Part shown: one piece after another, positions 1 to 64,000 of the stretch
Numbering within the stretch: position 1 is the stretch's first letter
Layout: the number at the start of each line of letters is the position of its first letter
Virus record (IMG/VR): IMGVR_UViG_3300031111_000010
Span: 1 to 64,000 of that record
Length of the DNA: 64,000 nucleotides
Strand: one strand, 5' to 3'
Source: a virus
Translations under genes and position numbers: made by a program
Notes under the pieces: generated by a model
The model's database searches: none
What the model was told of the DNA's origin: nothing
The model's input: the letters and a program-made list of their open reading frames with translations, nothing else

Positions 1-10
1 TGATATCACT

Positions 11-214
11 ATGAAAGAAACTAAAGAACAATTATTAATTAGGAGAGTATTTAAACTTATATCTAACCATCATTTCGGTGATCATAAAATGTCTCCATCA
101 TATATCAATCATATACGTTTTGATAGACAATTGGGAGATGATATAAGTAATTATATACAATCAAAAAATCCTGAGTATTATAATAAGAAAAGGAAGGAAT
201 ATGAAAGAAATTAA
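11..214 (+). CDS. Hypothetical protein, 67 aa (5' end may lie outside window)
   Basis: Small basic protein with no family I recognise. The frame stays open to the window edge, so the ATG at 11 may not be the real start and only ten upstream bases are visible. It overlaps the next gene by 14 bases, as expected in a compact phage operon of small genes. Confidence 0.55.
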   Translation: MKETKEQLLIRRVFKLISNHHFGDHKMSPSYINHIRFDRQLGDDISNYIQSKNPEYYNKKRKEYERN

Positions 215-413
215 ATATATATGTGATAATTGTAAAGAACCAATAAAAAATGGTGGTATGATAAATGGTTATATCAATTTTAATGATGCTGGATTTAATC
301 ATCCACCTAAATTAATATACGTTTCACCTGATAATATGAGTAAAGATTTATGTGAAAAATGTATGTTAACTGAAATTGAAAGATATGTTAAGATAAAAAT
401 GGAGAGATTATAG
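201..413 (+). CDS. Small putative zinc-binding protein, 70 aa
   Basis: Two CxxC knuckles are visible: C-D-N-C near residue 8 and C-E-K-C near residue 51. This is the usual spacing of a small zinc ribbon. An AAGGA-type ribosome site precedes the ATG inside the upstream gene. Its stop codon TAG overlaps the GTG start of the next gene. Function unknown; nucleic-acid or protein binding is inference from the knuckles. Confidence 0.7.
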   Translation: MKEIKYICDNCKEPIKNGGMINGYINFNDAGFNHPPKLIYVSPDNMSKDLCEKCMLTEIERYVKIKMERL

Positions 414-760
414 TGGAAAAGAAACTAATATCATTTACAGATGAGCAGTTAGAGAAAATTAAAGAGCATTCTGATAAATATAAAAAGACATTTACAGAAT
501 CAGTAAGGATATTGATTGACATAGGATTAAGAGAAGCATTTGATGAATCAGATATTCCAGATGAAGTATCTGAACGTCTTAAAGCATTAGAAGAATCAGT
601 TGAGAAGTTATCATGGTGGACTTCTGACGATAATACATCCAGATTGGGTAATTTAGAATTTCAAGTTGGTGAAATGCAAAAATCAATAAATGTCTTGACA
701 GCAGCAATGAAATTGTTTAAGAAACATGTAAAAGATAGAAGTATTCACTTACAGGATTAA
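413..760 (+). CDS. Putative ribbon-helix-helix/coiled-coil protein, 115 aa
   Basis: GTG start overlapping the previous stop, with GGAGAG seven bases upstream. Residues 5-45 (strand I-S-F-T-D-E followed by two helices containing T-E-S-V-R-I-L-I-D) resemble a ribbon-helix-helix DNA-binding fold. Residues 55-105 look like a heptad-rich coiled coil. It could be a small transcriptional regulator, but no DNA target is evident, so this is a fold guess. Confidence 0.65.
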   Translation: MEKKLISFTDEQLEKIKEHSDKYKKTFTESVRILIDIGLREAFDESDIPDEVSERLKALEESVEKLSWWTSDDNTSRLGNLEFQVGEMQKSINVLTAAMKLFKKHVKDRSIHLQD

Positions 761-762
761 AT

Positions 763-1035
763 ATGACCGAAAGAATTGTATCACGTTTAATACTCAAAGA
801 AAATGATGTGTTGGTATTATATCTACCAACAGATTATTTTAGACATAGAGAAATCATAACATCTATCTATAGACAGATCAAAGAAAGATTGATTGAAGCA
901 GGTAAAAAAAATAAAATACTCATAGTGCCTAGTGATGTTCAATTGGGTGTAATAGGAGAAAAAGAAGTAAAAGAACATATATCCAATATGGATTTGTGGT
1001 ATTTATGGGATGATGAAGGAGAGAATCATGATTGA
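763..1035 (+). CDS. Hypothetical protein, 90 aa
   Basis: Predicted alpha/beta protein with hydrophobic strands (residues 6-24 and 50-56) and an acidic C-terminus. AGGA lies seven bases before the ATG. It starts two bases after the previous stop. The next gene begins inside its last codons. No recognised family. Confidence 0.65.
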   Translation: MTERIVSRLILKENDVLVLYLPTDYFRHREIITSIYRQIKERLIEAGKKNKILIVPSDVQLGVIGEKEVKEHISNMDLWYLWDDEGENHD

Positions 1036-1243
1036 GATATACCAAGACAAGATCGATCAGTGGAGATTCAGAATCAAAGCAGCAAACCATAAGATATTAG
1101 CACATTCGGAAGGATACAATCAAAAAGAATCATGTATCAATGGTATTAGATCATTGCTTGAAAATGTTTGTGTTGATAAAATAACAAGAGAACTTATCAT
1201 AAAATCTATTAAAGAGAGAAAGGAGAGAATTGACAATGTTTGA
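1028..1243 (+). CDS. DUF1508 (YegP-like) domain protein, 71 aa
   Basis: Contains the hallmark W-R-F-R-I-K-A-A-N then H-S-E-G-Y followed by C-x-N-G-I, matching the DUF1508/YegP repeat, a small beta-alpha domain found in bacteria and phages. YegP has two repeats; this has one. I chose the ATG at 1028 because AAGGAGAGAATC sits directly upstream. It overlaps the end of the 90-aa gene by eight bases. Biochemical role unknown. Confidence 0.8.
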   Translation: MIEIYQDKIDQWRFRIKAANHKILAHSEGYNQKESCINGIRSLLENVCVDKITRELIIKSIKERKERIDNV

Positions 1244-1547
1244 CGATATTTTGGGACCAAGACAAGAAAAGATAAGATATCATGGTGAAAAGAGAAAAGT
1301 AGACCCTATGGACAATCAGAAACCAATACCACCTTCAATTGGTGGTGTAAAAGGTAGACCAGTACCAATATCAACAGGAACACCATTAAACAGTAATAGA
1401 GCTAAAAAACAAACTGATCCTTGGGAAGAAGATATTGAACTTGAAGAAGAATGTGAAGAAGAATGTGAAGAAGAATGTTGTGAGGATTGCTCTGGTGATC
1501 CAATCGGTTGTTTTGATGAATGTAAAGATGATGAATGGTCAGTCTAA
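1236..1547 (+). CDS. Hypothetical acidic Cys/Glu-rich protein, 103 aa
   Basis: Start at 1236 follows AAGGAGAG. The first 70 residues are Pro/Lys-rich and probably disordered. The last 35 contain a repeat of E-E-C followed by E-C-C-E-D-C and further cysteines (eight in about 30 residues), suggesting a metal-binding acidic tail. It overlaps the DUF1508 gene by eight bases. No family recognised. Confidence 0.7.
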   Translation: MFDDILGPRQEKIRYHGEKRKVDPMDNQKPIPPSIGGVKGRPVPISTGTPLNSNRAKKQTDPWEEDIELEEECEEECEEECCEDCSGDPIGCFDECKDDEWSV

Positions 1548-1562
1548 AAGAAAGGAGAATGA

Positions 1563-1775
1563 ATGCAATTACCTGAAAGATGTCCTGAATGTGGTGGTAA
1601 ATTAGAATATATATCCGATGTCCATTTAATTGCTAATACCGATCCACAAGAAACTGGTATAGAAGGAAATTGTTTCAGGTGTGGTGCTATGGTATATTCT
1701 CAATTTAAAATGTATCAATCAGAAGTAACAATATTTGATGAATATGGTAATGAAAAAGAAACTAAAAAATTATAA
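1563..1775 (+). CDS. Zinc-ribbon protein, 70 aa
   Basis: C-P-E-C-G-G-K at residues 7-13 and C-F-R-C-G near residue 38 form a classic two-knuckle zinc ribbon. An AGGAGAATGA ribosome site precedes the ATG. It is the third small Cys-knuckle protein in the first 2 kb. Partner unknown. Confidence 0.75.
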   Translation: MQLPERCPECGGKLEYISDVHLIANTDPQETGIEGNCFRCGAMVYSQFKMYQSEVTIFDEYGNEKETKKL

Positions 1776-1791
1776 AATTATAAATAATAGT

Positions 1792-2220
1792 ATGAAGTAC
1801 ATAACCATATTGGTATTTCTAATCTTCTCATTAGCTACAAATGCTTTTGCAGAATGGGAGAAGAAAGATTATGTTACCTATTTCGGCACAACAGATCAAA
1901 CGATTACATGTGCTTGGGATGCAGTAGAAAATGCTGAAGGGTATCAAGTAGAATTATATCATGTTGAACGTGACTCAATAACAAGAGTTGCATCAGAAGG
2001 CTTGACAGATACCCAAATTGTATTATCTTTACCAAGAAGTGGTCATTTTGTACCAAGGATAAGAGCATGTGCTGATTATCCAGCATGTGAAACTTACAGT
2101 GAATGGTCAGAATCCACTAATTCAGAGGTTGCATCAGTAGATGGACAACCTAGAGCTTGGTGGATATATGGTTATGTTGCACCACCGGGACCAATAATTA
2201 TAGGAATAGGAGGAAATTAA
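1792..2220 (+). CDS. Secreted/periplasmic FN3-like protein, 142 aa
   Basis: The first 20 residues form a textbook Sec signal peptide (K then a hydrophobic stretch ending T-N-A-F-A before E-W). The rest reads as a single fibronectin-III-like beta sandwich (A-W-D-A-V-E-N-A-E-G-Y-Q-V-E then W-S-E-S-T near the end). A clear Shine-Dalgarno is missing at both plausible ATGs (1750 and 1792); I chose the one that gives a compact signal peptide. A phage-encoded exported protein may modify the host envelope; that is inference. Confidence 0.65.
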   Translation: MKYITILVFLIFSLATNAFAEWEKKDYVTYFGTTDQTITCAWDAVENAEGYQVELYHVERDSITRVASEGLTDTQIVLSLPRSGHFVPRIRACADYPACETYSEWSESTNSEVASVDGQPRAWWIYGYVAPPGPIIIGIGGN

Positions 2221-2223
2221 ATT

Positions 2224-2535
2224 ATGGCAAAAGTAAAATCAGTACAACTATCTTTTCCACCATCAGAATCGCCTGATGTAGTGGGATACAAACTTTACAT
2301 GGTAGAAGCACCAGCAGTAGTAGATTATGATTCACCATCATATGATTTAGGAGATAACACATCCATTGATTTAGCTACATTGGATGGTATGACTTCTCAG
2401 GATGGAGTGTATAATCTTGGTCTGACTGCTGTTGATGATGCAGGGAATGAAAGCTCAATGAGCTTACTGAATGATGTCCCTTTAGATTTCATGGCACCAA
2501 ACCCTCCGGGGGCAATGCTAATCACAAGAACATAG
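2224..2535 (+). CDS. FN3-like domain protein, 103 aa
   Basis: Sequence pattern S-x-P-D-V-V-G-Y-K-L-Y then G-V-Y-N-L-G-L-T-A-V-D-D-A-G-N-E-S is a fibronectin type III-like domain. It has no signal peptide, unlike the gene four bases upstream with which it shares fold class. AGGAGGAAATTAAATT precedes the ATG. It is the last gene before a strong terminator. It could be a decoration or fibre protein. Confidence 0.7.
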   Translation: MAKVKSVQLSFPPSESPDVVGYKLYMVEAPAVVDYDSPSYDLGDNTSIDLATLDGMTSQDGVYNLGLTAVDDAGNESSMSLLNDVPLDFMAPNPPGAMLITRT

Positions 2536-2591
2536 TAGAATTGTTCGTGTGGATAGTAGAAAAGTGCTATGAAAAATTAGTTAAATTAATT

Positions 2592-2623
2592 ACGGGTTAG
2601 CCTAACGGTTAACCCGTTTTTTT
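2592..2623 (+). terminator. Rho-independent terminator
   Basis: Perfect 8-bp stem ACGGGTTA/TAACCCGT with a 10-base loop, followed by a seven-T run. It closes the operon of small genes that ends at 2535. Confidence 0.85.
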
Positions 2624-2635
2624 ATAACAAAAAAA

Positions 2636-2643
2636 TATAAATA
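2636..2643 (+). promoter_or_regulatory. T4-type late promoter TATAAATA
   Basis: Exact T4 late -10 octamer between the terminator and the DUF1353 gene. Known from T4: this motif is read by gp55-directed RNA polymerase. It would start the packaged-protein operon from 2671 on. Confidence 0.75.
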
Positions 2644-2670
2644 AATGTAGACAGATAAAATGGAGGTTAC

Positions 2671-3093
2671 ATGTCTACATTTACTACACCGTTGAGAACT
2701 GAATTAGTTGGAAAGTATCAATTTAAATTAATTGAACCTTTCGAATACCATATCGGTGAGTATCCAGCACCAACACCTTTACATATAATCAAGGTGCCAG
2801 CAGGATATATCACCGATTTTGCGTCCATACCAAGAGTATTTTGGCCTATCGTTTCACCAGTTGATGAATATGCTAAAGCAGCAGTAATTCACGATTGGTT
2901 ACATGTCAGAGGATATTTCAGTAGAACTACAACAGATGATATATTCAATGAAGCTATGAAAGTACTCAACGTACCTGATTGGAAACGAAGAATTGTATAT
3001 AATGCCGTGAAGTATTTTAGTGGATATGCATGGAGAAGAAACAGAAAGAAATATGGTACTCATAAAATAGAGGTACATAACTATGAGATTTAA
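2671..3093 (+). CDS. DUF1353 family phage protein, 140 aa
   Basis: V-P-A-G-Y-I-T-D-F-A-S-I-P-R near residues 43-56 and A-A-V-I-H-D-W-L-H near 70-78 are the signature of the DUF1353 family of phage proteins, of uncertain role and often near structural genes. Late promoter 28 bases upstream and a GGAGG ribosome site. Its 3' end overlaps the next start by 11 bases. Confidence 0.85.
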   Translation: MSTFTTPLRTELVGKYQFKLIEPFEYHIGEYPAPTPLHIIKVPAGYITDFASIPRVFWPIVSPVDEYAKAAVIHDWLHVRGYFSRTTTDDIFNEAMKVLNVPDWKRRIVYNAVKYFSGYAWRRNRKKYGTHKIEVHNYEI

Positions 3094-3730
3094 AAATTAT
3101 TTGAAAGAAATAAATTATGTTGAGAGAGTAGATGAAATCGTATTACTACCAAAAGAGATTCATCCTAAAAAGACAGTAAAGGCATACAAACTATTCAGAA
3201 CAAAAGGAGGTAAAATCTATCCATTATATGTAAAGGCAAATGATGCGATACCAATTGGTAAATGGATTGAAGCTGAAATAGGAGAGATGTCACCAAGAGG
3301 AAAAGTCAAATCCAAATTAGGTGATTTAGCGTTTAGACCCGGATGGCATTCAGGTGATATGCCTATTGCTACTCATATTGGTGGTAAGAGTAAAGGAACA
3401 TCTCAAAAGAAACCTGATTATAGACCAGACAACCAAGTATGGGCTGAAGTGCTTGTACCTGCTGATGTTGATTGGCAAGAAGAAGCAAATCGTAGAGCTA
3501 AGAAAACCAAAGCAGGTAAGATCATTCCAAGAACAGCACATATCACAGATCAAATACCAAAAGGTGGATTCTATAAATATAAGACAAATGCTAATATGAC
3601 AGGATCATGGCTTATTAGTGGTGCTATTAAAGTAAAGAGAATTCTATCAGATGCCGAAGTTGAGAAATTAAATTTAGGTTTCGGTGTAGCTGATTTACCA
3701 AGACTGAGTAAACTACAAAAGGCAGCATAA
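3083..3730 (+). CDS. Probable head-packaged protein with N-terminal targeting leader, 215 aa
   Basis: Begins M-R-F-K-N-Y-L-K-E, the shared leader whose L-x-E end matches the T4 gp21 prohead-protease cleavage rule. The body contains W-H-S-G-D-M-P-I-A-T-H-I-G, a motif I associate with uncharacterised domains of phage polyvalent proteins, and several K-R-x-K clusters. Enzymatic role unknown. GAGGT ribosome site. It overlaps both neighbours. Inference: made late, packaged in the prohead, trimmed and possibly injected. Confidence 0.75.
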   Translation: MRFKNYLKEINYVERVDEIVLLPKEIHPKKTVKAYKLFRTKGGKIYPLYVKANDAIPIGKWIEAEIGEMSPRGKVKSKLGDLAFRPGWHSGDMPIATHIGGKSKGTSQKKPDYRPDNQVWAEVLVPADVDWQEEANRRAKKTKAGKIIPRTAHITDQIPKGGFYKYKTNANMTGSWLISGAIKVKRILSDAEVEKLNLGFGVADLPRLSKLQKAA

Positions 3731-4377
3731 TGAGATTTAAACAATATATACATGAAATGGCAATGCCTAGAGAACTTGATCTTAAAAAGACATATTATCA
3801 TGGTACGAGTAAAGACAAGTTTGGAGAGGGTATATTAAAGAAAGGTATAAATCCACCTGATCTTACAACCAAGAAGAAGAACAACCTAACACCAGTTGAA
3901 GGTATGGTATATATAACACCAAATTTAGAATATGCTTTGATCTATGCATTGGGTGCTAATATGATTGGATCGAAATCACTTCCTGATTTTATGACTAAGA
4001 AAGGTGAGGAAAATATGTATCTTTTCGTTATTGATGGAAAGCAATTAAAAGACATTCAGCCAGATGAAGATTCTATTGGTGAGATGATAATGAAGAAAAA
4101 GCCAAAATGGATATGGGAACTAGCAGATGCTGTATTGTCATATGATGTAATGGATAGAGTAATGGATGGTGAATATGAGTATTGGGCAAAAGCTGGTAAA
4201 ATATTATTGAAAAATATGACTGATGAAGAAAAATTAAAATTGATAGATGCTGGCGCACATATAGCTCATACAGGATCATTGAAACCAAAGGAAGCATGGA
4301 TATTACCAAAAGCAGAAAACCATAGATTGAATAAGAAAGGATCAAATTTCTTCAAAATAGCAAAGAGAATAAAATGA
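3730..4377 (+). CDS. ADP-ribosyltransferase-like protein with packaging leader, 215 aa
   Basis: After the leader M-R-F-K-Q-Y-I-H-E, residues 21-75 read Y-Y-H-G-T-S then G-I then V-Y-I-T-P-N-L-E-Y-A-L-I-Y-A. This is the pattern of ART/KptA-type NAD-using transferases (H at strand 1, Y-x-T/S strand, A-x-x-Y-A helix). T4 packages the ADP-ribosyltransferase Alt with its DNA, so a packaged ART-like effector fits the leader. Substrate unknown. I cannot place the catalytic Glu with confidence. The start overlaps the previous stop by one base. Confidence 0.65.
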   Translation: MRFKQYIHEMAMPRELDLKKTYYHGTSKDKFGEGILKKGINPPDLTTKKKNNLTPVEGMVYITPNLEYALIYALGANMIGSKSLPDFMTKKGEENMYLFVIDGKQLKDIQPDEDSIGEMIMKKKPKWIWELADAVLSYDVMDRVMDGEYEYWAKAGKILLKNMTDEEKLKLIDAGAHIAHTGSLKPKEAWILPKAENHRLNKKGSNFFKIAKRIK

Positions 4378-5033
4378 GATTACAAAAATATATAAATGAA
4401 GCATTAAAGGATACAGACGATTTTGGCGCAACAGGTAGGAAGTTTGAAGCTGCATTTATTAAAGCATTGAAGCAAATTGATGTAGAACATAAAGAGAATA
4501 GATATGCTGGTGCTGGATGGGATATTAAATCAGTTGGACCTAAATGGGTTCAACTGTTATTTGATAAGGAAATCAATATCAAGATATTCTCAGCTAAGTG
4601 GATGTTCGGCTCAACTGAATTAGCTACTATGCTTCCATGGTCAGAACCAGATGAGAAGTTCGATAAAGACAAAATGGAAATGAGAGTAAAACGATATCTC
4701 AATAAAAAGGGATTATCGGATATTACATTTCTCAAGCCAAGAACAGCAGAGATACAAAAAGAGATTATTCAAGCAGTAAAGAGTAAAGACATAGAATCAT
4801 TAGAGAAAGTAATGGTCAAGAAGAATTTTCAATTTGAGAAGTTGGGTAGAACATATGATGTGAGAATATTACAGAAGAAGGATGGCACCGTATCATCTAT
4901 TGCTATTGACAAGGGTGGTAAAGTTTTCATGCGTGGTGAGAAACCAAGAAAGATGGGTGGCTCAATGTTAGTAGCATTTAAAGCACCTACGAATAAACTA
5001 TCTAAAGTGAATAAGACGATAATCAAGAAATAG
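4374..5033 (+). CDS. Leader-bearing protein, possible nuclease fold, 219 aa
   Basis: Starts M-R-L-Q-K-Y-I-N-E-A. Residues 40-75 contain A-G-W-D-I-K-S and D-K-E-I-N-I-K-I, a D...(I)xIK arrangement that could be part of a PD-(D/E)XK nuclease core; this is a weak pattern call. Overlaps the upstream gene by four bases (ATGA). Its position in the packaged-protein operon suggests a virion-associated protein. Confidence 0.55.
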   Translation: MRLQKYINEALKDTDDFGATGRKFEAAFIKALKQIDVEHKENRYAGAGWDIKSVGPKWVQLLFDKEINIKIFSAKWMFGSTELATMLPWSEPDEKFDKDKMEMRVKRYLNKKGLSDITFLKPRTAEIQKEIIQAVKSKDIESLEKVMVKKNFQFEKLGRTYDVRILQKKDGTVSSIAIDKGGKVFMRGEKPRKMGGSMLVAFKAPTNKLSKVNKTIIKK

Positions 5034-5040
5034 AGGTAAT

Positions 5041-5241
5041 ATGAAATTTAAAAATTATTTAAACGAATCAATGAAAGTAAAAACTGAGAAGAACGAAACA
5101 GGACATGTTCATTATGCTGAAGTTGATGAAGATGGAAATGGTAATACTACATCCACATCCACAGGAGAAGACCATGTTCATAGAGTATTTGAATGGATAG
5201 TACAACCTGCCATGGGGCATTTACATAATTTGGAGTTATAA
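5041..5241 (+). CDS. Small His-rich leader-bearing protein, 66 aa
   Basis: Leader M-K-F-K-N-Y-L-N-E-S, then H-V-H-Y-A-E-V-D-E-D-G-N-G and later D-H-V-H-R and G-H-L-H. Three H-x-H pairs suggest metal binding. AGAGGTAAT ribosome site. No recognised family, though similar H-x-H small phage proteins exist. Confidence 0.7.
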   Translation: MKFKNYLNESMKVKTEKNETGHVHYAEVDEDGNGNTTSTSTGEDHVHRVFEWIVQPAMGHLHNLEL

Positions 5242-5242
5242 T

Positions 5243-5989
5243 ATGATTATAGAAGGAGTAGAAGGATCATTAAATTTAAGGGTATTATTTAAAGAATGTG
5301 ATAAAAAGTATTTCGGTGGTGCTATGCCTCCATGTAAGGTAAGATGGTCTGGTAAATTAAAACGTGCAATCGGTAGAGCACAAGTAAAGTGGAGAGGTCA
5401 ACCTGTTAGTAAAAGAGGAAATTTAAATAAACTATTACCAGAAATACCACAAGTAGATGTACAAATAGATATGAGTAGTCTTAATATTGCTTTGGCAACT
5501 GGTAATGATTTAACCAAAGAGGATGTAACTGCTATATTATTACATGAGATGGTTCATATTCTATTATTCTCACAACGTAAATTAGGTGGACATCATGGAA
5601 CACCAGAATTTGATGGATGGATTAAAAGACTGAGAAAAGAATCAGGATTGAATATACCATTTAAAGAATCCTCATTTAAGAAATCACCTAAGTTGAAAGC
5701 TAAAACAGCATATATCGCATTGATCTATCAAAGAGATGGTAAGATAGGTGCATGTACCTATACTCAAAAAGTGGTGTATAGTAGTGACTTTGAAATGCAA
5801 TTAGATAGAATGGCTAAACGATATTTCAGAAAGATTGAAGTCTATTATGCTTCACATGCAATAGTAAATACAATACCATCAAAACGTACATTCAGAAGTA
5901 TAACATGGCATAACTTAGACCCATCAGACGTAGATCAGGTAGTGAGAGAAATTAAAAAGAACGGTAAGAAGATATTCAGTTCAGAGTAA
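5243..5989 (+). CDS. SprT-like zinc metalloprotease, 248 aa
   Basis: H-E-M-V-H near residue 103 is the HExxH zinc-metalloprotease motif, preceded by an N-terminal region (L-F-K-E-C-D-K-K-Y-F-G-G-A-M-P) typical of SprT/Spartan-like domains and followed by H-H-G-T-P-E-F, a plausible third-ligand region. SprT-like proteins cleave DNA-bound or structural proteins. Unlike its neighbours it lacks the packaging leader. GGAG nine bases upstream of the ATG. Located among packaged-protein genes, so a role in virion maturation or in host attack are both possible. Confidence 0.8.
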   Translation: MIIEGVEGSLNLRVLFKECDKKYFGGAMPPCKVRWSGKLKRAIGRAQVKWRGQPVSKRGNLNKLLPEIPQVDVQIDMSSLNIALATGNDLTKEDVTAILLHEMVHILLFSQRKLGGHHGTPEFDGWIKRLRKESGLNIPFKESSFKKSPKLKAKTAYIALIYQRDGKIGACTYTQKVVYSSDFEMQLDRMAKRYFRKIEVYYASHAIVNTIPSKRTFRSITWHNLDPSDVDQVVREIKKNGKKIFSSE

Positions 5990-5998
5990 GGTGAGAAT

Positions 5999-6961
5999 AT
6001 GAGATTTAGAAGATATATAAATGAAATGTCCTATGAAGAAAAGGATATTCCAAGAACATTCAGAGTAGTATTTGAAATTGATCGATATGATGAGAATGAA
6101 ATGTTAAAAAATATCAAGCAATTAGCAAGTATGAAATTTGAAGGCATGACAGGTATATCAGATAAACATGATATTGGTTTTCATTGGTTGGGTGTAGCCA
6201 GAGATGCCATGCTCATTATGAAAGGAAAGGAAGTAGTAAAATTAAATAAACTCTCACGATTTCTCTATGGTAATCCTAATTATTTTTTAAGTAACAAAAT
6301 GGCAATGGCTAAGAGATTATTTAATAAGAGTGGTGGAACATTTGGTGATTCAAACATTATCCAAAACATATTAGAATATGTATTTAAAGAATTAGGAAAA
6401 TTAAATTCTACTCTAAAACATGATATTGAATATACTGCTGCCTATCAATCATACTCTCATTTCGCACATAAGAAACAAGTAAATATCAACAGTTCAAAAG
6501 ACCTTGTTAAGTGGATAAGGAAAACTGGTAAAGAAGTAAAAGAAGAAGAAGAAAAGAGAGAATGGAAAAGTAGTGAAAGAATTAGAGTTGTTGATATGAT
6601 AGCTGAATTATCTAATGGTCAAATCGAAAAAGCTATATATGATGCATTCGATCAAATAGGAAAAATATATGGGGATGAAGGTGAATGGGTAGTAAAGGAT
6701 TCAACATTCAAAGTACCAAAGGGATCACACCTTTATATATTAGTCAATCAAAAAGAATATAAGAAGATGAAAGATTTAGAATTAAATAATCCTGAACAAT
6801 GGAAGATCATGCAATTTATGAATAGAGATGAAGTAGTAAAGAAATATGATTTTCTAATGAAGTCACTTAAGAAATATGGAGTATTTAAAAAATACAAGGT
6901 GAAGTTTGTTGATGGTCAAGAGTGGAAGAAAATACAAAGTATGCATTTAAGCAGGAAATAA
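5999..6961 (+). CDS. Large leader-bearing protein of unknown function, 320 aa
   Basis: Leader M-R-F-R-R-Y-I-N-E-M. The body is helical and charged, with a K/E-rich linker near 180-190 and a C-terminal alpha/beta part containing F-K-V-P-K-G-S-H-L-Y-I-L-V. That strand resembles the S-F-x-V-P-x-G-x-x-L-x-I type of ART folds but is not diagnostic. AAGGTGAGAAT ribosome site. Candidate injected effector. Confidence 0.65.
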   Translation: MRFRRYINEMSYEEKDIPRTFRVVFEIDRYDENEMLKNIKQLASMKFEGMTGISDKHDIGFHWLGVARDAMLIMKGKEVVKLNKLSRFLYGNPNYFLSNKMAMAKRLFNKSGGTFGDSNIIQNILEYVFKELGKLNSTLKHDIEYTAAYQSYSHFAHKKQVNINSSKDLVKWIRKTGKEVKEEEEKREWKSSERIRVVDMIAELSNGQIEKAIYDAFDQIGKIYGDEGEWVVKDSTFKVPKGSHLYILVNQKEYKKMKDLELNNPEQWKIMQFMNRDEVVKKYDFLMKSLKKYGVFKKYKVKFVDGQEWKKIQSMHLSRK

Positions 6962-6967
6962 ATAACA

Positions 6968-7327
6968 ATGGAAAATAAATATAATATAGCAGTACAACTT
7001 TATACCTATAGAGCTAAAATAACAGAAGTATATGATGGTGATACATTTACTGCTGATATTAATTTAGGTATGGGTATACATATGCATGGTGTAAAGATTA
7101 GACTATTATATGTTGACACTCCTGAAATAAGGGGTGAGGAAAGATCAAGAGGTTTAGAGGTTAGGGATCATGTGAGAGAATTGATATTAGGCAAAGAAGT
7201 AGTAATTCAAACACAGCAAGATAAAACAGGTAAATATGGAAGGCTATTAGCCGAAGTATATATAAATAACGAAACACCATTATCAAGCTATTTAGTTGAG
7301 AACTTTATGGCTGAGTGGTACGAATAA
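6968..7327 (+). CDS. Staphylococcal-nuclease-like (SNase) protein, 119 aa
   Basis: V-Y-D-G-D-T-F (residues 21-27), K-I-R-L-L-Y-V-D-T-P-E (42-52) and the K-Y-G-R-L-L-A-E-V strand are the canonical thermonuclease motifs with the catalytic Arg/Asp/Glu set. It covers the whole OB-fold domain. It lacks a signal peptide and the packaging leader. It may degrade host DNA or RNA or process phage DNA. Confidence 0.88.
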   Translation: MENKYNIAVQLYTYRAKITEVYDGDTFTADINLGMGIHMHGVKIRLLYVDTPEIRGEERSRGLEVRDHVRELILGKEVVIQTQQDKTGKYGRLLAEVYINNETPLSSYLVENFMAEWYE

Positions 7328-7337
7328 GGAGAGAGAT

Positions 7338-7607
7338 ATGGATTTAATTGAAAAATATTTAGAAGAAGCAGAACCAATAATGCACTTTGGGAAATCTAAT
7401 TACACAACCAAAGGACAACAAACGAAAAACAGAAAAGATATAGATGTAAACATAATAGATACAGCTATAAGCGATCTTAAAAAAGCCAATAAGATATTGA
7501 AGTCTGCAAATTATGTTGATTTCAAGGTTCAATCTGAAGCAGGAAAACATTTAATTCAAGCGAAAAAAAAGATAGAATCACAAATAAAAGCTGCTAAGAT
7601 AAAATAA
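7338..7607 (+). CDS. Leader-bearing small protein, 89 aa
   Basis: ATG at 7338 follows AAGGAGAGAGAT. Begins M-D-L-I-E-K-Y-L-E-E-A, a variant of the packaging leader. The rest is lysine-rich and helical, ending in K-A-A-K-I-K. Possibly a small basic internal head protein that binds DNA; this is inference from charge and leader. Confidence 0.7.
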   Translation: MDLIEKYLEEAEPIMHFGKSNYTTKGQQTKNRKDIDVNIIDTAISDLKKANKILKSANYVDFKVQSEAGKHLIQAKKKIESQIKAAKIK

Positions 7608-7616
7608 GGAGAAGAC

Positions 7617-8057
7617 ATGGATACAGCAACATTTAAAGCATTACCAGTTACAACACATGCAGCAGCAGTTGCGGGTGGTGTAGCTATAGGTAGTAATTAT
7701 ATCACAAAAGATTTACAAGGACAAACAGGTAAAAGGGTATCTTATTTTACAAGAATTACTAAGATAAGAGAGAATGCAACTTACGTTAAAAACATGCCAA
7801 GAACTAGAAAACCAATTAGAGGATGGGAATTAGGTAGCAATCCAGCTTCAAGGACTGTATCGGGTTCTGATCCATTCACAGGAGCACCATATACTAAGGT
7901 AATAACTATAACAGCTAGTGGTAGTTGGCCTGATGGTGCAGTAAGTTATGAAACAAGTGCAGCTACTGTATCAGCATCAGTAATGCCTGACTTTTTACCG
8001 GGAACAAGCCAACAAACAGATGGATATGTAAGAATCTACGATGTACTGACAGATTAA
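7617..8057 (+). CDS. Hypothetical virion-type protein, 146 aa
   Basis: Strand-rich Thr/Ser/Gly protein with no leader. Starts M-D-T-A-T-F-K-A-L-P, resembling M-N-Y-A-T-F-A-A-L-S of the gene at 8557, so the two may be distant paralogs. AAGGAGAAGAC ribosome site. The composition suggests a small capsid or tail decoration protein. Confidence 0.65.
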   Translation: MDTATFKALPVTTHAAAVAGGVAIGSNYITKDLQGQTGKRVSYFTRITKIRENATYVKNMPRTRKPIRGWELGSNPASRTVSGSDPFTGAPYTKVITITASGSWPDGAVSYETSAATVSASVMPDFLPGTSQQTDGYVRIYDVLTD

Positions 8058-8066
8058 GGAGAAGAC

Positions 8067-8282
8067 ATGAATTTAATAGAGAAGTATTTAGGAGAAGCTA
8101 CACGATGTCCTGTTTGTGGACATCCATTAAATAGCAGATATCACAAAGAGAATTGTGAAGGTGGTGGTGAGAAGAAGCAAAAGAGAAAAGGCAAATATAA
8201 ACTACCTAAAATGCAGGGATATCAAGCAAGTAAATCTATGGGTGGACCCGGACACGGTATGTCACCAATGGGAAGAAGATAA
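8067..8282 (+). CDS. Leader-bearing zinc-finger protein, 71 aa
   Basis: M-N-L-I-E-K-Y-L-G-E-A leader, then C-P-V-C-G-H-P-L with a downstream H...C pair (residues 14-29), then a very basic K/R-rich stretch and a Gly/Met-rich tail. Looks like a small DNA-binding internal protein. AAGGAGAAGAC ribosome site, the same spacer as the previous gene. Confidence 0.7.
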   Translation: MNLIEKYLGEATRCPVCGHPLNSRYHKENCEGGGEKKQKRKGKYKLPKMQGYQASKSMGGPGHGMSPMGRR

Positions 8283-8293
8283 GGAGAAGTGAT

Positions 8294-8500
8294 ATGAGTG
8301 AATTAATAGATAAATATTTAGGAGAAGCATCTCTTGAAGAAATGAGCTATAAAAAGTTTGATAAAGAGATAAGTAGAGCAAAGAAAAACAAAACAAGATT
8401 GAAAAATTTAACATCTACTATTCATTCAATGGGTGATGGTGGAATGTTAAAACCTGATGAAGTAAAGAAACTTGTTGATAAAATCAAATCTTTAATGTGA
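8294..8500 (+). CDS. Leader-bearing small protein, 68 aa
   Basis: M-S-E-L-I-D-K-Y-L-G-E-A leader and an all-helical lysine-rich body. AAGGAGAAGTGAT precedes the ATG. Third gene in a row with the Y-L-x-E-A type leader. A late promoter follows immediately. Confidence 0.7.
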   Translation: MSELIDKYLGEASLEEMSYKKFDKEISRAKKNKTRLKNLTSTIHSMGDGGMLKPDEVKKLVDKIKSLM

Positions 8501-8516
8501 AAAAAAAATTAAAAAA

Positions 8517-8524
8517 TATAAATA
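8517..8524 (+). promoter_or_regulatory. T4-type late promoter TATAAATA
   Basis: Exact octamer in an A-rich context, 33 bases before the ATG of the 168-aa gene. The context AAAAAATATAAATATATATG is nearly identical to the one at 13371. Confidence 0.75.
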
Positions 8525-8556
8525 TATATGAGAAGTGAAAAAAGGAGGAATATATT

Positions 8557-9063
8557 ATGAATTATGCAACATTTGCAGCATTGAGTACTTATGGTTCCGT
8601 AGAAAAGGCATTAAAAGCAAAACCAACTGATGGTGATGCATGGCTATTGAACGAAACCTTAATATATCAAGATGGAAGTATGTCAAATCCCGCACCAAGT
8701 GGAGCAGCAATTAAGCAGTCAAATCAGACTCAAAAAGCAACAACAATTACTACTGGTGTACAAAGAAATAAAGGTAATGATAATGTAACATCTTCTAGTT
8801 TTGGAACTACACCGGGAGGTGAATCTATAACCCTAACCTATAATACTAAAGTAGGTGGATCAGCCCAAAGTAGTAAAGGTGGAGGAACTTTTGTTAATAG
8901 AGAAACAGTTCTCAACAGTAAAACACCAGCTATCAGACATAAAGTATCTTGGTATGTAACCGATAGTAATCAGGAAGATGGTTATCGTAGAGTATTTGGA
9001 TTGCTTGAAGACCCAACTAGTACTGCATTGGGTAGAGATGATGATCCTCAAGAGAGAATCTAA
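8557..9063 (+). CDS. Hypothetical virion-type protein, 168 aa
   Basis: Ser/Thr/Gly/Asn-rich beta protein with strong late-promoter and AAAGGAGG signals, implying high late expression. Resembles the 146-aa product at its N-terminus. Probably a minor structural or decoration protein; family not recognised. Confidence 0.65.
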   Translation: MNYATFAALSTYGSVEKALKAKPTDGDAWLLNETLIYQDGSMSNPAPSGAAIKQSNQTQKATTITTGVQRNKGNDNVTSSSFGTTPGGESITLTYNTKVGGSAQSSKGGGTFVNRETVLNSKTPAIRHKVSWYVTDSNQEDGYRRVFGLLEDPTSTALGRDDDPQERI

Positions 9064-9225
9064 ATGAAACAGCTATTAGAGGAAATATGGGAATTTCCCA
9101 TTACTCTTTTAGCATGGATCATATTTCATTTGGCATTAAGATTCGAAAATGCGAAGTGGCTTGACTATCTAACCGATTGGGTTGGATTGGACACAGAAGA
9201 AATTCTGAGAATATTAAATAAGTAG
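9064..9225 (+). CDS. Small single-span membrane protein, 53 aa
   Basis: ATG directly follows the previous stop (TAAATG). Residues 11-27 (P-I-T-L-L-A-W-I-I-F-H-L-A-L-R) form one membrane helix, flanked by acidic residues. A C-terminal amphipathic helix follows. Last gene before the convergent terminator. Function unknown; lysis or envelope roles are possible. Confidence 0.65.
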   Translation: MKQLLEEIWEFPITLLAWIIFHLALRFENAKWLDYLTDWVGLDTEEILRILNK

Positions 9226-9232
9226 TCAATAG

Positions 9233-9273
9233 TGGCGAATAAGAGAAGAAAATAGCTTTTATTCGCCATTTTT
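9233..9273 (+). terminator. Bidirectional terminator at convergent junction
   Basis: Perfect 10-bp stem TGGCGAATAA/TTATTCGCCA with T-rich tail on the + strand. It separates the + late operon from the - accessory block. Confidence 0.85.
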
Positions 9274-9295
9274 GTCTACTTAGAGCTTGCGACAT

Positions 9296-9640
9296 TTAGA
9301 GCTTGAAATCATCCTCTCCAAATTCATCATGAATCGAATGTTCCCGAATGAACTTATCAGCCCATATATTTTTTGCTTCATCACTATGACCATACCCAAC
9401 ACCAGTATATTCATCAATATATTGTTTTGCTTCTTTCAACCCCCATCCTGTTTGTGCTCTTACTTCTTTAATAGCAGCAATCTTTCTACCAGCACGAATC
9501 TCATTAGCAATAGCCATTACATCTGAGAATTTACCACCATATACTATTTTACCTTCACCAAATACAAAATCATTTGGATTGATATCTGATATAACAATAC
9601 AAATACCTCTACCGGGAATATTCATCAATTCACTTTTCAT
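9296..9640 (-). CDS. Ribosomal L7/L12 C-terminal-like domain protein, 114 aa
   Basis: Residues 55-75 (K-I-A-A-I-K-E-V-R-A-Q-T-G-W-G-L-K-E-A-K) match the helix-turn of the L7/L12 C-terminal domain (known pattern K-x-x-V-R-x-x-T-G-L-G-L-K-E-A-K), the part that recruits translation factors. It ends E-F-G-E-D-D-F-K-L, the C-terminal tag shared by many small genes here. It is last in its operon, so the tag is not needed for coupling. Such domains in phages may contact translation GTPases; inference. Confidence 0.75.
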   Translation of the reverse strand: MKSELMNIPGRGICIVISDINPNDFVFGEGKIVYGGKFSDVMAIANEIRAGRKIAAIKEVRAQTGWGLKEAKQYIDEYTGVGYGHSDEAKNIWADKFIREHSIHDEFGEDDFKL

Positions 9641-10117
9641 TTAAAATCTCCATGCAATCATTGTACTGATACACCCACCATCAATAGGCACTATCAGAGT
9701 TTTAAAACTTAATCGATCATATCCAATCTCTACTACAGGAGAGATACCAATAGAAAATCCTTCTACATTAGGAAACTTCTCCTTATATCCATACATCAAA
9801 CCAATCGGTAATGTACCCCTAATAAAAAAAGGATTATTAAAAGGTTTCCATTTAGGTGTCATGAATTCATATCCAGCAGAATATGTTTGATCATAGTGAG
9901 AATTCTTAAATGTCAAACCAAACCATTGATTATATGAAACCATAATTGCATTATTATTTTCGTTATATGGTCTTTTATCAGGTTCATCACGTTCACTCCA
10001 ATGATGTGCAGTTGGAGCATAACCAATGACCAAATCAGCAGCATTACATGATTTACATAAAAGAAATCCAATCAATACTCCAACCAACAAAATATATATT
10101 TTATATCCTTGAGTCAT
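9641..10117 (-). CDS. Signal-peptide outer-membrane beta-barrel, PagP-like candidate, 158 aa
   Basis: Residues 1-26 are a signal peptide (hydrophobic core, then C-N-A-A). The mature part has alternating strand pattern and ends in aromatic W-R-F, typical of outer-membrane barrels. Y-N-E-N, F-K-N-S and G-Y-E-F fall in the order seen in PagP (Y-N-E-R, F-K-D-S, G-Y-G-W), and an H-H-W lies near the position of the PagP catalytic His. The PagP Asp is replaced by Asn, so activity is doubtful. It may alter lipid A or block superinfection; inference. Confidence 0.6.
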   Translation of the reverse strand: MTQGYKIYILLVGVLIGFLLCKSCNAADLVIGYAPTAHHWSERDEPDKRPYNENNNAIMVSYNQWFGLTFKNSHYDQTYSAGYEFMTPKWKPFNNPFFIRGTLPIGLMYGYKEKFPNVEGFSIGISPVVEIGYDRLSFKTLIVPIDGGCISTMIAWRF

Positions 10118-10476
10118 TTTCTTTCTCTTTCGATCTTCAATAGTGGGTTACCATCAATTATATCATCAGCCATATCGACATCCCATAAACCAGTACGTTC
10201 AGCTAAATCATAAGCATCTATTTTCCATTTATCATGCTTATCAAGATAATCAAGACGTTCACTACTCATATCCCATTGACCAGTATCAAAATAGGCACGA
10301 TCTACCTCAGAAACCTCTCTCCTTGGCGTAAAACCACCCTTATGAGCTTTAATACCTTTCATATATCGTTTGAAAGTATGCTTTACACCACCAGTGATAT
10401 CCCAAGGCCAATATGGTAAATGATCCTTAATCCATTTCCAGACATCTTTCGGATATATTTTCTTATCCCAATTCAT
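10114..10476 (-). CDS. Hypothetical protein, 120 aa
   Basis: Trp-rich N-terminus (W-K-W-I-K-D-H-L-P-Y-W-P-W) and charged body rich in D/K. No family recognised. It overlaps the barrel gene by four bases (ATGA) and the SWIM-finger gene in the same way, so the three are translationally coupled. Confidence 0.65.
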   Translation of the reverse strand: MNWDKKIYPKDVWKWIKDHLPYWPWDITGGVKHTFKRYMKGIKAHKGGFTPRREVSEVDRAYFDTGQWDMSSERLDYLDKHDKWKIDAYDLAERTGLWDVDMADDIIDGNPLLKIERERK

Positions 10477-10682
10477 AGTGCAAACTCCATTTCAGTAAAG
10501 AAATCATCACTTCTCACATTGGCAGCTTCTGCTTTTACTTCCCGAATATGCTTGCATTCAGCCCTGCGAAACTTCCAATGTGGACATGAGCAACCCCATG
10601 TTTCACCATCATCAGCCAAACTAACAACATACTCACGGTCAGAACTGTGACTTTTGACATACCACCTTGATACCCATTTCAT
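10473..10682 (-). CDS. SWIM-type zinc-finger protein, 69 aa
   Basis: W-G-C-S-C-P-H-W-K-F-R-R-A-E-C-K-H-I (residues 29-46) is the CxC...CxH SWIM finger seen in DNA-associated proteins. Ends D-F-F-T-E-M-E-F-A-L, a variant of the shared C-terminal tag whose ATGGAG also serves as the ribosome site of the next gene. Confidence 0.75.
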   Translation of the reverse strand: MKWVSRWYVKSHSSDREYVVSLADDGETWGCSCPHWKFRRAECKHIREVKAEAANVRSDDFFTEMEFAL

Positions 10683-10885
10683 AATAAATCTCCTTTTTGA
10701 TTTACTTTTAATGCTCTTTTCTTATCAGCTTCATATATAAGAGAAGAAATCCAAACAGGTATAAATAAAAAAACATACCATGAAACAATAGCTTCAATTA
10801 TTTCATGTATCAACCAATTATTAAAAACTGCATATATAATAACAAAAAGATTGATAACAGTAACAAATATAAATGTCTGTTTCAT
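10679..10885 (-). CDS. Small two-span membrane protein, 68 aa
   Basis: Two hydrophobic segments (residues 4-22 and 33-50), then a basic cytoplasmic tail K-K-R-A-L-K. ATG at 10885 follows AAGGATTTGATC; the TTG six bases upstream is less likely. Unknown function. Confidence 0.65.
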   Translation of the reverse strand: MKQTFIFVTVINLFVIIYAVFNNWLIHEIIEAIVSWYVFLFIPVWISSLIYEADKKRALKVNQKGDLL

Positions 10886-10887
10886 GA

Positions 10888-11271
10888 TCAAATCCTTTTT
10901 TCAAGGTTATTACAACATTCTGGACATCTATCAATCAAATCCAATATCGAAATATTTACATCAACCACTTTATCATAGTGTTGTGGATATGTCAAGGCTA
11001 AATCCGGTACATCCACAAGCGGTGAATTGTGATTATATCCACGTTTCAGCATTTCAGCAGCAAGCACATCATGCCTTGACTGTAAAGCATTCAACTGAAT
11101 CTGTACAACAGGATCAAATCGACCATCGATCTTATGCCCCTTCCGAAATGACGGTATATGTTTGTGAATCTCACCATGCTCACCTAAGAGATGCTTACGA
11201 CATAATATAGCGGGGTCTACCATCCACATACGAATTTTAATCACCACCTTTCTATTGTGTACGTTCTCCAT
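10888..11271 (-). CDS. Pyrimidine-dimer DNA glycosylase family (Pyr_excise) protein, up to 127 aa
   Basis: R-M-W-M-V-D-P-A-I-L-C-R-K-H-L-L-G-E-H-G-E-I-H with later R-H-D-V-L-A-A-E-M-L-K-R-G-Y-N-H-x-S-P-L is the pattern of the T4 endonuclease V-like family (known DenV: E-M/C-L-K-R-G-F-N). These enzymes excise UV-damaged or modified bases. A GTG at 11244 after AGAAAGGTG is an alternative start giving a family-like N-terminus. C-x-x-C near the end is an addition. Confidence 0.7.
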   Translation of the reverse strand: MENVHNRKVVIKIRMWMVDPAILCRKHLLGEHGEIHKHIPSFRKGHKIDGRFDPVVQIQLNALQSRHDVLAAEMLKRGYNHNSPLVDVPDLALTYPQHYDKVVDVNISILDLIDRCPECCNNLEKRI

Positions 11272-11512
11272 TTACCGTAAAAGGAAGACAAAATAAATAG
11301 ACAAAAACACTTCCACGATGATCAGGATTATCATATTGAATTTGCTTATAGTCAATAAGTTTTTTCTTAACAACACCATGATATTTTTTTGTATTGATAT
11401 ATGTACCTACTTCTGCAACAAAACTCAATGGCATTTCAAAATTCTCAATAAGATTACTATAATCAGGTTTTAATGTTATACCATCAATAATGTTTACCAG
11501 ACATTTATTCAT
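11252..11512 (-). CDS. Hypothetical protein, 86 aa
   Basis: ATG at 11512 follows AGGTGCTACTA and overlaps the upstream stop (TAATG). Predicted alpha/beta, ends F-C-L-P-F-T-V-N-G-E-R-T-Q. No family recognised. Confidence 0.6.
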   Translation of the reverse strand: MNKCLVNIIDGITLKPDYSNLIENFEMPLSFVAEVGTYINTKKYHGVVKKKLIDYKQIQYDNPDHRGSVFVYLFCLPFTVNGERTQ

Positions 11513-11808
11513 TAGTAGCACCTGTTCTTTCCAAGGCTTTTCATTTTCAGAAAATCCTTTTTAGGGTAAAAGTAAAACCATACCGGATTCATCAATCCCT
11601 TTTCCTTATCAGCTTTTGCTCTTTCAACATATACTTCATGAAACTTATCAACAGAAACAGTATCACTTTCCATCAATGTTAGTATTTCATCAGGCCGAAG
11701 ATAACCAGACCATTCAGTACCCTGATTGCATCTACATTTCTGAGCAATCTCATATACCTTTTTCTTCAGAGCAACACGTTTTTTATATATATCCAATGCT
11801 TTTCCCAT
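11512..11808 (-). CDS. Hypothetical protein, 98 aa
   Basis: Start M-G-K-A-L-D-I-Y-K-K-R chosen because its ATG overlaps the upstream stop (TAATG) behind GGGGGG. Helical and basic N-terminus, C-x-C near residue 26, aromatic W-F-Y-F-Y near the end. A longer in-frame extension would overlap another gene and is rejected. Confidence 0.6.
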   Translation of the reverse strand: MGKALDIYKKRVALKKKVYEIAQKCRCNQGTEWSGYLRPDEILTLMESDTVSVDKFHEVYVERAKADKEKGLMNPVWFYFYPKKDFLKMKSLGKNRCY

Positions 11809-11939
11809 TATACCCCCCATATAGCCATTTTGATAATGTTCATAACTTGAATAAAAATATACAAGATAAGAAAACCAATTGCCCATTTCAAAACCGTACA
11901 AATAATAGCATCACGTTTATTTGTATTATACACTTTCAT
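11808..11939 (-). CDS. Small single-span membrane protein, 43 aa
   Basis: M-K-V-Y-N-T-N-K-R followed by a long hydrophobic helix (C-T-V-L-K-W-A-I-G-F-L-I-L-Y-I-F-I). AAGGAGAAGAAA lies just before the ATG. Positive-inside N-terminus predicts the C-terminus outside. Confidence 0.6.
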   Translation of the reverse strand: MKVYNTNKRDAIICTVLKWAIGFLILYIFIQVMNIIKMAIWGV

Positions 11940-11949
11940 TTTCTTCTCC

Positions 11950-12192
11950 TTATCTATTATATTGATCAGCAAACTTCTTAAGATCATCAGCATATTCCAG
12001 CTTGAATTCCCATGCTGTATATGGGTCTTCATTACCAAAAGTGCTATGGGTATCGTTATGCCAATCAGCACCACCCCATATGGACAAAGAATCCAAAAGC
12101 ATTGTAAGAGAAGGATTGTTCACCAGAATACCATTATAGATAAACAATCGGCAAGTATTATTAGGCGTTAAACTAAATTCAACTCTTTTCAT
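11950..12192 (-). CDS. Hypothetical protein, 80 aa
   Basis: ATG at 12192 follows AAGGAGAAGAAA, identical to the next gene's ribosome site. Beta-rich N-terminus, acidic W/Y-rich C-terminus. No family recognised. Confidence 0.6.
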   Translation of the reverse strand: MKRVEFSLTPNNTCRLFIYNGILVNNPSLTMLLDSLSIWGGADWHNDTHSTFGNEDPYTAWEFKLEYADDLKKFADQYNR

Positions 12193-12208
12193 TTTCTTCT
12201 CCTTATGA

Positions 12209-12409
12209 TCATTCATACCATTTTCCTTCCCTGCCACAAAGTTCATCAAAACAATCTTCCATCATTTCATTTTGAATTCCATTTCCAATCAATCGAATCA
12301 TACGAACATTGTAACAACCAGCAGCACCACCCAATTTAGGATGATTACATACAAGCACATTATATTCAGCTTTTCCACAATGAATACAGTTAACACATAT
12401 CTTTTTCAT
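12209..12409 (-). CDS. Cys-rich small protein, 66 aa
   Basis: Seven cysteines, including C-V-N-C-I-H-C at residues 5-11, C-N-H-P near 21 and C-x-x-x-x-C near the end. This resembles small phage metal-binding proteins with the C-x-x-C-x-x-C...C pattern. Start overlaps the preceding stop (TAATG). Confidence 0.65.
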   Translation of the reverse strand: MKKICVNCIHCGKAEYNVLVCNHPKLGGAAGCYNVRMIRLIGNGIQNEMMEDCFDELCGREGKWYE

Positions 12410-12549
12410 TATAGCACCATTGCAAGAATAATAACGATGTTAGCGATAACCAGACCAATCATAATCTGATTCCATGCCTTATGATCAAAACGATATTCAA
12501 TCTCATCCATCTCAATATACTCATGATTAAAAAGGTCTTTGTTTTCCAT
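12409..12549 (-). CDS. Tail-anchored membrane protein, 46 aa
   Basis: Acidic soluble N-terminus (M-E-N-K-D-L-F-N-H-E-Y-I-E) and a single C-terminal hydrophobic helix (I-M-I-G-L-V-I-A-N-I-V-I-I-L-A-M-V-L). AGGAGAATGGGC precedes the ATG. Stop overlaps the next start. First described here from the bases, as the frame is short. Confidence 0.6.
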   Translation of the reverse strand: MENKDLFNHEYIEMDEIEYRFDHKAWNQIMIGLVIANIVIILAMVL

Positions 12550-12584
12550 GCCCATTCTCCTGTTTGACTATATAGAGATGCACA

Positions 12585-12776
12585 TCATATGCCAAAATCA
12601 TCATCAAATTGTTTTTTATCGTAAATCATCATTAATCTACAACATACAGCAATAAAAAATACAAAAAATTCAAGAGGTTGAAATAGAATATTAAATAATA
12701 TATCAATAATGGCAATCCAGAACAGACTAAATGAAAATCCCATTATAACTATGAAAAGTAGGTAAAAAAATAACAT
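12585..12776 (-). CDS. Small membrane protein, 63 aa
   Basis: Two long hydrophobic stretches (residues 2-28 and 32-48). ATG at 12776 follows AAAGG. Ends K-Q-F-D-D-D-F-G-I, a weak match to the shared C-terminal tag. Transcribed from the divergent promoter at 12838-12866. A palindrome-like TGACAATTTTTGTAA lies in its leader. Confidence 0.55.
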   Translation of the reverse strand: MLFFYLLFIVIMGFSFSLFWIAIIDILFNILFQPLEFFVFFIAVCCRLMMIYDKKQFDDDFGI

Positions 12777-12790
12777 TTTTTGGCAACCTT

Positions 12791-12805
12791 TGACAATTTT
12801 TGTAA
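12791..12805. promoter_or_regulatory. Degenerate copy of the GACAA-N3-TTGTC palindrome
   Basis: TGACAATTTTTGTAA has one intact and one altered arm of the palindrome found as tandem pairs at 34180 and 62798. It lies in the leader of the 63-aa gene. A single, imperfect copy, so its relevance is uncertain. Confidence 0.35.
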
Positions 12806-12837
12806 CACACATGCTTACGTCATATTCAAATAAAGCA

Positions 12838-12904
12838 CCTATATCAAAATATAAAAAAAATGTCAACAAAAAACTTGACAATCAAGAATCGTGCCATATA
12901 TTAC
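12838..12904. promoter_or_regulatory. Back-to-back divergent sigma70-type promoters
   Basis: Minus strand: TTGACA (12866-12861), 17-bp spacer, TATAGG (12843-12838). Plus strand: TTGACA (12875-12880), about 18-bp spacer, TATTAC (12899-12904). The two -35 boxes are inverted, eight bases apart. They drive the 63-aa membrane gene and Hsp20 respectively. Confidence 0.75.
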
Positions 12905-12935
12905 ATTCAAATCAAGAAAAAAGGAGGAAATCATT

Positions 12936-13295
12936 ATGTTTTCAGAAAGTATTTTAGACAAATTATTTAATCCAACATTTAACACAGCGTTTGAAAGTGC
13001 ATATCAAAGAAACGATGATGGTAATATTGAAATGGAAATTGAAGTACCCGGATTTAATAAGGACACTCTAAATGTGGAAATATCCGAAGGTATTCTAACC
13101 GTTGAAGGTAAAACCCAAAAAAGACAAATCTATAAGCAATTCCAACTTGGTAATGTAGAAGATGTTCAAGCAATTGTTCAAGATGGTATTCTAACTCTAA
13201 CCCTGATGGAAACACAAAAACAGGTAAAAAGAATTGAATTGAATAAACCACAAATCGAAGATAAGAGAGATAATATAATCGACGCTGTTTCCTAA
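12936..13295 (+). CDS. Small heat-shock protein, Hsp20/alpha-crystallin family, 119 aa
   Basis: Residues 20-105 form the alpha-crystallin domain: M-E-I-E-V-P-G-F-N-K-D-T-L-N-V-E-I then G-I-L-T-V-E-G and the C-terminal D-G-I-L-T-L-T-L strand. ATP-independent chaperone; Hsp20 genes are common in T4-like phages, where they may protect phage proteins. AAAGGAGGAAATCATT ribosome site decides the ATG at 12936. Monocistronic with its own promoter and terminator. Confidence 0.92.
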   Translation: MFSESILDKLFNPTFNTAFESAYQRNDDGNIEMEIEVPGFNKDTLNVEISEGILTVEGKTQKRQIYKQFQLGNVEDVQAIVQDGILTLTLMETQKQVKRIELNKPQIEDKRDNIIDAVS

Positions 13296-13320
13296 TTCTA
13301 TTTTACAATCTTAATTATGA

Positions 13321-13352
13321 AATGCTCCTGAGAAATCGGGGGCATTTTTTTT
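13321..13352 (+). terminator. Terminator of Hsp20 gene
   Basis: Stem AATGCTCC/GGGGCATT (one G-U pair) with a nine- to ten-base loop, followed by eight Ts. Confidence 0.8.
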
Positions 13353-13370
13353 ACAAATTCACAATAAAAA

Positions 13371-13378
13371 TATAAATA
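13371..13378 (+). promoter_or_regulatory. T4-type late promoter TATAAATA
   Basis: Exact octamer between the Hsp20 terminator and the leader-bearing ParB-like gene. Ties that gene to late transcription. Confidence 0.75.
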
Positions 13379-13406
13379 TATATGAACAGATAAAATAGGA
13401 GATATT

Positions 13407-14120
13407 ATGCGATTTACAAAATACCTAAAAGAAGAAATTAAAATCAAAGGTGGACAATCAGCCGGGAAACTTGAATTAGACAAAACACCAGTAGAAAAGG
13501 CTAGAGCATTTGCAGAGAAAAAAGGTTTTGATTTAGATAAAGAAATACCAAACTTTGATGAGAACTATAAAAAAGCACAGCAACTAGCAAAATTGGGTAA
13601 GACCAAAAGAAAAGACATGCCTGTAATCAATGATGATGATGTTAAGAAATTCCAAAAGAGATTAGAAAACGGAACACTTGATATCAATAAGCCATTTGCT
13701 AAAGACCCTGATGTTGGTAGTAATCCATTTCCAGAAGGACTAAAAGGATTAGCAGCAAAGAAATGGTTAGAAAAAGGTTTGAAAGATGGATCAAAAACTG
13801 ATGATATAATAGACGTTGATATTACCAAAGTAGCAGTAAAAGATTTAAAGCCTATCCAAAGACAGATATATTATGATAAATCCATGGGAGCAACTATAGA
13901 AAATGGAGTAAAAACATCATTAAACTTTGTAACTAACAAATCATTTTTCATTATTAGTGGTGATAACTATATAATCGACGGTCACCACAGATATCTAACA
14001 GCACTAATACTTGATCCAAAAGCAAAAGTAAATGCACTTAAAATCAATCTACCAATTAAAAAACTATTACCAATGGCAACAGCCTATGGAGATGCTATCG
14101 GTAACAAGAGAAATGCATAA
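13407..14120 (+). CDS. Leader-bearing ParB-like domain protein, 237 aa
   Basis: Leader M-R-F-T-K-Y-L-K-E-E. Residues 140-230 contain V-K-D-L-K-P-I-Q-R and I-I-D-G-H-H-R-Y-L-T-A, the ParB/sulfiredoxin-like nuclease signature with the D-G-H-H-R motif. Family members are CTPase switches, nucleases or kinases, so the activity is unclear. The N-terminal 130 residues are lysine-rich and linker-like. It has a late promoter and packaging leader, hence probably a virion-delivered protein. It sits alone among accessory genes. Confidence 0.78.
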   Translation: MRFTKYLKEEIKIKGGQSAGKLELDKTPVEKARAFAEKKGFDLDKEIPNFDENYKKAQQLAKLGKTKRKDMPVINDDDVKKFQKRLENGTLDINKPFAKDPDVGSNPFPEGLKGLAAKKWLEKGLKDGSKTDDIIDVDITKVAVKDLKPIQRQIYYDKSMGATIENGVKTSLNFVTNKSFFIISGDNYIIDGHHRYLTALILDPKAKVNALKINLPIKKLLPMATAYGDAIGNKRNA

Positions 14121-14124
14121 TGAA

Positions 14125-14328
14125 ATGAGATATACAAGAGAACAACTCAAAGTAATCTTACAATACATCAAAGAAGAAGATGTTGGTGAAATTGAAACTA
14201 TGGCATATGGAACATACACTACATTAGAAACTGATTCAATCAATCGGCTTATGTTAAAATACAAAATAATATGGTTGCATGATGAACCATATGAAGTTCA
14301 ATTGATTCCAAAAGACATATTAATATAG
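14125..14328 (+). CDS. Hypothetical protein, 67 aa
   Basis: ATG at 14125 lies five bases after the previous stop; a weaker ATG three codons upstream runs straight into a stop. Helical N-terminus with K-V-I-L-Q-Y-I-K-E-E-D, basic/aromatic C-terminus. Ends one base before a convergent gene. Confidence 0.55.
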   Translation: MRYTREQLKVILQYIKEEDVGEIETMAYGTYTTLETDSINRLMLKYKIIWLHDEPYEVQLIPKDILI

Positions 14329-14329
14329 T

Positions 14330-14662
14330 TTACAGGAAATATAAATAAGCCATAATTAAAATTGTATAATGTATTGCCTGATCAAAACCAATCACAACGA
14401 AAAACCAATGATATTCCTTTTTTTCGTATAAAACATGTGTAGCTTTTGATGTAAAGAAGTCAACAATAAAATGAGCAACACCAGCATATACAGCATACCA
14501 AATTCCAAAATATAAAAATGGTAATGAATAAACAAAACAATGAGCACCTAATGCCTTTGCTGATTTCCATTTATTATGTGCCATCCATGTTGATTGAAGT
14601 ATAAAATCAGCTAAAAAATGTATCCAAATAATCATTAAAAGGTCATAAACAGGTAATTCCAT
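14330..14662 (-). CDS. DUF3307 family membrane protein, 110 aa
   Basis: H-F-L-A-D-F-I-L-Q (residues 15-23) and H-F-I-V-D-F near residue 64 are the D-containing helices typical of DUF3307, a small family of multi-span membrane proteins in bacteria and phages. Three to four predicted membrane helices. GGGGGAAAG ribosome site. Function unknown in the family. Confidence 0.75.
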   Translation of the reverse strand: MELPVYDLLMIIWIHFLADFILQSTWMAHNKWKSAKALGAHCFVYSLPFLYFGIWYAVYAGVAHFIVDFFTSKATHVLYEKKEYHWFFVVIGFDQAIHYTILIMAYLYFL

Positions 14663-14777
14663 CTTTCCCCCTATTTTATACTAATATAATATAGAATATT
14701 TCTCATTTATCGTGAGCATATGCTAACGTATTATCTATCTTGAATCACGCCAAAATATCCTCATAAATACCACACAC

Positions 14778-14909
14778 TTACATGATCAAATATCCAGCAA
14801 GCAATACAAACCAAGCAGCATACCATGTGTTCCTGCCATCCTGATCAATGATAATAGCCATTGCCATTGTAAAGCCAAGATACGTTCCAAAAAATAAACT
14901 CTTAAACAT
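14778..14909 (-). CDS. Small membrane protein, 43 aa
   Basis: M-F-K-S-L-F-F-G-T-Y-L then two short hydrophobic segments around D-Q-D-G-R-N. AAAGGGGAATAAG precedes the ATG. Small and unrecognised, but the ribosome site and operon position support it. Confidence 0.55.
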   Translation of the reverse strand: MFKSLFFGTYLGFTMAMAIIIDQDGRNTWYAAWFVLLAGYLIM

Positions 14910-14910
14910 C

Positions 14911-15162
14911 TTATTCCCCTTTCTTTTTTATTACAAATATACGTTCAAACCATGACCAATCCAAACTACCAAAAAATCTACTCACTAAAACACATATCTT
15001 AATCAGCCACCAAAAAGGACCATGAACCAATATCGTATACCAATGAACACCATCTAAATCAGGATCAACCCCTCTATCGTTTTCATCTCTCCATTCTATA
15101 TATCGATACAAACCAATAATAGCCCATATCCCTAATACGATTGATTTAAAAAGTAAACTCAT
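14911..15162 (-). CDS. Membrane protein, 83 aa
   Basis: Hydrophobic segments at residues 3-18 and 48-66 around an acidic loop (D-E-N-D-R-G-V-D-P-D-L-D). Overlaps the upstream gene by four bases. Unknown. Confidence 0.6.
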   Translation of the reverse strand: MSLLFKSIVLGIWAIIGLYRYIEWRDENDRGVDPDLDGVHWYTILVHGPFWWLIKICVLVSRFFGSLDWSWFERIFVIKKKGE

Positions 15163-15491
15163 ATCTCAAAATCCTTTAAATCAAACATAGCAAAAGGACA
15201 ATACACAACACCATTTTCATTTATTATATATTGTTTACCTGTATCCATATCCTCTATACCATATAACATAATACGGCTACCACCATCATAATCTTTATTC
15301 TCATCACCATGCCTTGCCTTTGCTACAATTCGATATGTCTTATTTTCTTTAGGTAAATATTTCTCATGATTATATCCACGACCATTACAATCATTAACCC
15401 ATTTAGTCAATCTCATATATTCAGCCATATTCCTATAGCTAGTATATGTACATCCATTTTTAATCACTATGAGAAAATCACCAATTTCCAT
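15159..15491 (-). CDS. Hypothetical protein with tag-like C-terminus, 110 aa
   Basis: Beta-rich, with G-R-G-Y-N-H-E-K-Y-L-P then a barrel-like second half. Ends F-A-M-F-D-L-K-D-F-E-I, a diverged form of the shared C-terminal tag. ATGA overlap with the next gene. Confidence 0.65.
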   Translation of the reverse strand: MEIGDFLIVIKNGCTYTSYRNMAEYMRLTKWVNDCNGRGYNHEKYLPKENKTYRIVAKARHGDENKDYDGGSRIMLYGIEDMDTGKQYIINENGVVYCPFAMFDLKDFEI

Positions 15492-15495
15492 ATTC

Positions 15496-15696
15496 CTAAT
15501 CTTCCTTCAAATGATTTCCGATATCCTTTACTAATTTCTCTATACTTTCATTGGATATCTTCACCGCTTTCTGAACAAATGCATCGATATCATCACCATC
15601 ATATTTCATATATAAATCAGCCAGCAATGATCCAATAAATATATCACGATTGCCAATACCCTTTGTATTTTCTAAAACTCTACTAATCACATCCAT
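15496..15696 (-). CDS. Hypothetical acidic protein, 66 aa
   Basis: Predicted helical; G-D-D-I-D-A-F-V-Q-K-A in the middle. AAGAAGAAA precedes the ATG. Overlaps the upstream Cys-rich gene. No family recognised. Confidence 0.6.
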   Translation of the reverse strand: MDVISRVLENTKGIGNRDIFIGSLLADLYMKYDGDDIDAFVQKAVKISNESIEKLVKDIGNHLKED

Positions 15697-15844
15697 TTTC
15701 TTCTTCTCTTTCTATACAATATTGACATTTATCTTCTTCTCCAACCTGTAACAGTTTTCCACAATCACGACAAGTGCAATACTCACAACCCTCACCATCA
15801 CAATCACAATCATCAATTTTTAATGCTTCATCATTTCCTGCCAT
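15683..15844 (-). CDS. Cys-rich small protein, 53 aa
   Basis: Ten cysteines in 53 residues: C-D-C, C-E-Y-C-T-C-R-D-C and C-Q-Y-C are visible, suggesting two zinc sites. GGAGG lies seven bases before the ATG at 15844, encoded within the tag of the upstream gene. Too short for a standard ORF cut-off. Confidence 0.65.
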   Translation of the reverse strand: MAGNDEALKIDDCDCDGEGCEYCTCRDCGKLLQVGEEDKCQYCIEREEENGCD

Positions 15845-15846
15845 TT

Positions 15847-16074
15847 TCATACCTCCATTTCTTTCTCATTTAAAAATTCATCTTTTTCTATTGATAAAAA
15901 GAACATATTAAAAAAAGGCCAATCCATCTGATGATCTTTAGTAGCTATATCACTAACTGAAATAGGATACTTCTGATATCCTTCTTTAACCCTATATCGA
16001 TATATCTCACCTTCTCTACAAAATATATCACCATCATTCAAATATCCATCCTCTATGCATTTACAATATTTCAT
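15847..16074 (-). CDS. C-terminally tagged small protein, 75 aa
   Basis: Start M-K-Y-C-K-C-I overlaps the upstream stop. Ends D-E-F-L-N-E-K-E-M-E-V, a clear copy of the shared tag; its ATGGAGGTATG also encodes the next ribosome site. The N-terminal half resembles a small beta protein with C-x-C. Confidence 0.65.
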   Translation of the reverse strand: MKYCKCIEDGYLNDGDIFCREGEIYRYRVKEGYQKYPISVSDIATKDHQMDWPFFNMFFLSIEKDEFLNEKEMEV

Positions 16075-16283
16075 AACACTATCATCCCAAATATCCCAAA
16101 GAACACACATTTTCCAATAATAACCCAATCCTGCATCTTAGCATTCTTAATAGCTTTATCAATATATTCAGGATAAATATACTTTTCTACTTTCTTTTTA
16201 TAATCATTTCTATACAAACGAATAAAAGGTTGAATACTTCCAATAGCATAAAGAACCAATGTAGTAATAATATACCATTTCAT
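16071..16283 (-). CDS. Two-span membrane protein, 70 aa
   Basis: Hydrophobic segments at residues 4-20 and 52-70 around a basic loop (K-K-K-V-E-K-Y). AAAGGGATTAAATT ribosome site. Overlaps the next start by four bases. Unknown. Confidence 0.6.
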   Translation of the reverse strand: MKWYIITTLVLYAIGSIQPFIRLYRNDYKKKVEKYIYPEYIDKAIKNAKMQDWVIIGKCVFFGIFGMIVL

Positions 16284-16320
16284 AATTTAATCCCTTTCCT
16301 TTATAGTTCTGGCAAATCTA

Positions 16321-16449
16321 TCATTCATCTTCAAATATCCTGTTTATCTTCTCCAATAACTTTCTACTATTATCTATTCCAAAGATAGAAGTAAAAGCAT
16401 ATGTAAAAAGACATAAAATCAAAAAAGGAATATATCTCAAATAATACAT
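16321..16449 (-). CDS. Small membrane protein, 42 aa
   Basis: M-Y-Y-L-R-Y-I-P followed by one hydrophobic helix and a charged C-terminus ending F-E-D-E. TGATG overlap with the upstream gene; AAGGAAAT ribosome site. Confidence 0.5.
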   Translation of the reverse strand: MYYLRYIPFLILCLFTYAFTSIFGIDNSRKLLEKINRIFEDE

Positions 16450-16607
16450 CAATAATATTTCCTTATGTTATGATATGCAATCAAAGCCTTTTCTCTATCC
16501 CTATCTCTACCTTCATGTTCCTGCATAGCCATAATACAAGAAACAATCAAATCTTCTCTCTTAATAGGATCATTCAATATCTCTTTTATATCTATTCTCT
16601 TATTCAT
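16449..16607 (-). CDS. Hypothetical protein, 52 aa
   Basis: Helical, charged (E-H-E-G-R-D-R-D-R-E-K). AAAGGAAATAA ribosome site and four-base overlap with the nucleotidyltransferase gene upstream. Unknown. Confidence 0.55.
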   Translation of the reverse strand: MNKRIDIKEILNDPIKREDLIVSCIMAMQEHEGRDRDREKALIAYHNIRKYY

Positions 16608-17029
16608 TTATTTCCTTTAAATATGTATTCTGAACCATCATATATCAGCTTATGTTCTCCTATATAATCCTTTTCATCTATTCTATGTAAACTCAATGTT
16701 CTGCTTCTATTCTTTAATCTTCTAATCACTCTCTCAAAAGGATAATATATATGATCTATAAAAGAACCTCTATTACATAACTTTCTTTCAGCTTCTACCC
16801 TTTCGTTAAATATAGGGTCTTTTATATCATCTTTCCAATAAGTATCAACCAATATATCTAAATCACCAATCATAGGCTTGTCTGTAGTAAGGTAAGAACC
16901 AAATACATATAATGCTTTGACTCCATAAGTATAGCTATCATCGTTATTGATTTCTTTAGCTCTTTCAATAATCTCTTTTATTACTCTATCAGCAGTAGTA
17001 CGTTTAATTAAGCTCTTATTATGTCCCAT
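16604..17029 (-). CDS. Minimal nucleotidyltransferase-fold protein, 141 aa
   Basis: V-F-G-S-Y-L (residues 42-47) followed by G-D-L-D-I-L-V-D (55-62) is the G-S...D-x-D active-site signature of the DNA polymerase beta-type nucleotidyltransferase family. MNT proteins of this size modify proteins or RNA, for example as antitoxins. No HEPN partner is seen next to it. It may adenylylate a host target or repair tRNA ends; inference. Confidence 0.75.
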   Translation of the reverse strand: MGHNKSLIKRTTADRVIKEIIERAKEINNDDSYTYGVKALYVFGSYLTTDKPMIGDLDILVDTYWKDDIKDPIFNERVEAERKLCNRGSFIDHIYYPFERVIRRLKNRSRTLSLHRIDEKDYIGEHKLIYDGSEYIFKGNK

Positions 17030-17068
17030 TATCCTATCCTATCCAATCTTAAATCCTTTCATATCTCC

Positions 17069-17548
17069 TTATATATCTATCTTAGGTAATATAGGAAGTA
17101 CAGTAAGTTTAACAGTTCTTTTCCTAACAGCCAATTGTCTTTCCAATCTATTAATGCTTCTTTCGCTAATATATATTTTGTTTTTATATTCTATGATACT
17201 ATTAACAGCTTTCATAAAACATTCATCACTTTTAATCTCAGGATAATCAACAGCAAGAAAATCAACTGTATTCTTTGTAATCTTATCAAATATCTTTAAC
17301 TCATGTTCTGGAAACTTGTCTATCAAAAACAACTTGATTTCAACAAGCAAATCATCTGCCTGTTTCCTATAGCTTTCAATATCCTTCTTTTTCTCTTTAA
17401 TCTTTTCTATCTCAACAGTATGATTATAATAGGTACACAACTGAGCAATAATACCTATAATAAATATAACAACACCAATTGTAATAAGTTCAATAGGTCC
17501 AATGAACCATGTTACGCAAGCCCAAAGCAAAGCAATAAGATAAATCAT
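17069..17548 (-). CDS. Membrane-anchored coiled-coil protein, 159 aa
   Basis: Two adjacent membrane helices (residues 2-15 and 19-38), then a long charged coiled coil with K-I-K-E-K-K-K-D-I-E-S-Y-R-K-Q-A-D. Probably inner-membrane with a cytoplasmic domain. No known family; not a spanin, since it lacks a lipobox or periplasmic partner. Own promoter at 17573-17601. Confidence 0.65.
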   Translation of the reverse strand: MIYLIALLWACVTWFIGPIELITIGVVIFIIGIIAQLCTYYNHTVEIEKIKEKKKDIESYRKQADDLLVEIKLFLIDKFPEHELKIFDKITKNTVDFLAVDYPEIKSDECFMKAVNSIIEYKNKIYISERSINRLERQLAVRKRTVKLTVLPILPKIDI

Positions 17549-17572
17549 TAAAATCTCCTTTCATATGAAGCG

Positions 17573-17601
17573 ACCATACATCTTTTGATATGATCTGTCA
17601 A
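17573..17601 (-). promoter_or_regulatory. Sigma70-type promoter
   Basis: TTGACA (17601-17596), 17-bp spacer, TATGGT (17578-17573), located 25 bases upstream of the membrane coiled-coil gene. Confidence 0.75.
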
Positions 17602-17624
17602 TAGAAAAATATAAAAGCTAAGTA

Positions 17625-18053
17625 TTAAACCTCAACCAATATACCCTGTTTATGAATCAACTTCTTATCTCTAATAACAGTCATAGGTAATAGCATAGCC
17701 GTACCCTTTTGTTTTCTATCCTGTTTCAATACAAAAACAAATTTAATCATATTCGTTTTATACCATAGTGTAAATTCTAATTCATTATAATTCAATTCCT
17801 TCTTATATAATCCTCTTGGCTTACAGGTATGATTCTTAATACATTCAATATCATCTTTCAAAGTATCTGTATTATTAATAAACTCAGTAAGCATATGATC
17901 TAGTTCTTCAATCTTAATACATGGTTTATTTCTTGAGTGATTTAATCTTTCTAATCCAAAATGTATGGATTCTTCTATATGAGTGATACCATAATTACCA
18001 AGAACCATCTTCCATTTATTTAAAAACTCAGTTCTTTCAGATGCAGTAATCAT
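17625..18053 (-). CDS. Leaderless paralog of the leader-bearing 55.9-kb protein, 142 aa
   Basis: Aligns along its length with the 172-aa product at 55931: K-P-C-I-K-I-E-E-L-D versus K-P-P-I-T-A-D-E-L-D, L-K-D-D-I-E-C-I versus L-K-K-D-I-Q-A-V, and K-G-T-A-M-L-L-P-M-T-V-I-R versus K-G-T-A-V-I-V-P-I-T-I-L-R. It lacks the packaging leader, so one copy appears to be a host-cell form. AAGGGAGATTTT ribosome site. Function unknown. Confidence 0.7.
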   Translation of the reverse strand: MITASERTEFLNKWKMVLGNYGITHIEESIHFGLERLNHSRNKPCIKIEELDHMLTEFINNTDTLKDDIECIKNHTCKPRGLYKKELNYNELEFTLWYKTNMIKFVFVLKQDRKQKGTAMLLPMTVIRDKKLIHKQGILVEV

Positions 18054-18217
18054 AAAATCTCCCTTTTCAATCGTTTCTCTTGCTCATCTAATTTATCTCT
18101 CAACTCAAAAGGATTCTCATGAACATAGGACCATGCATTAATCCCAAACATATCCTGCATTAGACGCTGTTGAGTAATATTCACAATAGCACCATTAGTC
18201 AGTTCATCTCTAAGCAT
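18050..18217 (-). CDS. Hypothetical protein, 55 aa
   Basis: Helical; ends D-E-Q-E-K-R-L-K-R-E-I-L. ATGA overlap with the following gene and AAAAGGAAATTGATC ribosome site. Unknown. Confidence 0.6.
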   Translation of the reverse strand: MLRDELTNGAIVNITQQRLMQDMFGINAWSYVHENPFELRDKLDEQEKRLKREIL

Positions 18218-18386
18218 GATCAATTTCCTTTTCTTTTTCTAACTGTTCACAATATTCTTCCCATTTCTTTTCATTAGGATCATTTTCATTAGGATCATAA
18301 TCATAATCAACATAATCAGGATCATCATAGTGTTCATCAAACCCATTGCCGTATGCTTCCCTTGCTGCTCTTTCAAGTTCATTCAT
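18210..18386 (-). CDS. Acidic hypothetical protein, 58 aa
   Basis: Very acidic and Tyr-rich centre (Y-D-D-P-D-Y-V-D-Y-D-Y-D-P) with a duplicated N-E-x-D-P-N-E motif. GGGAGAATTTAA precedes the ATG. Its negative surface could mimic nucleic acid; inference only. Confidence 0.6.
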   Translation of the reverse strand: MNELERAAREAYGNGFDEHYDDPDYVDYDYDPNENDPNEKKWEEYCEQLEKEKEIDHA

Positions 18387-18397
18387 TTAAATTCTCC

Positions 18398-18520
18398 CTA
18401 TAATGTCTTAATGATTCCGATCAAGCAATAAGCACAAACACAATAGCAAGTAAGTTTAGCAAAAAGCAAAAACCACACTTCCCCATGACTCAATTTCTTA
18501 ATTGCTTCTTTCTTATTCAA
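18398..18520 (-). CDS. Small membrane protein with TTG start, 40 aa
   Basis: AAGGAGGT, the strongest ribosome site in this block, sits five bases before TTG; no ATG is available. One hydrophobic helix rich in Cys (C-Y-C-V-C-A-Y-C). First gene of the block, below the promoter at 18583. Confidence 0.55.
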   Translation of the reverse strand: MNKKEAIKKLSHGEVWFLLFAKLTCYCVCAYCLIGIIKTL

Positions 18521-18555
18521 AAGACCTCCTTGGTTAATGTTAATCATATGCGTAT

Positions 18556-18583
18556 CTTATATCTTTATATATTGGTCTGTCAA
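18556..18583 (-). promoter_or_regulatory. Sigma70-type promoter of the 9-18 kb block
   Basis: TTGACA (18583-18578), 16-bp spacer, TATAAG (18561-18556), about 35 bases upstream of the TTG-start gene. Confidence 0.7.
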
Positions 18584-18813
18584 GAGAAATCTTTAGTGTA
18601 TATAAAAAATATATAAAATGGTCAAATAATATATATTTTTAGCAAGAAATTATGCATATTTCATACCAAAAACACCTGAAAACCCGCATGAATAGGGCTT
18701 ATATATAAAATATGTAATAAAAACAGCTATATAGGGGTGATATATGGGGGGGAATATATGCCGTACCCACCAAGACACGAAAAAAATTGAAAAAGTGCTG
18801 TGAGAATGATATC

Positions 18814-18830
18814 TGGCATAGGTCTTGCAT
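18814..18830 (+). promoter_or_regulatory. Sigma54-type promoter motif
   Basis: TGGCATAGGTCTTGCAT: GG and GC dinucleotides exactly 12 apart, as in the -24/-12 consensus TGGCAC-N5-TTGCW. No gene follows on the + strand, so any transcript would be non-coding or antisense. Confidence 0.45.
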
Positions 18831-18928
18831 CGAATCGCATTCAGAATATATATTTTTTATATACTCTTGATGCTCATGTGAATATATAATTTTTATATAT
18901 CTCATTTTTTTTTATTTTTTTTTTGGTA

Positions 18929-18945
18929 AGCAAGAGTGATGCCAA
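18929..18945 (-). promoter_or_regulatory. Sigma54-type promoter motif
   Basis: On the minus strand TTGGCATCACTCTTGCT, GG to GC distance 12. Points toward the 9-18 kb gene block. Confidence 0.5.
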
Positions 18946-19146
18946 CTTTCCATTTTGCGTTGCGATGCACAATCATGAATTTCCGAAAAAAATCTTTTTA
19001 TTTTTCCTTTATATATCAGGGTCTTATATATAACGTCTGATAAGATATAATATGTAAAATCGTGAGCTAAGTGCTTGATATATAAACGAATATAGGTTTT
19101 TTGAGGTTTTTTAATGGTAGGCATAATCTACCATAAATAGTGTGTA

Positions 19147-19163
19147 AGCAACTATCGTGCCAA
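19147..19163 (-). promoter_or_regulatory. Sigma54-type promoter motif, best consensus match
   Basis: On the minus strand TTGGCACGATAGTTGCT, identical to the textbook TTGGCACG-N4-TTGCT. Only 17 bases separate it from an opposite-facing copy at 19180. Confidence 0.55.
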
Positions 19164-19179
19164 CCCTGTATATCGGATA

Positions 19180-19196
19180 TTGGCACATGTATTGCA
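19180..19196 (+). promoter_or_regulatory. Sigma54-type promoter motif
   Basis: TTGGCACATGTATTGCA, GG to GC distance 12; divergent from the 19147 motif. Confidence 0.5.
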
Positions 19197-19218
19197 TATA
19201 TCGCTGAAATTGGCGAAA

Positions 19219-19235
19219 TTGGCATATTCCTTGCA
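19219..19235 (+). promoter_or_regulatory. Sigma54-type promoter motif
   Basis: TTGGCATATTCCTTGCA, GG to GC distance 12, followed by the GC-richer stretch to 19400 that could be a non-coding RNA. Confidence 0.5.
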
Positions 19236-19438
19236 TATAGCCGCATCCATAGGGGTCCACATGGTCCACCAGCGAAATCCATAGAACCCATAAGAGCCAT
19301 AAGCAGAAAGGCACATGCAGATTTTACTGAGTTAATTTTACTTGCAGGGGTGTCTGAGCTTGTGATAGACCGCACTATTCGCACACTTTCACTAACTCAT
19401 TGTCAGATTTTTTTCCAGATTCGCTATATATGAAAATT

Positions 19439-19475
19439 TTTTGGGAAAATTTTTGAAGAAAGTGCCTCAGAATGA
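19439..19475 (+). repeat. Imperfect direct repeat, copy 1
   Basis: Shares TTTTGGG(G)AAAA and AAAGTGCCTCAGAATSA with the copy at 19580. Role unknown. Confidence 0.6.
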
Positions 19476-19579
19476 TGTCCAGAGTGACTTTTCTGGTAAC
19501 TATCTGACTTTTTTAGACATATTTTCAAAGAATCGACCTGAAAACGGATTTTTGACCGTTTTATGACGGTTTAAAAAAA

Positions 19580-19615
19580 TTTTGGGGAAAAAATCGCAAA
19601 AAGTGCCTCAGAATC
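19580..19615 (+). repeat. Imperfect direct repeat, copy 2
   Basis: Second copy of the 36-bp element; a third partial copy (AAAAGTGCTGTGAGAATGAT) begins at 18791. Confidence 0.6.
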
Positions 19616-19719
19616 ACTATAATTATAAATATCTGATATCTAAGGAAATATCAAAATATATACAGAAATATATAAAAAAGTATATAAATTGATATCTTGT
19701 TGATTTCATTAATAAAAGT

Positions 19720-20037
19720 CTATGTTGGTGGGGGGTCAAGTATAGAAAATTCCTCAAAGGTAATAAAGTCTTTTTCTGCAAACCATTTTTCATGCCAACC
19801 AAAAGGATAGCCTTTCATTTTATGAGTATAGTTATGGAAATCATATTCTTTAAAGAAATGTGTTTCTCCCATCATCTCAATCATAGTGTTAGTTAATACC
19901 CAATCCAATTTTATTCTATTCAAGGTGATACTCATTCTTATTACACTACCGTCTTTATTCCATTTATCAGCTATAGGTTTAAAACGATTTTGGAATTGAT
20001 CTACTGTTATTAAGGTATATTTTATATATTCATTCAT
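19720..20037 (-). CDS. Small protein with extended C-terminal tag, 105 aa
   Basis: Near the end it reads E-K-D-F-I-T-F-E-E-F-S-I-L and then continues D-P-P-P-T, so the shared tag is followed by five extra residues. It is the last gene of the 19.7-33 kb block. The extra residues may come from loss of a stop codon. Otherwise unrecognised. Confidence 0.65.
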   Translation of the reverse strand: MNEYIKYTLITVDQFQNRFKPIADKWNKDGSVIRMSITLNRIKLDWVLTNTMIEMMGETHFFKEYDFHNYTHKMKGYPFGWHEKWFAEKDFITFEEFSILDPPPT

Positions 20038-20321
20038 AGCGTAAATTCATCCTTATCAATAAAGTTATCTACAGGTTCTTCTTTAATCCAATCGTCATGA
20101 TAAACCCAATGATCATCAGTAAGTTCTTGTACCCATCTATAGCCATTATTGTAATCATGTCTATGCCTACCACCTTCTATTAATGGTTGTACTTCTATGA
20201 TGGTTCCAAAGTATCGTATCATGTCTTTATTAATAAAGAAGTTGCCTTTATAATGATAACCATCAGATTCACTTCCATCTAAATAATCCAGTTCTGATAT
20301 ATTTTTTAATAATATTTTCAT
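20034..20321 (-). CDS. C-terminally tagged small protein, 95 aa
   Basis: Ends V-D-N-F-I-D-K-D-E-F-T-L (shared tag). The body has beta character with a G-G-R-H-R-H-D-Y-N-N-G-Y-R-W-V loop. ATGA overlaps both neighbours. Function unknown. Confidence 0.65.
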   Translation of the reverse strand: MKILLKNISELDYLDGSESDGYHYKGNFFINKDMIRYFGTIIEVQPLIEGGRHRHDYNNGYRWVQELTDDHWVYHDDWIKEEPVDNFIDKDEFTL

Positions 20322-20698
20322 ACGCTAAACTCACATTGTTTGATGAATCCTATATCTCTATTATGGTACATCGACTTCCATATATTTCTAAAGTAATTTC
20401 TATCCACATCTTTAGTCCATATGCTGTTATGTTGTTTTAAATATCTACCATGGATATCTGTAGCATAATTGGATATAAAGAAGATAGCATTAGTATCACC
20501 TGTACGTTGCCAGTATTCCCTTATTACATCACGGTACATAAAATCATCCTTGGCATCTATATTAGTCATGAAGGATAGACCCTTGTTTTTTATAAAGTCA
20601 GTATCAGGACCGGCTGAATGATTTTTATATGGTGGTACATTTAATCTATCATAGTGACCATGGATAAAATCTGAGGATTTTTCATTCCAATAACTCAT
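20318..20698 (-). CDS. C-terminally tagged small protein, 126 aa
   Basis: Ends D-I-G-F-I-K-Q-C-E-F-S-V, a diverged copy of the shared tag. Aromatic and His-rich body. The four-base overlap architecture continues. No family recognised. Confidence 0.65.
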   Translation of the reverse strand: MSYWNEKSSDFIHGHYDRLNVPPYKNHSAGPDTDFIKNKGLSFMTNIDAKDDFMYRDVIREYWQRTGDTNAIFFISNYATDIHGRYLKQHNSIWTKDVDRNYFRNIWKSMYHNRDIGFIKQCEFSV

Positions 20699-20976
20699 AA
20701 TACAAACTCACTTTCTTCTATGAACTCTTGATCTTTTGCATATATTATTCCTGTCCTATGTTCATATCCATAACAAGTAGATTTATCATTATCGATACTT
20801 ATTAAACCGGGACATGAATAACAGTCATTACATTTACCGGGACAGAAACGATCTATTTTGGTTATTATTCCTTTTTTTCTTTTTTCATTTTCAGTTTCAG
20901 GATAACCTACATAAACCTTTATTTCCATACCTATCTTTAGATGTTCATATGCATCATGTTTGTAGTAGATACTCAT
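20695..20976 (-). CDS. C-terminally tagged Cys-cluster protein, 93 aa
   Basis: Small beta domain (K-I-G-M-E-I-K-V-Y-V-G-Y) with C-P-G-K-C-N-D-C-Y-S-C-P, a likely metal site, and the tag D-Q-E-F-I-E-E-S-E-F-V-L, identical in its last eight residues to the next gene's product. Confidence 0.7.
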   Translation of the reverse strand: MSIYYKHDAYEHLKIGMEIKVYVGYPETENEKRKKGIITKIDRFCPGKCNDCYSCPGLISIDNDKSTCYGYEHRTGIIYAKDQEFIEESEFVL

Positions 20977-21488
20977 AATACAAACTCACTTTCTTCTATA
21001 AATAATTTTCTTGGTCTTTCTTTCTTTAATGGTTCTAATTCTTTCTTTATTGCTATATATTCATTTAAAGATGTTATTGCTGGTCTTTGAATACCGAAAA
21101 AATTCTCTTGACTTTCTATCCTTCTTACTATGCTTTTTATCTGTGAATGTTTTGCTTCTAGATGTCTTAGATGTTCCAGTTTCTTTCTGTAATAGGAATA
21201 AAGAGCATCTTGTTTTGATCTATAGGCAAATAGCTTTCTTGGTGTAATATTATGTTCCAATTGCTTTTTTATCCATTTCTTGTATCGTGTATTAACTTCA
21301 TTTGTATGGTAATGATAGTCTGGTACGATCCAATAGCCTTCAGGGGTTTCTCTGTATGCTCTATATCTGTTTTCTATTGGTTCTGCATTATAGCTTCCAG
21401 AACATGGGTCTTGATATCGATAGAAATAGATTTCTTCTCTTATCTCTATTGGTGCCATCTCATCAAATCGTAGTGGGAATATGTTCAT
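20973..21488 (-). CDS. C-terminally tagged protein, 171 aa
   Basis: Tyr/Arg-rich N-terminal half, coiled-coil middle (Y-Y-R-K-K-L-E-H-L-R-H-L-E-A-K-H), and tag K-L-F-I-E-E-S-E-F-V-L. Longest of the early tagged set. Unknown. Confidence 0.65.
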   Translation of the reverse strand: MNIFPLRFDEMAPIEIREEIYFYRYQDPCSGSYNAEPIENRYRAYRETPEGYWIVPDYHYHTNEVNTRYKKWIKKQLEHNITPRKLFAYRSKQDALYSYYRKKLEHLRHLEAKHSQIKSIVRRIESQENFFGIQRPAITSLNEYIAIKKELEPLKKERPRKLFIEESEFVL

Positions 21489-21676
21489 AGTTCCATATCG
21501 CTTTCTGTTATGAAATTATTATTTGTACATAATTTTTCCATATCATCTATTTGAACATAGTGAGCAGCACAATAAAATGGTAGAGTATCTACATCTAGAG
21601 TTGTAATTTTGTTTACTCTCAGATTACAGCAATAGTCAGTGTATCGTTTTCTACCTGTTACCGGACAAGTTATCAT
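21485..21676 (-). CDS. C-terminally tagged small protein, 63 aa
   Basis: C-P-V-T-G-R-K-R-Y-T-D-Y-C-C near the start and C-A-A-H at residue 38 suggest a zinc site. Ends N-N-F-I-T-E-S-D-M-E-L (tag). Confidence 0.65.
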   Translation of the reverse strand: MITCPVTGRKRYTDYCCNLRVNKITTLDVDTLPFYCAAHYVQIDDMEKLCTNNNFITESDMEL

Positions 21677-22176
21677 AGTTGCATATCGCTTTCTGAAAGG
21701 AAGTCACCTAACTTCTCTCTTTCTTCTTTGCATAGTGGGCATTCTTTATGGAATCTGGTATCATAGAATACTGTATTATCACCATGCTTAGTACATTGAG
21801 TAAATATATTATATATTCCCGGTTCACCTTCTCTAAGTTCTTGGAGTCTTTTGATTGCTTTATCTATTTCTTTTATATCATCTATATCTATTTCTGCTGA
21901 TGATTGATTGGAATAGGTAGAAGCAGAAGAAGAACCAAAAGATATAGGAGATAATCGATCAGATATAGGAGATAATCGATCAACCCTTTTGGGAATATCG
22001 ATATCACCGTATTCATCTGTCATTATTGAATGATGTATAGGCCATTTGAATTCAGGTTCTTCTGTAGGTTTTCTTGAAATGAAATTAAGTTCTCTTTCCT
22101 TCCAGTAGTTAACAGGATCAGTTTTTTCTTTGATTGCCTTATATACATTCTCATATAAGTCTTTGAATTTCCACAT
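21673..22176 (-). CDS. C-terminally tagged protein, 167 aa
   Basis: Ser-rich middle with a duplicated R-L-S-P-I-S-D/F segment (residues 66-79). C-T-K-H-G and C-P-L-C near the end form a small zinc knuckle. Ends G-D-F-L-S-E-S-D-M-Q-L (tag). AAGGATATAAAT ribosome site. Confidence 0.65.
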   Translation of the reverse strand: MWKFKDLYENVYKAIKEKTDPVNYWKERELNFISRKPTEEPEFKWPIHHSIMTDEYGDIDIPKRVDRLSPISDRLSPISFGSSSASTYSNQSSAEIDIDDIKEIDKAIKRLQELREGEPGIYNIFTQCTKHGDNTVFYDTRFHKECPLCKEEREKLGDFLSESDMQL

Positions 22177-22233
22177 ATTTATATCCTTATATATACCTTT
22201 TTATATACTTTTTTATTTTTCAGAAAGTGAGTA

Positions 22234-22407
22234 TTATTTTATATATCTCTTAGCAGTAAAAGCAATGAACGGATAAAATAATACGATTGTAAAAAACTGC
22301 TTTACATATTCCCATAGAGTAGTATTCGATCTTTGCTCTTGGGTAATTACTATTAGCCATATGATTAATCCACATACAAAATATATTCCAAGTAAAAATG
22401 ATATCAT
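22234..22407 (-). CDS. Small two-span membrane protein, 57 aa
   Basis: Hydrophobic segments at residues 3-21 and 38-52. ATG overlaps the stop of the upstream tagged gene (ATATGATA). Recovered from the bases, as the frame is short. Confidence 0.6.
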   Translation of the reverse strand: MISFLLGIYFVCGLIIWLIVITQEQRSNTTLWEYVKQFFTIVLFYPFIAFTAKRYIK

Positions 22408-22718
22408 ATTTCCATTTCCTTTTCGTTTATAAAGTCTTCTGGTTCTGGTTCTGCTACTTGAATATTAGAAACTTTACAATAATGTCCTTTTGATTTCTCC
22501 CACCATTGTAAACATTTTGAACACAGGTAATATTGTTTTTTGCCTCTATCACCTTGACCCCAATATATCTGTATTGGAATTTCTACTTTCTTCTCATGAT
22601 ACATACAGGAAGATAGACTATAAGTTTCATCCTTGCTTGAAATATAATGTCCAAGTTTATGACAATGTTCAGTTGAAAAATTATAATGAACACATGATAA
22701 ACAAATTAAATCACTCAT
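22404..22718 (-). CDS. C-terminally tagged zinc-knuckle protein, 104 aa
   Basis: C-L-S-C near residue 6, H-C and C-M-Y-H downstream, and C-S-K-C near residue 66: two metal sites likely. Ends E-D-F-I-N-E-K-E-M-E-I (tag). Confidence 0.65.
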   Translation of the reverse strand: MSDLICLSCVHYNFSTEHCHKLGHYISSKDETYSLSSCMYHEKKVEIPIQIYWGQGDRGKKQYYLCSKCLQWWEKSKGHYCKVSNIQVAEPEPEDFINEKEMEI

Positions 22719-23125
22719 AGTTCCATATCTTTCTCAGTGAGAAATTCCTCTCTTGGTTCTGTTTTTAATTGTATCTCCCATCTTCCATTTAAAAATATGT
22801 ATTTTATTTGACCTAATTGTGGCTTATTGGGAATTACGTTTCGTATCTTTATATCACCTTCTCTTGGTTCCCTTCTATGTCTATTATCACCAAGAGGACC
22901 ATATGTTGCCCATCCATCAGAGTTAAGTACTGATATATTTTCACCCCATCGTTCTCTAAATTCCTGTTCTCTCCTTGCAAGATGCTCTCTCATTCTTCCT
23001 TGAACATTGGCATGTGTTCTAAGCCTATCCAGATGTTCATTGTATTTTTTATTTTCTTTGTATTTAATAAAGAAAATAACAACCCATGCAAGAACTATTA
23101 TACCCATAAGAATAAATCGTATCAT
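22715..23125 (-). CDS. C-terminally tagged membrane-anchored protein, 136 aa
   Basis: One N-terminal membrane helix (residues 2-20), an Arg-rich cytoplasmic region, and tag R-E-E-F-L-T-E-K-D-M-E-L. It shows that the tag also occurs on membrane proteins, presumably on the cytoplasmic side. Confidence 0.65.
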   Translation of the reverse strand: MIRFILMGIIVLAWVVIFFIKYKENKKYNEHLDRLRTHANVQGRMREHLARREQEFRERWGENISVLNSDGWATYGPLGDNRHRREPREGDIKIRNVIPNKPQLGQIKYIFLNGRWEIQLKTEPREEFLTEKDMEL

Positions 23126-23217
23126 TAAAATACTCCTTTAAAACAGAAATCAATAATAGAATATCCCACAATGAAAAATACTAATATCATAAACAATAAA
23201 ACAAGTTGTGCTCTCAT
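23125..23217 (-). CDS. Tiny membrane protein, 30 aa
   Basis: M-R-A-Q-L-V-L-L-F-M-I-L-V-F-F-I-V-G-Y: a single hydrophobic helix. GAGGTAATGAC ribosome site and TAATG overlap with the next gene. Confidence 0.5.
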   Translation of the reverse strand: MRAQLVLLFMILVFFIVGYSIIDFCFKGVF

Positions 23218-23330
23218 GTCATTACCTCACTTATAAAATATAATAGTTTATTGATATAAGGAAAAATCATTTCCAATCCACCAAAGAAAATAAACATCAA
23301 CGCAAACCATATTATAAGTCCTGCTATCAA
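23214..23330 (-). CDS. Possible tiny membrane protein, non-ATG start, about 38 aa
   Basis: Open frame with two hydrophobic stretches ending F-I-S-E-V-M-T. The first usable codon is TTG at 23330, or ATT at 23363 behind AGGAGATTTAAA. Start uncertain; the four-base overlap with the next gene supports translation. Confidence 0.35.
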   Translation of the reverse strand: MIAGLIIWFALMFIFFGGLEMIFPYINKLLYFISEVMT

Positions 23331-23353
23331 ACCACAACTATCTTTCGCTATTC

Positions 23354-23740
23354 TTATAATAATTTTAAATCTCCTGTGATTAAATCGATTTCATCAGACC
23401 ACCAAGGACCAATAGCACAACAGGTATAAGTAGGTTCCTTAAATTCAGTCCTACCGGCATCCTTGATCAATGCACAAGGTATCTTTCTGAACTTGGCATG
23501 ATCATGTACAAAAATCAATACATCTTCATTAGGAACACCAACACATATCTTTACAAATGATTCTTCAAGCCATTGTTGAGCAGGATCATTCTTAGGAATA
23601 AAGATTCTATATTCCTTACTGCCTGAAGCATAGCAATTCAACAAAACAGCTAATGATGCATGAGCACCTTGAGCAACCATTTTACCTTTTCTCATATTAA
23701 GGTCTTTTCTCATTACGATAACTTGTTTAACTTCTCTCAT
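23354..23740 (-). CDS. Peptidyl-tRNA hydrolase, Pth2 family, 128 aa
   Basis: K-Q-V-I-V-M-R-K-D-L-N-M-R-K-G-K-M-V-A-Q-G-A-H-A-S (residues 4-28) is the Pth2 signature (K...R.DL.M.KGK..AQ..HA). The C-terminal D-A-G-R-T-E-F and C-A-I-G-P strands complete the fold. Pth2 releases peptides from stalled peptidyl-tRNA and is the archaeal/eukaryal type, sporadic in phages. ATG at 23740 follows AAAGG. Part of the tRNA-maintenance genes here. Confidence 0.9.
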   Translation of the reverse strand: MREVKQVIVMRKDLNMRKGKMVAQGAHASLAVLLNCYASGSKEYRIFIPKNDPAQQWLEESFVKICVGVPNEDVLIFVHDHAKFRKIPCALIKDAGRTEFKEPTYTCCAIGPWWSDEIDLITGDLKLL

Positions 23741-23904
23741 ATTTCGTTTACCTTTAACCATTCTTTATATGCATGTGTATACTTTCTTGGATTCAGTTGG
23801 GTATAAAATACAAGTGTATCTCTATCGATTTCATATCCATCAGCATTAATAATATCAGTTTTAACTGAATCTTCTCCCATATAATATATTTTAAATTCTC
23901 TCAT
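23737..23904 (-). CDS. Hypothetical protein, 55 aa
   Basis: Start M-R-E-F-K-I-Y-Y-M follows AAAAGGAAAT inside the tag codons of the upstream gene. Small beta protein. Overlaps the Pth2 gene by four bases. Confidence 0.6.
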   Translation of the reverse strand: MREFKIYYMGEDSVKTDIINADGYEIDRDTLVFYTQLNPRKYTHAYKEWLKVNEI

Positions 23905-24092
23905 ATTTCCATTTCCTTTTCTTCTATGAACTCTATTGCTTCCCAATAAAGATATTCCCTATCAATACAATGAAGTGTACCTGAGAAATAAACATCATTG
24001 GGTATGCCCTCATATTTCTCTCTATCGATACACCATCCTACTGAACATCCACCCCTTTGACCATGCTTACATGTACTACAACTTATTTCCAT
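23901..24092 (-). CDS. C-terminally tagged Cys-rich protein, 63 aa
   Basis: C-S-T-C-K-H, C-S-V-G-W-C and another Cys suggest a metal site. Ends A-I-E-F-I-E-E-K-E-M-E-I (tag). Confidence 0.65.
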   Translation of the reverse strand: MEISCSTCKHGQRGGCSVGWCIDREKYEGIPNDVYFSGTLHCIDREYLYWEAIEFIEEKEMEI

Positions 24093-24475
24093 TATAACAT
24101 CATTTCACTTTCAGATATAAAAGCCTTTGCTGGTTTGACATACATTCTTTTTGTAACAAACTTCTTTTTTTCGTATTCAGCTTCCCATTTAATATCAGCC
24201 AGTGTAATGTTATGTGGTATCTCTTTTACTATCCTATATATACCCCTGTCAATAATTTTTAAATAACCAGCACCTGTCAGATAGCTTCGATATGTATCTA
24301 CAGTTCTCTCTTTATAACCATTTCCAACACATTCCATCATTAAATTATATCTAAATATTATATTGTGATCAAATCTTTCATTGATATAATTTCGCATAAA
24401 ATCCAGAAGTGGTACTCTACCTCTTGGTCTATATCTTGGTAAATCTTCAGGCATCTCTATTCTAAATCCCGGCAT
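24092..24475 (-). CDS. C-terminally tagged protein, winged-helix-like, 127 aa
   Basis: K-E-R-T-V-D-T-Y-R-S-Y-L-T-G-A-G-Y-L-K-I-I-D-R-G-I-Y-R resembles a winged-helix (helix-wing) element, so DNA binding is possible. Ends A-K-A-F-I-S-E-S-E-M-M-L (tag). ATG at 24475 follows AAGG with 8-base spacing. Confidence 0.6.
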   Translation of the reverse strand: MPGFRIEMPEDLPRYRPRGRVPLLDFMRNYINERFDHNIIFRYNLMMECVGNGYKERTVDTYRSYLTGAGYLKIIDRGIYRIVKEIPHNITLADIKWEAEYEKKKFVTKRMYVKPAKAFISESEMML

Positions 24476-24644
24476 GTGTATCACCTTGTTGTACTTCTAA
24501 TAATCTTTCAAGTTCAGTTACTTGTCTGACCAAATCCTGAATCATCTTCTCTTTTTGTTCTACATTATATCGTAGTGACTCTATAAGAGAATCTTTATCT
24601 TCTTCTATTTCTTCTGGTTCATTTCCAAGTATATCATTGAACAT
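24462..24644 (-). CDS. Coiled-coil small protein, 60 aa
   Basis: Acidic N-terminus (G-N-E-P-E-E-I-E-E-D-K-D-S) and a heptad coiled coil to residue 52. AAAGGAAGATTTTT precedes the ATG, encoded within the tag of the upstream gene. Confidence 0.6.
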   Translation of the reverse strand: MFNDILGNEPEEIEEDKDSLIESLRYNVEQKEKMIQDLVRQVTELERLLEVQQGDTHAGI

Positions 24645-24909
24645 AAAAATCTTCCTTTGTTAAAAAATTGGCTTGTGGTCCTGTACATTCATATGGTAAT
24701 CTTTCTTCTGATAATACTTCTCCTTCCTGATTAAAGTATATAAGGTTATGCCATCTCATATGACCACTACCGCTTTTCTGTACGCCTTTCATCAAACCAC
24801 AATACCTACATACCTTTACTTCATCCACCATGATAATTTTGGTTCCTATCCTATGTTGTTTTCTGACTTTACATCGATCCTTCTTCTCTTTTTTCCAACT
24901 ATGTCTCAT
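24634..24909 (-). CDS. C-terminally tagged zinc-knuckle protein, 91 aa
   Basis: Basic N-terminus and C-R-Y-C-G-L near residue 34, with a downstream H-M-R-W-H. Ends A-N-F-L-T-K-E-D-F-Y-V-Q, a tag with a one-residue variation at the end. It overlaps the coiled-coil gene by 11 bases. Confidence 0.65.
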   Translation of the reverse strand: MRHSWKKEKKDRCKVRKQHRIGTKIIMVDEVKVCRYCGLMKGVQKSGSGHMRWHNLIYFNQEGEVLSEERLPYECTGPQANFLTKEDFYVQ

Positions 24910-25175
24910 ATCAAATACATTCCTATCACACCACTAATATATACCATAAAATATGCAAAGAAAACATACATAGAAACTTTATCTTTTATATTAACCAAAA
25001 AAAGCAATGGAAGACAATATAAAATTCTCATCAGCATTGCTTTATTTAATGTCCATCCAAAATAATTCATACACCACAAAATAAAACTATTACTTTCTTC
25101 TCCAATAAAAATCGTGAAGACTGAATCTAATATAATTAATAAAAACAATGCTATTGTCCATTTTCTAATTCTCAC
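24906..25175 (-). CDS. Multi-span membrane protein, 89 aa
   Basis: Three hydrophobic helices. L-D-S-V-F-T in the first helix recalls small DUF5658-type membrane proteins, but this is not certain. Overlaps both neighbours by four bases. Confidence 0.6.
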   Translation of the reverse strand: MRIRKWTIALFLLIILDSVFTIFIGEESNSFILWCMNYFGWTLNKAMLMRILYCLPLLFLVNIKDKVSMYVFFAYFMVYISGVIGMYLI

Positions 25176-25555
25176 AGTTTCATATCACTTTCTTCTATAA
25201 ATTCTTTATCTTCTTTATCTAACCTGAAAGGGAATTTTAAAGGTTTCCATTCGTTTCTCATTTTCGTTGATTGATATTCTATTACTAATTTTTCCAGTTC
25301 CCTTCTTTTCCATTCTATATTATAATCATTTAATGCAGGTTCAACACAATATTGAAGTTCTCTTACTATGATATCAAATGCTCTTTGAGATATCCTTCTG
25401 CCTCTAAACATCTGTATGACACGTTCAATCAATCTATCTTCAGTTCGATGTACTTCCCTTTGATATAATTCTCTTTCTCTTTCTCTCTCCAATCTTTCAT
25501 ACTGTCCATTGAGAATTCTTCTTTGAACTTCATTCCAATCATTATTAGGTGCCAT
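25172..25555 (-). CDS. C-terminally tagged Arg/Glu-rich protein, 127 aa
   Basis: Highly charged helical protein (Y-E-R-L-E-R-E-R-E-R-E-L-Y) ending D-K-E-F-I-E-E-S-D-M-K-L (tag). Unknown. The start abuts the upstream stop. Confidence 0.65.
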   Translation of the reverse strand: MAPNNDWNEVQRRILNGQYERLERERERELYQREVHRTEDRLIERVIQMFRGRRISQRAFDIIVRELQYCVEPALNDYNIEWKRRELEKLVIEYQSTKMRNEWKPLKFPFRLDKEDKEFIEESDMKL

Positions 25556-26268
25556 TATATCTCATCCATTGAAAAGATAATTGAATTGCTTTTCAGTTCC
25601 ATTATCTCTTTTCTTAATGATCTTACTTTATTTTCCAACTTACCAATCATGTTATTTCTCTTTAATACCCTATCCTTATAATCTGAAATTATTTCTTCTT
25701 TTCTTTCAAGCGAATCATATAAATTCTCTAATTCCATTTTTACATCACATTCATCACAATCAACACGATTACTGAAATGACCAGTTTCAATAAAATCATC
25801 CATCATACGTTGCATCATAAAAGCACTATTACCAGCTACTTCAAATAGTCTGTTCAGGAACATAATCATAGAATCTTTATTCACATGATCTTTCCAACCT
25901 CTGATTTGTGTATGCATATCATCCTTTGTTTCGAAAACCGCTTTTGTTTCTTCTTGGATTTGTGCTTGAACTCTGGCATGTAATTCTTCTCTTACATCCC
26001 AAACAGAAGACTCTTGAGAATCTTCTGTTTCTCTTTCCATCATTATTCTTCTTATTAATTCACTACGGTTCTGTCTTTCCGTAGTATTACTTTCTGCTGC
26101 TCTACGTTCTAGATTAGCTGCCATTTCCATGACTTCAAAAGGTCTTAATGATTTACTAAAATTATTAAGTTTTATCCATCCATTATTAGAACGAATATTA
26201 GGAAAACGCCCATGAAGATTATGATAAGCTGTTGTATAACGTCTTATTGCTGACACAGTTTCATTCAT
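25555..26268 (-). CDS. Coiled-coil protein, 237 aa
   Basis: N-terminal helical domain and long C-terminal coiled coil (residues 175-230). C-D-E-C near residue 172 may bind metal. Ends N-S-I-I-F-S-M-D-E-I, perhaps a decayed tag. AAGGTAGAATAAA ribosome site. No family recognised. Confidence 0.6.
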   Translation of the reverse strand: MNETVSAIRRYTTAYHNLHGRFPNIRSNNGWIKLNNFSKSLRPFEVMEMAANLERRAAESNTTERQNRSELIRRIMMERETEDSQESSVWDVREELHARVQAQIQEETKAVFETKDDMHTQIRGWKDHVNKDSMIMFLNRLFEVAGNSAFMMQRMMDDFIETGHFSNRVDCDECDVKMELENLYDSLERKEEIISDYKDRVLKRNNMIGKLENKVRSLRKEIMELKSNSIIFSMDEI

Positions 26269-26333
26269 TTTATTCTACCTTTATATTTTCTTGAAATTCT
26301 CCATCCTCTACTGCCAGTTCCATACGATTGTTC

Positions 26334-26681
26334 TCATATTTCACCTATATCATCAAATAAATTTTCTTCTTCTTTTTCTGGTGGTAAATCAATCCAACTA
26401 CCATCATCTGTATTCCAACCATCACTACCTGCATTCCAAGAATCACCTGTATCCCAAAGGGTATCTTTATTTTCAGCAACCATATATAATGATTTCAATT
26501 CATTATCCCATTCATACATATTTCCAGTTTTTATAAAGATTTCTTCCAATAGCTCATTAGAATAATAGCTACTTGGAAAATTCTCTGATTCTGTTACTCT
26601 AATCCATACCCCTCTTTTCTCTAATTCTCTATCAGGAAATACACTTTTGTATAGCTTCATTACAGATTCTATTTTATTCAT
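26334..26681 (-). CDS. Hypothetical acidic protein, 115 aa
   Basis: Second half is Asp/Trp/Gly-rich (D-T-G-D-S-W-N-A-G-S-D-G-W-N) and the end is acidic (E-N-L-F-D-D-I-G-E-I). ATGA overlap with the DUF4326 gene. Unknown. Confidence 0.6.
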   Translation of the reverse strand: MNKIESVMKLYKSVFPDRELEKRGVWIRVTESENFPSSYYSNELLEEIFIKTGNMYEWDNELKSLYMVAENKDTLWDTGDSWNAGSDGWNTDDGSWIDLPPEKEEENLFDDIGEI

Positions 26682-27055
26682 AATCCATATACTCCTATCT
26701 TAGCTTCACCATGACCACAAGTAGGACATTTTTCTTCGACCAACCAATAGTTAACATGGAATTTGTTAAGTAATACTTGTTTGATTATATCGGCATGGCA
26801 GGGTTTAGGTGAGCAGTAGCAAATGAGATTACACTTACCATGTTCAATTAGATATGCTTCGATAATCTGCAATGCTGAGATTATTGGTCTATCACGCTTT
26901 TGGATAGCGTTCTTAAGCATTGCTCCATATCGTTGAAGTACGATAGGTCTTAATTCTTCATCTGTTAACTTAAACGGATTGGCTAACGGTGAAGGTCTAC
27001 CTACATAAAATCCATCTCCTGTCCAATTTTTTTTGTTGCGTACAGTGATTTCCAT
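26678..27055 (-). CDS. DUF4326 family protein, 125 aa
   Basis: V-G-R-P-S-P-L-A-N-P-F near residue 18 and C-Y-C-S-P-K-P-C-H-A-D-I-I near residue 80 are the conserved pieces of DUF4326, a small family frequent in phages and mobile elements with unknown chemistry. A C-terminal C-P-T-C-G zinc knuckle is added. GGAGAAGAA ribosome site. Confidence 0.8.
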   Translation of the reverse strand: MEITVRNKKNWTGDGFYVGRPSPLANPFKLTDEELRPIVLQRYGAMLKNAIQKRDRPIISALQIIEAYLIEHGKCNLICYCSPKPCHADIIKQVLLNKFHVNYWLVEEKCPTCGHGEAKIGVYGL

Positions 27056-27067
27056 TTCTTCTCCATA

Positions 27068-27376
27068 TCATAACCTCATTTCTCCATCGGTTAAGAATTT
27101 TTCTATTATTTTTTCATATACATGCAAAACATATCTTGGACTACATATCACAGTTTTGATGAATTGTAAATGATTATCATCAAAAACACTACCAGTATGC
27201 ATTGTATAGAATTCTCTTACTTCTGTATTATCTCTGTTTCTTTTATCTATCTCAAACCAGATATTTAAATCTCTATTAATCATAGCGATATTTAATACTT
27301 TTGATTTTACAGGAACAAGTAATCTTGTTGATGTTTCATGTCCATATTGTAATGAATATTTCCATATTATCTTCAT
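27068..27376 (-). CDS. C-terminally tagged protein, 102 aa
   Basis: Beta-rich body ending I-E-K-F-L-T-D-G-E-M-R-L (tag). The next gene starts 13 bases later with its own GGAGAAG, so here the tag is not used as an overlapping start. First protein gene downstream of the tRNA pair. Confidence 0.65.
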   Translation of the reverse strand: MKIIWKYSLQYGHETSTRLLVPVKSKVLNIAMINRDLNIWFEIDKRNRDNTEVREFYTMHTGSVFDDNHLQFIKTVICSPRYVLHVYEKIIEKFLTDGEMRL

Positions 27377-27399
27377 AACATATTTATTTCCTTATAAAA

Positions 27400-27489
27400 T
27401 GGAGGAAAGGACAGGATTCGAACCTGCATTAGTGTTACCTAAATAGAGTTTTCAAGACTCATCGACTATTCCCCACTGTCAACCTTTCC
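27400..27489 (-). tRNA. tRNA-Ser (anticodon UGA)
   Basis: Acceptor stem GGAAAGG/CCTTTCC, anticodon loop CTTGAAA identical to the E. coli tRNA-Ser(UGA) loop, long variable arm with TTAG/CTAA stem as in class II tRNAs, T-loop GGTTCGAATCC, and an encoded CCA. The discriminator is U, where serine tRNAs normally have G. Reads UCA (and other UCN by wobble). Confidence 0.92.
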
Positions 27490-27537
27490 TTATATGTCAC
27501 CGATTTGTTTAGTATTCATCTTCTTACCTTTTAATAC

Positions 27538-27624
27538 CGGAGAGTACTGGATTTGAACCAGTGCGAGTGTTACCCCGACCTAGGATTAGCAATCCTGTGC
27601 ATTACCATACTCTGCCAACTCTCC
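27538..27624 (-). tRNA. tRNA-Ser (anticodon GCU)
   Basis: Acceptor stem GGAGAGT/ACTCTCC, loop TTGCTAA with anticodon GCU, long variable arm (CGGG/CTCG), T-loop GGTTCAAATCC and discriminator G; CCA is not encoded. Reads AGC and AGU. It lies 48 bases upstream of the other serine tRNA. Confidence 0.92.
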
Positions 27625-27651
27625 CGGCACCTTTCTACTTGATCAGAATTG

Positions 27652-27864
27652 TCATGTTACAACATCATCCTTTCCATCAGGAATTTTAATTTTACTTATA
27701 TATACTTCCATACCACAAGCATCACAATGAAGTACATGTCTATGAGTAGTCCATACTTCATCAAATAAATGAATACCCTGTATGCAATTAGAGAACTTCC
27801 ATGCTTCAAGGATTATACCGTATTCTTTCTCACTCAATCCTTCATCTAATTTAGGATGAGTCAT
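27652..27864 (-). CDS. Hypothetical Cys-knuckle protein, 70 aa
   Basis: H-C-D-A-C-G near residue 50 is a zinc-type knuckle. Start uncertain: ATG at 27864 overlaps the VWA gene's stop; a GTG at 27906 is possible. Neither has a strong ribosome site. Confidence 0.55.
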   Translation of the reverse strand: MTHPKLDEGLSEKEYGIILEAWKFSNCIQGIHLFDEVWTTHRHVLHCDACGMEVYISKIKIPDGKDDVVT

Positions 27865-27874
27865 GCCGATATAT

Positions 27875-28537
27875 TTATTTATTATCGTTGTCACCAGAAT
27901 CACCACCTTGACTATACCAATTCATTACTTGTGTTTTTCCAGCTTTCCTTGTTCCCATATAATTCTTCAGTCCATCAGTAGTTACACTATATGCATATTT
28001 GGTTTTATCTTTGTCATGACTCATCACATTATCAAATGAAAATCCCATATTGACAGCTACTTCCTTATCGATGTTCTCACCCAAAAATACAAATGTCCAC
28101 TTTCCTGTAGCTTCCAGTTCTTTAATCAGATTTTTTATTCTCTGTCTGCCTTCTTCACCAGCATAATCGCTTGAAGTATTCTCTTGACCATCTGTTTGAA
28201 TGATCACCAATGCTGCCTTATCTATTCTCTTTTCAGCATCCATCTTCAATCTAATATTATTTATACAATTCCCAATGGCATCATACAAGGCAGTCATACC
28301 ACCTGTCCACCAATGATTCATTTGTTTTACTTCCGATATTGGCATGTTCTCCACGTTACAATGAATTTGATCATCAAACTCAATGATGGTCACTATATTA
28401 TCCATTGTTTCATCATCTTCTTTAAGTAGGGTTGCTCGTTGTTCATTGAAATTTGATATAGCAAGATCAACATTACTACCCATTGAACCTGAATGATCTT
28501 GAACAAAACCAATATATGTTACTGCATTTGCTTTCAT
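27875..28537 (-). CDS. von Willebrand factor A (VWA) domain protein, 220 aa
   Basis: The MIDAS metal site is complete: D-H-S-G-S near residue 14, T-G-G-M-T-A-L-Y-D near 79 and I-I-Q-T-D-G near 113. The VWA domain spans almost the whole protein. Cytoplasmic (no signal). VWA proteins bind partners, often MoxR-type AAA ATPases, but none is seen here. Ends in a Gly/Asp-rich tail. Overlaps the upstream membrane gene by four bases. Confidence 0.85.
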   Translation of the reverse strand: MKANAVTYIGFVQDHSGSMGSNVDLAISNFNEQRATLLKEDDETMDNIVTIIEFDDQIHCNVENMPISEVKQMNHWWTGGMTALYDAIGNCINNIRLKMDAEKRIDKAALVIIQTDGQENTSSDYAGEEGRQRIKNLIKELEATGKWTFVFLGENIDKEVAVNMGFSFDNVMSHDKDKTKYAYSVTTDGLKNYMGTRKAGKTQVMNWYSQGGDSGDNDNK

Positions 28538-28680
28538 AAATTAATTACCCCCATTTTTTGTAAAATTCCTACAATTAGTGATAGTATACCTACTATAATT
28601 ACAAAAATAATAAGCCAAGCAAATCCACCTATTGCTAATTTTGCAGTTAAACTTATTGCACTTAATAGCCATTCAATCAT
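28534..28680 (-). CDS. Small two-span membrane protein, 48 aa
   Basis: Two hydrophobic segments (residues 5-15 and 20-41). AGGAGAAGAT ribosome site and ATGA overlap with the VWA gene, suggesting coupled expression. Confidence 0.6.
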   Translation of the reverse strand: MIEWLLSAISLTAKLAIGGFAWLIIFVIIVGILSLIVGILQKMGVINL

Positions 28681-28689
28681 ATCTTCTCC

Positions 28690-28929
28690 TTAATATGCCC
28701 AATCAGGATCAGGCATGTAAACTTTTTTCTTCGGTTTCTTGCGTTGAGCTTTATTCTCTTTTGGAAGAAAAAGATCATCTATTTCTTTTTGAGCTTCAAG
28801 ATATCGTTTTGATGTTCTTGGTCTGATATCATGATTCTTCTCATATTCCAAAGCAAAATCCCTTTGCTTCCATAACCTTGCAAGTGTTTCTGATACACCA
28901 TTTAAAATATCCGATTCTTGTCTACTCAT
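28690..28929 (-). CDS. Hypothetical basic protein, 79 aa
   Basis: Start M-S-R-Q-E-S-D-I overlaps the upstream stop by eight bases. Helical; basic C-terminal stretch (A-Q-R-K-K-P-K-K-K-V). Unknown. Confidence 0.6.
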   Translation of the reverse strand: MSRQESDILNGVSETLARLWKQRDFALEYEKNHDIRPRTSKRYLEAQKEIDDLFLPKENKAQRKKPKKKVYMPDPDWAY

Positions 28930-29446
28930 CAAATTCAATCTCCAATGTATAGTTAATATAATCAACGATTTCTTCAGGATCATTACTTTCAATCTTCTCA
29001 ATCCATACAGGAAAATCTTTATCCTGATAGTATCGTTTACATCGTTGGAGGAATTTTTTCAATGGTCCGATAATAGAAGGTGGCACTTCCACAACTGTCT
29101 TGGTATCAGGATTAATGAAACCAATCAAATCTTCTTCTTCTATTTCATTCTCAGTCCATGAATTCTGAACAAAGTAACCAGTGAACTCAGACCATTTTTC
29201 TGCTCTTTGTTTTGCAAGATCAAGACCGAATCCCGGTTCATGTTGACCATTTACATAATCAAATTCATCCAGCTTGTTACACATAGAAAAACCAATCATA
29301 ACAGCATCGGGATTTTCAGGATTGATACCACAATACAGAACACCTTTTTTCTGCCGACCTACACCATTACCTTTTACGATGATCTTTCCATCATCATCAC
29401 GTTTCGGTTTCCTACCACTTTTTCTAATGTATTCAATAATTTCCAT
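28922..29446 (-). CDS. Hypothetical protein, 174 aa
   Basis: ATG at 29446 follows AAAGGAGATTCGT. Contains G-V-L-Y-C-G-I-N-P-E-N-P-D-A-V-M-I-G-F and a second half rich in D/E. No family recognised. First gene under the promoter at 29472-29500. Confidence 0.65.
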   Translation of the reverse strand: MEIIEYIRKSGRKPKRDDDGKIIVKGNGVGRQKKGVLYCGINPENPDAVMIGFSMCNKLDEFDYVNGQHEPGFGLDLAKQRAEKWSEFTGYFVQNSWTENEIEEEDLIGFINPDTKTVVEVPPSIIGPLKKFLQRCKRYYQDKDFPVWIEKIESNDPEEIVDYINYTLEIEFDE

Positions 29447-29471
29447 ACGAATCTCCTTTCGATTTTCTGAC

Positions 29472-29500
29472 ACCCTATCAGAATATAAGATAGATGTCAA
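29472..29500 (-). promoter_or_regulatory. Sigma70-type promoter
   Basis: TTGACA (29500-29495), 17-bp spacer, TAGGGT (29477-29472), 26 bases upstream of the 174-aa gene. The -10 is weak. Confidence 0.65.
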
Positions 29501-29509
29501 GACATTTTT

Positions 29510-29749
29510 TTATAACTTCCTTTTACAACATGGGCATTTATCAGTTTCAGTAGTAATCTTTTTAACACCAGCACCAAGATTGTAAACTTTAAAAGGGATG
29601 TTTTCTTCTGATAATCGTATAATCATATACTGAGCCGCTTTATTAAATGATGTTGTATGTGAGATTACAGTAAGTTCAGGAGTTACATGATCATACATTT
29701 TAATCTCATCATTTAATTTATTCATCCATTTTTTACTTACAACCTTCAT
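29510..29749 (-). CDS. Hypothetical protein, 79 aa
   Basis: Ends C-P-C-C-K-R-K-L, a Cys cluster. N-terminal K-V-V-S-K-K-W-M. GGAAGGTAAT ribosome site. No family recognised. Confidence 0.6.
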   Translation of the reverse strand: MKVVSKKWMNKLNDEIKMYDHVTPELTVISHTTSFNKAAQYMIIRLSEENIPFKVYNLGAGVKKITTETDKCPCCKRKL

Positions 29750-29763
29750 ATTACCTTCCTTTC

Positions 29764-30612
29764 TTAATAATCACTTGTAATCGTTAAATGAAAAGGCATG
29801 TCAGTCAGTTTCCTACGGGTCCATAGATAAGTATCCACATCACCAATATGCCATCCTAATTCTTCTCTCATCTTCTCACATACTCTAATTGTTGCTGCTC
29901 TAATCTGGATTTCCTCAAGCGAATTTTTGGGTATCAGTTTCCCTTCATATATATCTTCTTCTAATGAAGGTGAATATTGAAGGCACCCAAAATGCCTGAG
30001 AATTTTTGGTACTTGATAATCTGCTGGTACAGGTAATACTATATCTTTATACCATTCAAACTTACGGTAAATCTGAATAAAGAATAACGATGCTCTTTTT
30101 AAAAAGATATCAGATGCAAATCCTTGAAAGTATCTACACATCATATCAATATCAGCATTTTTATTAACTACTTCTCTGGCAAAGTTCTCACCCTTTTGAT
30201 CTTCCAGTAATTCCAATAGATGTCTTTTTCGTTCTTCAAGCATGGGAAATCTATTAACTGAAAGCAATTCAATCAAAGTATATATAACCTTAGAAAATCT
30301 TGTATCATAAGACTTGGATAGTTTAAATGCATACTCAAGGCATTCATACATTGCTGTAGAGGATACATTGTTAGGTCTGATATCAGATACACCATACCAG
30401 TAACAATAGTTGATTGAGCTTGCTACCAGTTCCTTTAATACTTCATTATATATACCTATCTGATACTTCTCATTATCATCAAAGAATTTCGGTGGTCCAT
30501 CTTTTCTCATTCTCTCAATTACTCTATCTACAGTAGACCAAGCTATTTTTACATATTCAGGTTTTGTAGCTAACGCCTGATCTGCAACTTCAAATACATT
30601 TTTTATAATCAT
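29764..30612 (-). CDS. Queuosine-salvage (Qng1/DUF2419) family protein, 282 aa
   Basis: Strong motif agreement with the queuosine 5'-phosphate N-glycosylase family: P-M-L-E-E-R-K-R-H-L, F-L-K-R-A, A-D-Y-Q-V-P-K-I-L-R-H-F-G-C-L-Q-Y-S, E-I-Q-I-R-A-A and M-P-F-H-L-T. Family members release the base queuine from Q nucleotides for reuse in tRNA. Length is close to the family's usual 300-340. Lies between tRNA-repair genes, so it probably serves tRNA wobble modification. A DNA-modification role is less likely without other deazaguanine genes here. Confidence 0.82.
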   Translation of the reverse strand: MIIKNVFEVADQALATKPEYVKIAWSTVDRVIERMRKDGPPKFFDDNEKYQIGIYNEVLKELVASSINYCYWYGVSDIRPNNVSSTAMYECLEYAFKLSKSYDTRFSKVIYTLIELLSVNRFPMLEERKRHLLELLEDQKGENFAREVVNKNADIDMMCRYFQGFASDIFLKRASLFFIQIYRKFEWYKDIVLPVPADYQVPKILRHFGCLQYSPSLEEDIYEGKLIPKNSLEEIQIRAATIRVCEKMREELGWHIGDVDTYLWTRRKLTDMPFHLTITSDY

Positions 30613-30624
30613 ATATTCTCCTTT

Positions 30625-30855
30625 CTATATTACCTTTCCATTGATTTCTTTTATAGGTCTTAAATGTCTTTTGGAAGATGTTACGCATATAGGATCAGGT
30701 GTTATCCATTTCAATCCACATGGACAAGTATAAACACACGCTTGATTCTGTATTAACATAGAATCACATTGTGGACAAAAATAAGCTACTGTATCTAATG
30801 CATGTTCATCTTCTTCTTGGGTTGTATCTGTTACATTTATTACATCATTTATCAT
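30625..30855 (-). CDS. Zinc-ribbon protein, 76 aa
   Basis: C-P-Q-C-D near residue 27 and C-P-C-G near 45 form a zinc ribbon; acidic N-terminus. ATGA overlap with the SLOG gene upstream. Unknown partner. Confidence 0.65.
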   Translation of the reverse strand: MINDVINVTDTTQEEDEHALDTVAYFCPQCDSMLIQNQACVYTCPCGLKWITPDPICVTSSKRHLRPIKEINGKVI

Positions 30856-31235
30856 ACTATTATAATTTCTCCTTCTGGATAAAATTTTCTGAACTTTTTG
30901 AGTGTGTCTTCGCTACCACCAAATTCTCTTTGGAGAACTTCTTTTAATGGTTCATGTGGTCTGACAAGACAAGCTATGATAATATCAGAAGTCTTAGCCA
31001 CTGATGTATTCCTTGCAAAGAATTCTTTTCTGGTTTTTTTCTTAGGTGGAAATAAAAGAATGGGAATGCCATAACCGAAAGCTATCTTTTCAGCAAAGGC
31101 ATCCCCACCTTGTGGACATCCACCACTGACTATCCAATCACCTTCTTGATAGATTTCAAAGAAGGCATCATGTACAAGTTGATAGTCAGTTCTGATATTT
31201 CGTTTTCTTGTTCCAATAATTCCTATTTTTTTCAT
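30852..31235 (-). CDS. SLOG/DUF2493-type Rossmann protein, 127 aa
   Basis: G-I-I-G-T-R at residues 4-9, then V-S-G-G-C-P-Q-G-G-D-A-F-A near 37-49, is the signature of the YspA/DprA-like SLOG fold that binds nucleotides or nucleotide signals. Members include LOG and TIR-partner proteins. Single domain; ligand unknown. One base separates it from RtcB, so they are co-expressed. Confidence 0.8.
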   Translation of the reverse strand: MKKIGIIGTRKRNIRTDYQLVHDAFFEIYQEGDWIVSGGCPQGGDAFAEKIAFGYGIPILLFPPKKKTRKEFFARNTSVAKTSDIIIACLVRPHEPLKEVLQREFGGSEDTLKKFRKFYPEGEIIIV

Positions 31236-31236
31236 A

Positions 31237-32448
31237 TCATCCTTTCACAACTGCTAACGGCTTAAGCTCCACGGCTATATCTACAAGGTCTTTTTGATTA
31301 TCCATGACGGTAGAAATATCCTTGTATGCTCCACTTGCCTCATCAAGATCAGATACGTTTCGAATACCATGGACAATACCCTGTTCATCCAGCTTCTTAA
31401 TCTCATCCTTCAGGTTCAACTTCTCCTTGGCCTTTGATCTACTCATCAATCGACCAGAACCATGAGAACAAGACTTGAAACTTTCAGAATTACCCTTACC
31501 AACTACAATGTAGCTCTTGGTTCCCTGACTACCCGGAATGATACCATACTCATCTTCATATGCTCTGGTAGCACCCTTACGATGCACCAGCACATTCTTA
31601 CCAAAATGATTCTCCAATGCAGCATAGTTATGATGAATGTTGATATTGGTATTCTTAGCAGCAGTATCAAACTGAACATCTACATGGTTTGATATAGCTT
31701 CCATTACTCTCTGCATCATCAACTGACGATTAGCCAATGCAAAGTTACAGCAATAGTTCATTTCCTGAAAATACATCTTTCCTTCTTTGCTATCGAAAGG
31801 AAGAAAAGCTAACTGCCAACTTTTAGGAACATTAGACTGCCATTTTTCATTCAATTCAATAGCAATCTTATTATAGTGAGTAGCAACCTTATTACCCAAG
31901 TTTCTACTACCAGAATGAATCATGATCCAAATGTAGCCATCACTACCCTGCTGGATTTCAATGAAATGATTTCCACCACCCAAAGTACCAATCTGCTTCT
32001 TAGCACTATCCCATTCATCATAGATAACAGTATTATTGAAGTCAAAAAAATCAACAGGTAAATTGGGAATATTATGATCATCTTTATTATGCTTGAAACC
32101 AACAGGCACCAGCTTACGGATATCACCCATGATCTTTTTCAAGATGGTCTTATCTAAGCTACCAGCAAACAGGGAAGTTCTTAAAGCTATCATACCGCAA
32201 CCGATATCAACACCCACGGCATTAGGCACGATGTAACCCTGAGTAGCCATAACACCACCAATAGGCATACCATAACCCTGATGCATATCGGGCATACCAG
32301 CAACATGATGGAAAACAAAAGGCAACATAGATAAATGCTCCATCTGTTCAAGAGCACCAGCTTCCACTTCACCTAACCATAATTTGATAGGCACTCGATA
32401 TTCACCATGCTTATATATAACATTGAAATTATTTTTTAACTGTATCAT
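31237..32448 (-). CDS. rtcB: RNA-splicing ligase RtcB, 403 aa
   Basis: G-V-D-I-G-C-G-M (Mn site), G-G-G-N-H-F-I-E, H-S-G-S-R-N-L-G, D-I-H/N-I-H-H-N-Y-A, R-K-G-A-T-R-A and S-C-S-H-G-S-G-R (the guanylylated His) are all present. Full-length for the shorter RtcB class. Joins 2',3'-cyclic phosphate to 5'-OH RNA ends, as produced by anticodon nucleases; a phage copy can restore cleaved tRNAs. GAGGAA ribosome site overlaps the upstream small gene. Confidence 0.95.
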   Translation of the reverse strand: MIQLKNNFNVIYKHGEYRVPIKLWLGEVEAGALEQMEHLSMLPFVFHHVAGMPDMHQGYGMPIGGVMATQGYIVPNAVGVDIGCGMIALRTSLFAGSLDKTILKKIMGDIRKLVPVGFKHNKDDHNIPNLPVDFFDFNNTVIYDEWDSAKKQIGTLGGGNHFIEIQQGSDGYIWIMIHSGSRNLGNKVATHYNKIAIELNEKWQSNVPKSWQLAFLPFDSKEGKMYFQEMNYCCNFALANRQLMMQRVMEAISNHVDVQFDTAAKNTNINIHHNYAALENHFGKNVLVHRKGATRAYEDEYGIIPGSQGTKSYIVVGKGNSESFKSCSHGSGRLMSRSKAKEKLNLKDEIKKLDEQGIVHGIRNVSDLDEASGAYKDISTVMDNQKDLVDIAVELKPLAVVKG

Positions 32449-32593
32449 TTTTCATTTCCTCAATAGTTTTTTCTATTGCTTCTCTGGTATTATCCTTTCC
32501 ATCCGAATTTTTATGATGGAGCATTCTCTCTCCTACACAAATAGGACAAAAAGGAGTCCCATATTTTTGATTGTGTTTTTTACAATAGTTCAC
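32429..32593 (-). CDS. Small zinc-knuckle protein with GTG start, 54 aa
   Basis: Reading from GTG at 32593 behind AGGAGTG: C-K-K-H near the start and C-P-I-C-V near residue 16, then a helix. Its end overlaps the RtcB start by 20 bases. Confidence 0.6.
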   Translation of the reverse strand: MNYCKKHNQKYGTPFCPICVGERMLHHKNSDGKDNTREAIEKTIEEMKNDTVKK

Positions 32594-32629
32594 TATAACA
32601 CACTCCTATAAAAAAAGAAACCTATTTTT

Positions 32630-32845
32630 TTAAATAGAATCCCAAGGTGTTTCACAGTTCCAGCATCGATTATTATTGCAGAATAGTTCCTGCTCAGTCA
32701 CAGAAGCACCACAAGCAGTACATTCCATTTCCTCATCAATCTCATCCAGAAAATCCTTGAGATCATCAGCAGTATCAAAGGCATAGAAGTTACCATTGGG
32801 ATTCTCTACCAGTTTATCATTGATAATAAAACCTTTGCGTACCAT
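32630..32845 (-). CDS. Zinc-ribbon protein, 71 aa
   Basis: C-T-A-C-G (residue 45) and C-N-N-N-R-C-W-N-C (58-66) give a clear zinc ribbon. The ATG at 32845 overlaps the preceding stop (TAATG) behind AAAGGA; longer in-frame starts overlap the upstream gene. Confidence 0.65.
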   Translation of the reverse strand: MVRKGFIINDKLVENPNGNFYAFDTADDLKDFLDEIDEEMECTACGASVTEQELFCNNNRCWNCETPWDSI

Positions 32846-32958
32846 TATTTCCATCCTTTCTTTCTGGCTATTTCCAGAAACCATTCACCAGCAACAGCAG
32901 CAAGATATCCAATAAAACACATTACAAACATGAAACCCAAAACCTTTAACAATGCCAT
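32845..32958 (-). CDS. Tiny membrane protein, 37 aa
   Basis: M-A-L-L-K-V-L-G-F-M-F-V-M-C-F-I-G-Y-L: one hydrophobic helix and a basic C-terminus. AAAGGAGTTATC ribosome site. Confidence 0.55.
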   Translation of the reverse strand: MALLKVLGFMFVMCFIGYLAAVAGEWFLEIARKKGWK

Positions 32959-32968
32959 GATAACTCCT

Positions 32969-33169
32969 TTAGATATAGGGTTTAATACTCCAAAGAAATT
33001 TTTTAGCAATCTCAATCATTTCTTCTCGCAGTTCAGGATGATCCTTGAATGCTTTGATTGCAGCTTTCTGATATTTATAACCAAGCTGATATTCAGTACC
33101 ATGATCACAGGCAAAATGATAGGATGCTTGGTAACCGTCTTTTGCAAATTGTTCTAAAATCTCGTTCAT
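32969..33169 (-). CDS. Hypothetical protein, 66 aa
   Basis: Helical protein containing H-F-A-C-D-H-G-T-E-Y. AAAAGGATTAGAA ribosome site. Preceded by a G-rich hairpin. Unknown. Confidence 0.6.
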   Translation of the reverse strand: MNEILEQFAKDGYQASYHFACDHGTEYQLGYKYQKAAIKAFKDHPELREEMIEIAKKFLWSIKPYI

Positions 33170-33198
33170 TTCTAATCCTTTTAGTTAGTTATTATCGC

Positions 33199-33218
33199 CA
33201 AGGGGGTTTACCCCCTTG
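33199..33218. terminator. Perfect hairpin without T-run
   Basis: CAAGGGGG/CCCCCTTG with a four-base loop between two minus-strand genes. It may attenuate transcription or stabilise a processed mRNA end. Similar G/C hairpins occur at 33794, 40552 and 62059. Confidence 0.55.
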
Positions 33219-33220
33219 AG

Positions 33221-33721
33221 TTAATCCCAATGGTTTTCGTAGTATTCACCACCATGAGAGAAGGTGAAATAACCCTTGCGATAGCTGCACTGTTCTTTTT
33301 TATTACCCTGCACGATGAAAGGATAAGAACCAATAAATGAAGTACCACTACCGAAATTTCTTACATGTAACCGGAACTCAGGACCAACAACCCTATTACC
33401 AGCTTTGGCTTTACCATTTCCACCAAATTCTTGACCATTGGTGATCGTTTCAACCATCCGACACTTGACGGTTTTACCAGTAGGAGAAACATCAATGATC
33501 TTGGCAAAATTATTAATGGTCATATTATAACCATATGAAGCATGAAGTTTTTTGCCTACCCATTCATGTTTCTTAACAGATTTCTTGACAGCTTTCTTGA
33601 TCTTACGGGTTTTCTTTTCTACCTTTTGAAATTCAGGCACTTCATCATCTCTCAAAGTAGTCAGACTGTTGATTCCTCTTGCCCTCAGAATTGCCATGTC
33701 TTTTTCGGTCAATCGGCTCAT
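33221..33721 (-). CDS. Hypothetical basic protein, 166 aa
   Basis: Lysine-rich linker (K-K-T-R-K-I-K-K-A-V-K-K-S-V-K-K) at residues 35-50, then a beta domain. C-S-Y-R-K-G-Y-F near the end. GAAAGGAC ribosome site. Own promoter 30 bases upstream. Possibly nucleic-acid binding. Confidence 0.65.
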   Translation of the reverse strand: MSRLTEKDMAILRARGINSLTTLRDDEVPEFQKVEKKTRKIKKAVKKSVKKHEWVGKKLHASYGYNMTINNFAKIIDVSPTGKTVKCRMVETITNGQEFGGNGKAKAGNRVVGPEFRLHVRNFGSGTSFIGSYPFIVQGNKKEQCSYRKGYFTFSHGGEYYENHWD

Positions 33722-33750
33722 TTTAAGTCCTTTCGTTGAGTGTTTCTTTT

Positions 33751-33779
33751 ATATTATATGATGTGATTTACCCTGTCAA
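33751..33779 (-). promoter_or_regulatory. Sigma70-type promoter
   Basis: TTGACA (33779-33774), 17-bp spacer, TAATAT (33756-33751). Confidence 0.75.
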
Positions 33780-33793
33780 GTCTTTTTTTCGCC

Positions 33794-33810
33794 ATGGGGC
33801 AAAGCCCCAT
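33794..33810. terminator. Hairpin between two minus-strand units
   Basis: ATGGGGC/GCCCCAT with a three-base loop just after the 78-aa gene. T-rich on the + strand side only. Confidence 0.5.
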
Positions 33811-33813
33811 ATT

Positions 33814-34050
33814 TTATTTTTTGAGATACCGTTTCATAGCTGCCATGGCCTTTGCCTTTGTATCATAACCATGCATATTGTTCAATCTGCTGTTGAATCC
33901 TGCGTGACCAAAAGTAATAAACCATCTTTTGGTTTCAGGAAGCATGGCAACCGCATTTTCACAGTTAGCATCCCGGCAAAAACCAGTTTCGTAACAAGAT
34001 TTGGCAGAAAAAAGAATGTTGTTAAGGGATTCTTGAATCGGAATGCTCAT
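33814..34050 (-). CDS. Hypothetical protein under a sigma54-type promoter, 78 aa
   Basis: Start M-S-I-P-I-Q-E-S-L follows GAAAGGAC; the longer frame is rejected because it begins at the predicted transcription start. C-Y-E-T-G-F-C-R-D-A-N-C-E cluster near residue 20, basic end. Unknown. Its promoter faces away from the 34.3-kb operon. Confidence 0.6.
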   Translation of the reverse strand: MSIPIQESLNNILFSAKSCYETGFCRDANCENAVAMLPETKRWFITFGHAGFNSRLNNMHGYDTKAKAMAAMKRYLKK

Positions 34051-34091
34051 TGTTTTGTCCTTTCGGTTTGGTTTGAAGTTACTCATATATA

Positions 34092-34109
34092 TTGCAGTTG
34101 CTGTGCCAA
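34092..34109 (-). promoter_or_regulatory. Sigma54-type promoter
   Basis: On the minus strand TTGGCACAGCAACTGCAA, GG to GC distance 12. Predicted start about 34082 gives a 32-base leader with GAAAGGAC before the 78-aa gene. Confidence 0.6.
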
Positions 34110-34179
34110 GATTGTAATTTTTTTTATATAGTTATTTCAGTCACTTGAAAAATTAGTATTTTTGATTGGGTAAAAAACA

Positions 34180-34214
34180 TGACAAAAATTGTCAAACTTA
34201 TGACAAAAATTGTC
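34180..34214. promoter_or_regulatory. Tandem palindromes, candidate activator (enhancer) site
   Basis: TGACAAAAATTGTCA at 34180-34194 and TGACAAAAATTGTC at 34201-34214, 21 bp (two helical turns) apart. Sits midway between two divergent sigma54-type promoters, about 90-100 bp from each, where bacterial enhancer-binding proteins bind. Same arrangement at 62798. Confidence 0.65.
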
Positions 34215-34277
34215 CAGATAGTTATATACTTTACTCCGGTAAATTTGTAAGTACTTGATATTATTACAAGTGAAAAG

Positions 34278-34294
34278 TTGGCACAGGGTCTGCA
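34278..34294 (+). promoter_or_regulatory. Sigma54-type promoter
   Basis: TTGGCACAGGGTCTGCA, GG to GC distance 12. The predicted start is about 34305, next to the ATG at 34307, so the mRNA would be nearly leaderless. A poor sigma70 reading (TTGGCA-N17-TATGGC) cannot be excluded. Confidence 0.5.
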
Positions 34295-34306
34295 TATAAG
34301 TATGGC

Positions 34307-34540
34307 ATGAAAACACAAGATATAGAAAAGCTGACTATTCCTAAACAGTATGCTCAAATTGAAGATAAGACTTTTGAGATGCTTGAAGATGAATTGATGG
34401 ATGTATATAATAGGTATCCAGATTATAATGATCCTGAATATGGTGGCAAGGGTTTCAATGCAATGGTTGATCTTTTTGCTTCTGATGATTTTTACCATGA
34501 ACATTATGTAGCTAAAGAATATCTTAAACTGAAAGGATAA
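34307..34540 (+). CDS. Hypothetical acidic protein, 77 aa
   Basis: M-K-T-Q-D-I-E-K-L start has no ribosome site, consistent with a leaderless transcript. Acidic, Tyr-rich (Y-N-R-Y-P-D-Y-N-D-P-E-Y-G-G-K-G). Unknown. First gene of the only plus-strand accessory operon here. Confidence 0.6.
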   Translation: MKTQDIEKLTIPKQYAQIEDKTFEMLEDELMDVYNRYPDYNDPEYGGKGFNAMVDLFASDDFYHEHYVAKEYLKLKG

Positions 34541-34543
34541 AAA

Positions 34544-34771
34544 ATGGATATCATCGAAAAGATCATGAAAGAGCAGATGGGTTTTATTGTAGATGATAAT
34601 CAGCTTCTTCAGATTATCGCCATTGACCCTAATTATGAAATTCTGATTCGGGCAAATCTTTATCGTATAGTTGTACCTGCTTATAAAGTGGTGGAGAAGA
34701 TAAAGAAAATCAATGATGAAAAAAATAATCATGTTCGTGATATTTCTATTGGTTTTACCCGTATCGGTTAA
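34544..34771 (+). CDS. Hypothetical protein, 75 aa
   Basis: Helical, M-D-I-I-E-K-I-M-K-E-Q-M start resembling a coiled-coil dimer. GAAAGGATAAAAA ribosome site. Unknown. Confidence 0.6.
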   Translation: MDIIEKIMKEQMGFIVDDNQLLQIIAIDPNYEILIRANLYRIVVPAYKVVEKIKKINDEKNNHVRDISIGFTRIG

Positions 34772-34779
34772 AAAAGTTC

Positions 34780-34811
34780 TTGACAGGGAACATATTGTTT
34801 GATATGTTCCC
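34780..34811 (+). promoter_or_regulatory. Sigma70-type promoter with built-in operator palindrome
   Basis: TTGACA (34780-34785), 17-bp spacer, TATGTT (34803-34808). A perfect inverted repeat GGGAACATAT/ATATGTTCCC (34786-34811) fills the space from the -35 box through the -10 box, so a bound repressor would block polymerase. Confidence 0.7.
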
Positions 34812-34840
34812 TTCATAACCTCAAAAAAGGAGTGTGTAAC

Positions 34841-35758
34841 ATGACGTTTTTTCAAGCAATCGAAACTAAAGATGTAAACGTGGCTATGGAAGCAGGTAAC
34901 CATAACTTTGAAGCTATCAAAGAAGATTTGTTTACTGCTGATGGTCTTCGTATTCCCGATCATGTTGCTGTTCTCAATCAAAACACTGGTGATTATTTGG
35001 GTACAGTTGGCAGGGGTTACGAACCAGTTCAACCGGAAACATTCTATGAGTTAGCTGATGAGTTCATCGAATCAACTGATGCAATGATTGATGGTGTTCT
35101 CAATTTCAGGAATGGATCAACTATGGGTCTGTCCTTTCATATCGCAGATCGTGAGTATATCGCTGGTGATCCGATTTCACTCCGGTTCATGATGGTCAAT
35201 GGTTTTGATGGTTGGCAGGGTCTGAATGGTTTTGCTCCTACCAATCGGATAGCTTGTCTGAATGTATGTAATTCATCCAATCGTGTCTATAACCTGAAGC
35301 ATACCAAAAATGTTCTCAATCGTGTTCAGGTTGTCAAGAACATGCTCAAGTATTATCAGAATGAGATTGCATCATTTGATGATAAGATGAATTATCTTGT
35401 TGGACATCGTATGAATGAAGCAGAGGCTGTCAAGTGGTTTCGTTCTCTGTTTCCGAAACCTACTTCCCGTAGGTCTGAAACCATACTGGATAACAAGGTT
35501 GCGGTTTTTGTTGATTGTCTATTGCATGGTAGGGGTTCTGAAATTGCTGGTGTTCGTGGAACGTCTTACGGTGCTTTTCAGGCACTTACTGAGTATATCA
35601 ACCACCACCGTTCAGTTCGGGTAACAGAAGGTAGAGAAGAAGATGAAGTCCGTTTTGAAGCTATCCATTTTGGTACTGGTAACTCTCTTACTCAGCGTGG
35701 ATTGACTTCTCTTACCACTGGTTTCGGTTTTACTGCTGACGAATTTCGTATCGATTAA
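34841..35758 (+). CDS. DUF932 phage/plasmid-like protein, 305 aa
   Basis: L-G-T-V-G-R-G-Y-E-P-V-Q near residue 50, F-M-M-V-N-G-F-D-G and R-I-A-C-L-N are characteristic of the DUF932 (TIGR03299) family, widespread in phages and plasmids without known activity. ATG at 34841 follows AAAGGAGTGTGTAAC. Strong regulated promoter suggests abundant early product. Confidence 0.82.
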   Translation: MTFFQAIETKDVNVAMEAGNHNFEAIKEDLFTADGLRIPDHVAVLNQNTGDYLGTVGRGYEPVQPETFYELADEFIESTDAMIDGVLNFRNGSTMGLSFHIADREYIAGDPISLRFMMVNGFDGWQGLNGFAPTNRIACLNVCNSSNRVYNLKHTKNVLNRVQVVKNMLKYYQNEIASFDDKMNYLVGHRMNEAEAVKWFRSLFPKPTSRRSETILDNKVAVFVDCLLHGRGSEIAGVRGTSYGAFQALTEYINHHRSVRVTEGREEDEVRFEAIHFGTGNSLTQRGLTSLTTGFGFTADEFRID

Positions 35759-35762
35759 AAAT

Positions 35763-35823
35763 ACTGTCAAGGGGAATTTTTTCTAAAGTTTCCCTTGACA
35801 GTGGCGATAAGATATAGTAAGAA
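35763..35823 (+). promoter_or_regulatory. Inverted repeat overlapping a TTGACA promoter
   Basis: ACTGTCAAGGG (35763-35773) and CCCTTGACAGT (35792-35802) form an 11-bp stem whose second arm contains a -35 box (35795-35800). A weak -10 TAAGAA lies 17 bp on. It may terminate the DUF932 transcript and start the next. Confidence 0.55.
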
Positions 35824-35862
35824 CATAATCATTAATTGAAACTTTAATTGAAAGGATATAAG

Positions 35863-36012
35863 ATGAATTCATTTCTTGAAGGACCGCATTCTGATGAATT
35901 GGAGAATCTTAAAGAAGATGTTGATTTTGAGATTTTTGATCTTGAAGAATTCGATACTTGCATGAAAGAAGGAGTTGAGGATCGTGGTATGGAGGATGAT
36001 GTACCATTTTAA
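35863..36012 (+). CDS. 49-aa acidic protein with SSB-like C-terminal tip
   Basis: M-N-S-F-L-E-G-P-H-S then an acidic chain ending M-E-D-D-V-P-F. The D-D-[IV]-P-F tip with acidic lead is the known C-terminal docking peptide of bacterial SSB, bound by RecQ, RecO, ExoI, PriA, DNA polymerase chi and others. There is no OB fold, so it looks like a free docking peptide or mimic. GAAAGGATATAAG ribosome site. Own promoter and terminator. Too short for a standard ORF cut-off. Confidence 0.75.
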   Translation: MNSFLEGPHSDELENLKEDVDFEIFDLEEFDTCMKEGVEDRGMEDDVPF

Positions 36013-36030
36013 ATGGGTGTGCTCTGTTAA

Positions 36031-36066
36031 GAAGGGATGGTAGTTTTCTACCATCCCTTCTTTTAT
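36031..36066. terminator. Strong bidirectional terminator
   Basis: 13-bp perfect stem GAAGGGATGGTAG/CTACCATCCCTTC with a TTTT loop and T-run. Separates the 49-aa gene from the convergent tail operon. Confidence 0.88.
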
Positions 36067-37112
36067 TGGGTATATTGAGTAACCGTATCAGCAACTTTAT
36101 TGGATACTTTACTGCTTATTCTTTTCACTGTCGGTATAACTTCACGAACTTCTTTTTCCCTTGCATTATCTCTTGCTTTGGCATTTGCAACACTATTAGT
36201 ATCGACGTTGATAATAGTACCATACTGAATGGTTCCTGCATATAATGGACTTAAATCTTGGAATGTCAATTGTAAATTACAGCTACTTGGATATCCTTTT
36301 ATATAAGGAGAATTCCATGTTGGTTGAACAGCTATAAGAGCACATGTTCGATAGTCTATAAATGGCACTGGAAATGTTGATACTTCAAACATATAAGGAA
36401 AATCAATAGTAACACCACCTTCATTAATTAAATCAGGAGATGAGTATTTCATTAATGCTTGGATAGGTTCAATCAATTGTTTTTCTGGATGATTATCATT
36501 ATTTCTCATTTCATTAAACAATACAAATTCAAGAATCAATTGTCTTCTATCTGAATTAGCATAATACATTGGTGTATCTATTTTCCATTTTTGTATACTA
36601 TGTCCCGGCATAGCTGCAAGTGCCTTCTGTGCCAAACCTTCTACTGTAATAGACTCTTTTGCTCTTTTAGGAGAAGATGTTGATTTATCTTTAGCACTAT
36701 CTGAAAGATATTGTTGTTCAACTTCTTTTAGTTTAGCACCAATATAATTTCCTATTGCATTTGATCCTGATTTTAATTCATTGGTTAATTTGACAAGTGA
36801 TCTTGCTTTCTGAGCTAATCTTGATGCTACTGATTCATATGCTTCCCAATGATGAACAACATTCTCATTTAAAGATAATGGTGCGAGAAATTCAAATGTA
36901 ACATTAGTATCAGCCGTTGAGATTGGAGCATCAGCACCTTTACTATATTGATCAAGTATTTTCTTAGGTCGCATTCTAATCCATACAGAACCACTTCTGC
37001 TTTCTTCTCCTTTTGACCATGGAGAAATACCAAAAGGTCTTCTATATAGTTTTACGTCCTGTGATTCTTTATCTCTTGTTGATCTTGGTCCTTTTCTATG
37101 TGTTGTTGCCAT
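36063..37112 (-). CDS. Baseplate tail-tube cap, T4 gp48-like, 349 aa
   Basis: Contains N-S-D-R-R-Q-L-I-L-E-F-V-L-F, followed by F-P-Y-M-F-E-V-S-T-F and W-N-S-P-Y-I-K-G-Y-P-S-x-C-N-L-Q-L-T-F-Q-D-L, consistent with the gp48/gp54 tube-initiator proteins. Length near T4 gp48 (364). It would cap the baseplate hub and nucleate the tube. Starts directly on the stop of the tape-measure gene. Confidence 0.72.
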   Translation of the reverse strand: MATTHRKGPRSTRDKESQDVKLYRRPFGISPWSKGEESRSGSVWIRMRPKKILDQYSKGADAPISTADTNVTFEFLAPLSLNENVVHHWEAYESVASRLAQKARSLVKLTNELKSGSNAIGNYIGAKLKEVEQQYLSDSAKDKSTSSPKRAKESITVEGLAQKALAAMPGHSIQKWKIDTPMYYANSDRRQLILEFVLFNEMRNNDNHPEKQLIEPIQALMKYSSPDLINEGGVTIDFPYMFEVSTFPVPFIDYRTCALIAVQPTWNSPYIKGYPSSCNLQLTFQDLSPLYAGTIQYGTIINVDTNSVANAKARDNAREKEVREVIPTVKRISSKVSNKVADTVTQYTQ

Positions 37113-38704
37113 TAGAATCCTTGTGAGTTAAGTGTATTTATTGCTAAACCAAAATTATCTATTTCATCAGGAACTTGTTTAACATCTCCTTGTCCACCAT
37201 TACTTCTTAGTCCTGAGAACCAGTTACCAACTCCCCTTCTTAATTGTGCTGCATATGTTCCTTCTTGTATTCTTTTCATTGCTTCTTGGTTTTCTTTATG
37301 CCATTGTTCTTCTCTTTTTGCTTCTTCTTCTTTCTCTTTTACTCTTGATTCAACACCAGCTACATCAACCCCTCTTGCTATCTCTGCTGCTTTTAATGAT
37401 CTTGCATTTTCTAATGTTGATTTTTTTGTTGGATGATTTGTAAGCATCATATCCATTTTCATACCACGAATATTATTAGCCAATTCTTTACCTACCATTG
37501 GAATAGAACTAGCAGCATTAGCAGCATTTTCAATCATACCATTTATTAGACCCGTAAAAAAATTACTCAATTTTATTCCAAAATTTACGATATCATTTAT
37601 AAACTGACCAGTAAGAAAGTAATCCCATCCTGCTTTCATTGCTTTCATCCACTCATCCAGTTTGGCTTGTACATCCATTTCCTCACCAAACATTTTCATA
37701 GCAAGATTCATTGTATTTAAGAATAATGAAAGTGGAAGTTCAATCCAATCATCTAAAGCTGCCCAAAGACCTTCTCTTACCTTATCCCATTTAGTACCTA
37801 CTGTTTTCTCATATGCTTCCATAAAATCCAATACATCTAATAAAATAGCTATTGGAAGAAGTAATCTTTTTATTCCTAATTTTAACAATCCCATTGATTT
37901 TTTTAAATAAGGAATATCATCTATCCACTTTAGCCACTTTGATTTTCTCAACATTGCTAATCCTTCACCAAGTTTCTTAAATTTAGGACTCATAGAAATC
38001 AATCCACCAAGACCCATTAAAGTAGCAAGTCTATCACCCAAGTATCCCGCCAATCCTTTTATTATACCTGCTAATATCAGACCCAATAAAGTAGCCATAC
38101 CTATATCTTTAGCTGTAACTTTCTTATTGAGAAAATCCATCTTGAATCGTTTCATTTGTAAAGCAAGCATTTTTCTTAAAAGTTTTACTTGAGTACCCGC
38201 CCATTTAGGTGTTTTTTGAAACAGGAATTCCCATGCTCCTTTGGTTGCTGATACAATAGAATCTTTCATAGAACCTAACAAAGCAAACCATTCTGATTCC
38301 TCACCGAATAAACTGAGAAAATGAGATTTTAATTCTTGGAAGAATCGAGTAAAGTGTTGAGCGACATTCATTACCATGTTCTTTGTTTTACCAAGAACAC
38401 CAAAACTCATTTTGTTTGCCAATCTAAATGTTGCTTCGGTCATGTCTAATACTTTACCCCATGCACCTTCACGTTTCTTTATAAATCTACCATTTTCATC
38501 TCTGGCTCTTTCTGTAAATGCTCTTTGTCTTTTCTGTTGTTCTTCTTGTTCATCAGTAATTTTCAACCATTTGTCAAGCATCTCACGTTCTTTCTCGCTC
38601 ATTGCTTTGACTTGTGCTGAACTACCAACATACATTTTTAAAATGTTTACTGCTTCAGAAACAGTCTTATTAAGAGATTTTAATTCTTGATCTGTAGTTG
38701 CCAT
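37112..38704 (-). CDS. Tape-measure / hub protein, T4 gp29-like position, 530 aa
   Basis: Helical N-terminal third with A-R-D-E-N-G-R-F-I-K-K (a motif common in T4-type tape/hub proteins), hydrophobic segments near 205-225 and 280-295, and coiled-coil C-terminus. Immediately downstream of the frameshifting chaperone gene, the classic place for a tape measure. About the size of T4 gp29 (590). Confidence 0.7.
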   Translation of the reverse strand: MATTDQELKSLNKTVSEAVNILKMYVGSSAQVKAMSEKEREMLDKWLKITDEQEEQQKRQRAFTERARDENGRFIKKREGAWGKVLDMTEATFRLANKMSFGVLGKTKNMVMNVAQHFTRFFQELKSHFLSLFGEESEWFALLGSMKDSIVSATKGAWEFLFQKTPKWAGTQVKLLRKMLALQMKRFKMDFLNKKVTAKDIGMATLLGLILAGIIKGLAGYLGDRLATLMGLGGLISMSPKFKKLGEGLAMLRKSKWLKWIDDIPYLKKSMGLLKLGIKRLLLPIAILLDVLDFMEAYEKTVGTKWDKVREGLWAALDDWIELPLSLFLNTMNLAMKMFGEEMDVQAKLDEWMKAMKAGWDYFLTGQFINDIVNFGIKLSNFFTGLINGMIENAANAASSIPMVGKELANNIRGMKMDMMLTNHPTKKSTLENARSLKAAEIARGVDVAGVESRVKEKEEEAKREEQWHKENQEAMKRIQEGTYAAQLRRGVGNWFSGLRSNGGQGDVKQVPDEIDNFGLAINTLNSQGF

Positions 38705-38706
38705 TA

Positions 38707-39629
38707 TTATTTATCCATTGCTTTTTTCTCTGCTTCTAAATCCTTGATTAATATATTCACATAAATATCTTTTTCAAATTCTGCCATTCTGTTTGTTTCA
38801 GATACTGGCATATTACATTTTTTAGCAAGAATATATTGTTGTTCAATTATATCCTGAAAATTACCCCACAAATTAATTAACCAAAAAAATTTTGCTGAAT
38901 TGGTATATCACTTACTTCTTCATATTGACAATGTTGGCATTTTACCTTCTGTTCTAATTTCCATCCAAAAGTCATATTATCTACTTCTTTTCTTATAGCT
39001 TCCATTCCTGCCAGTGGAATGTTCTCTATGAAATACATTCTATCTTTGATATCAATATCACTATCCAATCCAGATGGTGTTTCGATTTTATCTATTGCAC
39101 ATGCATGAAACATAACCTGAAAGATATATGCTTTCTGAGTATCACTGAGACTTTTTGGGAAGTATTTTGGTTTCATATCTTCTTTCTGGTGTTTTCTTTT
39201 TATATGTCTCAGATGCACTTTTATCTGACCAAGTTCTACAATATGATTTTCTTCACTATCTAAATTTGTTAATTCCAATTCATCCAGATTTACTCTGTTC
39301 AATGATTGAGATTTACATTTAGGACAATCAAATTTAAACTCAAGTACTTCTCCTTTTGTCTTCTTACGAATTTCCATCAATAAGAACATTTTATCATATA
39401 GATAAAGATCATCCATATTGAACCCTTCAGATGAAACACTTGATGATATCAAATCATCAAGTGCCTGTTCTTGTACTACATAATTTGTTTCATTCTCATA
39501 AGTGAGAAGTCTTTTAATTTGACCCGTTGTTAATGGTTTGAATTTAACTACTTTTTTACTTCCCGGTAATTGACATTCAAACTCATATACATTTACATAA
39601 TCTAAAAAATTCGGTTTGTTATCTGACAT
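38707..39629 (-). CDS. Predicted -1 frameshift product of the gp26-type gene
   Basis: Near the stop of the 250-aa gene the sequence reads CAA AAT TTT TTT GGT TAA. A -1 slip on the seven-T run enters a frame open for about 60 more codons (F-F-W-L-I-N-L-W-G-N-F-Q-D-I-I-E to A-M-D-K), ending at 38707. That extension has no good start of its own. Long and short forms from a slippery site before the tape-measure gene are the known pattern of tail-assembly chaperones (lambda G/GT). Confidence 0.7.
38877..39629 (-). CDS. Baseplate hub/tail assembly chaperone, T4 gp26-like, 250 aa
   Basis: Matches the T4 base-plate family pattern: F-K-P-L-T-T-G-Q-I-K-R-L-L near residue 30, C-P-K-C near 106 and C-Q-H-C near 236 (zinc ribbons), F-G-W-K-L near the end. 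Late promoter at 39651. Zero-frame product of the frameshift pair. Confidence 0.75.
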   Translation of the reverse strand: MSDNKPNFLDYVNVYEFECQLPGSKKVVKFKPLTTGQIKRLLTYENETNYVVQEQALDDLISSSVSSEGFNMDDLYLYDKMFLLMEIRKKTKGEVLEFKFDCPKCKSQSLNRVNLDELELTNLDSEENHIVELGQIKVHLRHIKRKHQKEDMKPKYFPKSLSDTQKAYIFQVMFHACAIDKIETPSGLDSDIDIKDRMYFIENIPLAGMEAIRKEVDNMTFGWKLEQKVKCQHCQYEEVSDIPIQQNFFG

Positions 39630-39650
39630 ATTTTCTCCTTTTCTACAGTT

Positions 39651-39658
39651 TATTTATA
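39651..39658 (-). promoter_or_regulatory. T4-type late promoter TATAAATA
   Basis: Exact octamer on the minus strand, 22 bases upstream of the gp26-like gene. Confidence 0.75.
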
Positions 39659-39660
39659 TA

Positions 39661-40203
39661 TTAACCACCAGTTTCAGTGAAACTTGTTTCATGGTAGCTG
39701 TAAGTAAATGTTACATCAAACTGAGCGATTTCAGTGGTAGAGTAGTCCATTTGAATTTGTGCTACTTCTTTAGGCCATGCATCGTGAATTGTGAACTCAA
39801 GAATGACTTGACCTTCATAACCAATCATCTGTAATCTCTGGTCTGCCATAAACACATCATGAGTACTATAGAAGTTAGTCACTGGATCATGGCATAGATT
39901 TGACCATTCCTCAAATGTTTGTCTAATCTTAGCGTCTTTATCCACATTGAAAGTAATAACAACATCTGTATAGGTATGTTTACCCGGAAACTTCCAATCG
40001 AATCCTTGCCAGTTTAGAACCACTTCTTCAAGAGCAGTTGATGGCATCTGAGCAGTCTTTACTAAATAAATAGCATCCTCTTGACTAACACTCGCACCAA
40101 GACCTCCCGGCCATTGTGGTTGGTAGTAGAACAGGCTTGACTTTGCTCCATCTCCGAATCTTGCTTTAAATGCTTCTATATTAAATGATCTTACATCAGG
40201 CAT
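39661..40203 (-). CDS. Tail tube protein, T4 gp19-like, 180 aa
   Basis: Ends with the tube signature H-D-A-W-P-K-E-V-A-Q-I-Q-M-D-Y...Q-F-D-V-T-F-T-Y-S-Y, matching T4 gp19 (W-P-x-x-V-x-x-L/I-x-x-D...F-x-V-T-x-x-x-x-Y). Full-length. AAGGAGATAAGAAA ribosome site. Polymerises into the inner tail tube. Confidence 0.88.
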   Translation of the reverse strand: MPDVRSFNIEAFKARFGDGAKSSLFYYQPQWPGGLGASVSQEDAIYLVKTAQMPSTALEEVVLNWQGFDWKFPGKHTYTDVVITFNVDKDAKIRQTFEEWSNLCHDPVTNFYSTHDVFMADQRLQMIGYEGQVILEFTIHDAWPKEVAQIQMDYSTTEIAQFDVTFTYSYHETSFTETGG

Positions 40204-40215
40204 TTTCTTATCTCC

Positions 40216-40533
40216 TTATTTCTTCATTTTTAATTTTTTTAAGGCTTTTTCTAAATCAGGTATTACTTTGGTTTTGAAAGTTTTTAGACTTTGCAATGCA
40301 CCATCATAATTTTCATAACCAATCATTCTTTGAATATCTTTAGGCCAACCAACTAATACTTGAACAAGTCCAAATGCCTCTTTATCTTTTATACCTTTAC
40401 CAGCAGTATAATCTTCTTCCATAGGCATATCTTTTTTGCCTTTTCTTTTTTTCTTTTTCATTCCAGTACCATCTTTGCTTCCAGCACCAGAACCATCACA
40501 CTTCTCATCCATATATTGTAAAAATCTACTCAT
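40216..40533 (-). CDS. Leader-bearing small protein, 105 aa
   Basis: Second ATG chosen: M-S-R-F-L-Q-Y-M-D-E parallels the leader of the 58-kb ferritin-like gene. Gly/Lys-rich linker with K-K-K-K-R-K-G-K-K, then a helical domain. AGGAG six bases upstream. It sits between sheath and tube genes. May be packaged or a tail-associated factor. Confidence 0.65.
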   Translation of the reverse strand: MSRFLQYMDEKCDGSGAGSKDGTGMKKKKRKGKKDMPMEEDYTAGKGIKDKEAFGLVQVLVGWPKDIQRMIGYENYDGALQSLKTFKTKVIPDLEKALKKLKMKK

Positions 40534-40551
40534 CATTTTCTCCTGTTATAA

Positions 40552-40569
40552 GGGGGGTAAACCCCCCCC
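40552..40569. terminator. G/C hairpin between sheath gene and next gene
   Basis: GGGGGG/CCCCCC stem with TAAA loop and no T-run. Likely an attenuator or mRNA-stabilising element giving more sheath than downstream transcripts. Confidence 0.55.
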
Positions 40570-40575
40570 ATTATT

Positions 40576-42414
40576 TTATGGTGTTGATGCTGCAACCAGT
40601 TCGGTAAAACTTGCTCCTGTCTTAGTAGCAATCAAGTTCAGCACGATAAATTCTGCTGCTCTTGTAGGTTTGATATAAATATCACACCAAAGTTCATTTC
40701 GATCAATTCTCTCTGCTGAGTTGTTTCTCTCATCACAGACAATTAGGTAATCGAAAATTCCCCTTCTTGCTACGATATCTCTCAAGAAAGGATCGATCAT
40801 ATTAATGATAGCCAATCTTGTGAAGGTATCATTTGGTTCAAACAGGAAGTACTTCAATGCGGTACTTACCGCTTTACCGATTATGATAAATAGTCTTCTC
40901 ACATTAACTCTATTAAATGCTGAAGATTTATCAAGCATGTTTTTCTGACCCCATACAACCTTTCCTTGACCCGGAAAGCTCACGATAGGATTCAGACCAT
41001 TCTTATAAAGAATATCTCTTTCACCCTTTACAGGATTCCAACCAAGTTTCCTTACATTATTTATTTGACCTCTATTCAAACCTGCTGGTGCAAACCATGC
41101 TTCTGCTACATCGTCAGTATTTGCGTAAATACCAGCAACATGTCCTGAAGCTGGTATCCATCTATGTTTAGCATTCCACTTATCATAGACTTCTAACCAG
41201 TTTGCATAAGTAGCAACATAACTTGTGTTGATATTCAAATTATATGTATCATGATTTCCAAATCTATAATCTCTACAATCAGTAGCTTCACTACCTTTAT
41301 TATTTACTACTAATGATTTAGGTACATCCAAAACACCAACTGCATCTGCTCTTGCAATACAGGTAGTATTAATATATTCCTTAACAGTAGTAGATTTACC
41401 AGAATCTATAAAGATATTAACATCAATTGATTCTGGATCAGCGTATAAATCAATTGCCTCCATAATATCAGCATCTTGTACAACATCACCGTTACCTCTT
41501 GCTCCACCACCAAGTGATTGATAATCTGCCATTCCCAATGTAGAGAAGTCTTTATTCTTAAATAATGCTGTAGTTGCTACTCTAATATAACTTGAGTTAT
41601 TATTAATCCAATTCTCAACGTAGATATTAGCACCAGTATCATCAACTTCATCAGGATCAGAACTTACAAGATGAACTTCTACTATTTCATAGGGAACCGG
41701 ATTCTTATTAATATTTTCTTGTTTTGCTCTCTTTACTAGAACAAGAAATTGTTTATCATTATCAAAAGAAGCATCTACTTCTTGATCTAAATCATCATAT
41801 AATGTTGCTGATAATCCAAGACTTGCTGCTGCTGTTCCTTGTCTTACACCATTATAAGCATTTCTACCTACAATTGCTATTTTAACATAGTTACCCCATT
41901 CCCCTCTACTTGAAGCAATAAATGCCATATCCTGACCATTCTCTGGTCTACCTGTATCGAATGTGGTATCCTCATCACCAAAGTAATCAGGGTCTTTTGA
42001 ATCAAAATCACTTAACTGATATCCGTTTGCTGTTGTATATGCTGTAAACACATCCCCTCCTGCTGAAACTGCTGTTGCCATTGTTCCATAACTACCCGCA
42101 AAGGTAGCTGATGGAGCTAATACTCTTGTACAGTACAAATTTTGACCGAATTGAAGAAATCCTGCTGCTGCCATGATATCTTCATATGATTGACCTCTCT
42201 TTGAGAAACCACCTGCTGCTACTGATAATGCTTCCTCTGGTCTACCAAAGATATCAACTAATTCATCAATATCGTTTACCAATTGTGTCTTTAACTCTGG
42301 ACCTTTCCATGTATCTCTAAGGGTGATAACACCGATAGATGTTGCTACTGCTGGAATGGTAGTAGTTAAATCAATTTCGTTTACGTCCACCAAAGGACTT
42401 AGATACATTGCCAT
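40576..42414 (-). CDS. Tail sheath protein, T4 gp18-like, 612 aa
   Basis: N-terminal Y-L-S-P-L-V-D-V-N-E-I-D and S-x-G-V-I-T-L-R-D-T-W-K-G-P-E domain, variable middle, and conserved C-terminal region (W-N-P-V-K-G-E-R-D-I-L-Y, F-L-F-E-P-N-D-T-F-T-R, I-K-P-T-R-A-A-E-F-I-V-L). Contractile sheath of a myovirus tail. ATG at 42414 follows GGAGGAAAAT; the upstream ATG contains that ribosome site and is rejected. Its first 110 residues are duplicated in the next upstream gene. Confidence 0.93.
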   Translation of the reverse strand: MAMYLSPLVDVNEIDLTTTIPAVATSIGVITLRDTWKGPELKTQLVNDIDELVDIFGRPEEALSVAAGGFSKRGQSYEDIMAAAGFLQFGQNLYCTRVLAPSATFAGSYGTMATAVSAGGDVFTAYTTANGYQLSDFDSKDPDYFGDEDTTFDTGRPENGQDMAFIASSRGEWGNYVKIAIVGRNAYNGVRQGTAAASLGLSATLYDDLDQEVDASFDNDKQFLVLVKRAKQENINKNPVPYEIVEVHLVSSDPDEVDDTGANIYVENWINNNSSYIRVATTALFKNKDFSTLGMADYQSLGGGARGNGDVVQDADIMEAIDLYADPESIDVNIFIDSGKSTTVKEYINTTCIARADAVGVLDVPKSLVVNNKGSEATDCRDYRFGNHDTYNLNINTSYVATYANWLEVYDKWNAKHRWIPASGHVAGIYANTDDVAEAWFAPAGLNRGQINNVRKLGWNPVKGERDILYKNGLNPIVSFPGQGKVVWGQKNMLDKSSAFNRVNVRRLFIIIGKAVSTALKYFLFEPNDTFTRLAIINMIDPFLRDIVARRGIFDYLIVCDERNNSAERIDRNELWCDIYIKPTRAAEFIVLNLIATKTGASFTELVAASTP

Positions 42415-42464
42415 ATTTTCCTCCATTTTCAGATATTAATCTGAGCTTTTCTATCCTTCATATA

Positions 42465-42472
42465 TATTTATA
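42465..42472 (-). promoter_or_regulatory. T4-type late promoter TATAAATA
   Basis: Exact octamer on the minus strand, about 50 bases upstream of the sheath start. Confidence 0.75.
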
Positions 42473-42498
42473 TTTTTTAAACTTTTTTTTCAGTTATG

Positions 42499-43377
42499 TT
42501 ATGCTGGTAGTACTGACGATTCACTTGAACTTGAGCTTAATGAACTTGAACTTAAAGAACCACAAACCAAGAACTCAATATTTGTTACACTAAATGATGT
42601 ACTATCAGCATAATTAGTAAATGTTAATAGAGTTAAGTCATTTGAAGTCCATTCAATATCAAATGTTCCCATACCAGAAGGAGTAACAGTACCATATTCA
42701 CCAGCAGAAACATTAGTTGATAAAAGTTCATTAGTTGGAAAATCAAAAGAACGTAATTCCATTGTTAGTGGAATATCCGGTGTCCATGTAACTCTTATTT
42801 TACTAGGTCTAAATCCAGATGCCCATGGCGATGGCTCAGTCAATGGAGCTAAACCAACACCCGGATAAGCGAAAGTAACACTATCCCATTGTTCTAATTC
42901 AGAATTCCATGTTGCTCCCCCTTCAAGATCCTCCCATATTGTATTATCAAAATAGGTTTGCCAAGTAGGAGGACCAAATGGACAAGATGAACTACTGCTA
43001 TTACTAGTCGAACTACTGCTATTGCTTCCCCCTAATTCTTCTACTGTTCCATAACAACCTGCAAAGGTAGCACTTGGTGCGAGTACTCTTGTACAATATA
43101 AATTCTGTCCAAATTGTAAGAAACCAGCAGCAGATAGTAAATCTTCATATGATTGACCTCTCTTTGAAAATCCGTTTGCTGATACTGATAATGCTTCCTC
43201 TGGTCTACCAAAAGTATCTATCAATTCATCAATGGAATTTACTAATTGAACTTTTAATTCCGGTCCTTTCCATGTATCCCTTAATATAATAACTCCTATT
43301 GACGTAGCAACAGCAGGTATTGTTGTGCTTAAATCAATTTCATTTACATCTACAAGGGGTGATAAATACATTGTCAT
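42499..43377 (-). CDS. Sheath N-terminus fused to a lectin-like domain, 292 aa
   Basis: Residues 1-113 are nearly the same as the sheath N-terminus (M-x-M-Y-L-S-P-L-V-D-V-N-E-I-D-L through A-P-S-A-T-F-A-G), with high nucleotide similarity. A Ser/Asn linker (117-135), a jelly-roll-like domain (136-270) and a poly-Ser tail follow. The sheath middle and C-terminal domains are gone. Inference: it inserts into the sheath or collar lattice and displays the lectin. AGGAGAATAAT ribosome site. Confidence 0.85.
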   Translation of the reverse strand: MTMYLSPLVDVNEIDLSTTIPAVATSIGVIILRDTWKGPELKVQLVNSIDELIDTFGRPEEALSVSANGFSKRGQSYEDLLSAAGFLQFGQNLYCTRVLAPSATFAGCYGTVEELGGSNSSSSTSNSSSSSCPFGPPTWQTYFDNTIWEDLEGGATWNSELEQWDSVTFAYPGVGLAPLTEPSPWASGFRPSKIRVTWTPDIPLTMELRSFDFPTNELLSTNVSAGEYGTVTPSGMGTFDIEWTSNDLTLLTFTNYADSTSFSVTNIEFLVCGSLSSSSLSSSSSESSVLPA

Positions 43378-43380
43378 ATT
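43022..43380 (-). repeat. Duplicated sheath 5' end (partner at 42060-42420)
   Basis: About 360 bp shared with the sheath gene, including long identical runs such as TCATATGATTGACCTCTCTT. Indicates a fairly recent tandem duplication. Confidence 0.85.
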
Positions 43381-43407
43381 ATTCTCCTAAAAATATTCTT
43401 CTATTCT

Positions 43408-43415
43408 TATTTATA
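43408..43415 (-). promoter_or_regulatory. T4-type late promoter TATAAATA
   Basis: Exact octamer on the minus strand overlapping the stop of the upstream adhesin gene; drives the sheath-lectin fusion. Confidence 0.7.
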
Positions 43416-45867
43416 AAATAAAAGGTTCAGTTGGTACTGTGAAATCAGATTTATATAAACATTTATATTTAGTAACTCTCCATTCATCCCAATAACTTCT
43501 AAAATTCTCAGAACCAGCGTTATTTCCTCCAAAATGAAATCTAGTTTGTGTTAAATCATTTCCATTATCTCCATGAGTTTCTTCTGTTATTCTTATACCA
43601 TTTACAAAATATCTCCATATATAACCTTCTCTTGTTAAAGCTATATGACTCCATACATCATTAGCTATAACTGCTCCATTAGAAGGAGAAACTACATTTA
43701 CATAAACACCAGAACCATATGTTTGAACAAATAATACACAAGGACTTGATGTAGCTTCATGTATAATCCAAAGACCACCTGCTGTAGCATTATTTCCTAT
43801 TTGAAAAACTCTACCATATGCATCTCCCAATCCATTATTAGCTGGTCTTATCCATCCTTCAATAGTAAAGTCTTCTGTTCTTAATGCTTCTGGTGGGAGA
43901 GCAGTTCTAGAAAGTAAAGTATCCGTATCACCATCACATCCTAAAGAAGAAGACCCAAATTTGAATTGTGCTGTTCTCAATCCAGCATTATCATAATGAC
44001 CAAAAGCATCTAATCCACGAACATCATCATCTACTACTTGACTAAGGTTTGGTCCTTCAAAATGGACAAGAGATATAACTTTAGCACTTGTACTTGAAGA
44101 ACTACTCACTGAATTTGATGAACTACTAAATGAGCTTGAAGATTCAGAAGAACTTGAAGAACTCTCACTTGAAGAAGAAGAACTATATGATCCTTCTATA
44201 AGCATGTGATCATTAAAAATATACATTGTTGTTTTATTTTTATTTGTATCTAATAGGTCATCTAAAACTCTCCATTCAGCAACTATACCATCCCATCTTG
44301 AATTTGGATTATTAATTAATCCACCTAATCCAAAATTATAATCATCATAATCATCATTTCCTGAAGAACCAGTACCATCATCATAGAAAATCTCACCTAA
44401 ATATACTTTAGGATTAGTTACTGTCATAGTTTGAGAATAAGAATACCATACATCACCTGATGCTGTATCACTAAAACTAGTACTTCTACCACCAGTTACA
44501 TTACACCATGCTCTTGCAGGATTAGTTGTATCATACCACAAACATCTATCATTTTGACCCATAAAAGGACCACTAGCAGTAGTTTTTATTGCAGGATCAT
44601 TATCAGCTTTAAAGAACATTTCTATTTGAGCAGATGTATAAAATCTTGTTTTCTTAATATTAGTATCAAGATATTGATCAACACCATTGAAATGCCATCC
44701 ATAACCCATTGGTGTATCTTCTACCCATGCACTTGCTGGTAAAGTATTTGTTATATTAAAACTTCCATTTGCTGAATTATAAAAAGTAGATGCACTTGCT
44801 GGTTCATCAAAGTGTATTACTTGTCTATATTGTTGATTATTTCCAAGTACAGCTTCACTCCATACTGATTGTGCTGGTGTAGTTCCTTTTATACCAACAT
44901 TAGCTGAATTATCAACACCATCAATTCTCACTATTATGTTTCTATTTACACCTATATTTAAAGGCATAGCAAACCAAATTATAGGATTACCAGTATTCCA
45001 ATTTAATATCTCAGCAGGATATTCAGTACCATCTGATGCTAATTTTATATGTAAATTCTCTAATGGTTTTCCACTTTGAACTATTGGAGATGTTTCATCA
45101 AGTTTTAACATTACAGGATAAACATTATTTCTGAATATATTAGCACCACTTGTATGATAAAATAGTTCTATTGGTGTAAATGAGAAAGAGCTTGAGCTTG
45201 ACGATAAACTTGAGCTTGAGCTTGAGCTTGAAGAACTATAACTTGAGCTTGAGCTTGAGCTTGAAGAACTTAGGCTTGAAGATGAAGATGATCGTTCTGA
45301 TTCGCTACTTGATGATTTACTACTTGAACTAAACTCAATTGACCATGCTGTATCTCTTACATAGAAGTAATCATAATTGAAATTGACAGTACTTTCTAAT
45401 AACACATCTCCTTCATGTTGAGAAAAAGAAACTTCTCCCATTGTGCTAGGCCAGATACCTACAAAGATAACTTCTAATATTGCATATCCATAATTATTAG
45501 TGACAACAAGAGAACAATCAACTGAATACTCATCATGATATTCAGATATTTTATTGTTATTATTGTTAATATAACTCATCCAATCGAATAATAATTTCCA
45601 ATTATAAAGCAATGAATCGACAGTAAAGCTAACCATCCATGGATCATATTCCATTGGTATCATTCCACGCTTTGTTTTATTACCTTGCCATCTATGTTCT
45701 TCATTTGCTAAAGTAATTGATGGAAGCATTGTGGTATGGATATTCATAATAAATGGATTATTAGCACCGATAGAATTCTCACCGGGAATTAATGGAAACA
45801 CTAATTGATAATTCGTAGGTGTTCCCTTATCCATATTATTCAAATTTGATGTGTTACATACTATCAT
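43411..45867 (-). CDS. Tube-fold-anchored modular adhesin A, 818 aa
   Basis: Residues 1-180: tail-tube-like domain (F-V-G-I-W-P-S-T-M-G-E-V-S-F then F-N-Y-D-Y-F-Y-V, as in gp19). 181-232: poly-Ser. About 235-545: DUF2341-like plus LamG-like modules. About 549-590: poly-Ser. 595-818: C-terminal LamG (F-T-I-E-G-W-I-R-P, W-R-V-T-K). No ribosome site; the late promoter abuts the ATG. Likely tail-displayed receptor or glycan-binding protein. Confidence 0.8.
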   Translation of the reverse strand: MIVCNTSNLNNMDKGTPTNYQLVFPLIPGENSIGANNPFIMNIHTTMLPSITLANEEHRWQGNKTKRGMIPMEYDPWMVSFTVDSLLYNWKLLFDWMSYINNNNNKISEYHDEYSVDCSLVVTNNYGYAILEVIFVGIWPSTMGEVSFSQHEGDVLLESTVNFNYDYFYVRDTAWSIEFSSSSKSSSSESERSSSSSSLSSSSSSSSSSYSSSSSSSSSSLSSSSSSFSFTPIELFYHTSGANIFRNNVYPVMLKLDETSPIVQSGKPLENLHIKLASDGTEYPAEILNWNTGNPIIWFAMPLNIGVNRNIIVRIDGVDNSANVGIKGTTPAQSVWSEAVLGNNQQYRQVIHFDEPASASTFYNSANGSFNITNTLPASAWVEDTPMGYGWHFNGVDQYLDTNIKKTRFYTSAQIEMFFKADNDPAIKTTASGPFMGQNDRCLWYDTTNPARAWCNVTGGRSTSFSDTASGDVWYSYSQTMTVTNPKVYLGEIFYDDGTGSSGNDDYDDYNFGLGGLINNPNSRWDGIVAEWRVLDDLLDTNKNKTTMYIFNDHMLIEGSYSSSSSSESSSSSSESSSSFSSSSNSVSSSSSTSAKVISLVHFEGPNLSQVVDDDVRGLDAFGHYDNAGLRTAQFKFGSSSLGCDGDTDTLLSRTALPPEALRTEDFTIEGWIRPANNGLGDAYGRVFQIGNNATAGGLWIIHEATSSPCVLFVQTYGSGVYVNVVSPSNGAVIANDVWSHIALTREGYIWRYFVNGIRITEETHGDNGNDLTQTRFHFGGNNAGSENFRSYWDEWRVTKYKCLYKSDFTVPTEPFIL

Positions 45868-45872
45868 AATCT

Positions 45873-45880
45873 TATTTATA
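45873..45880 (-). promoter_or_regulatory. Late promoter TATAAATA abutting start codon
   Basis: Only five bases (AGATT) separate the octamer from the ATG at 45867, so T4-type initiation would give a leaderless mRNA. Confidence 0.7.
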
Positions 45881-45948
45881 TATACCGTAAAATATTAACT
45901 TGTGCTTAAATTACTTCCTTTATCAATAGAATACTAAACTGCTATATC

Positions 45949-48900
45949 TTAAAGTGTAAGAAGATCGCCCATAATATTATGTGATACCGCTTTAGCATAA
46001 GCATCTGAACGTCCAGCAAGAGACAGTCTGAATTCAGACATAAGCCACTCATGTTTGTCTCCATAGACAGGACGATACCCATACACTTGAAAAAGAACGG
46101 AATCGGTGTCAGTACTTGATTCTAATAATACTTCTCCATTATTATATATAGTTAGTGTACTTGATGTTCTCTTAACTATAAAATGAGTCCACTCACCAAC
46201 AACAATATCAGCATCCTCGTAATTTGTGCTGCTGCCCCCACTATCAAGATCAACATAAATCTTTACATTTGCGTGAAAGGCTATTCCTTGGTAAGAATTT
46301 CCAGAAGCATTTCTGCATATACTGGCAACAAACGTGGGAGGGAGTTCTTGTCTGTTATATAAAAAGTCTAAAGTAAAATCTCCTGATATAGAAAAGTCTT
46401 CTGATATATAATCATTAACTCCATCAAAGTGGATATGAGCATATCCATCTTCTCTTGAAAAAACTGGTGTTCCGTGAAGTGTTCCATCATGAGCATTTAC
46501 AGTAGAATCTGTGGCATCTTCTACTAAATGCCAAACCGCTTCATAGTCCTCATCCCATACACCTTGAGCAGCAATTTCTCCTGTCTCCCCTATATAACCT
46601 GTTATTCCGTCACATGAGTTAATTGTGAAGTTGTCAAGTGTTACATCAACAACCCCATTATTCTCTTGCTCAAAAAATAATTGAACAGTGAGATCATTTG
46701 AATTACTCGTTACCAAACTTATTCCATCTGTATTACCTGAACCCCATACCCACTCATCAGTCACCCCCCAATAATAGGCAGTTATCAATCCACTACTATT
46801 TCTAGTAAGTCTTAACTTACCAGTAGTATGAGCAGTCCACAAAGAGGTTTCAGTTCTATCTGTTCCATATACTCTATATTCTTGATCCCCATCAGAACTT
46901 TTCTGCATGTTAATCAAACCAATTTGGGAACCAGCATCCAATAATCTGAATATAGGTAAGTGATGAAAACCATCATCTGGAGTTGTGAGAGAAATAATAT
47001 CAAAATCAATTTGAATATCAAATGCTCCAGACAGAATAAAATTACTATCAATTTGAGTTTTGTGATTTGCATCATCTCCAAGAGAATTATATTCCAATTT
47101 ATTATTTTGAATACTCAGATAATCAGAACCAACAGAAACGGTTTTTGTCCATTTGGCAGAGTCAGGAGAGCTACCATCTTCTCCTGTGAAATCATCAAAT
47201 ACTTCAGGAGAAGTTATTACCCGTTCGTAATTATTTTCTTCACCAAAAACAACCTTGATGGTAGTGTCTTCACTACTGGAAGCTGACGGAATTCTCGCAT
47301 GAAGAATACCAAGATCATTTGTTGGGTTCCATTCTTCTACTTCTGTGTAACATTCAACATCATCTACAGTGATATGGAGATACTTCCAATCTGTAGTCTC
47401 TGTAGCAGATACAATAGTAGATGGAAGAACTATTCTTACCGGAAAGTTGGTAAGAGTGGCATCAATTTTACTACTATCTATTGTGTAATATAGTGGTGGT
47501 GTAGTAGAACTTGAGCTTGAACTTGATTGACTTGAACTACTTCCTTCTGTTAATAGTATATTTTTCAATACTGCATTTGTAGCTTTTAACCATGCAGCAG
47601 ATCGAGTAATAGAAGATATCCGAACTTCTCCAATTTGCCCATTAAACCAAATGGACGATGGATTATCCCTATTATCTTTTCCAATTTTTAGTGAATAATC
47701 ATTTTGCAGACTTCCTGATCCTAAAGTATCATCATTATTTTTTGTCACTGTATCTTCTATTCCAGAAACAAATAGCTTCAGAATTTCACTCGCACCCGAT
47801 CCATCGTAAGTATGAGCAAGATAATAAAATTCATCATCTTCTAAAATGATGTCTGCGGTATAATCTTTTACATCTGATGAACCTTCTCTTAAGTAAACCC
47901 TGAACTGCTGTGAGTCAGTGAATTCAAAATTTATTGCTCCGACTGAAGAATTGCGATAGTTGCCAATGATCACACCCCTGTCGTTATCTCTTTCACCAAG
48001 AACAAATGCTTCAAATGAATGTTTTTCATCTCCTTGTAAATCCAGAACATTCACATCAGTGTCGGTTCCCATATAATCGTTACTGCCATCAAAATCTATT
48101 GCTTTACCAAATACTCCATCTACTAAATCACCAGAAGTCATACTACCATAAGTAGTACAATGTCTCTCATGGGAAGTAGAATCAAGGACCACCTTTGAAG
48201 CATCCGTTGGGTCTTGATTCATATGGTAAACCATTTCAAAACCAGAATTCCATACATTCTGTGCAGCAGATGTTCCAGTAGAACCAATATAAGAATTATT
48301 ACTTCCATATTCTAATTTAAGATTGATATCATGTCCACTTGGAATAAATGGAACTTTAGTCCATATTGTTCCAGATGTTTCCCAACTTTCAACTTCAGTA
48401 AATAATTCAGTACCACCAGATGTTACATGTAAATTCTCATATGAATTAGCACTTGTAAAATCAGATGGAAGTATTATACCTACTGGAAAATCTATTAAGT
48501 TCTCATCTATATTATTACTATCAATGGTGTAATATAATGGTGGTGTAGTACTACTTGAACTTGAACTTGAAAGAGAACTACTACTACTTGAACTTGAACT
48601 TGAAAGAGAACTTGAAGAACTTGAACTTGAAAGAGAACTTGAAGAACTTGAGCTTGAAGAACTTACTGATGGACAAATAACAGTACCACTATTGACAATA
48701 AAATTATCAATATCACATCTATTATTATCACCTGCATTATAGTCATACATTAAGAATCTAACAAAACAATCATCTGTAGTCATTGTTTTACTACCAGCAG
48801 AAGACCAACTACCAGAATTAGCATTATCATAATATACTGATACTGTTGATCCACTTCTTGTTATTCTTAATCTACCATAATCATTTGTTCTTCCATAAGT

Positions 48901-50793
48901 ATCATCATCAGGCGAACCTGTACTAAATCTTCTCAAGTAATTATTTCCACCTTGATATTGTGGTTTTATAAAAACAAAATATCCATTATCAAAGTGAATT
49001 TCTATAGCCATTCCAGCAGCAAAATTATTATTAGTTACTAAATTTTTATAATCACATTGAATATCAAAATCACCACTTATCTTAAATTTTGAATCAATAT
49101 ATGCATTATCACCACCAGCATTATTTGAACCAGTTAAAGTAAATCTAGCAGCAGATGCACTTATTTTTACATCATAAGCTGTAGGTGAATAATCAGTAGT
49201 TATCGCTGTCCATCTATTAGGATTAAGATCATCACCATCTGCTCCTGAAAAATCATCACTTGCTGTTATGAAGCAAGAGCTTGAACTTGAGCTTGAAAGA
49301 GAACTACTACTACTTGAACTTGAGCTTGAAAGAGAACTACTAGAAGAATTACTTGAGCTTGAAAGAGAACTACTAGAAGAATTACTTGAGCTTGAAAGAG
49401 AACTACTACTCAAAGAAATACTTGAAGAACTGCTTGAATAACCATCACTTGGTGGTAAGAATCCTTCTGGTGGTGTATATTCTAATTGATATGTTCTTGA
49501 TCTAATTTTACATTTTTGTTTAATATCAGTATTAATAGCAAAAAATGCACTTGATCCTATAAATTCAGTTTCAGTATAAGATGGAGAACCAGAAACACCC
49601 GGAAGACCTGTATCCCATGTTCCATTTTTTCCAAACCAAATATCACCAGTACCCATATCCCATGCTATCATCATAACATCCGGTGCAGCCCAATTATGAT
49701 TATAGGTAAAATAAGTACCATCATGATATAATCTATTAAAATAATTTATAGTACCAACACCAACAGCACTTCCATCTTGTCCTATAAATCCATTATCTCT
49801 ATGATTACCATCCATTAAACCAAATCCCGGCCAATGAAATGAAGTAGAGCTTGCTTCTATCCATTCTAACTCTATATACCATTTACCAGTGGTAGTATAT
49901 CCAACAGTTCTCATTATATCATTATTTGATGTATTATTATGATGTATTTCTCTATCTTGATCAAAAAAATCATAATTTGATGCTGTTGTATATGTAGAAT
50001 CAAATCTGAATAAATCTAAAAATGTACTTGAAGATTCAGAACTTGAAGATTTAGAGCTTGAGCTTATCGATGAACTTGAAGAACTCAGGCTTGAGCTTGA
50101 GCTTGACATAGAACTTGAGCTTGAGCTTGAAGAAGAACTCAGGCTTGAGCTTGAGCTTGACAGAGAACTTGAGCTTGAGCTTGAAGAAGAACTCAGGCTT
50201 GAGCTTGATGATGATATCCAAGATCGACTACTAGATGATTGAGAACTTGAACTAAATTCAGCAGTCCATTCTGTATCCCTAATATAGAAGTAATCATAAT
50301 TAAAGTTTACAGTACTTTCTAATAGCATATCTCCTTCACGTTGAGAAAAGGATATCTCACCAATCTGCATAGGCCAAATATCTACAAAGATGATTTCTTT
50401 CACCATATTACCATAGTTATCAGTAATCACCATTGCAGCATCAACAGAATACTCACTATGATATTCAGCTATTTTATCATTGTTATTGTTGATAAACTGC
50501 ATCCATTTTCTCAGTAAATTCCAGTTAGCAAGATTTACATCTACAACAAAACTTACTAACCAAGGATCAAATTCCATAGGTGATAGAGCACGTTTAGATT
50601 TAGTTCCATGCCATCTAAGTTCTTCTACTGCTATTGAAACTGGTGGAACAATAGCTGAATGTATGTTCATAACAAAAGGATTATTAGCGGCTATAGTAGT
50701 CTCTGTGGGTATCTTAGGAAATATCAATTGATAATTCGTAGGAGTACTCTTATCTATGTTATTCAAATTTGATGTGCTACATACTATACTCAT
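45949..50793 (-). CDS. Tube-fold-anchored giant modular adhesin B, 1614 aa
   Basis: Residues 1-180: tail-tube-like domain. 181-256: poly-Ser. About 257-450: SPRY-like domain (G-K-W-Y-I-E-L, W-D-M-G-T-G-D-I-W-F-G-K-N-G-T-W). 451-512: poly-Ser. 513-705: ConA-like jelly roll. 706-755: poly-Ser. 757-850: DUF2341. 855-1055: LamG. Then a second DUF2341-ConA-LamG series to the end. Module borders repeat A-W-L-K-A-T-N-A-V-L-K-N-I. Carbohydrate binding is inferred from module types. Confidence 0.82.
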   Translation of the reverse strand: MSIVCSTSNLNNIDKSTPTNYQLIFPKIPTETTIAANNPFVMNIHSAIVPPVSIAVEELRWHGTKSKRALSPMEFDPWLVSFVVDVNLANWNLLRKWMQFINNNNDKIAEYHSEYSVDAAMVITDNYGNMVKEIIFVDIWPMQIGEISFSQREGDMLLESTVNFNYDYFYIRDTEWTAEFSSSSQSSSSRSWISSSSSSLSSSSSSSSSSLSSSSSSLSSSSSSSSSSMSSSSSSLSSSSSSISSSSKSSSSESSSTFLDLFRFDSTYTTASNYDFFDQDREIHHNNTSNNDIMRTVGYTTTGKWYIELEWIEASSTSFHWPGFGLMDGNHRDNGFIGQDGSAVGVGTINYFNRLYHDGTYFTYNHNWAAPDVMMIAWDMGTGDIWFGKNGTWDTGLPGVSGSPSYTETEFIGSSAFFAINTDIKQKCKIRSRTYQLEYTPPEGFLPPSDGYSSSSSSISLSSSSLSSSSNSSSSSLSSSSNSSSSSLSSSSSSSSSSLSSSSSSSCFITASDDFSGADGDDLNPNRWTAITTDYSPTAYDVKISASAARFTLTGSNNAGGDNAYIDSKFKISGDFDIQCDYKNLVTNNNFAAGMAIEIHFDNGYFVFIKPQYQGGNNYLRRFSTGSPDDDTYGRTNDYGRLRITRSGSTVSVYYDNANSGSWSSAGSKTMTTDDCFVRFLMYDYNAGDNNRCDIDNFIVNSGTVICPSVSSSSSSSSSSLSSSSSSSSLSSSSSSSSSSLSSSSSSSTTPPLYYTIDSNNIDENLIDFPVGIILPSDFTSANSYENLHVTSGGTELFTEVESWETSGTIWTKVPFIPSGHDINLKLEYGSNNSYIGSTGTSAAQNVWNSGFEMVYHMNQDPTDASKVVLDSTSHERHCTTYGSMTSGDLVDGVFGKAIDFDGSNDYMGTDTDVNVLDLQGDEKHSFEAFVLGERDNDRGVIIGNYRNSSVGAINFEFTDSQQFRVYLREGSSDVKDYTADIILEDDEFYYLAHTYDGSGASEILKLFVSGIEDTVTKNNDDTLGSGSLQNDYSLKIGKDNRDNPSSIWFNGQIGEVRISSITRSAAWLKATNAVLKNILLTEGSSSSQSSSSSSSTTPPLYYTIDSSKIDATLTNFPVRIVLPSTIVSATETTDWKYLHITVDDVECYTEVEEWNPTNDLGILHARIPSASSSEDTTIKVVFGEENNYERVITSPEVFDDFTGEDGSSPDSAKWTKTVSVGSDYLSIQNNKLEYNSLGDDANHKTQIDSNFILSGAFDIQIDFDIISLTTPDDGFHHLPIFRLLDAGSQIGLINMQKSSDGDQEYRVYGTDRTETSLWTAHTTGKLRLTRNSSGLITAYYWGVTDEWVWGSGNTDGISLVTSNSNDLTVQLFFEQENNGVVDVTLDNFTINSCDGITGYIGETGEIAAQGVWDEDYEAVWHLVEDATDSTVNAHDGTLHGTPVFSREDGYAHIHFDGVNDYISEDFSISGDFTLDFLYNRQELPPTFVASICRNASGNSYQGIAFHANVKIYVDLDSGGSSTNYEDADIVVGEWTHFIVKRTSSTLTIYNNGEVLLESSTDTDSVLFQVYGYRPVYGDKHEWLMSEFRLSLAGRSDAYAKAVSHNIMGDLLTL
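47541..47603 (-). repeat. Module-border repeat, copy 1
   Basis: Encodes A-W-L-K-A-T-N-A-V-L-K-N-I-L-L-T-E-G-S. Nearly identical DNA at about 50833 and 51836, in the neighbouring adhesin. Likely recombination points for domain shuffling. Confidence 0.8.
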
Positions 50794-50798
50794 AATCT

Positions 50799-50806
50799 TA
50801 TTTATC
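50799..50806 (-). promoter_or_regulatory. Variant late promoter GATAAATA abutting start codon
   Basis: Same A-A-A-T-A-A-G-A-T-T-A-T-G context as the adhesin A promoter, with G in place of the first T. Weaker or decayed. Confidence 0.5.
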
Positions 50807-53168
50807 CTGAACTTGAACTTGAACTTGAACTACTTCCTTCTGTTAATAGTATATTTTTCAATACTGCATTTGTAGCTTTTAACCATGCAGCAGATCGGGC
50901 AATATTAGAAATACGAACTTCCTCTACTTCTCCTGCTCTATATCCAATTGTTGAGTCTGGTGTTCCACCAATACCAATGGTATCAATACCTGTAGGCCAA
51001 GCATCTCCACCAGTATCCTCTTGCTCTGTTCCTCCATTAGTATATAATTTTCTACTCGTAGAAGTAACTAACGCTGAAGCTAAATAAGCAAATTCTCCTG
51101 CATCAAGACTTACTGTTCCATTTAAAAGAGTAGTACCAGTCGAGTAAAAATTTAATCTTCCAATGTTTCCATACATATTAAGTAATACCATTTGATCTGG
51201 TTCACTAACATCTCCAATTCCAACTGACGGATTGTTATTTGATGCTGCTGTAATAGTAGCACGACCAGCACATTCTAAGGTAGCAGGGTAATCTGTTAAA
51301 CCAGAAACACTTGCAGTAACAATATCGTTGTTACCATCAAAATCTATTGCTTTACCAAATACTCCATCTATCAAATCATCTGAAGTCATTGATCCATTAA
51401 ATGATCCATTATGTAAATTAGAAGTACTATCTAATAATGTTCCACCAGTTGGATTTTGACTCATATGATATACAGCTACAAAGTTCTCATCCCATACTGT
51501 CTGTGCAGCACTTGTACCCGTAGAACCAATATAAGAATTATTACTATTATATTCTAATGTCAGTACTGTATCTCTGTTTGCTGGTATCCAAGGAACTTTA
51601 GTCCATATTGTTCCAGATGTTTCCCATGTATCTACTTCAGTATAAAGTTCATTACCACCTGATACAGTAACATGTAAATTCTCATATGAATTAGCACTTG
51701 TAAAATCAGATGGAAGTATTATACCTACTGGAAAATCTATTAAGTTCTCATCAATCTTACTACTATCTATTGTGTAATATAGTGGTGGTGTAGTACTACT
51801 TGAACTTGAACTTGAAGTAGAAGAACTTGAACTACTTCCTTCTGTTAATAGTATATTTTTCAATACTGCATTTGTAGCTTTTAACCATGCTGATGATCTT
51901 TGTATATTAGAAACTCTTACTTCTCCTATTTGACAATTTAGATAATCAACAGAGAAATAATTATCTGGTACTTTCGCTAATAATGGAGGACTAAAATCAG
52001 CAGTTCCATTAGGAGCAGAGATAGAATCTGTGTCATCATTTTTGTATATATTAAAAGTACCATTTACTTCATATGATGCAGCAAAGTATTCAAATACATC
52101 AAGATTGACAGGACTAATAGTTAAAATTACTTCATTACCATCTACACCAAATCTATAATCCCATGAACTACCATTATTGAAATTATAAATTCTAAGTCTA
52201 TCTGAAAAATCTGATCTATCGGAAACAAAAATAGGAGCATAATTATTACTACCACCTAAAACATCTATTAAAGTAAATACTTCAACTGTTCCTATGGTAT
52301 TATCCATTACATCTGGCATACTTATATAATCATTACTACCATCAAAATCTATTGCTTTACCAAATACTCCATCTACTAAATCACCAGAAGTCATAGAACC
52401 ATGGGTATCACCATGATTTCCATTAACTGTGGAATCTAAAATTGTATCTGTTCCATCGGTTGGGTCTTGACTCATATGATATACAGCTACAAAGTTCTCA
52501 TTCCATACATTCTGTGCAGCAACTTCTCCTGTTTGACTTATATTCCAAGGAACAATAACATCACAAGAATTTATAGCAAAATTATCAAAGGTATAAACTA
52601 ATGGTGTTGCTGAAGTAGAATTACGATATGCCATAAATCCTACATAAACATCGTCTTCTATCCAAGTATGTGCTGAACCTATTTGTGACCATGAACCATC
52701 TTCTTCATTTTTATAATAAGCTGATACTTGATTTCCTACTCGTTTAATTCTAAATTTATTAGTATAAGGATTCGATTTGCTACTTATATTAACTTCATCC
52801 CAAGAATCATTACTACCAGCATCATCATATCTGAAATAAGCATAGGGGGTTCCCGATCTATTTATTAGTCCTACAAAACCCCATTCAGAAGTATTATTGT
52901 CTTTATTCGGAGAAATATAAACTCCACCTTGTTGAATACTTACTACTTGACCTGTAACAGTTACAAAGTCAAACTCTATTTCAAAATCACCTTTAATTAT
53001 TCTATTGAGAGTTTTATAATGATTTCCGCTATTACCTGATGAAATGGTCATTTGTGCTTCATTATCATCTATAACAGTAGAACCTGTTCCACTATTACCA
53101 GCAGCATCATACCACCATTCTTTTGAGAAATCATCTCCATTTGTTCCTGTAAAATCATCAATTATCAT
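50802..53168 (-). CDS. Adhesin C, unanchored second half, 788 aa
   Basis: Begins directly in a ConA-like domain (I-I-D-D-F-T-G-T-N-G-D-D-F) with no tube-like anchor. Order: ConA (1-205), LamG (215-420), short poly-Ser, DUF2341 (438-540), LamG (545-765), poly-Ser end. Its ATG overlaps the stop of the 624-aa gene (ATGA) behind AAAGGA. In adhesin B the same junction (Y-E-R-V-I-T-S-P-E-V-F-D-D-F-T-G) is continuous, so this looks like a gene split. Confidence 0.78.
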   Translation of the reverse strand: MIIDDFTGTNGDDFSKEWWYDAAGNSGTGSTVIDDNEAQMTISSGNSGNHYKTLNRIIKGDFEIEFDFVTVTGQVVSIQQGGVYISPNKDNNTSEWGFVGLINRSGTPYAYFRYDDAGSNDSWDEVNISSKSNPYTNKFRIKRVGNQVSAYYKNEEDGSWSQIGSAHTWIEDDVYVGFMAYRNSTSATPLVYTFDNFAINSCDVIVPWNISQTGEVAAQNVWNENFVAVYHMSQDPTDGTDTILDSTVNGNHGDTHGSMTSGDLVDGVFGKAIDFDGSNDYISMPDVMDNTIGTVEVFTLIDVLGGSNNYAPIFVSDRSDFSDRLRIYNFNNGSSWDYRFGVDGNEVILTISPVNLDVFEYFAASYEVNGTFNIYKNDDTDSISAPNGTADFSPPLLAKVPDNYFSVDYLNCQIGEVRVSNIQRSSAWLKATNAVLKNILLTEGSSSSSSTSSSSSSSTTPPLYYTIDSSKIDENLIDFPVGIILPSDFTSANSYENLHVTVSGGNELYTEVDTWETSGTIWTKVPWIPANRDTVLTLEYNSNNSYIGSTGTSAAQTVWDENFVAVYHMSQNPTGGTLLDSTSNLHNGSFNGSMTSDDLIDGVFGKAIDFDGNNDIVTASVSGLTDYPATLECAGRATITAASNNNPSVGIGDVSEPDQMVLLNMYGNIGRLNFYSTGTTLLNGTVSLDAGEFAYLASALVTSTSRKLYTNGGTEQEDTGGDAWPTGIDTIGIGGTPDSTIGYRAGEVEEVRISNIARSAAWLKATNAVLKNILLTEGSSSSSSSSSG
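50833..50890 (-). repeat. Module-border repeat, copy 2
   Basis: Same 50-60 bp border element as at 47541, at the 3' end of adhesin C. Confidence 0.75.
51836..51893 (-). repeat. Module-border repeat, copy 3
   Basis: Same border element inside adhesin C, between its two module series. Confidence 0.75.
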
Positions 53169-55039
53169 TCGGTTATTTCCTTTGAATAATTATTGCTACC
53201 ATATTCCAATTTCAATACTGTATCACTTGCAGATGGAATAAATGGTACTTTAGTCCAAATTACTGCTCTATCATTAGAAGGTTCCCATACATCTACTTCA
53301 GTATAAAGTTCTGTATTACCACCTGACACTGTAACATGTAGATTTTGCCATCCAGAAGTAGGTTGACTTGAAATAAATCCTGTACCTGAAACATTAATAC
53401 CTACTGGAAAATTTGTTAAGTTCTCATCAATTTTACTACTATCTATTGTATAGTAAAGTGTTGATATAGTAGAAGTAGAAGCAGAACTTACACTTGAACT
53501 TGAAGATTCTGAGCTTGAACTACTCACTGAACTTGAAGATTCTGAGCTTGAACTACTTACTGAACTTGAAGATTCTGAGCTTGAACTTGAATAACTTGAA
53601 CTTGAATAACTTGAACTTGAACTTGAGCTTGAAAGAGAACTTGAAGATTCACTTGAGCTTGAACTTGAGCTTGAACTTGAAAGAGAACTTGAAGATTCAC
53701 TTGAGCTTGAACTTGAAAGAGAACTTGAAGATTCACTTGAGCTTGAACTTGAAAGAGAACTTGAAGATTCACTTGAGCTTGATTGACTTGAGCTTGAAAT
53801 ATTATAATATTCTATTTCACAAGGATAAATTAAAACACCACCACCTTCTGTTGTTGATGTTGCTCCCCACTTATTATCACCACCATAATAACGACTTGTA
53901 TCATTTCTTAATTTAAACCATCTTGCAGTCTGTGGTGTATCGAAGTCTACTCTAAATGCAAATTCATATCCAGTTCCTAAAACTGAAGGTGAATGAATTG
54001 GTGGTTTAATCCATGTATCAATCCATTCCCATGTTATTCCATCATCTGATTTATATGCACCAACTACTCCACTATCATTATCAACCCATGCATCATAAAT
54101 ACGACTTGATGATGATGTTCTAAACCAGAAAATAATACCATTGATTGTCATTGGTTCTGTTGTAGCCACCCAAAATGACGTATTATAACCAACATAATCA
54201 TTATCTGCTACTGCATATATATTACCATCTATTAGTCCGGGATATGATGCTGAGTTTTCTGTTACAAGAGGATTAGGATTCCATCCACTCCATGCACCTA
54301 CAAGATACGTCGAAGAAGAACTTGATTTTGATGAACTTGATTTTGATGAACTTGAGCTTGAACTTGAAAGAGAACTTGAAGATTCACTTGAGCTTGAACT
54401 TGAGCTTGAAGAACTCAGGCTTGAACTTGAGCTTGAAGAACTCAGGCTTGAACTTGATGATGATGTCCAAGATTTAGAAGAAGAAGATCGAGAAGAAGAA
54501 CTAAATTCAGCAGTCCAAGCTGTACTTCTCACATAGAAATAATCATATTCAAAGGTGACCATACTTTCTAATACAATATCACCTTCTCTTTGTGACATTC
54601 CAATTTCTGCTAACTGAGTAGGCCAAATATCAACAAACACTATTTCCATAACAGGTTTTTTATAGTTGTTCGTAATTATCATTGATGCATCAACTGAATA
54701 TTCTTTATGATATTCAGCTATTTTATCACAATTATTATTGATATAACTCATCCACCTGAATAATAAACTCCAATTATCCAATCGTGAATCAACAACAAAG
54801 TTAACCATCCAACTTTCAAATTCTAATGGGTTTAAGTCATACTTGACTTTATTACCTTGCCAACTTATCTCATTAACCCCTATATTCAAGGATGGAATAA
54901 CAGCAGAGAAGATATTCATTACGAAAGGATTGTTAGACGCAATACTACTTTCAGTTGGTATCAGGGGAAATACCAACTGAAAATTTGTAGGTGTGGCCTT
55001 GTCTATATTATTAAGGTTGGATGTATTGCATACTATCAT
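53165..55039 (-). CDS. Tube-fold-anchored adhesin D (first half), 624 aa
   Basis: Residues 1-179: tail-tube-like domain (V-D-I-W-P-T-Q-L-A-E-I-G-M-S-Q, F-E-Y-D-Y-F-Y-V). 180-245: poly-Ser. About 246-425: discoidin-like (F5/8 C-type) domain with P-G-L-I-D-G-N and A-R-W-F-K-L-R. 430-525: long poly-Ser with E/Y/L interruptions. 530-624: DUF2341, cut short at the stop. Adhesin C continues the architecture. Start is leaderless-type. Confidence 0.8.
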   Translation of the reverse strand: MIVCNTSNLNNIDKATPTNFQLVFPLIPTESSIASNNPFVMNIFSAVIPSLNIGVNEISWQGNKVKYDLNPLEFESWMVNFVVDSRLDNWSLLFRWMSYINNNCDKIAEYHKEYSVDASMIITNNYKKPVMEIVFVDIWPTQLAEIGMSQREGDIVLESMVTFEYDYFYVRSTAWTAEFSSSSRSSSSKSWTSSSSSSLSSSSSSSSLSSSSSSSSSSESSSSLSSSSSSSSKSSSSKSSSSSTYLVGAWSGWNPNPLVTENSASYPGLIDGNIYAVADNDYVGYNTSFWVATTEPMTINGIIFWFRTSSSSRIYDAWVDNDSGVVGAYKSDDGITWEWIDTWIKPPIHSPSVLGTGYEFAFRVDFDTPQTARWFKLRNDTSRYYGGDNKWGATSTTEGGGVLIYPCEIEYYNISSSSQSSSSESSSSLSSSSSSESSSSLSSSSSSESSSSLSSSSSSSSSSESSSSLSSSSSSSSYSSSSYSSSSSESSSSVSSSSSESSSSVSSSSSESSSSSVSSASTSTISTLYYTIDSSKIDENLTNFPVGINVSGTGFISSQPTSGWQNLHVTVSGGNTELYTEVDVWEPSNDRAVIWTKVPFIPSASDTVLKLEYGSNNYSKEITE

Positions 55040-55044
55040 ACATT

Positions 55045-55052
55045 TATTTATA
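55045..55052 (-). promoter_or_regulatory. Late promoter TATAAATA abutting start codon
   Basis: Five bases before the ATG at 55039; third adhesin gene with this arrangement. Confidence 0.7.
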
Positions 55053-55076
55053 CATTTTTAGTTGGTTTGAGATTAT

Positions 55077-55934
55077 TTACGGTGTGATTTTTCTCACTCC
55101 ATTAGGAATATATGAACCACTTGTACTTCCATATGGTTCAAATAAATTATATTTTATCATCGCATCATCTACTGTACCACCTGATGGTATACTTCCTTTA
55201 ATTTCATATGTAATACCTCTTGATGCTGGTGTTCCTGATGCACCAGAAGTAAAGGTTGATCCAGTATCACCTTGATTAACATATGTTCTAAAGGATTGAG
55301 CATCAGTAAAATAACTACCATAAATTTTTTGAATCAAACCAACATCTGATGATGGTTTAAAGAACCAAGTCTGAACTTCAAAATCCAATGTATAGTTAAT
55401 TACTCTATACTCAAGGTCTGCCATTTCATGTGATATTTCTGGTGTAGCTGATCTAAAGATAATCTTAGTATCAAATGCTATATCAAGATCATCTATATAA
55501 ATTCTCACAAAGATATGTGGACAAAAGAATGGTAAGATTTGTTCCATTATCTGATCTATGTCAGTCATATGCAATGCCCATATATTCATTGTGAAGGTAA
55601 GGTTATATGGACATGGATGGAGAAATTGTGATACTGATCCTTGTACTATATTATCACAGTTAGCAGTAAAGGCATGAAAACTGTTTACCTTTCTATCAGC
55701 AGCATAATCGATAGCACTAATATATGCTGTGATCATAGGCAACATTTCATCATCTTTTCTCTCATCAAACCAGTAGTATACTTTTTCTTTCACAGAATGT
55801 TTGATAGGAACTTTTATCCATCTATCAATAGTTCTTCCATCATCTGAATATCTTGCAATTTTTATATCGTTAAAAGCGTCAAAAAATTGTATAATCGTTT
55901 TTCTGAACACATTAAAAAAGAAATATGTTTTCAT
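55077..55934 (-). CDS. Tail terminator/completion protein, T4 gp15-like, 285 aa
   Basis: I-K-V-P-I-K-H-S-V-K-E-K (residues 42-53), M-E-Q-I-L-P-F-F-C-P-H and Y-T-L-D-F-E-V-Q-T-W-F-F-K-P parallel T4 gp15 (I-R-V-P-I-T-Y-A-S-K-E, V-E-Q-I-L-P-Y-F-Q-P-H, W-S-L-T-F-E-V-N-G-W-M-Y-P). Caps the tail for joining to the neck. Gly/Ser-rich C-terminal extension. ATGA overlap upstream. Confidence 0.88.
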   Translation of the reverse strand: MKTYFFFNVFRKTIIQFFDAFNDIKIARYSDDGRTIDRWIKVPIKHSVKEKVYYWFDERKDDEMLPMITAYISAIDYAADRKVNSFHAFTANCDNIVQGSVSQFLHPCPYNLTFTMNIWALHMTDIDQIMEQILPFFCPHIFVRIYIDDLDIAFDTKIIFRSATPEISHEMADLEYRVINYTLDFEVQTWFFKPSSDVGLIQKIYGSYFTDAQSFRTYVNQGDTGSTFTSGASGTPASRGITYEIKGSIPSGGTVDDAMIKYNLFEPYGSTSGSYIPNGVRKITP

Positions 55935-56446
55935 CTAACTGTTCTCTCCACTATGACTTCAACGCCACGTTTAGTTTTAAATCCTTTTTTTCTCAAGATT
56001 GTTATAGGAACAATAACAGCAGTTCCTTTTAAATTTTTATTAGAAACACTTCCTATTGTTCCACCTTGTTTATAATCTTGATGTAAAGCTATTGCTAAAT
56101 TTATATTTGTACTTTTACTTTTTATTGTATATTCGATATTATTAGGTGGTATATTATTTTTATCTACACCTTTCTTCTTGGCAGTATTATTAGCAACAGC
56201 CTGAATGTCTTTCTTTAATGTACTTCCCATTTTACTCACAAAAGCATTCATTACAAAATCTAATTCATCTGCCGTAATAGGTGGTTTATTTTCTGATCTG
56301 TTTACTCTAAAGTCTCTCTTTCCCATATGACTTGAGAATTCAAATGCAGTCAATCCCATTGGTTTCAGTTTAGCAAACCATTTATTCTCAAATGCTTTTA
56401 TTTCTCCCATTGAAACGTCTTCTTTTAAATAATTTTTAAATCTCAT
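55931..56446 (-). CDS. Leader-bearing paralog of the 17.6-kb protein, 171 aa
   Basis: M-R-F-K-N-Y-L-K-E-D leader, chosen as start because GGGAGAATAT precedes it (56446). The body matches the 17625-18053 product. Basic C-terminus. Encoded between gp14- and gp15-like genes, so likely a virion form of a protein also made inside the cell. Confidence 0.75.
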   Translation of the reverse strand: MRFKNYLKEDVSMGEIKAFENKWFAKLKPMGLTAFEFSSHMGKRDFRVNRSENKPPITADELDFVMNAFVSKMGSTLKKDIQAVANNTAKKKGVDKNNIPPNNIEYTIKSKSTNINLAIALHQDYKQGGTIGSVSNKNLKGTAVIVPITILRKKGFKTKRGVEVIVERTVR

Positions 56447-56521
56447 ATATTCTCCCAAAGGATAGAGGCGAATGCAGTTCGATATGTTCTCACATATCAT
56501 AGACAATTACTAATGTCCCTT

Positions 56522-56529
56522 CATTTATA
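56522..56529 (-). promoter_or_regulatory. Variant late promoter TATAAATG
   Basis: One mismatch to the octamer, 75 bases upstream of the leader-bearing paralog and just after the gp14-like stop. Confidence 0.45.
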
Positions 56530-56540
56530 CTATTTCTTTA

Positions 56541-57188
56541 CTAAAATCCATAAACACTACTATCATAACTATCTCCATAATCAAATATATCATCACTTTC
56601 ATCCTCTATCTCATCGTTATCACCAAATGCTGTCAGTGGTTCAGAAGTAGTATCCAAAATTCTATTTGGATCAGTCGGTTCTCTGGTGAATCTTGAAATT
56701 TCTCTTGCAGAGTCAGACTCATCTGAATATCTGTAAGGTTTAAGAACAAAACCCCATATCATCTTTTTTAGCTGGAATATCTTTTCTTCCTCATGAACAT
56801 CAGCTATTTCATATGCTCTATCATTCCATACCGTAATAATAGCATCTCCGGGTTTAGGATGATAACCTGCTGATACATCTCTTGAGAATGTAAATTTAGG
56901 TAGACTTGTAAAAGATATTTCTTCTTCTGAATTGATACCAAATCCAGTAGTCAATGTAGGTTCTTCTGTAGGTTCATATATAAGTTTAGTTTCAAATGGT
57001 CCTTCATATTTAGACTGAACACTTTCACCATATAGATAATCCCTATGAATTTCTTTTCTTATATAATACTTACAATAGATACCTGATATATCGGTAAATT
57101 CAGATATTACTGATTGGAATAGTTCATGCTCTACATTGTCTTGTAGATGATGCATATCCCATAAAGGTTTTGTTGTATTGATACCCAT
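56541..57188 (-). CDS. Neck protein, T4 gp14-like, 215 aa
   Basis: G-I-Y-C-K-Y-Y-I-R-K-E with D-Y-L-Y-G-E (residues 36-55) and the strand run K-P-G-D-A-I-I-T-V-W-N-D-R-A-Y-E-I follow T4 gp14 (Y-Y-V-P-R-E, D-L-I-F-G-E, K-E-G-D-L-I-Y). Acidic C-terminus. Head-completion ring joining head and tail. Confidence 0.82.
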   Translation of the reverse strand: MGINTTKPLWDMHHLQDNVEHELFQSVISEFTDISGIYCKYYIRKEIHRDYLYGESVQSKYEGPFETKLIYEPTEEPTLTTGFGINSEEEISFTSLPKFTFSRDVSAGYHPKPGDAIITVWNDRAYEIADVHEEEKIFQLKKMIWGFVLKPYRYSDESDSAREISRFTREPTDPNRILDTTSEPLTAFGDNDEIEDESDDIFDYGDSYDSSVYGF

Positions 57189-57473
57189 TTATTTTCCTCT
57201 TTTTTCTATTGGTAACCATACATAATTAACTGAAGATTTATAATTTTTATGGTTTTCATCTATTATGTTAAATGTTAAATATACATGGTTTTCAAGTATT
57301 TCCCATATAAATTCAAACTTCATATACTTCTCTTGAACTTTGTGCTTCTTAGCGAGAACCTTTCTCGCTAAAGCAATATCATTTTCTTTTATATTGTATT
57401 TTTTAGATAGCTTTTTATTCAGGTTATCATTATACTGATTTATACTTTCTTTTATATATTGTTTTAATCTCAT
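57189..57473 (-). CDS. Leader-bearing small protein, 94 aa
   Basis: M-R-L-K-Q-Y-I-K-E-S leader; lysine-rich helical middle, beta end. Four-base overlap with its upstream neighbour and directly adjacent to the gp14-like gene. Probable internal head protein. Confidence 0.7.
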   Translation of the reverse strand: MRLKQYIKESINQYNDNLNKKLSKKYNIKENDIALARKVLAKKHKVQEKYMKFEFIWEILENHVYLTFNIIDENHKNYKSSVNYVWLPIEKRGK

Positions 57474-57853
57474 CCTATTAATTTTTCTTGTGTTTCCATT
57501 ATTATAATTAATGCTTCTTCAAGTCTTTTTACTCTTGCTTTCAGTTTAGTGATTTCCTGTGATTCATTAAGCGGTTCTTTTATACTTGTACTACCACCTC
57601 TTGCTTTTTCTTTTAATGCATTCATTCTCTTTTCCATTGCAGCATCAATAGCACTCCAATCTGTATGATCTTCTTCTAATCCATCATGTGAAGTTTCGTT
57701 TACAGGATCACCTAATGGTGCTTCTGGTTTTGAACCACCATCAACACCACCTTCTGCTTGAGCATACATCTTGTTTGTAATCTGTTGCATATCAATCTTT
57801 TTAAATGCACTTCCATCTTTTAACATTTTCTCATACGCTGTTATTTCTGACAT
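57470..57853 (-). CDS. Acidic coiled-coil protein, 127 aa
   Basis: Disordered Gly/Glu-rich centre (G-G-V-D-G-G-S-K-P-E) and C-terminal coiled coil (L-K-A-R-V-K-R-L-E-E-A-L-I-I-I-M). Could be a neck or scaffold accessory. No family recognised. Confidence 0.6.
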   Translation of the reverse strand: MSEITAYEKMLKDGSAFKKIDMQQITNKMYAQAEGGVDGGSKPEAPLGDPVNETSHDGLEEDHTDWSAIDAAMEKRMNALKEKARGGSTSIKEPLNESQEITKLKARVKRLEEALIIIMETQEKLIG

Positions 57854-57862
57854 ATTATCTCC

Positions 57863-58201
57863 TTATTTTGTTTTATCCTCTGCTTCTTCTTCTCCTTCAT
57901 CTTCATATTCATCCCATTGAGGATCAACCTTTTCAAGTATGTATTCAAACTCACCTACATGAACTTTTTCCTCATTAGCAATATCTTGAAGGATTTCTTT
58001 TAAATCTTTGTCAGTTGCTTGTGGTATCATCTGTTCATAAAGATTAGCTGCATCCAGTTCAGCTACCATAGCCAATCTTGCAATAGCAGCATCCAATAAT
58101 TTTCCTTTTTTACTCGCTACTAATTCATTAAATTGAACAAACAATTCATTCAACGCTTTTGGTTTTTTACTTTCTGTTAAATAATTACTTAGTCTACTCA
58201 T
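57863..58201 (-). CDS. Ferritin-like (encapsulin-cargo type) protein with packaging leader, 112 aa
   Basis: Leader M-S-R-L-S-N-Y-L-T-E-S. Residues 45-92 (A-E-L-D-A-A-N-L-Y-E-Q-M then I-A-N-E-E-K-V-H-V-G-E-F) carry the E...E-E-x-x-H metal ligands of rubrerythrin/encapsulated-ferritin-like proteins, which dimerise to form a di-iron site. Acidic tail like encapsulated ferritins. Inference: packaged in the head, perhaps to protect DNA from oxidation. Confidence 0.8.
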   Translation of the reverse strand: MSRLSNYLTESKKPKALNELFVQFNELVASKKGKLLDAAIARLAMVAELDAANLYEQMIPQATDKDLKEILQDIANEEKVHVGEFEYILEKVDPQWDEYEDEGEEEAEDKTK

Positions 58202-58209
58202 ATTTTCAC

Positions 58210-59091
58210 CTATCCTAATAAAATACCATAACCTTCATGGCTTTCTTCTAATCTTAATCTCTCATCTAATGTTTCTTTTTCTTGTATACCTTCTTGTATT
58301 AGCTGATCACCATCTAAGGCAATACCAATATTACCAATGGAATTAAATTGAGCGAATTTACTTCTTATTCTACCCAACATAATCTTACACTCTGCCAATG
58401 CATAATCGAATATCCAATCAGAAGTATAAAAATTAGTATCGGAACTTCCTGCTCTTAGACCAGTTCTTTTCCATGTAGACTGAGAATTATTAGATTCCAT
58501 ATTAGCATAATGACTTCCTTCCATCATATACGATCTGACTAATAAAAATCCGGGCGAGTCATATGTTACTACTTGACCATTCTCATCTGTTACTTCTAAT
58601 GTGTTTCCTGATGGTGGTGCTGGTTGTACTTCTAATTGATTTGTGTATCGATGATATTTATAATTGTAGATTGAAGGTGTATATCGATCTAATGTCTTTA
58701 GCCAATCAATAGCAATATGATAACTTATAATAGAACTACCATATCCTCTATTAGCCCACAACAGACCATCGTATGCTCCCCTTGAATACATAAAATTCTC
58801 AACAGTAAACAAGGTGTTAATTCCATATCCTCTACCATTATCGTCATAATCTACAATTTCAGTAACACCAACAGGAAGATCATAAAAATTTTGATTAGCT
58901 AAAAGTAATACAGTAAAATAGGTATCTACAGTAGCATTACCTGCACCCCATTTTACCCATTTGTCTTTAGCATAATCTATTGCATCATAAATCTGTATAT
59001 CTTCCAGTTCGACTTTGACAACAGGCGCACCTAATCTTCTCTTTATTTTCTCAGAAAGTTCTGCCTTACTGAGTCTGATATCTAATGCCAT
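58210..59091 (-). CDS. Neck/head-completion protein, T4 gp13-like, 293 aa
   Basis: K-R-R-L-G-A-P-V-V-K-V-E-L-E-D-I-Q-I-Y-D-A-I-D-Y-A-K (residues 16-41) and Q-N-F-Y-D-L-P-V-G-V-T-E-I are typical of T4-type gp13 neck proteins. Length close to T4 gp13 (309). Placed between terminase and gp14/15 genes as in T4-like clusters. Confidence 0.78.
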   Translation of the reverse strand: MALDIRLSKAELSEKIKRRLGAPVVKVELEDIQIYDAIDYAKDKWVKWGAGNATVDTYFTVLLLANQNFYDLPVGVTEIVDYDDNGRGYGINTLFTVENFMYSRGAYDGLLWANRGYGSSIISYHIAIDWLKTLDRYTPSIYNYKYHRYTNQLEVQPAPPSGNTLEVTDENGQVVTYDSPGFLLVRSYMMEGSHYANMESNNSQSTWKRTGLRAGSSDTNFYTSDWIFDYALAECKIMLGRIRSKFAQFNSIGNIGIALDGDQLIQEGIQEKETLDERLRLEESHEGYGILLG

Positions 59092-59369
59092 TATTGATCT
59101 CCTATTTGCATTTCACGCTTTTTCATTGATCTAGCTCTTTTTTTCATGGCCTTTTTTTGAATACCAACATTAGCCTTAATTTTTCTACCTCTCAAAAGAG
59201 CCGCTTTAAACAGATTTTTTTTCTCAGCCGGTTTCATTATTATACATTTATTGTCCTTAACTTTCATACCATCAGGACATATTCTTTTTCTTTTTACCTT
59301 TCCTTTCCTAATTACTTTTTTGAAACTCTCATCAAGTGAGAATAAATTTATTTTATCAATTATATCCAT
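59091..59369 (-). CDS. Small very basic protein, possible packaged head protein, 92 aa
   Basis: ATG at 59369 follows GAGGAATTGACT. S-L-D-E-S near residue 14 fits the L-x-E cleavage rule, though the leader differs from the common form. Many K/R (K-V-K-R-K-R, K-K-A-M-K-K-R-A-R) and C-P-D-G-M-K-V-x-D-N-K-C. DNA binding in the head is inferred. Confidence 0.65.
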   Translation of the reverse strand: MDIIDKINLFSLDESFKKVIRKGKVKRKRICPDGMKVKDNKCIIMKPAEKKNLFKAALLRGRKIKANVGIQKKAMKKRARSMKKREMQIGDQ

Positions 59370-59388
59370 AGTCAATTCCTCATAACTA

Positions 59389-59396
59389 TATTTATA
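59389..59396 (-). promoter_or_regulatory. T4-type late promoter TATAAATA
   Basis: Exact octamer on the minus strand, 20 bases upstream of the basic protein gene; drives the neck cluster. Confidence 0.75.
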
Positions 59397-59401
59397 TTTT
59401 T

Positions 59402-60964
59402 TTAGTAATCAAAAACATTTGAATCTGTTAACCATGACCAATCATCTACATCATCTTCAATATCAGATAAGATACCCCAAGCATCATTTTCTTTTTCATC
59501 CTTTTTAAACTCCCAATCTTCTGACATTACGTTCATTTCAAAGATAAACAATCCCCAAAACATAGCATCAACAAGATCATCAGGTTTATCTTTACCATAG
59601 AATTTAGATTCATCTTCAATATAGGAACTTAACTGTTCGATAGTTTCTTTATCATTTATTTTAACAGAACCATCTTCTATGAGTTTTTTCATAAGAAGAA
59701 CAGCTTTAGGTTTATTATTTCTATTTGATCTGATACCAAGATTTATTGCTTTCGCACCAGTGTTGACCAATCCTTCATTCTCATATGTCCACCATAACTG
59801 ACCAATAACAGCAGACCCCTCACCATTATTCTCACACATAACATAAGCACTATTATAATAAATACTAAGTCTATGAATGATTTGTGAAAATTGATAAACA
59901 TCTGTCATATTATCTTGAAATACTGCTACTTGTTCCATGTTGATTGGCATTCTTGAATTTATTTTGAAAATTTGAATACAAGAATCATGCTCACCAGTAC
60001 CCTTGGCAGGATCAACACCCATAACATATACAGCACCTTCTTTCGGTTTCTCCCAAACTCTTAATCTATCTTTAAGATCATAGAATTCAGGTTCAACATG
60101 AGTATTTAATAAAGTTCTCAATACTTCTGGACTGATAACGGTATTTGTAGAACCAAGAAACTTACAACCAAACTCTTGATTAAATCCATGGATACCAAGA
60201 TTTTTAATTTGTTCTCTTGCCCATGCATTATCTCTCCCCGGTACTCTATCCCAAAGTACTTTTTGAGCTACAAATGAATTAGCATCTTCTTTATTAGGAT
60301 TAACAGCACCCATCCAAATTCTATGAAAGATATTGAACATACCATTTGGTGTTGAAATAATAATAATCTTTGATTCTGTTGATGATGAAATGGTAGGATA
60401 GTTTGAAGACCAGAAATCTTCTGCGTTGTTTTTAGGTACGAATGCAAACTCATCACAGATAACGATGTTCATAGGCCAACCTCTAAAGGCATCCTGAGTG
60501 GTAGCTGAGATGATTAGCTTAGTGCCATTATCGAAAGTGATAGACGTTTTAGCGTACTCTGTGACCCCCGGCTTGAGCCAAGGTGGTAGACCTTCATACA
60601 TACGCTTCATGCCATCTAGAATACGTTTAGCAGATGATTCCTTATTGGATACCATACCAATGTTCTTATCTGCATTAAAGATAGCATACCAAAGAGCATA
60701 GGCAGCAACGATTGTTGTTTTACCACTCTGTCTTGCCCATAATCCTACAAAAAATCTGTTATTAGCTAGTAGTTCAAGAGTCTCATTCTGATAATCTCTT
60801 GGTTCAAATAATACTTCTCCATGATCTAATGTTACAATTTTCACATAGTTTTGTACGAAATAATGAATATCATCACGACATTTCACTATTTCCTCAACCA
60901 TATCTTGAGTATATTCCATCTCCTGATTTGGTCTTTTTACATAATCATCATAACGTATTGCCAT
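59402..60964 (-). CDS. Terminase large subunit, T4 gp17-like, 520 aa
   Basis: ATPase: Walker A W-A-R-Q-S-G-K-T-T (residues 76-84), Walker B I-V-I-C-D-E-F-A, and I-S-T-P-N-G (motif III). RNase H-fold nuclease: G-V-D-P-A-K-G-T-G-E-H-D, C-E-N-N-G and D-D-L-V-D-A. Powers DNA packaging and cuts concatemers. No intein or interruption. No small-terminase gene seen nearby. Own late promoter. Confidence 0.95.
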   Translation of the reverse strand: MAIRYDDYVKRPNQEMEYTQDMVEEIVKCRDDIHYFVQNYVKIVTLDHGEVLFEPRDYQNETLELLANNRFFVGLWARQSGKTTIVAAYALWYAIFNADKNIGMVSNKESSAKRILDGMKRMYEGLPPWLKPGVTEYAKTSITFDNGTKLIISATTQDAFRGWPMNIVICDEFAFVPKNNAEDFWSSNYPTISSSTESKIIIISTPNGMFNIFHRIWMGAVNPNKEDANSFVAQKVLWDRVPGRDNAWAREQIKNLGIHGFNQEFGCKFLGSTNTVISPEVLRTLLNTHVEPEFYDLKDRLRVWEKPKEGAVYVMGVDPAKGTGEHDSCIQIFKINSRMPINMEQVAVFQDNMTDVYQFSQIIHRLSIYYNSAYVMCENNGEGSAVIGQLWWTYENEGLVNTGAKAINLGIRSNRNNKPKAVLLMKKLIEDGSVKINDKETIEQLSSYIEDESKFYGKDKPDDLVDAMFWGLFIFEMNVMSEDWEFKKDEKENDAWGILSDIEDDVDDWSWLTDSNVFDY

Positions 60965-60992
60965 ATTATCTCCCTTTTATTCTATTCATATT

Positions 60993-61000
60993 TATTTATA
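60993..61000 (-). promoter_or_regulatory. T4-type late promoter TATAAATA
   Basis: Exact octamer on the minus strand, 29 bases upstream of the terminase ATG. Confidence 0.75.
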
Positions 61001-61020
61001 TTTTCTTAGCTTATGAATAG

Positions 61021-61051
61021 AAAAAGGGAAGATGATTTCTCATCTTCCCTT
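61021..61051 (-). terminator. Terminator upstream of terminase
   Basis: 12-bp perfect stem AAGGGAAGATGA/TCATCTTCCCTT with a TTTC (GAAA on the minus strand) loop and a T-run on the minus strand. Ends the DnaJ-like transcript before the late promoter. Confidence 0.85.
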
Positions 61052-61097
61052 GGGGCATAACTGGCAGTCACGCTTTTATTTTAAAGTATTTTATTTG

Positions 61098-61457
61098 TCA
61101 AGCATAAGCATTGATTTGTTTAATATATTTATAATCCCAAATAAACCACATCCCATGCTTCTTATATCTTTGCCATCTGTTCTTTTCGATGTCAAAGATA
61201 CTTCCATCACCATAATGATAAAACTTTTTATCCTCAGTTACAGTATATCGAATGCCTTGATTTTTCTTACCTACTTTTTGACGTTCAGCCAGAAGATATT
61301 CATATGCTTCATTAACATATAGGAATTGTTCTGGTCTACCACCATGATCAGGATGGAATTTAAGGCATAAGAGGCGATATTTTCGCTTCAAAGCATCTTC
61401 TGTGACCTTGGATATATCTTCTACCTTAAATAGCCTTAAATAGCCTCTAACGTCCAT
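61098..61457 (-). CDS. J-domain (DnaJ-like) protein, 119 aa
   Basis: Residues 15-60 form a J domain with K-R-K-Y-R-L-L-C-L-K-F-H-P-D-H-G-G: the HPD tripeptide needed to stimulate Hsp70 (DnaK) is intact. The rest has no zinc or C-terminal DnaJ domains. May redirect host DnaK to phage proteins. AAAGGTTTCGTAA ribosome site. Confidence 0.88.
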   Translation of the reverse strand: MDVRGYLRLFKVEDISKVTEDALKRKYRLLCLKFHPDHGGRPEQFLYVNEAYEYLLAERQKVGKKNQGIRYTVTEDKKFYHYGDGSIFDIEKNRWQRYKKHGMWFIWDYKYIKQINAYA

Positions 61458-61637
61458 TTACGAAACCTTTTGCGGAATGATGTTTACTGTCCACTCAGGA
61501 TGCTTGCAGTATGCTCTGATTTGATCATCAATCAAATACTCATTGATCTTGAATCTGATCGAATTGACAACCTTCTTGACTTTGAATCCCATTTCACAAT
61601 CCCGTAAATCCTCTACTACCAATGTTTTCTTTTTCAT
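61458..61637 (-). CDS. Hypothetical protein, 59 aa
   Basis: M-K-K-K-T-L-V-V-E-D-L-R start after GGAGAAAAGAA. Mixed alpha/beta, no family recognised. Its stop overlaps the DnaJ start region. Recovered from the bases. Confidence 0.6.
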   Translation of the reverse strand: MKKKTLVVEDLRDCEMGFKVKKVVNSIRFKINEYLIDDQIRAYCKHPEWTVNIIPQKVS

Positions 61638-61818
61638 TTCTTTTCTCCTTTTTTTACGAACTTACCTGTTAGTAGGTATACAATGTGATCCTTGCCAACA
61701 TCCCACTTCCCGTATAACTAACCCTCAGTTCGTATCGCCAAGGGAATATATCAGGACTTAACCACATGGGATAGGTTTGACCCTATATTTTTCTCAGCCC
61801 TGATATACCCCCATGTTC
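61638..61818. other. Structured intergenic segment
   Basis: Contains nested inverted repeats: ATATATCAGG (61746-61755) with CCTGATATA (61799-61807), ATAGG/CCTAT between them, and ACGAAC with GTTCGT near 61657 and 61730. On the minus strand this would be a folded leader ahead of the 59-aa and DnaJ genes. No tRNA fits. Confidence 0.45.
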
Positions 61819-61998
61819 TTAGATCAGACCGAAATGCTCATCGATTTTGGCTTGATATGCTGCTTTGCGTTTTTGATTTGCCTTGGTTCGCAATCCCTGC
61901 AAACGTGCCAGTTCGACAGCAGAGGCAGCAGTTTCGGCTTTGATGTTGACGTTAACAGCGGTGATTTCCACAGTTTCTTTTTCCTGATAATGCAACAT
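61819..61998 (-). CDS. Hypothetical protein, 59 aa
   Basis: Start after AAAGGAGATTTATC. Ala-rich helix (A-E-T-A-A-S-A-V-E-L-A-R-L-Q-G-L-R-T-K) suggests a coiled coil. A longer frame on the same strand in another phase is a shadow. Own promoter at 62035. Confidence 0.6.
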   Translation of the reverse strand: MLHYQEKETVEITAVNVNIKAETAASAVELARLQGLRTKANQKRKAAYQAKIDEHFGLI

Positions 61999-62034
61999 GA
62001 TAAATCTCCTTTGTTAATGATTAGTGTTTCGTTA

Positions 62035-62063
62035 TTCCTATCAGATCGTTTCGCCATTGTCAA
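62035..62063 (-). promoter_or_regulatory. Sigma70-type promoter overlapping a hairpin arm
   Basis: TTGACA (62063-62058), 17-bp spacer, TAGGAA (62040-62035). The -35 lies in one arm of the hairpin at 62059-62084. Confidence 0.65.
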
Positions 62064-62092
62064 GGGGTTTTTACACCCCCTGACATTTTTTT
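62059..62092. terminator. Imperfect hairpin with T-run on the + strand
   Basis: GTCAAGGGG/CCCCCTGAC stem with one mismatch; eight Ts follow on the + strand. Separates the 176-aa and 59-aa genes. Confidence 0.5.
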
Positions 62093-62622
62093 TACTGGTT
62101 GATTACTTCGGACTCAACCTTACCTTTCGGACCAAGAACAAAGCTCATGTAAGCATCGTTCATATATCCACGAACAAAGATTTTCTTTCCAAGTTTGCTA
62201 ACAGAATCAATATTTTCTGTAACTGCCAGCAGATGATTGTATGCTTTCCACTGTGAAGGAGTGAACTCACTTTTGGACATCTTGTAGTCACCATACCGAT
62301 CTTTAACTACGATAAACTCATCATTTTCATCCCACTCGACTTCATCAAAACCGATACCAGCTACCATGATCAGCGTACCATCTTCCATCTCCATCAGGTC
62401 ACCAACACTGGTAGACCGACTTTCCTCTACCTTATAGACACCATCATTTTCCCACCATGCGGTATCGATGTGATTGGTTTTCTGAAAGGCAACACCAAGA
62501 TCGTTTCCAACGACTTCAGCTACCAGTTTATAATTGGATTTAACAGGCTTGTAAGTACCCTTTTCGGCAAAGTGAAGATTGCTGTTAATAGCCCAATTGG
62601 TAGTGTGATAAACTTTGATCAT
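62092..62622 (-). CDS. Hypothetical protein under a sigma54-type promoter, 176 aa
   Basis: ATG at 62622 follows AAGGAGAAACCAAA; the upstream frame start lies in the leader. M-I-K-V-Y-H-T-T-N start, beta-rich middle, G-F-D-E-V-E-W-D-E-N-D-E acid stretch. No family recognised. Monocistronic and regulated like the 34-kb genes. Confidence 0.65.
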   Translation of the reverse strand: MIKVYHTTNWAINSNLHFAEKGTYKPVKSNYKLVAEVVGNDLGVAFQKTNHIDTAWWENDGVYKVEESRSTSVGDLMEMEDGTLIMVAGIGFDEVEWDENDEFIVVKDRYGDYKMSKSEFTPSQWKAYNHLLAVTENIDSVSKLGKKIFVRGYMNDAYMSFVLGPKGKVESEVINQ

Positions 62623-62674
62623 TTTGGTTTCTCCTTGGTTTATGGTCGCTTTCGTTTTCATTTGCCTATATATA

Positions 62675-62692
62675 ATGCAGACCGTGTGCCAA
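62675..62692 (-). promoter_or_regulatory. Sigma54-type promoter
   Basis: On the minus strand TTGGCACACGGTCTGCAT, GG to GC distance 12. Predicted start near 62665 gives a 43-base leader with a good ribosome site. Confidence 0.6.
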
Positions 62693-62797
62693 GATTGAAA
62701 AAAATCATAAAAAAATATAAGTAGTTGGATTATAAAGAAAAAAACCCAATAGGGATCAAATGACCCCCATTAGGCTTTTCGTATTTTAGGGAATTTG

Positions 62798-62833
62798 TGA
62801 CAATTTTTGTCAAACATATGACAATTTTTGTCA
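62798..62833. promoter_or_regulatory. Tandem palindromes, candidate activator site
   Basis: TGACAATTTTTGTCA at 62798-62812 and again at 62819-62833, again 21 bp apart and about 130 bp upstream of the sigma54-type promoter. The second overlaps the SpoVR stop codon. Confidence 0.65.
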
Positions 62834-64000
62834 TAAGTCTATTTCAATATTCGAATCAATCTCTTTAGACTTATTTGCTACATACTTAAATTTCATCTTG
62901 TTTTTAATGGTTTCCAGATTACATTTTTCACCCCACAAAAACTGAATATGTTCAAGGGTTTTTTGTGCATACTCAGGATCAAGATCAGCACCAATATGTT
63001 CATGTTTGAGTAACAATTCACCCTGTTTGTGATAATTACCATCCATAACGAACACTTTTGGAATACCACTATGTGCAAAACTTCTAATAATAATTTGGCA
63101 GATTTCTTTTGCTGTATTATCTGTGATTACTACTTCTTCCATAAAAACATTGGATTGAATTGCATACATATATAAATCCAATTTTCTAACCAGTTTTGGA
63201 GTTAAGAAGTTATGCATAAACATCCAATCATTACTTGTACGGAGAACTTTAAACATCTTCTCCATACCCTTCATAGATTTATCATCGTAGTTCATCTTTA
63301 AATCATGGTCGGTAGTTTCATCATAATCTTTACCATGTTGACCTTTATTCCAACGATCTACAATATCTTCCCACATTTCACATCCTATCAAATAGGGATT
63401 CATGCTGAAAGGATTTTTTGATTTAACAAGAGAATTGCTATAGTTACATTCAGCATGTTCAGTAGCTGTAAGCAATCCTTCCCGAAATAACTGCCTGAGA
63501 ATTCTTTCATGCCAGAAGGTAGCAAATCCTTCATTCATATATTTGGTTTTGATATTCGGCCAAACATACTGACCCCATGCTCTGATAATTTCAAGAATAT
63601 CTTTTTGCCATGTTGAAAGGTTTCGGGAATGATCAATAACATACCTGATTAAATCTTCAGTAGGTTCAACAGGAGTTTTATTCTTCAAAGCAACATACAG
63701 AGCATTGTTGTATCTTTCCCTTTCCATATCGGCCTGAGAATCATCTTCAAATAAATCCATGAATTCAGTAACAGATTTATCATGTTTCTTCTGTTTCTTC
63801 TGTTCAAATATACGTTCTATTTTTTCATCTTCAGTTTCTTGACTTAACCAAGGATTTGAATGAAGCATAATTGAATGACCAGCATCAATAGTAGATTCAA
63901 CCAAATCGATACCATACTTATTAATATAATCCTCAATTCGATTGGATGCATTGCTTAATCTACTAGCAATGTTCTCATCATTCTCAACATGATACTGATT
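62831..64000 (-). CDS. SpoVR-family protein, 5' end outside window
   Basis: M-N-E-G-F-A-T-F-W-H-E-R-I and N-P-Y-L-I-G-C-E-M-W-E-D-I are the defining SpoVR motifs. The frame is open through the window edge, so the visible 389 codons lack the N-terminus. Bacterial SpoVR/YcgB is linked to stress and sporulation; its biochemical role is unresolved. A phage copy is unusual. Stop codon TGA lies in a regulatory palindrome. Confidence 0.85.
   Translation of the reverse strand, partial: NQYHVENDENIASRLSNASNRIEDYINKYGIDLVESTIDAGHSIMLHSNPWLSQETEDEKIERIFEQKKQKKHDKSVTEFMDLFEDDSQADMERERYNNALYVALKNKTPVEPTEDLIRYVIDHSRNLSTWQKDILEIIRAWGQYVWPNIKTKYMNEGFATFWHERILRQLFREGLLTATEHAECNYSNSLVKSKNPFSMNPYLIGCEMWEDIVDRWNKGQHGKDYDETTDHDLKMNYDDKSMKGMEKMFKVLRTSNDWMFMHNFLTPKLVRKLDLYMYAIQSNVFMEEVVITDNTAKEICQIIIRSFAHSGIPKVFVMDGNYHKQGELLLKHEHIGADLDPEYAQKTLEHIQFLWGEKCNLETIKNKMKFKYVANKSKEIDSNIEIDL

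Follow-up and report, generated by a model that had tools for sequence, protein, structure and literature searches.

A C-terminal peptide tag on otherwise unrelated small proteins of a T4-like phage, with distinct forms in related genomes

The window analyzed here is a 64,000-nucleotide stretch of viral DNA (IMG/VR record IMGVR_UViG_3300031111_000010, positions 1 to 64,000). It comes from a T4-like phage known from metagenomes alone, about 17 of whose otherwise unrelated small proteins bear a C-terminal tag; the tagged genes are predictions from metagenomic DNA. Between positions 19720 and 27376, 14 genes carry a tag with the consensus F-[IL]-x-E-x-[DE]-[MF]-x-[LIV]. It is exactly terminal in 12 (20034, 20318, 20695, 20973, 21485, 21673, 22404, 22715, 23901, 24092, 25172, and 27068, each gene being named by its first coordinate) and near-terminal in 24634 and 19720. 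The tagged genes of the window are listed below, with tag codon positions in parentheses.

27068..27376, minus strand: 102-aa DUF7352/phrog_3848 protein ending FLTDGEMRL (27071-27097)
25172..25555, minus strand: 127-aa protein ending FIEESDMKL (25175-25201)
24634..24909, minus strand: 91-aa zinc-binding-like protein, FLTKEDFYV followed by one extra Q (24640-24666)
24092..24484, minus strand: 130-aa protein ending FISESEMML (24095-24121), with a TAATG overlap rather than ATGA
23901..24092, minus strand: 63-aa Cys-rich protein ending FIEEKEMEI (23904-23930)
22715..23125, minus strand: 136-aa protein with an N-terminal membrane-anchor-like segment, ending FLTEKDMEL (22718-22744)
22404..22718, minus strand: 104-aa zinc-knuckle-like protein ending FINEKEMEI (22407-22433)
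21673..22176, minus strand: 167-aa protein ending FLSESDMQL (21676-21702)
21485..21676, minus strand: 63-aa Cys-rich protein ending FITESDMEL (21488-21514)
20973..21488, minus strand: 171-aa protein, phrog_13631 (function unknown), ending FIEESEFVL (20976-21002)
20695..20976, minus strand: 93-aa Cys-rich protein ending FIEESEFVL (20698-20724)
20318..20698, minus strand: 126-aa protein ending in the diverged tag FIKQCEFSV (20321-20347)
20034..20321, minus strand: 95-aa protein ending FIDKDEFTL (20037-20063)
19720..20037, minus strand: 105-aa protein, FITFEEFSI (19741-19767) followed by the six residues LDPPPT
15847..16128, minus strand: 93-aa protein ending FLNEKEMEV (15850-15876)
15159..15491, minus strand: 110-aa protein ending in the weak tag MFDLKDFEI
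10473..10682, minus strand: 69-aa SWIM zinc-finger protein ending FFTEMEFAL (10476-10502)
9296..9640, minus strand: 114-aa protein with an L7/L12 C-terminal-like segment, ending in the weak tag EFGEDDFKL, TAA stop

Every peptide quoted in the original prediction was found in its place, and the claim of at least 14 tagged genes in this region agrees with our count. Four genes outside it had also been named; the tag is clear in 10473 and 15847 and weaker in 9296 and 15159.

The tag is real and essentially restricted to protein ends. A relaxed regular expression, applied to 536 ORFs, matched 14 C-termini, where its internal frequency predicts 0.04. With a weight matrix, tags mostly score 18-28 and the best internal segment about 13. 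An unbiased comparison of C-terminal 10-mers gave 25 high-scoring pairs, compared with 1-3 internally. Position 4 deviates from E in three tags, namely 27068 (D), 20034 (K), and 20318 (Q), and the following [DE]-[MF]-x-[LIV] is invariant. Family search detected no homology between the bodies of the tagged proteins, which differ as originally claimed and include a SWIM zinc finger, DUF7352, an L7/L12 C-terminal-like segment, cysteine-rich knuckles, and a membrane anchor. AlphaFold2 assigned the tag residues pLDDT values below 50 after a better-predicted body, and the tags are predicted to sit on disordered tails.

Among viral contigs, a strict DNA pattern of the tag had no match; a relaxed pattern matched four, one of which is the tag-rich relative G032. 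The same pattern was absent from 50 further, mostly short contigs with capsid genes, and neither a 1614-aa tail protein nor the DUF7352 protein retrieved any relatives when used as a query. The tag is missing from G003, G004, and G005, which were reached through terminase. Tags are few or absent in the large relative contigs G003, G004, G008, and G041; the relevant part of the genome may be missing from some of them. No repeated C-terminal tag was found in T4 (about 105 kb) or in Proteus phage PM2 (about 64 kb), and none is present on a Proteus phage protein similar to the body of G016_52048, which is itself tagged.

Counterparts of several window genes are tagged. That of 25172 in G032 (G032_4886, 31% identical over the whole protein) ends FINEKEMEL, the orthologue of 24634 (G032_3859) ends FLNEDDFKI, and the G032 counterpart of 24092 (G032_1816) ends FLSEEEMRI. 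Orthologues of 10473 on other contigs all keep FFTE-[EM]-EF, with linkers of very different length. Weak body matches connect 20034 to G017_61868, which ends WVTEEDFAL, and 15159 to G016_70198, which ends FITDEDIEI.

Two larger relatives carry tags in their own dialects. An unbiased search gave C-terminal x-L-P-E-E-L-F-E-I in the 161-kb G016 (8 proteins; for example, WLPEELFEI) and [IV]-P-[ED]-x-[LM]-F-x-[ML] in the 204-kb G018 (12 strict cases, 15-17 in all; for example, IVPEELFKM). High-scoring pairs of C-terminal 10-mers numbered 15 in G016, compared with 2-4 internally, and 54 in G018, compared with 2-7 internally, some of the 54 coming from another paralogous family. With the G016 dialect matrix, the top 8 segments are all at most 3 residues from a C-terminus (next internal score 13.9), as are 17 of 17 segments scoring above 15 with the G018 matrix (next internal score 14.0). 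The second counterpart of 24092, G016_58233, ends HLPDSWFEI in the G016 dialect; the two orthologues score 22.4 and 26.8, respectively, in the dialects of their own genomes and at most about 3 in each other's. The link from the window dialect to those of G016 and G018 depends on position, this one clear orthologue pair, the mixed tag forms of G016, and the intermediate forms of G017; the three would be forms of one system.

Genome-specific dialects, together with an orthologue pair in which each member follows its own genome, fit proteins that dock to one co-evolving partner. The best explanation, which we consider likely, is that the tag is a short linear docking motif for a common partner. 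A large number of small early or middle proteins, unrelated to one another, would end in a flexible tail tipped with the docking peptide, which would tether each of them to that partner inside the infected cell; we infer that all tags of a genome bind one receptor co-evolving with them. Docking to a single partner had been proposed originally and is strengthened by the dialects as the best reading. A more elaborate version is tentative and falls short of probable: a C-terminal address peptide, in lineage-specific dialects, would bring early takeover proteins to one phage-specific receptor, and new small genes would gain function by acquiring the local tag.

The best specific guess at the partner is a sliding clamp, either phage gp45-type or host DnaN, with the tags as true clamp-binding motifs like the C-termini of T4 gp43, gp55, and gp33; judged by sequence resemblance, this is possible but rather doubtful. 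Such tags might recruit takeover or modifier proteins to the host fork or to phage DNA as it replicates. Genes for gp45-type clamps are at 151590-152339 in G016 and at 107201-108076 in G018. As in T4, the peptide is C-terminal, acidic and hydrophobic, and carried on a flexible linker (PMC2988020). Reported clamp-binding motifs take forms such as QxxLF, QADMF, QLDLF, and QLSLPL (PMC12309361). The cores PEELF, PDDLF, and PEDMF of G016 and G018 and EEDLF of G017 resemble xx[D/S][LM]F clamp motifs, and both the window's E-x-[DE]-[MF]-x-[LIV] and the relatives' [ED]-[ED]-[LM]-F resemble five- or six-residue clamp-binding peptides. Several tagged genes also lie among replication genes: in G016 they adjoin gp47, gp46, uvsX, and polymerase/helicase genes, and in G018 they are close to helicase and polymerase genes. 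However, the Q that is the hallmark of bacterial clamp motifs is missing from nearly all tags, and the window matrix gives the T4 gp43, gp55, and gp33 tails no more than background scores. With the dialect matrices, the polymerase tail ranks 41 of 585 in G016 and 298 of 677 in G018, and gp55 tails fare similarly or worse. The original suggestion of clamp docking is favored only in part: the [ED]-x-[LMW]-F core of the relatives' dialects is similar to known clamp-binding motifs, but the polymerase (..MIDSIFG, ..CFDIFF) and gp55 (..GIDYTVLKEEK, ..SIDYTLMR) tails of this family do not reach the scores of tags.

A tag that is short, C-terminal, and common to small early proteins could instead be a degron or protease-adaptor signal giving these proteins a shared short life, which we regard as unlikely. 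LAA-type tails are not acidic as the tag is. Extra residues also follow the motif (six in 19720, one in 24634, two each in G032_12522 and G011_1746, and 1-3 in G018), a rarity among C-degrons that depend on a free carboxylate.

Mimicry of the acidic tail of the phage SSB, gp32, by which tagged proteins would bind SSB-tail receptors, is very unlikely. The gp32 tails of G003 (EDFFDKMDIK) and G018 (DDILDELDKMLG) do score high with the window matrix, the fractions of background scoring at least as high being 0.001 and 0.005, but the match is post hoc. The gp32 of G008, a close relative, is marginal (0.057), those of T4, cyanophages, and Vibrio phages are at background, and the G018 gp32 ranks 19 of 677 under G018's own dialect. 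No gp32 was found in G016.

It is scarcely probable that the tag is a capsid-targeting sequence or prohead-protease site, with a gp21-like protease cutting the F-[IL]-x-E core of proteins that are packaged and injected. Capsid targeting was considered since T4 internal proteins II and III start MKTYQEFIAE and share the EFIxE core, and the phage has a gp21-like protease. The cleavage site [IL]-x-E occurs in most window tags but not in 27068, 20034, or 20318, whose tags lack E at position 4 and keep the invariant residues after it; other dialects differ at the site and have no F at position 1. A membrane anchor is present in one of the tagged proteins. A T4-type late promoter (TATAAATA) lies 5-50 nt upstream of 0 of 17 tag genes, compared with 9 of 40 structural minus-strand ORFs. 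The same genome also encodes a separate N-terminal tag, M[RK][FL]KxYLxE, which resembles the T4 capsid-targeting sequence and lies in a region with late promoters. The lack of late promoters and this distinct N-terminal tag disfavor a shell or capsid role, a compartment having been one of the partners originally offered.

It is extremely unlikely that the repeat serves translational coupling, as a ribosome-binding site with an ATGA overlap, and that the peptide is a mere by-product. The majority of window tags do run into the next start through ATGA, the last codon almost always has A as its third base (1.63 bits), and AAGGA-like sites can come from EKE or ESD codons. Yet the tag DNA is codon-periodic, with its information in codon positions 1 and 2. 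Synonymous sites are saturated at the F-[IL] codons of the window tags (pS 0.99, pN 0.13), which lie upstream of any ribosome site; over the whole tag, pS/pN is 0.88/0.21 in G016 and 0.60/0.28 in G018. The [MF] codons vary among ATG, TTT, and TTC, with ATA as well in G016. Tags end in ATGA, GTGA, TAATG, TAA, or TAG, with uncoupled followers too, and one is present before a 54-nt gap in G032_3859 and others before promoter-like sequence in G018. Because synonymous change is saturated and amino-acid change low, stops and downstream contexts vary, and orthologues keep the tag as linkers diverge, selection acts on the peptide and not solely on the ribosome site. A translational coupling signal was rejected as a candidate: conservation is neither nucleotide-level nor limited to genes with a coupled follower. 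Selection on the peptide had been predicted, to be given up if conservation were confined to nucleotides around the ribosome site or if tags were lost in relatives whose genes do not overlap; the synonymous versus nonsynonymous comparison bears it out, and such relatives keep the tag. The example of 27068 holds, as its follower is served by a separate GGAG ribosome site. That of 9296, said to lack a coupled follower, needs correction: an ATG directly follows its stop, in a doubtful ORF overlapping a plus-strand ORF. Capsid targeting, SSB-tail mimicry, and the ribosome-site artifact are weaker or excluded. As far-fetched as that artifact is a functionless peptide encoded by a recombination cassette, a common DNA linker for shuffling small genes: tag DNA is near-identical in the neighbors 20695/20973, 21485/21673, and 22404/23901, but across the set its synonymous divergence is too high for homologous recombination while the peptide is kept, and dialects hold genome-wide with pS up to 0.88.

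The genomes of large phages contain numerous small early genes that have neither a known function nor detectable homologues. A common, genome-specific docking tag would put many such orphan proteins into one interaction network, and a single tag peptide used as bait should show the partner of a dozen of them together. The tag also provides a sequence rule by which proteins of this kind can be spotted elsewhere in this phage group. Open-access papers searched for such a tag yielded no description of one.

Several known systems invite comparison. Encapsulin and microcompartment cargo-loading peptides likewise place one terminal peptide on unrelated cargo proteins, a likeness in principle only. 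The T4 capsid-targeting sequence is an address peptide on several phage proteins with the same EFIxE core, but it is N-terminal and removed by the gp21 protease, whereas the tags are all C-terminal, lack an invariant E, and have no late promoters. The SSB C-terminal tip and the T4 gp32 acidic tail are acidic and hydrophobic C-terminal peptides on which many partners dock, yet the known SSB tails of T4, cyanophages, and Vibrio phages do not score like tags. The T4 clamp-binding motif is a short acidic-hydrophobic C-terminal peptide on a flexible linker, interchangeable between unrelated proteins (PMC2988020, PMC7892883). It reads S-L-D-F-L-[FY] in the three T4 clients compared, and the tag consensus does not match its L-D-F-L-[FY]-like core, nor do the polymerase and gp55 tails of this phage family match the tag. 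Bacterial β-clamp motifs (QL[SD]LF, QADMF, QLSLPL) resemble the relatives' [DE]-[LM]-F and the window's E-x-[DE]-M-x-L; relative to Q-x-x-[LM]-F or Q-x-x-L-x-[LF], the tags fit the hydrophobic and acidic positions but not the Q and, unlike these motifs, run to the C-terminus with further fixed positions.

The original prediction of one shared C-terminal peptide, F-[IL]-x-[ED]-x-[DE]-[MF]-x-[LIV], on many otherwise unrelated small proteins of the window was confirmed and extended. All of the peptides it quoted occur in the sequence, and its count of at least 14 tagged genes at 19720–27376 (minus strand) stood. The tag is exactly C-terminal in 12 genes, named here by start coordinate, and is followed by further residues in two: one residue in 24634, and LDPPPT after DFITFEEFSI in 19720. 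Outside this interval, the tags of 10473 (a SWIM zinc-finger protein) and 15847 are clear, whereas those proposed for 9296 and 15159 proved weak. With a relaxed expression, 14 C-terminal matches were observed versus 0.04 expected from the frequency inside the same ORFs, and a weight matrix leads to a similar result.

The window derives from a viral metagenome record of 81,176 bases encoding T4-like head genes (terminase, portal, gp21-like maturation protease, scaffold, and major capsid protein). Small genes crowd the minus strand between about 9.3 and 29 kb, and structural genes occupy 36–81 kb. T4-type late promoters (TATAAATA), sought 5–50 nt before each ORF, precede nine of 40 structural minus-strand ORFs and four plus-strand genes; in the 9–36 kb minus-strand region, neither the 17 tag genes nor a further 51 ORFs were found to have one at this distance. 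Lacking late promoters, the tagged genes are probably early or middle genes. The tag cluster adjoins a queuosine-salvage-like protein and a DUF4326 protein (29764–30612 and 26678–27055, minus). Among the structural genes, two large proteins match the tail-tube family phrog_45 (noted together at 43411–45867, 45949–50793, and 53165–55039, minus), with the segment MIVCNTSNLNN opening both 43411 and 53165. Three neighboring genes kept in relatives (window 62831 to contig 67784, minus) include a PrkA/YeaG-like serine kinase, which Thermus phages also have, and a protein resembling a sporulation-protein-like family. Adjacent proteins at contig 75545–75817 and 75827–76264 (minus) both begin with M[AG]QLYENIIGR[DE].

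Selection on the peptide, as opposed to the ribosome site that its DNA could supply, was borne out. The tag DNA is codon-periodic, with strong conservation at codon positions 1 and 2 but not at position 3, except for the final A, which is part of the ATGA overlap. The F-[IL] codons, which lie upstream of any ribosome site, show a saturated pS of 0.99 and a pN of 0.13 (0.70 and 0.32 for the whole window tag). The [MF] position uses ATG, TTT, and TTC, and also ATA in one relative (G016). Downstream contexts vary among ATGA or GTGA overlaps, TAATG overlaps, TAA/TAG stops, and followers with their own ribosome site; in another relative (G018), a promoter-like sequence follows the tag, with no coupled gene. 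Because of this codon-periodic change and these varied contexts, a ribosome site accounts for only the last base or two.

A capsid-protein scan of viral contigs yielded 79 related loci, for many of which full contigs were read; the genomes compared are metagenomic contigs and their genes are predicted. One contig, G032, is colinear with part of the window and carries eight further tags, some ending with TAA/TAG stops or without overlap to the next gene; tags persist in relatives where genes do not overlap. Three pairs (24634/G032_3859, 24092/G032_1816, and 25172/G032_4886) keep the tag at about 30–35% body identity. Orthologues of 10473 in several other contigs all retain an invariant FFTE-x-EF core, and the finger-to-tag linker differs widely. 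AlphaFold2 assigns the tag of this family a pLDDT below 50, with a better predicted body, and the last 21 residues of the 24092 family also fall below 50. In a close relative (L033), a zinc-knuckle-like gene at 1694–1900 (plus) ends in FLNEKEFEI, about 1 kb upstream of terminase and not within any early cluster seen.

In an unbiased comparison, each C-terminal ten-mer was set against all others; this recovered the window tag and, unexpectedly, showed that two large relatives each have a different shared C-terminal peptide. In G016 (161 kb), eight proteins carry x-L-P-[ED]-[ED]-[LW]-F-E-I. In G018 (204 kb), the strict pattern [IV]-[IVL]-P-[ED]-x-[LM]-F-x-[ML] picks out twelve proteins, versus 0.17 expected, and a matrix 15–17, including an ORF of only 42 aa. 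Each of the 17 G018 segments with scores above 15, like each of the eight top G016 segments, ends at a C-terminus or no more than three residues before it (next-best internal scores, 14.0 and 13.9). The two matrices, each built from its own genome's tags, recognize each other's tags, and both sets score near zero under the window matrix. Tags of intermediate form occur in G017: W-L-E-[ED]-D-L-F-x-[LI] on two related proteins and W-V-T-E-E-D-F-A-L on another. The orthologues 24092 and G016_58233 each carry the dialect of their own genome. Synonymous sites have diverged within both sets (pS 0.88, pN 0.21 in G016; 0.60 and 0.28 in G018), so uniformity within a genome is not due to recent copying. 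G016 genes 43512 and 70198 have the window-like form, and the 174-aa protein of this pair weakly matches the body of 15159 (E 0.065). We infer that these dialects constitute one system. The peptide is probably a C-terminal docking tag; it is under selection at the amino-acid level, and several T4-like phages of this group carry it in genome-specific forms.

A number of candidate partners were compared post hoc. The tag may bind a sliding clamp: in G016, three tagged genes are interspersed with gp47, gp46, and uvsX and a fourth lies between the polymerase and helicase genes, and some G018 tagged genes lie near helicase and polymerase genes, but the polymerase and gp55 tails of both phages do not match their own genome's tags. 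Mimicry of the SSB tail was tested and came out weak. A capsid role is disfavored because the tag's protease-site E is not invariant, its genes lack late promoters, and the same phages carry a separate, N-terminal tag closely resembling the T4 capsid-targeting sequence MKTYQEFIAE. A C-degron is also disfavored, since residues after the motif are tolerated.

The N-terminal tag, M[RK][FL]KxY[LI]xE or M-x-L-[IV]-[ED]-K-Y-L-G-E, opens about 14 proteins and is widespread in relatives (at least 14 in G016); a late promoter directly precedes at least one such gene (13407). A third shared peptide, M-x-[YF]-[DN]-D-I-L-G, opens different small proteins, often beside C-tagged genes, and is possibly a docking motif like the C-terminal tag at the opposite protein end.

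Genes sharing N-terminal peptides
3083, 3730, 4374, 5041, 5999, 7338, 8067, 8294, 13407, plus strand, N-terminal tag
near 40536, 56446, 57473, 58201, 77899 of the contig, minus strand, N-terminal tag
window 24462–24644 (minus) and 1230–1547 (plus), M-x-[YF]-[DN]-D-I-L-G
G032 2927, 3423, 3608, 6719; G016 34198; G008 (a related contig) 52011, M-x-[YF]-[DN]-D-I-L-G

Another G018 set (e.g., 32763, 39794, 59745, 78228) has common N-termini such as MKI[ST]WDNID and common C-terminal segments (DGCNMKRERC or similar), and is probably a paralogous family.

No earlier case of such a tag was found in the open-access literature or in two controls, T4 (about 105 kb) and Proteus phage PM2 (about 64 kb). Bacterial clamp motifs follow QxxLF, with variants QADMF, QLDLF, and QLSLPL (PMC12309361); the cores PEELF, PDDLF, PEDMF, and EEDLF in relatives and E-S-D-M-x-L in the window are similar, although without the Q. 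T4 polymerase, gp55, and gp33 bind the clamp through C-terminal peptides that are interchangeable and sit on flexible linkers (PMC2988020).

Follow-up and report, generated by a model that had tools for sequence, protein, structure and literature searches.

In the PilS-PilR system, pilA is controlled by the AAA+ response regulator PilR, which PilS phosphorylates when pilin in the membrane is scarce. In Pseudomonas, Geobacter, Moraxella and, for pilE, commensal Neisseria, the PilS-PilR/sigma54 control region combines an upstream activating sequence (UAS) with a -24/-12 promoter located about 80-140 bp away, and sigma54 promoters are often helped by IHF-type proteins. Phages, in the usual view, rely on housekeeping sigma factors or on their own polymerases, and known cases of borrowed host regulators include host sigma70 early promoters and host IHF. 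For Pseudomonas phages that target the pilus, it was suggested that replication may need PilR activation (PMC13170266).

The phage locus described here has the UAS and -24/-12 arrangement of pilA control, and differs from it in being phage-borne, with phage genes instead of pilin and one enhancer for two divergent promoters. As in other phages that borrow host factors, host machinery would read phage genes; unlike in those phages, it would do so through enhancer-dependent sigma54 and a two-component activator signalling the state of the pilus. PilR activity would be linked to infection as it is for type IV pilus-dependent Pseudomonas phages such as PO4, but the PilR dependence of PO4-type phages is explained by the receptor, whereas here PilR-type sites are found in phage promoters. 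No earlier description of phage promoters of this PilR/sigma54 type was found in the open-access literature, a provisional result.

The window, i.e. the whole stretch of 64,000 nucleotides analysed (coordinates below refer to it unless stated otherwise), belongs to a virus record of 81,176 bp, IMGVR_UViG_3300031111_000010, with genes for terminase, portal, major head protein and tail sheath. Bases 2-127 of this record are identical to the end of IMGVR_UViG_3300031111_000007 (132,451 bp, hereafter G003), which makes a 126-bp overlap, and the tetranucleotide profiles of the two contigs correlate with r 0.997. The overlap indicates that both are probably neighbours in a single genome, 213 kb or more in length; G003 was thus dropped as an independent relative, being probably the same phage. 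G003 encodes a DNA polymerase B, RecA, a DnaB-like helicase and a gp6-like baseplate protein, and by its sequence the phage is classified as a T4-like jumbo myovirus. A megablast search for known cultured relatives with the 30-42 kb region gave no match among 50,697 phage records.

The tandem palindromic enhancer (UAS) is located at 34180-34215, with the sequence TGACAAAAATTGTCA-AACTTA-TGACAAAAATTGTCC, in an AT-rich region. It contains two perfect GACAA-N3-TTGTC dyads (GACAAAAATTGTC, at 34181-34193 and 34202-34214), with centres 21 bp apart, and presents the tandem dyads on one helix face that are expected of a sigma54 UAS. It is flanked by two divergent sigma54-type promoters, P2 on the minus strand (34093-34109, TTGGCACAGCAACTGCA), which reads left, and P3 on the plus strand (34278-34294, TTGGCACAGGGTCTGCA), which reads right. 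Both have the strict form TTGGCAC-N5-CTGCA, with GG at -24, GC at -12 and the fixed spacing of the consensus TGGCAC-N5-TTGCW, and the sole departure from this consensus, at 34093 and 34278 as well as at the 62676 promoter described below, is a T-to-C change at the first position of the -12 element. From the operator centre to the near edge is about 88 bp for P2 and 81 bp for P3, which bears out the preliminary description of the two promoters as almost equidistant. An exact IHF consensus, WATCAANNNNTTR, is present on the minus strand between the enhancer and P3 (34248-34260); such a match between enhancer and promoter was found at one of the seven sites and is suggestive there, and IHF was dropped as a general component of the module on this count.

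The module is repeated. The whole set on the two linked contigs amounts to seven promoters and six operators. A second perfect tandem enhancer, TGACAATTTTTGTCA-AACATA-TGACAATTTTTGTCA, is found at 62798-62833, overlapping the 3' end of spoVR, and lies upstream of the predicted promoter P4 on the minus strand (62676-62692, TTGGCACACGGTCTGCA). The third tandem palindrome, at 12771-12805, is degraded, with 4 of 24 positions mismatched, and lies upstream of P1, also on the minus strand (12579-12595, TTGGCATATGATGTGCA). Strict -24/-12 sites face away from each of the operators at 12771, 34180 and 62798, and on G003 there are three further tandem operators, from each of which a promoter likewise points away. 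The promoters share the extended form TTGGCAYANNNNNTGCA, followed in most of them by TATATA and, a few bases on, by GCAA. A complete set of spoVR, DUF444 (yeaH-like) and prkA (yeaG-like) genes stands beside the second operator (window 62831-64000, record 64001-67784).

We compared these counts with 100 sequences resampled from the 81-kb record under a first-order (dinucleotide) Markov model. Four perfect single palindromes were observed against a mean of 0.14 per resampled genome, two perfect 21-bp tandems against none in the 100 resamplings, and four strict promoters (TTGGCAC-N5-YTGCA) against none. When two mismatches were allowed, the resulting loose promoter pattern showed no enrichment in the window (19 against 16.9); therefore the strict form alone is informative, and loose matches were discarded as evidence. 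The paired palindrome at 21-bp spacing and the divergent sigma54-type promoters that had been proposed around it were thus both recovered, the former at its exact positions and the latter in strict form on both sides, and neither arose in the resampled genomes.

Most of the promoters precede arrays of short genes of no assigned function, with ribosome-binding sites. The first gene under P2 (33814-34050, minus strand) codes for 78 aa of no known family and has a ribosome-binding site; 3' of it lies a hairpin, ATGGGGC-TTT-GCCCCAT followed by GGCG (33794-33812, minus strand), and then a second gene (33221-33721, minus strand, 166 aa) with a weak match to phrog_37844, of unknown function. The hairpin, ATGGGGC-N3/4-GCCCCATGGCG, has just three copies in 213 kb (33794-33812, and G003 14234 and 130725), all inside operons, those of P2, P5 and P7, and oriented with transcription. 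On the other side, the first ORF after P3 (34307-34540, plus strand, 77 aa, no family) has its ATG nearly at the predicted transcription start, and its true start may lie downstream. It is followed on the same strand by a small gene (34544-34771, 75 aa, no family) and, in line, by a DUF932 (PF06067) gene (34841-35758, 305 aa), for which a separate sigma70-type promoter may also be present, near 34780. The gene under P4 (62092-62622, minus strand) codes for 176 aa of no known family and has a homologue at the same place in the related phage G005, and the first gene under P1 (12409-12549, minus strand) codes for a predicted membrane peptide of 46 aa with a ribosome-binding site. A phage HU/IHF-family protein gene is found inside the P7 operon (L020 2333-2602).

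In phage G005 (loci L019 and L048), whose terminase is 77% and head protein 93% identical to those of this phage, the 3' end of spoVR retains both perfect dyads and a sigma54 site. The corresponding position in the fragment L047 has one perfect dyad, a decayed second one and a sigma54 site, with a different gene downstream, while the site is absent from the more distant relatives L049-L053. The DUF932 gene was tried as a handle on relatives and led to one distant locus, without sites. Among viral sequences, the palindrome followed at 62-92 bp by the promoter was found in 28 stretches, compared to 2 for a control palindrome scrambled at equal composition, and a second operator-promoter distance range gave 18 viral stretches. 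The contigs with this pattern range from about 30 to 64% GC; no activator was found in the records tested and no pilin gene by the site, and 13 of 33 records tested matched terminase, for which a single family was searched. BLAST with the short operator returned pilin-linked DNA in a phage-labelled Acinetobacter record and otherwise weak hits with chance-level E-values. That record, CAKLQF020000004.1 ('Acinetobacter phage MD-2021a', 154981-160002), carries a single palindrome upstream of a pilin gene, together with chromosomal-looking bacterioferritin, O-antigen ligase and pilin genes, and looks mislabelled as phage.

In bacteria, the exact tandem operator was sought in 84,980 species genomes and occurred in 20 stretches, 14 of them titled as Deltaproteobacteria/Desulfobacterota lineages. 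In 13 of the 20, a gene for a type IVa pilin lies 137-421 bp downstream and points away from the operator; the other seven have no neighbouring pilin gene, possibly reflecting another enhancer-binding protein or a wider PilR regulon. When at most two mismatches were allowed, the operator was present in 12 of 395 evenly drawn Desulfobacterota genomes and the reversed-pattern control in none; pilin was found downstream at 9 of 13 sites, with a sigma54-type site between in 7 of these 9. An identical tandem operator precedes a pilin gene in Moraxella atlantae. Immediately before the operator, two genomes (G012 and G016) have a response regulator gene whose product combines receiver, AAA+ and Fis-type domains, and the operator of G016 is followed by pilA. 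The recognition helices of these two enhancer-binding proteins, SFRSMRHRL and TFRSFRHRL, are PilR-like, so that the operator is seen both as a pilin upstream element and adjoining a gene for a PilR-like regulator. In Geobacter the gene order is reported to be pilR-pilA, with PilR regulating the RpoN-dependent pilA promoter (PMC2725144), and the arrangement in G012 and G016 matches it. Taken together with the pilin-linked sites, the operator is best read as an enhancer of the PilR type, which is, on sequence grounds, its most likely identity. From the operator identity, the host of the phage is probably a member of the Desulfobacterota.

No candidate activator was found in the phage contigs. 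The enhancer-binding AAA+ domain PF00158 was absent from 40 viral records, PF04552 (sigma54) from 14 viral records, and a GAFTGA-like motif from the two linked contigs, which possibly make an incomplete genome and in which neither sigma54 nor a sigma54-activator domain was found. PrkA, an AAA+ protein whose gene adjoins the 62-kb site, was rejected as activator, as it belongs to Pfam AAA_PrkA/PrkA and neither contig has a GAFTGA-like motif. The activator is therefore expected to come from the host, unless it is encoded in unseen sequence. The AAA+ activator that the preliminary description had proposed to look for in the genome was not found in the phage contigs, and the best candidate is host PilR. 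The enhancer-binding-protein layout controlling two operons, also proposed there, is supported by its recurrence, its conservation in relatives and its match to the layout upstream of pilA; the repetition of the module and its correspondence to pilA control regions go beyond that description.

We consider it likely that the locus is a PilR-type enhancer serving divergent sigma54 promoters, by which a T4-like jumbo phage borrows host PilR and sigma54. Phosphorylated host PilR would bind both tandem palindromes as an oligomer and loop to host RNA polymerase-sigma54 at the -24/-12 sites, so that promoters on both sides of the enhancer would be opened. The seven promoters would then form a small phage regulon, mostly of short genes of no assigned function, switched on solely where the pilus-control system of the host is active. 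We infer here the binding, the activation, the host, the timing and the benefit.

An operator that is merely pilA-like, with a different host enhancer-binding protein driving the sigma54 promoters, would fit the seven of 20 exact sites that have no pilin gene beside them and the many such proteins carried by Desulfobacterota genomes. Most sites of the unbiased scans, however, precede pilA, the enhancer-binding protein gene next to the operator in two genomes has a PilR-like helix, and a wider Geobacter PilR regulon has been reported, with 54 predicted loci as cited in PMC6058289; we regard this explanation as unlikely. PilR could also be sequestered, as each genome carries several strong operators and their number rises with replication; the operators would then be decoys that titrate PilR to turn pilus production off and block superinfection, with the promoters secondary. 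Each operator, however, has a strict promoter that points towards genes, most of these with a ribosome-binding site, and this counts against decoys, which need no promoter and which we hold to be very improbable.

Small regulators are common in phages and much of this proteome is unassigned, and the palindromes might be operators of a phage regulator of another type, with incidental -24/-12 matches. The absence of the strict promoter from the resampled genomes, the promoter-palindrome pairing in 28 viral stretches against 2 for the control and the identity of this pairing with the pilA layout make this slightly less credible again than titration. That the element is chance or repeat-derived sequence without function, for which the AT-rich region might speak, is hardly tenable in view of the resampling, the recurrence of the module and its retention in relatives despite diverged surrounding DNA.

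If control by host PilR is true, the expression of phage genes would be conditional on a host signal of surface behaviour, and PilR activity would have a reason, beyond pili, to matter in infection, a question raised in PMC13170266. The short operator-promoter signature is searchable in any phage collection. One idea that would fit is licensing: a cell open to entry via the pilus would be one in which PilR has been active. G003 contains at 20947-21132 (L132 6001-6183) a 61-aa ORF with a class III prepilin leader, MNRKGFTLIE (MNRKGFTLIELVICIMILIILGFMG...), possibly a mini-prepilin that targets PilS or the pilus. A wider pilus-licensed programme, in which many phages of different hosts would carry PilR/sigma54 promoters and fire accessory genes only in piliated, infectable cells, and in which such a mini-prepilin could give feedback to PilS or to the pilus, is speculative and in our opinion doubtful.

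Five further sigma54-type sites are located on both strands within about 420 bp (18814-19235), without a palindromic operator, inside a 1.6-kb AT-rich non-coding region. Judged from their positions, some of them would give antisense or non-coding transcripts; an Rfam search around this cluster gave no match. The window also contains two tRNA-Ser genes (27400-27624) and genes for large structural proteins with long poly-serine linkers (43411-55039), and RNA-repair genes for RtcB, an RNA ligase and an RlaP-like protein are present across the linked contigs (window 31237-32448; L017 5218-7565).

Follow-up and report, generated by a model that had tools for sequence, protein, structure and literature searches.

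Xu, Hendrix and Duda reportedly described a conserved tail-gene frameshift in 2004, and Vladimirov, Gautam and Davidson are said to have found in 2022 that several T4-like groups keep this frameshift. In the lambda system, both gpG and gpGT attach to the tape measure, and tube protein is recruited through the T part; the 2016 review that sets this out held T4 to be the exception (PMC5009743). A passage of PMC10885494, relaying Vladimirov et al. 2022, speaks of some T4-like phages with a short gene plus a fused long gene and no frameshift, and one in PMC12846349 cites the same work for poly-T −1 signals in the T4-like gene for the N-terminal part of the tail assembly chaperone (TAC-N). The TAC locus of Pseudomonas phage Adele, Vandenendeviridae and Andersonviridae likewise has a T-rich −1 slip near the TAC-N stop and an unannotated C-terminal part (TAC-C), but it belongs to another phage family and uses a GTTTTT motif (PMC12846349). 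A tail-chaperone frameshift in T4-like phages has therefore already been reported, and the locus described here is a further, predicted case in a divergent clade.

The window, which is the whole 64,000-nucleotide stretch analysed, comes from an 81,176-base IMG/VR virus record that is itself a fragment. Its minus strand carries a T4-type tail cluster consisting of sheath, tube, a gp26-like gene, a small −1 ORF, a probable tape measure and a weakly gp48-like gene (Table 1). The predicted frameshift locus lies between the tube and tape-measure genes, in the order tube, TAC-N, TAC-C, tape measure. The candidate tape-measure gene had no family match of its own below 0.01 and is probably a tape measure as judged from its homologues: phrog_58 was matched by 10 of the 21 aligned, and others matched further "tail length tape measure protein" families. 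Late-promoter-like boxes, such as the one between the tube and TAC-N genes, number 23 in the window versus 13.7 expected, any single site being weak evidence.

Table 1 Features of the tail-chaperone locus and its neighbours in the window.
Feature	Position	Strand	Matches and remarks
Tail sheath gene	42426-40576	-	
Tail tube protein (gp19-like)	39661..40203	-	PF06841; phrog_45 E 3e-31
TATAAATA, putative T4-late-promoter-like box between tube and TAC-N genes	39651..39658	-	
Strong Shine-Dalgarno sequence AAGGAG	ahead of TAC-N start (39629)	-	duplex energy -8.7 kcal/mol
TAC-N, T4 gp26-like tail assembly chaperone, short form, 250 aa	38877..39629	-	PF12322 E 2e-26; phrog_150 E 6e-27
Overlapping -1 slippery heptamers A AAT TTT (38892-38886) and T TTT TTT (38889-38883)	38883..38892	-	
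TAA stop of the short form, 3 nt past the T TTT TTT heptamer	38877..38879	-	
TAC-C, -1 frame extension, 58 codons plus stop, gp51-type C-terminal domain	38707..38883	-	phrog_634 E 1.5e-5
TTG, sole start-like codon in the -1 frame ahead of the conserved domain	38869..38871	-	without usable ribosome-binding site
Probable tape-measure protein, 530 aa	37112..38704	-	ATG 2 nt past TAC-C stop
gp48-like tail tube cap (weak)	36063..37112	-	phrog_230 E 0.01; gene order 29-48 as in T4

The gp26-like ORF ends in ATT CAG CAA AAT TTT TTT GGT TAA (minus strand; CAA to TAA at 38894–38877), and the seven-T slip that an earlier note had pointed out here reads as two heptamers, both of the canonical form X XXY YYZ in the zero frame, with A AAT TTT ending 6 nt and T TTT TTT 3 nt ahead of the stop. 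The open stretch of the −1 frame begins 28 nt upstream of this stop and ends with the TAA at 38709–38707; this end had been placed correctly, whereas the length past the stop is 56 codons rather than about 60. Joining the two frames gives a predicted TAC-N and TAC-C fusion (TAC-NC) of 307 aa, with IQQNFFWLINLWGNFQ as the predicted junction-spanning stretch. Within the 19 long ORFs of the window, T TTT TTN occurs in frame at 5 of 8603 codons, so that the chance of one such site in the last four codons of a gene is about 0.002. A downstream RNA stem conserved among relatives was not found (z about 0 in the window, averaging −0.3 to −1.2 across relatives), and a Shine-Dalgarno-like stimulator upstream of the slip was present at only 5 of 45 junctions. 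Strong stimulators are not required for frameshifts of the lambda G-T type.

We then compared both reading frames with known protein families. On its own, the −1 frame hits phrog_634, the family of T4 gp51 annotated as "baseplate hub assembly catalyst" (E value in Table 1, and 6e-5 within the fused product). When the two frames are fused by a −1 shift, the phrog_150 match grows from profile positions 7–232 (96 bits) to 7–281 of 282 (103 bits). T4 gp26 and gp51 are paralogues, and gp51 matches phrog_150 almost from end to end, with its C-terminal part matching phrog_634 as well, which identifies T4 gp51 as a natural in-frame fusion of the two parts in the window. Since gp51 consists of a gp26-type domain followed by this C domain, the predicted frameshift product would be a gp51-like long chaperone. 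The earlier note had set the locus against the separate gp26 and gp51 of T4; these are indeed two genes, but gp51 is already the fused long form and a paralogue of gp26. A second TAC-N, as a T4-type duplication would need, was not found in the 81-kb record, which is a fragment; within the window we met just one TAC-N and one TAC-C, and no separate paralogous gene of the T4 type for the long form.

A search of PDB sequences with the TAC-N profile gave no match. The AlphaFold2 model of TAC-N (pLDDT 90) had as its top PDB fold matches 3klu (YqbN), 2ob9 (HK97 tail assembly chaperone) and 3fgx, all known or likely phage tail chaperones, at Z 6.4–6.5 over 87–91 residues of the N-terminal domain; the next rows were at Z 4.5 and 3.4, and all were under Z 8. 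The match to 2ob9 was moderate (Z 6.4, rmsd 4.9, 90 residues). This modelled fold is more in keeping with a chaperone than with a structural hub, although at Z below 8 it falls short of proof. The chaperone reading corrects an annotation, as the gene is still called "baseplate hub" and "baseplate hub assembly catalyst" in databases.

Conservation of the site was investigated in relatives gathered with the sheath protein (80 related IMG/VR loci, 59 with a readable junction), a direct search of viral contigs with the TAC-N protein having given no match. T TTT TTT or T TTT TTC was located 0–3 nt before the stop, together with a −1 extension of 55–73 codons, at 58 of the 59 readable junctions, with L067 as the lone exception. 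NNT TTT TTY was in phase at all 45 distinct junctions (window counted in), and, with relatedness ignored, the naive probability that synonymous codon choice gives NNT TTT in every one of them is about 10^-15.5. Similarly, AGT TTT TTC or TCT TTT TTC was present in 78/78 cyanophage-type loci read, so that the serine codon ends in T whichever of the two families it belongs to. The conservation of the T run in relatives, which had been proposed as a check, was thus borne out. We observed the same site in Cr30, a Desulfovibrio phage, Mosig, S-CAM7 and S-H68, as well as in XacN1, Atu_ph07, Munch, GAP32 and Vibrio phage 2.275. The T run is partly explained by the FF at the TAC-N end, which is also conserved as protein. 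Downstream, the TAC-C extension is conserved as protein in 29 distinct relatives, and substitutions in the group of the window number 280/166/499 at −1-frame codon positions 1/2/3, with an excess at the third.

These data also bear on two explanations that do without a ribosomal shift. A homopolymer indel error in assembly could have split one continuous ORF, homopolymers being error-prone and the window a single metagenomic contig; however, the same split at the same place in more than 130 independent contigs, and also in cultured isolates, with differing run lengths and flanks, refutes this for practical purposes. Transcriptional slippage on the T run, placing an extra U in some mRNAs, would yield the same fusion protein, and the run comprises seven T in the window and more in some relatives. 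In many relatives, however, it consists of six or seven T and then C, and in all 78 cyanophage-type loci of six T and then C. Six T followed by C is too short for usual polymerase slippage. Furthermore, the T TTT TTY phase is kept, a requirement of ribosomal shifting but not of polymerase slippage; the short C-ended runs and the kept phase together leave polymerase slippage a weak rival, which we regard as very unlikely.

Initiation signals in the −1 frame were evaluated as the upstream duplex energy with the anti-Shine-Dalgarno sequence, relative to random positions. The −1 frame had been described as without a start of its own; this overlooked the TTG at 38871–38869, which would give 54 aa, but it holds insofar as the codon has no usable ribosome-binding site (−2.7 kcal/mol versus a random mean of −2.4), and we rejected separate initiation at TTG 38871 because its binding energy is not above background. 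That TAC-C is a small gene of its own (gp51) translated from this codon would be in keeping with the TTG in frame, with the annotation of gp51 as its own CDS in Cr30, Mosig, S-CAM7 and S-H68, and with the cyanophage loci, where ATGs occur in the TAC-C frame and annotators list TAC-C as a gene. Among the relatives, however, the best −1-frame starts average −2.1, the level of random positions (−2.4), whereas TAC-N starts average −10.3, and for 10 of 45 the first 22 codons of the −1 frame include neither ATG nor GTG nor TTG. An own start would likewise leave unexplained the slippery codons, which are invariant despite synonymous alternatives, and WLIN, a −1-frame stretch that is conserved although it lies ahead of the TTG. 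We therefore consider separate translation of TAC-C highly improbable.

The programmed −1 shift that the earlier note had proposed for a chaperone pair before the tape measure draws support from conservation, from a −1 frame homologous to the C-terminal domain of gp51, from the missing initiation signals and from the position of the locus. On this sequence evidence, the long chaperone is very probably made by programmed −1 ribosomal frameshifting at the end of TAC-N; we infer the slippage itself and its efficiency, and, from lambda, the chaperone roles of the two forms. Most ribosomes would terminate at TAA 38879 and release TAC-N, whereas a minority, with tRNAs on AAT/TTT or TTT/TTT, would re-pair one base back on the seven-U run, read on as TGG TTA ATT in the −1 frame and produce the 307-aa TAC-NC with its gp51-type domain. 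If the lambda gpG/gpGT pair is a guide, many copies of TAC-N and few of TAC-NC would coat the tape-measure protein, the TAC-C part would recruit tail tube subunits, and both forms would depart before tail completion. The lambda system resembles the window in a −1 shift towards the end of the gene that precedes the tape measure and in a fused form that is the minor product (PMC5009743); it differs in its unrelated sequence and other slippery heptamer, and in that the lambda shift was measured whereas that of the window is predicted from sequence.

T4 gp26 and gp51 belong to the same families as the products in the window (phrog_150 and phrog_634), and a matching short and long form would be expected; T4, however, has two divergently placed paralogous genes, whereas the window has one gene and would obtain both forms by the predicted −1 shift. 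Likewise, in cyanophages, Pelagibacter phage Mosig, Caulobacter phage Cr30 and GAP32-like jumbo phages, T TTT TTY near the gp26 stop is followed by the gp51 domain in the −1 frame. TAC-N of the clade of the window is about 20–24% identical to the cyanophage and Cr30 proteins, and in Mosig, Munch and XacN1, unlike in the window, the stop follows 24–33 nt past the slip site. The locus had been called an intermediate arrangement, a view at odds with the presence of the predicted frameshift in cyanophages, Cr30, GAP32-like jumbo phages and the clade of the window: the frameshift looks widespread and the T4 duplication derived. A frameshifted chaperone would then be a general feature far beyond T4.

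A second T4-type tail-chaperone lineage has TAC-C in the +1 (= −2) frame, with several loci lacking any start codon there, and shows 179/36/438 substitutions by codon position. The set comprises LR756508, L091–L100, L102–L105, L107, L108, Flavobacterium immuto and Microcystis Mel-JY01, the labels outside the L091–L108 series being L002, L192 and L193. L101 and L106 were excluded; their TAC-C is encoded by a −1-frame ORF that has an ATG of its own directly past the TAC-N stop, with no slippery site. YTT TGG CC just before the TAC-N stop is common to all loci of the lineage except LR756508 (L002 by label), and is likely the +1 site, at which the P-site tRNA could move from YTT to TTT. The CTT TGA site of prfB provides a comparable +1 shift. 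GXN1, SP-15 and LIS04 (L004, L194, L195) also have TAC-C in the +1/−2 frame, with a site that differs from YTT TGG; they share NCC CGA TT near the TAC-N end, with TTC TTT or TTT TTT upstream, and a +1 shift and a Mu-like −2 shift are both possible.

In the clade of the window, the tape-measure ATG is 2–5 nt past the TAC-C stop and mostly has a weak ribosome-binding site (38702–38714; L011, L012, L019–L023), and this combination would allow tape-measure translation to be coupled to shifted ribosomes. We tentatively propose, as a possibility well short of likely, that the device for making the long chaperone has switched repeatedly, and that coupling to shifted ribosomes may fix the ratio of TAC-NC to tape measure. 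The devices in this proposal would be −1 frameshifting in the window, cyanophages and GAP32-like jumbo phages, +1 frameshifting at YTT-TGG in Flavobacterium immuto, Microcystis Mel-JY01 and marine relatives of a 484-kb phage, and duplication in T4. The −1, +1 and duplicated loci form a natural series on how a two-form ratio is kept as the decoding device changes. In many relatives (L031, L033, L036, L054, L056, L071, L072, L088), a terminator-like run (CCTTTTTT or similar) was observed between the TAC-C stop and the tape-measure start.

Other features of the window concern its tail-structure genes. Apart from the ordinary tube gene (39661–40203), three large proteins (43411–45867, 45949–50793 and 53165–55039) begin with a gp19-like tail tube domain and continue with other domains, among them Laminin_G_3 in two and DUF2341 in two; the protein at 43411–45867 also has poly-serine linkers. 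A truncated second tail-sheath gene (42499–43377), encoding the sheath N-terminus, a poly-serine linker and an unrelated C-terminus, sits just upstream of the full sheath gene. Two phage tRNA-Ser genes with anticodons TGA and GCT (27400–27624) fit the proteins with serine runs. Each of the three tube-domain fusion genes is preceded by ATAAATAA with ATG following within 4 nt (45865–45879, 50791–50805 and 55037–55051), and these genes have a weak Shine-Dalgarno sequence or none. The pattern of ATAAATAA followed by ATG is enriched in the window (9 versus 3.5 expected), and the sites may be T4-like late promoters giving leaderless mRNAs.
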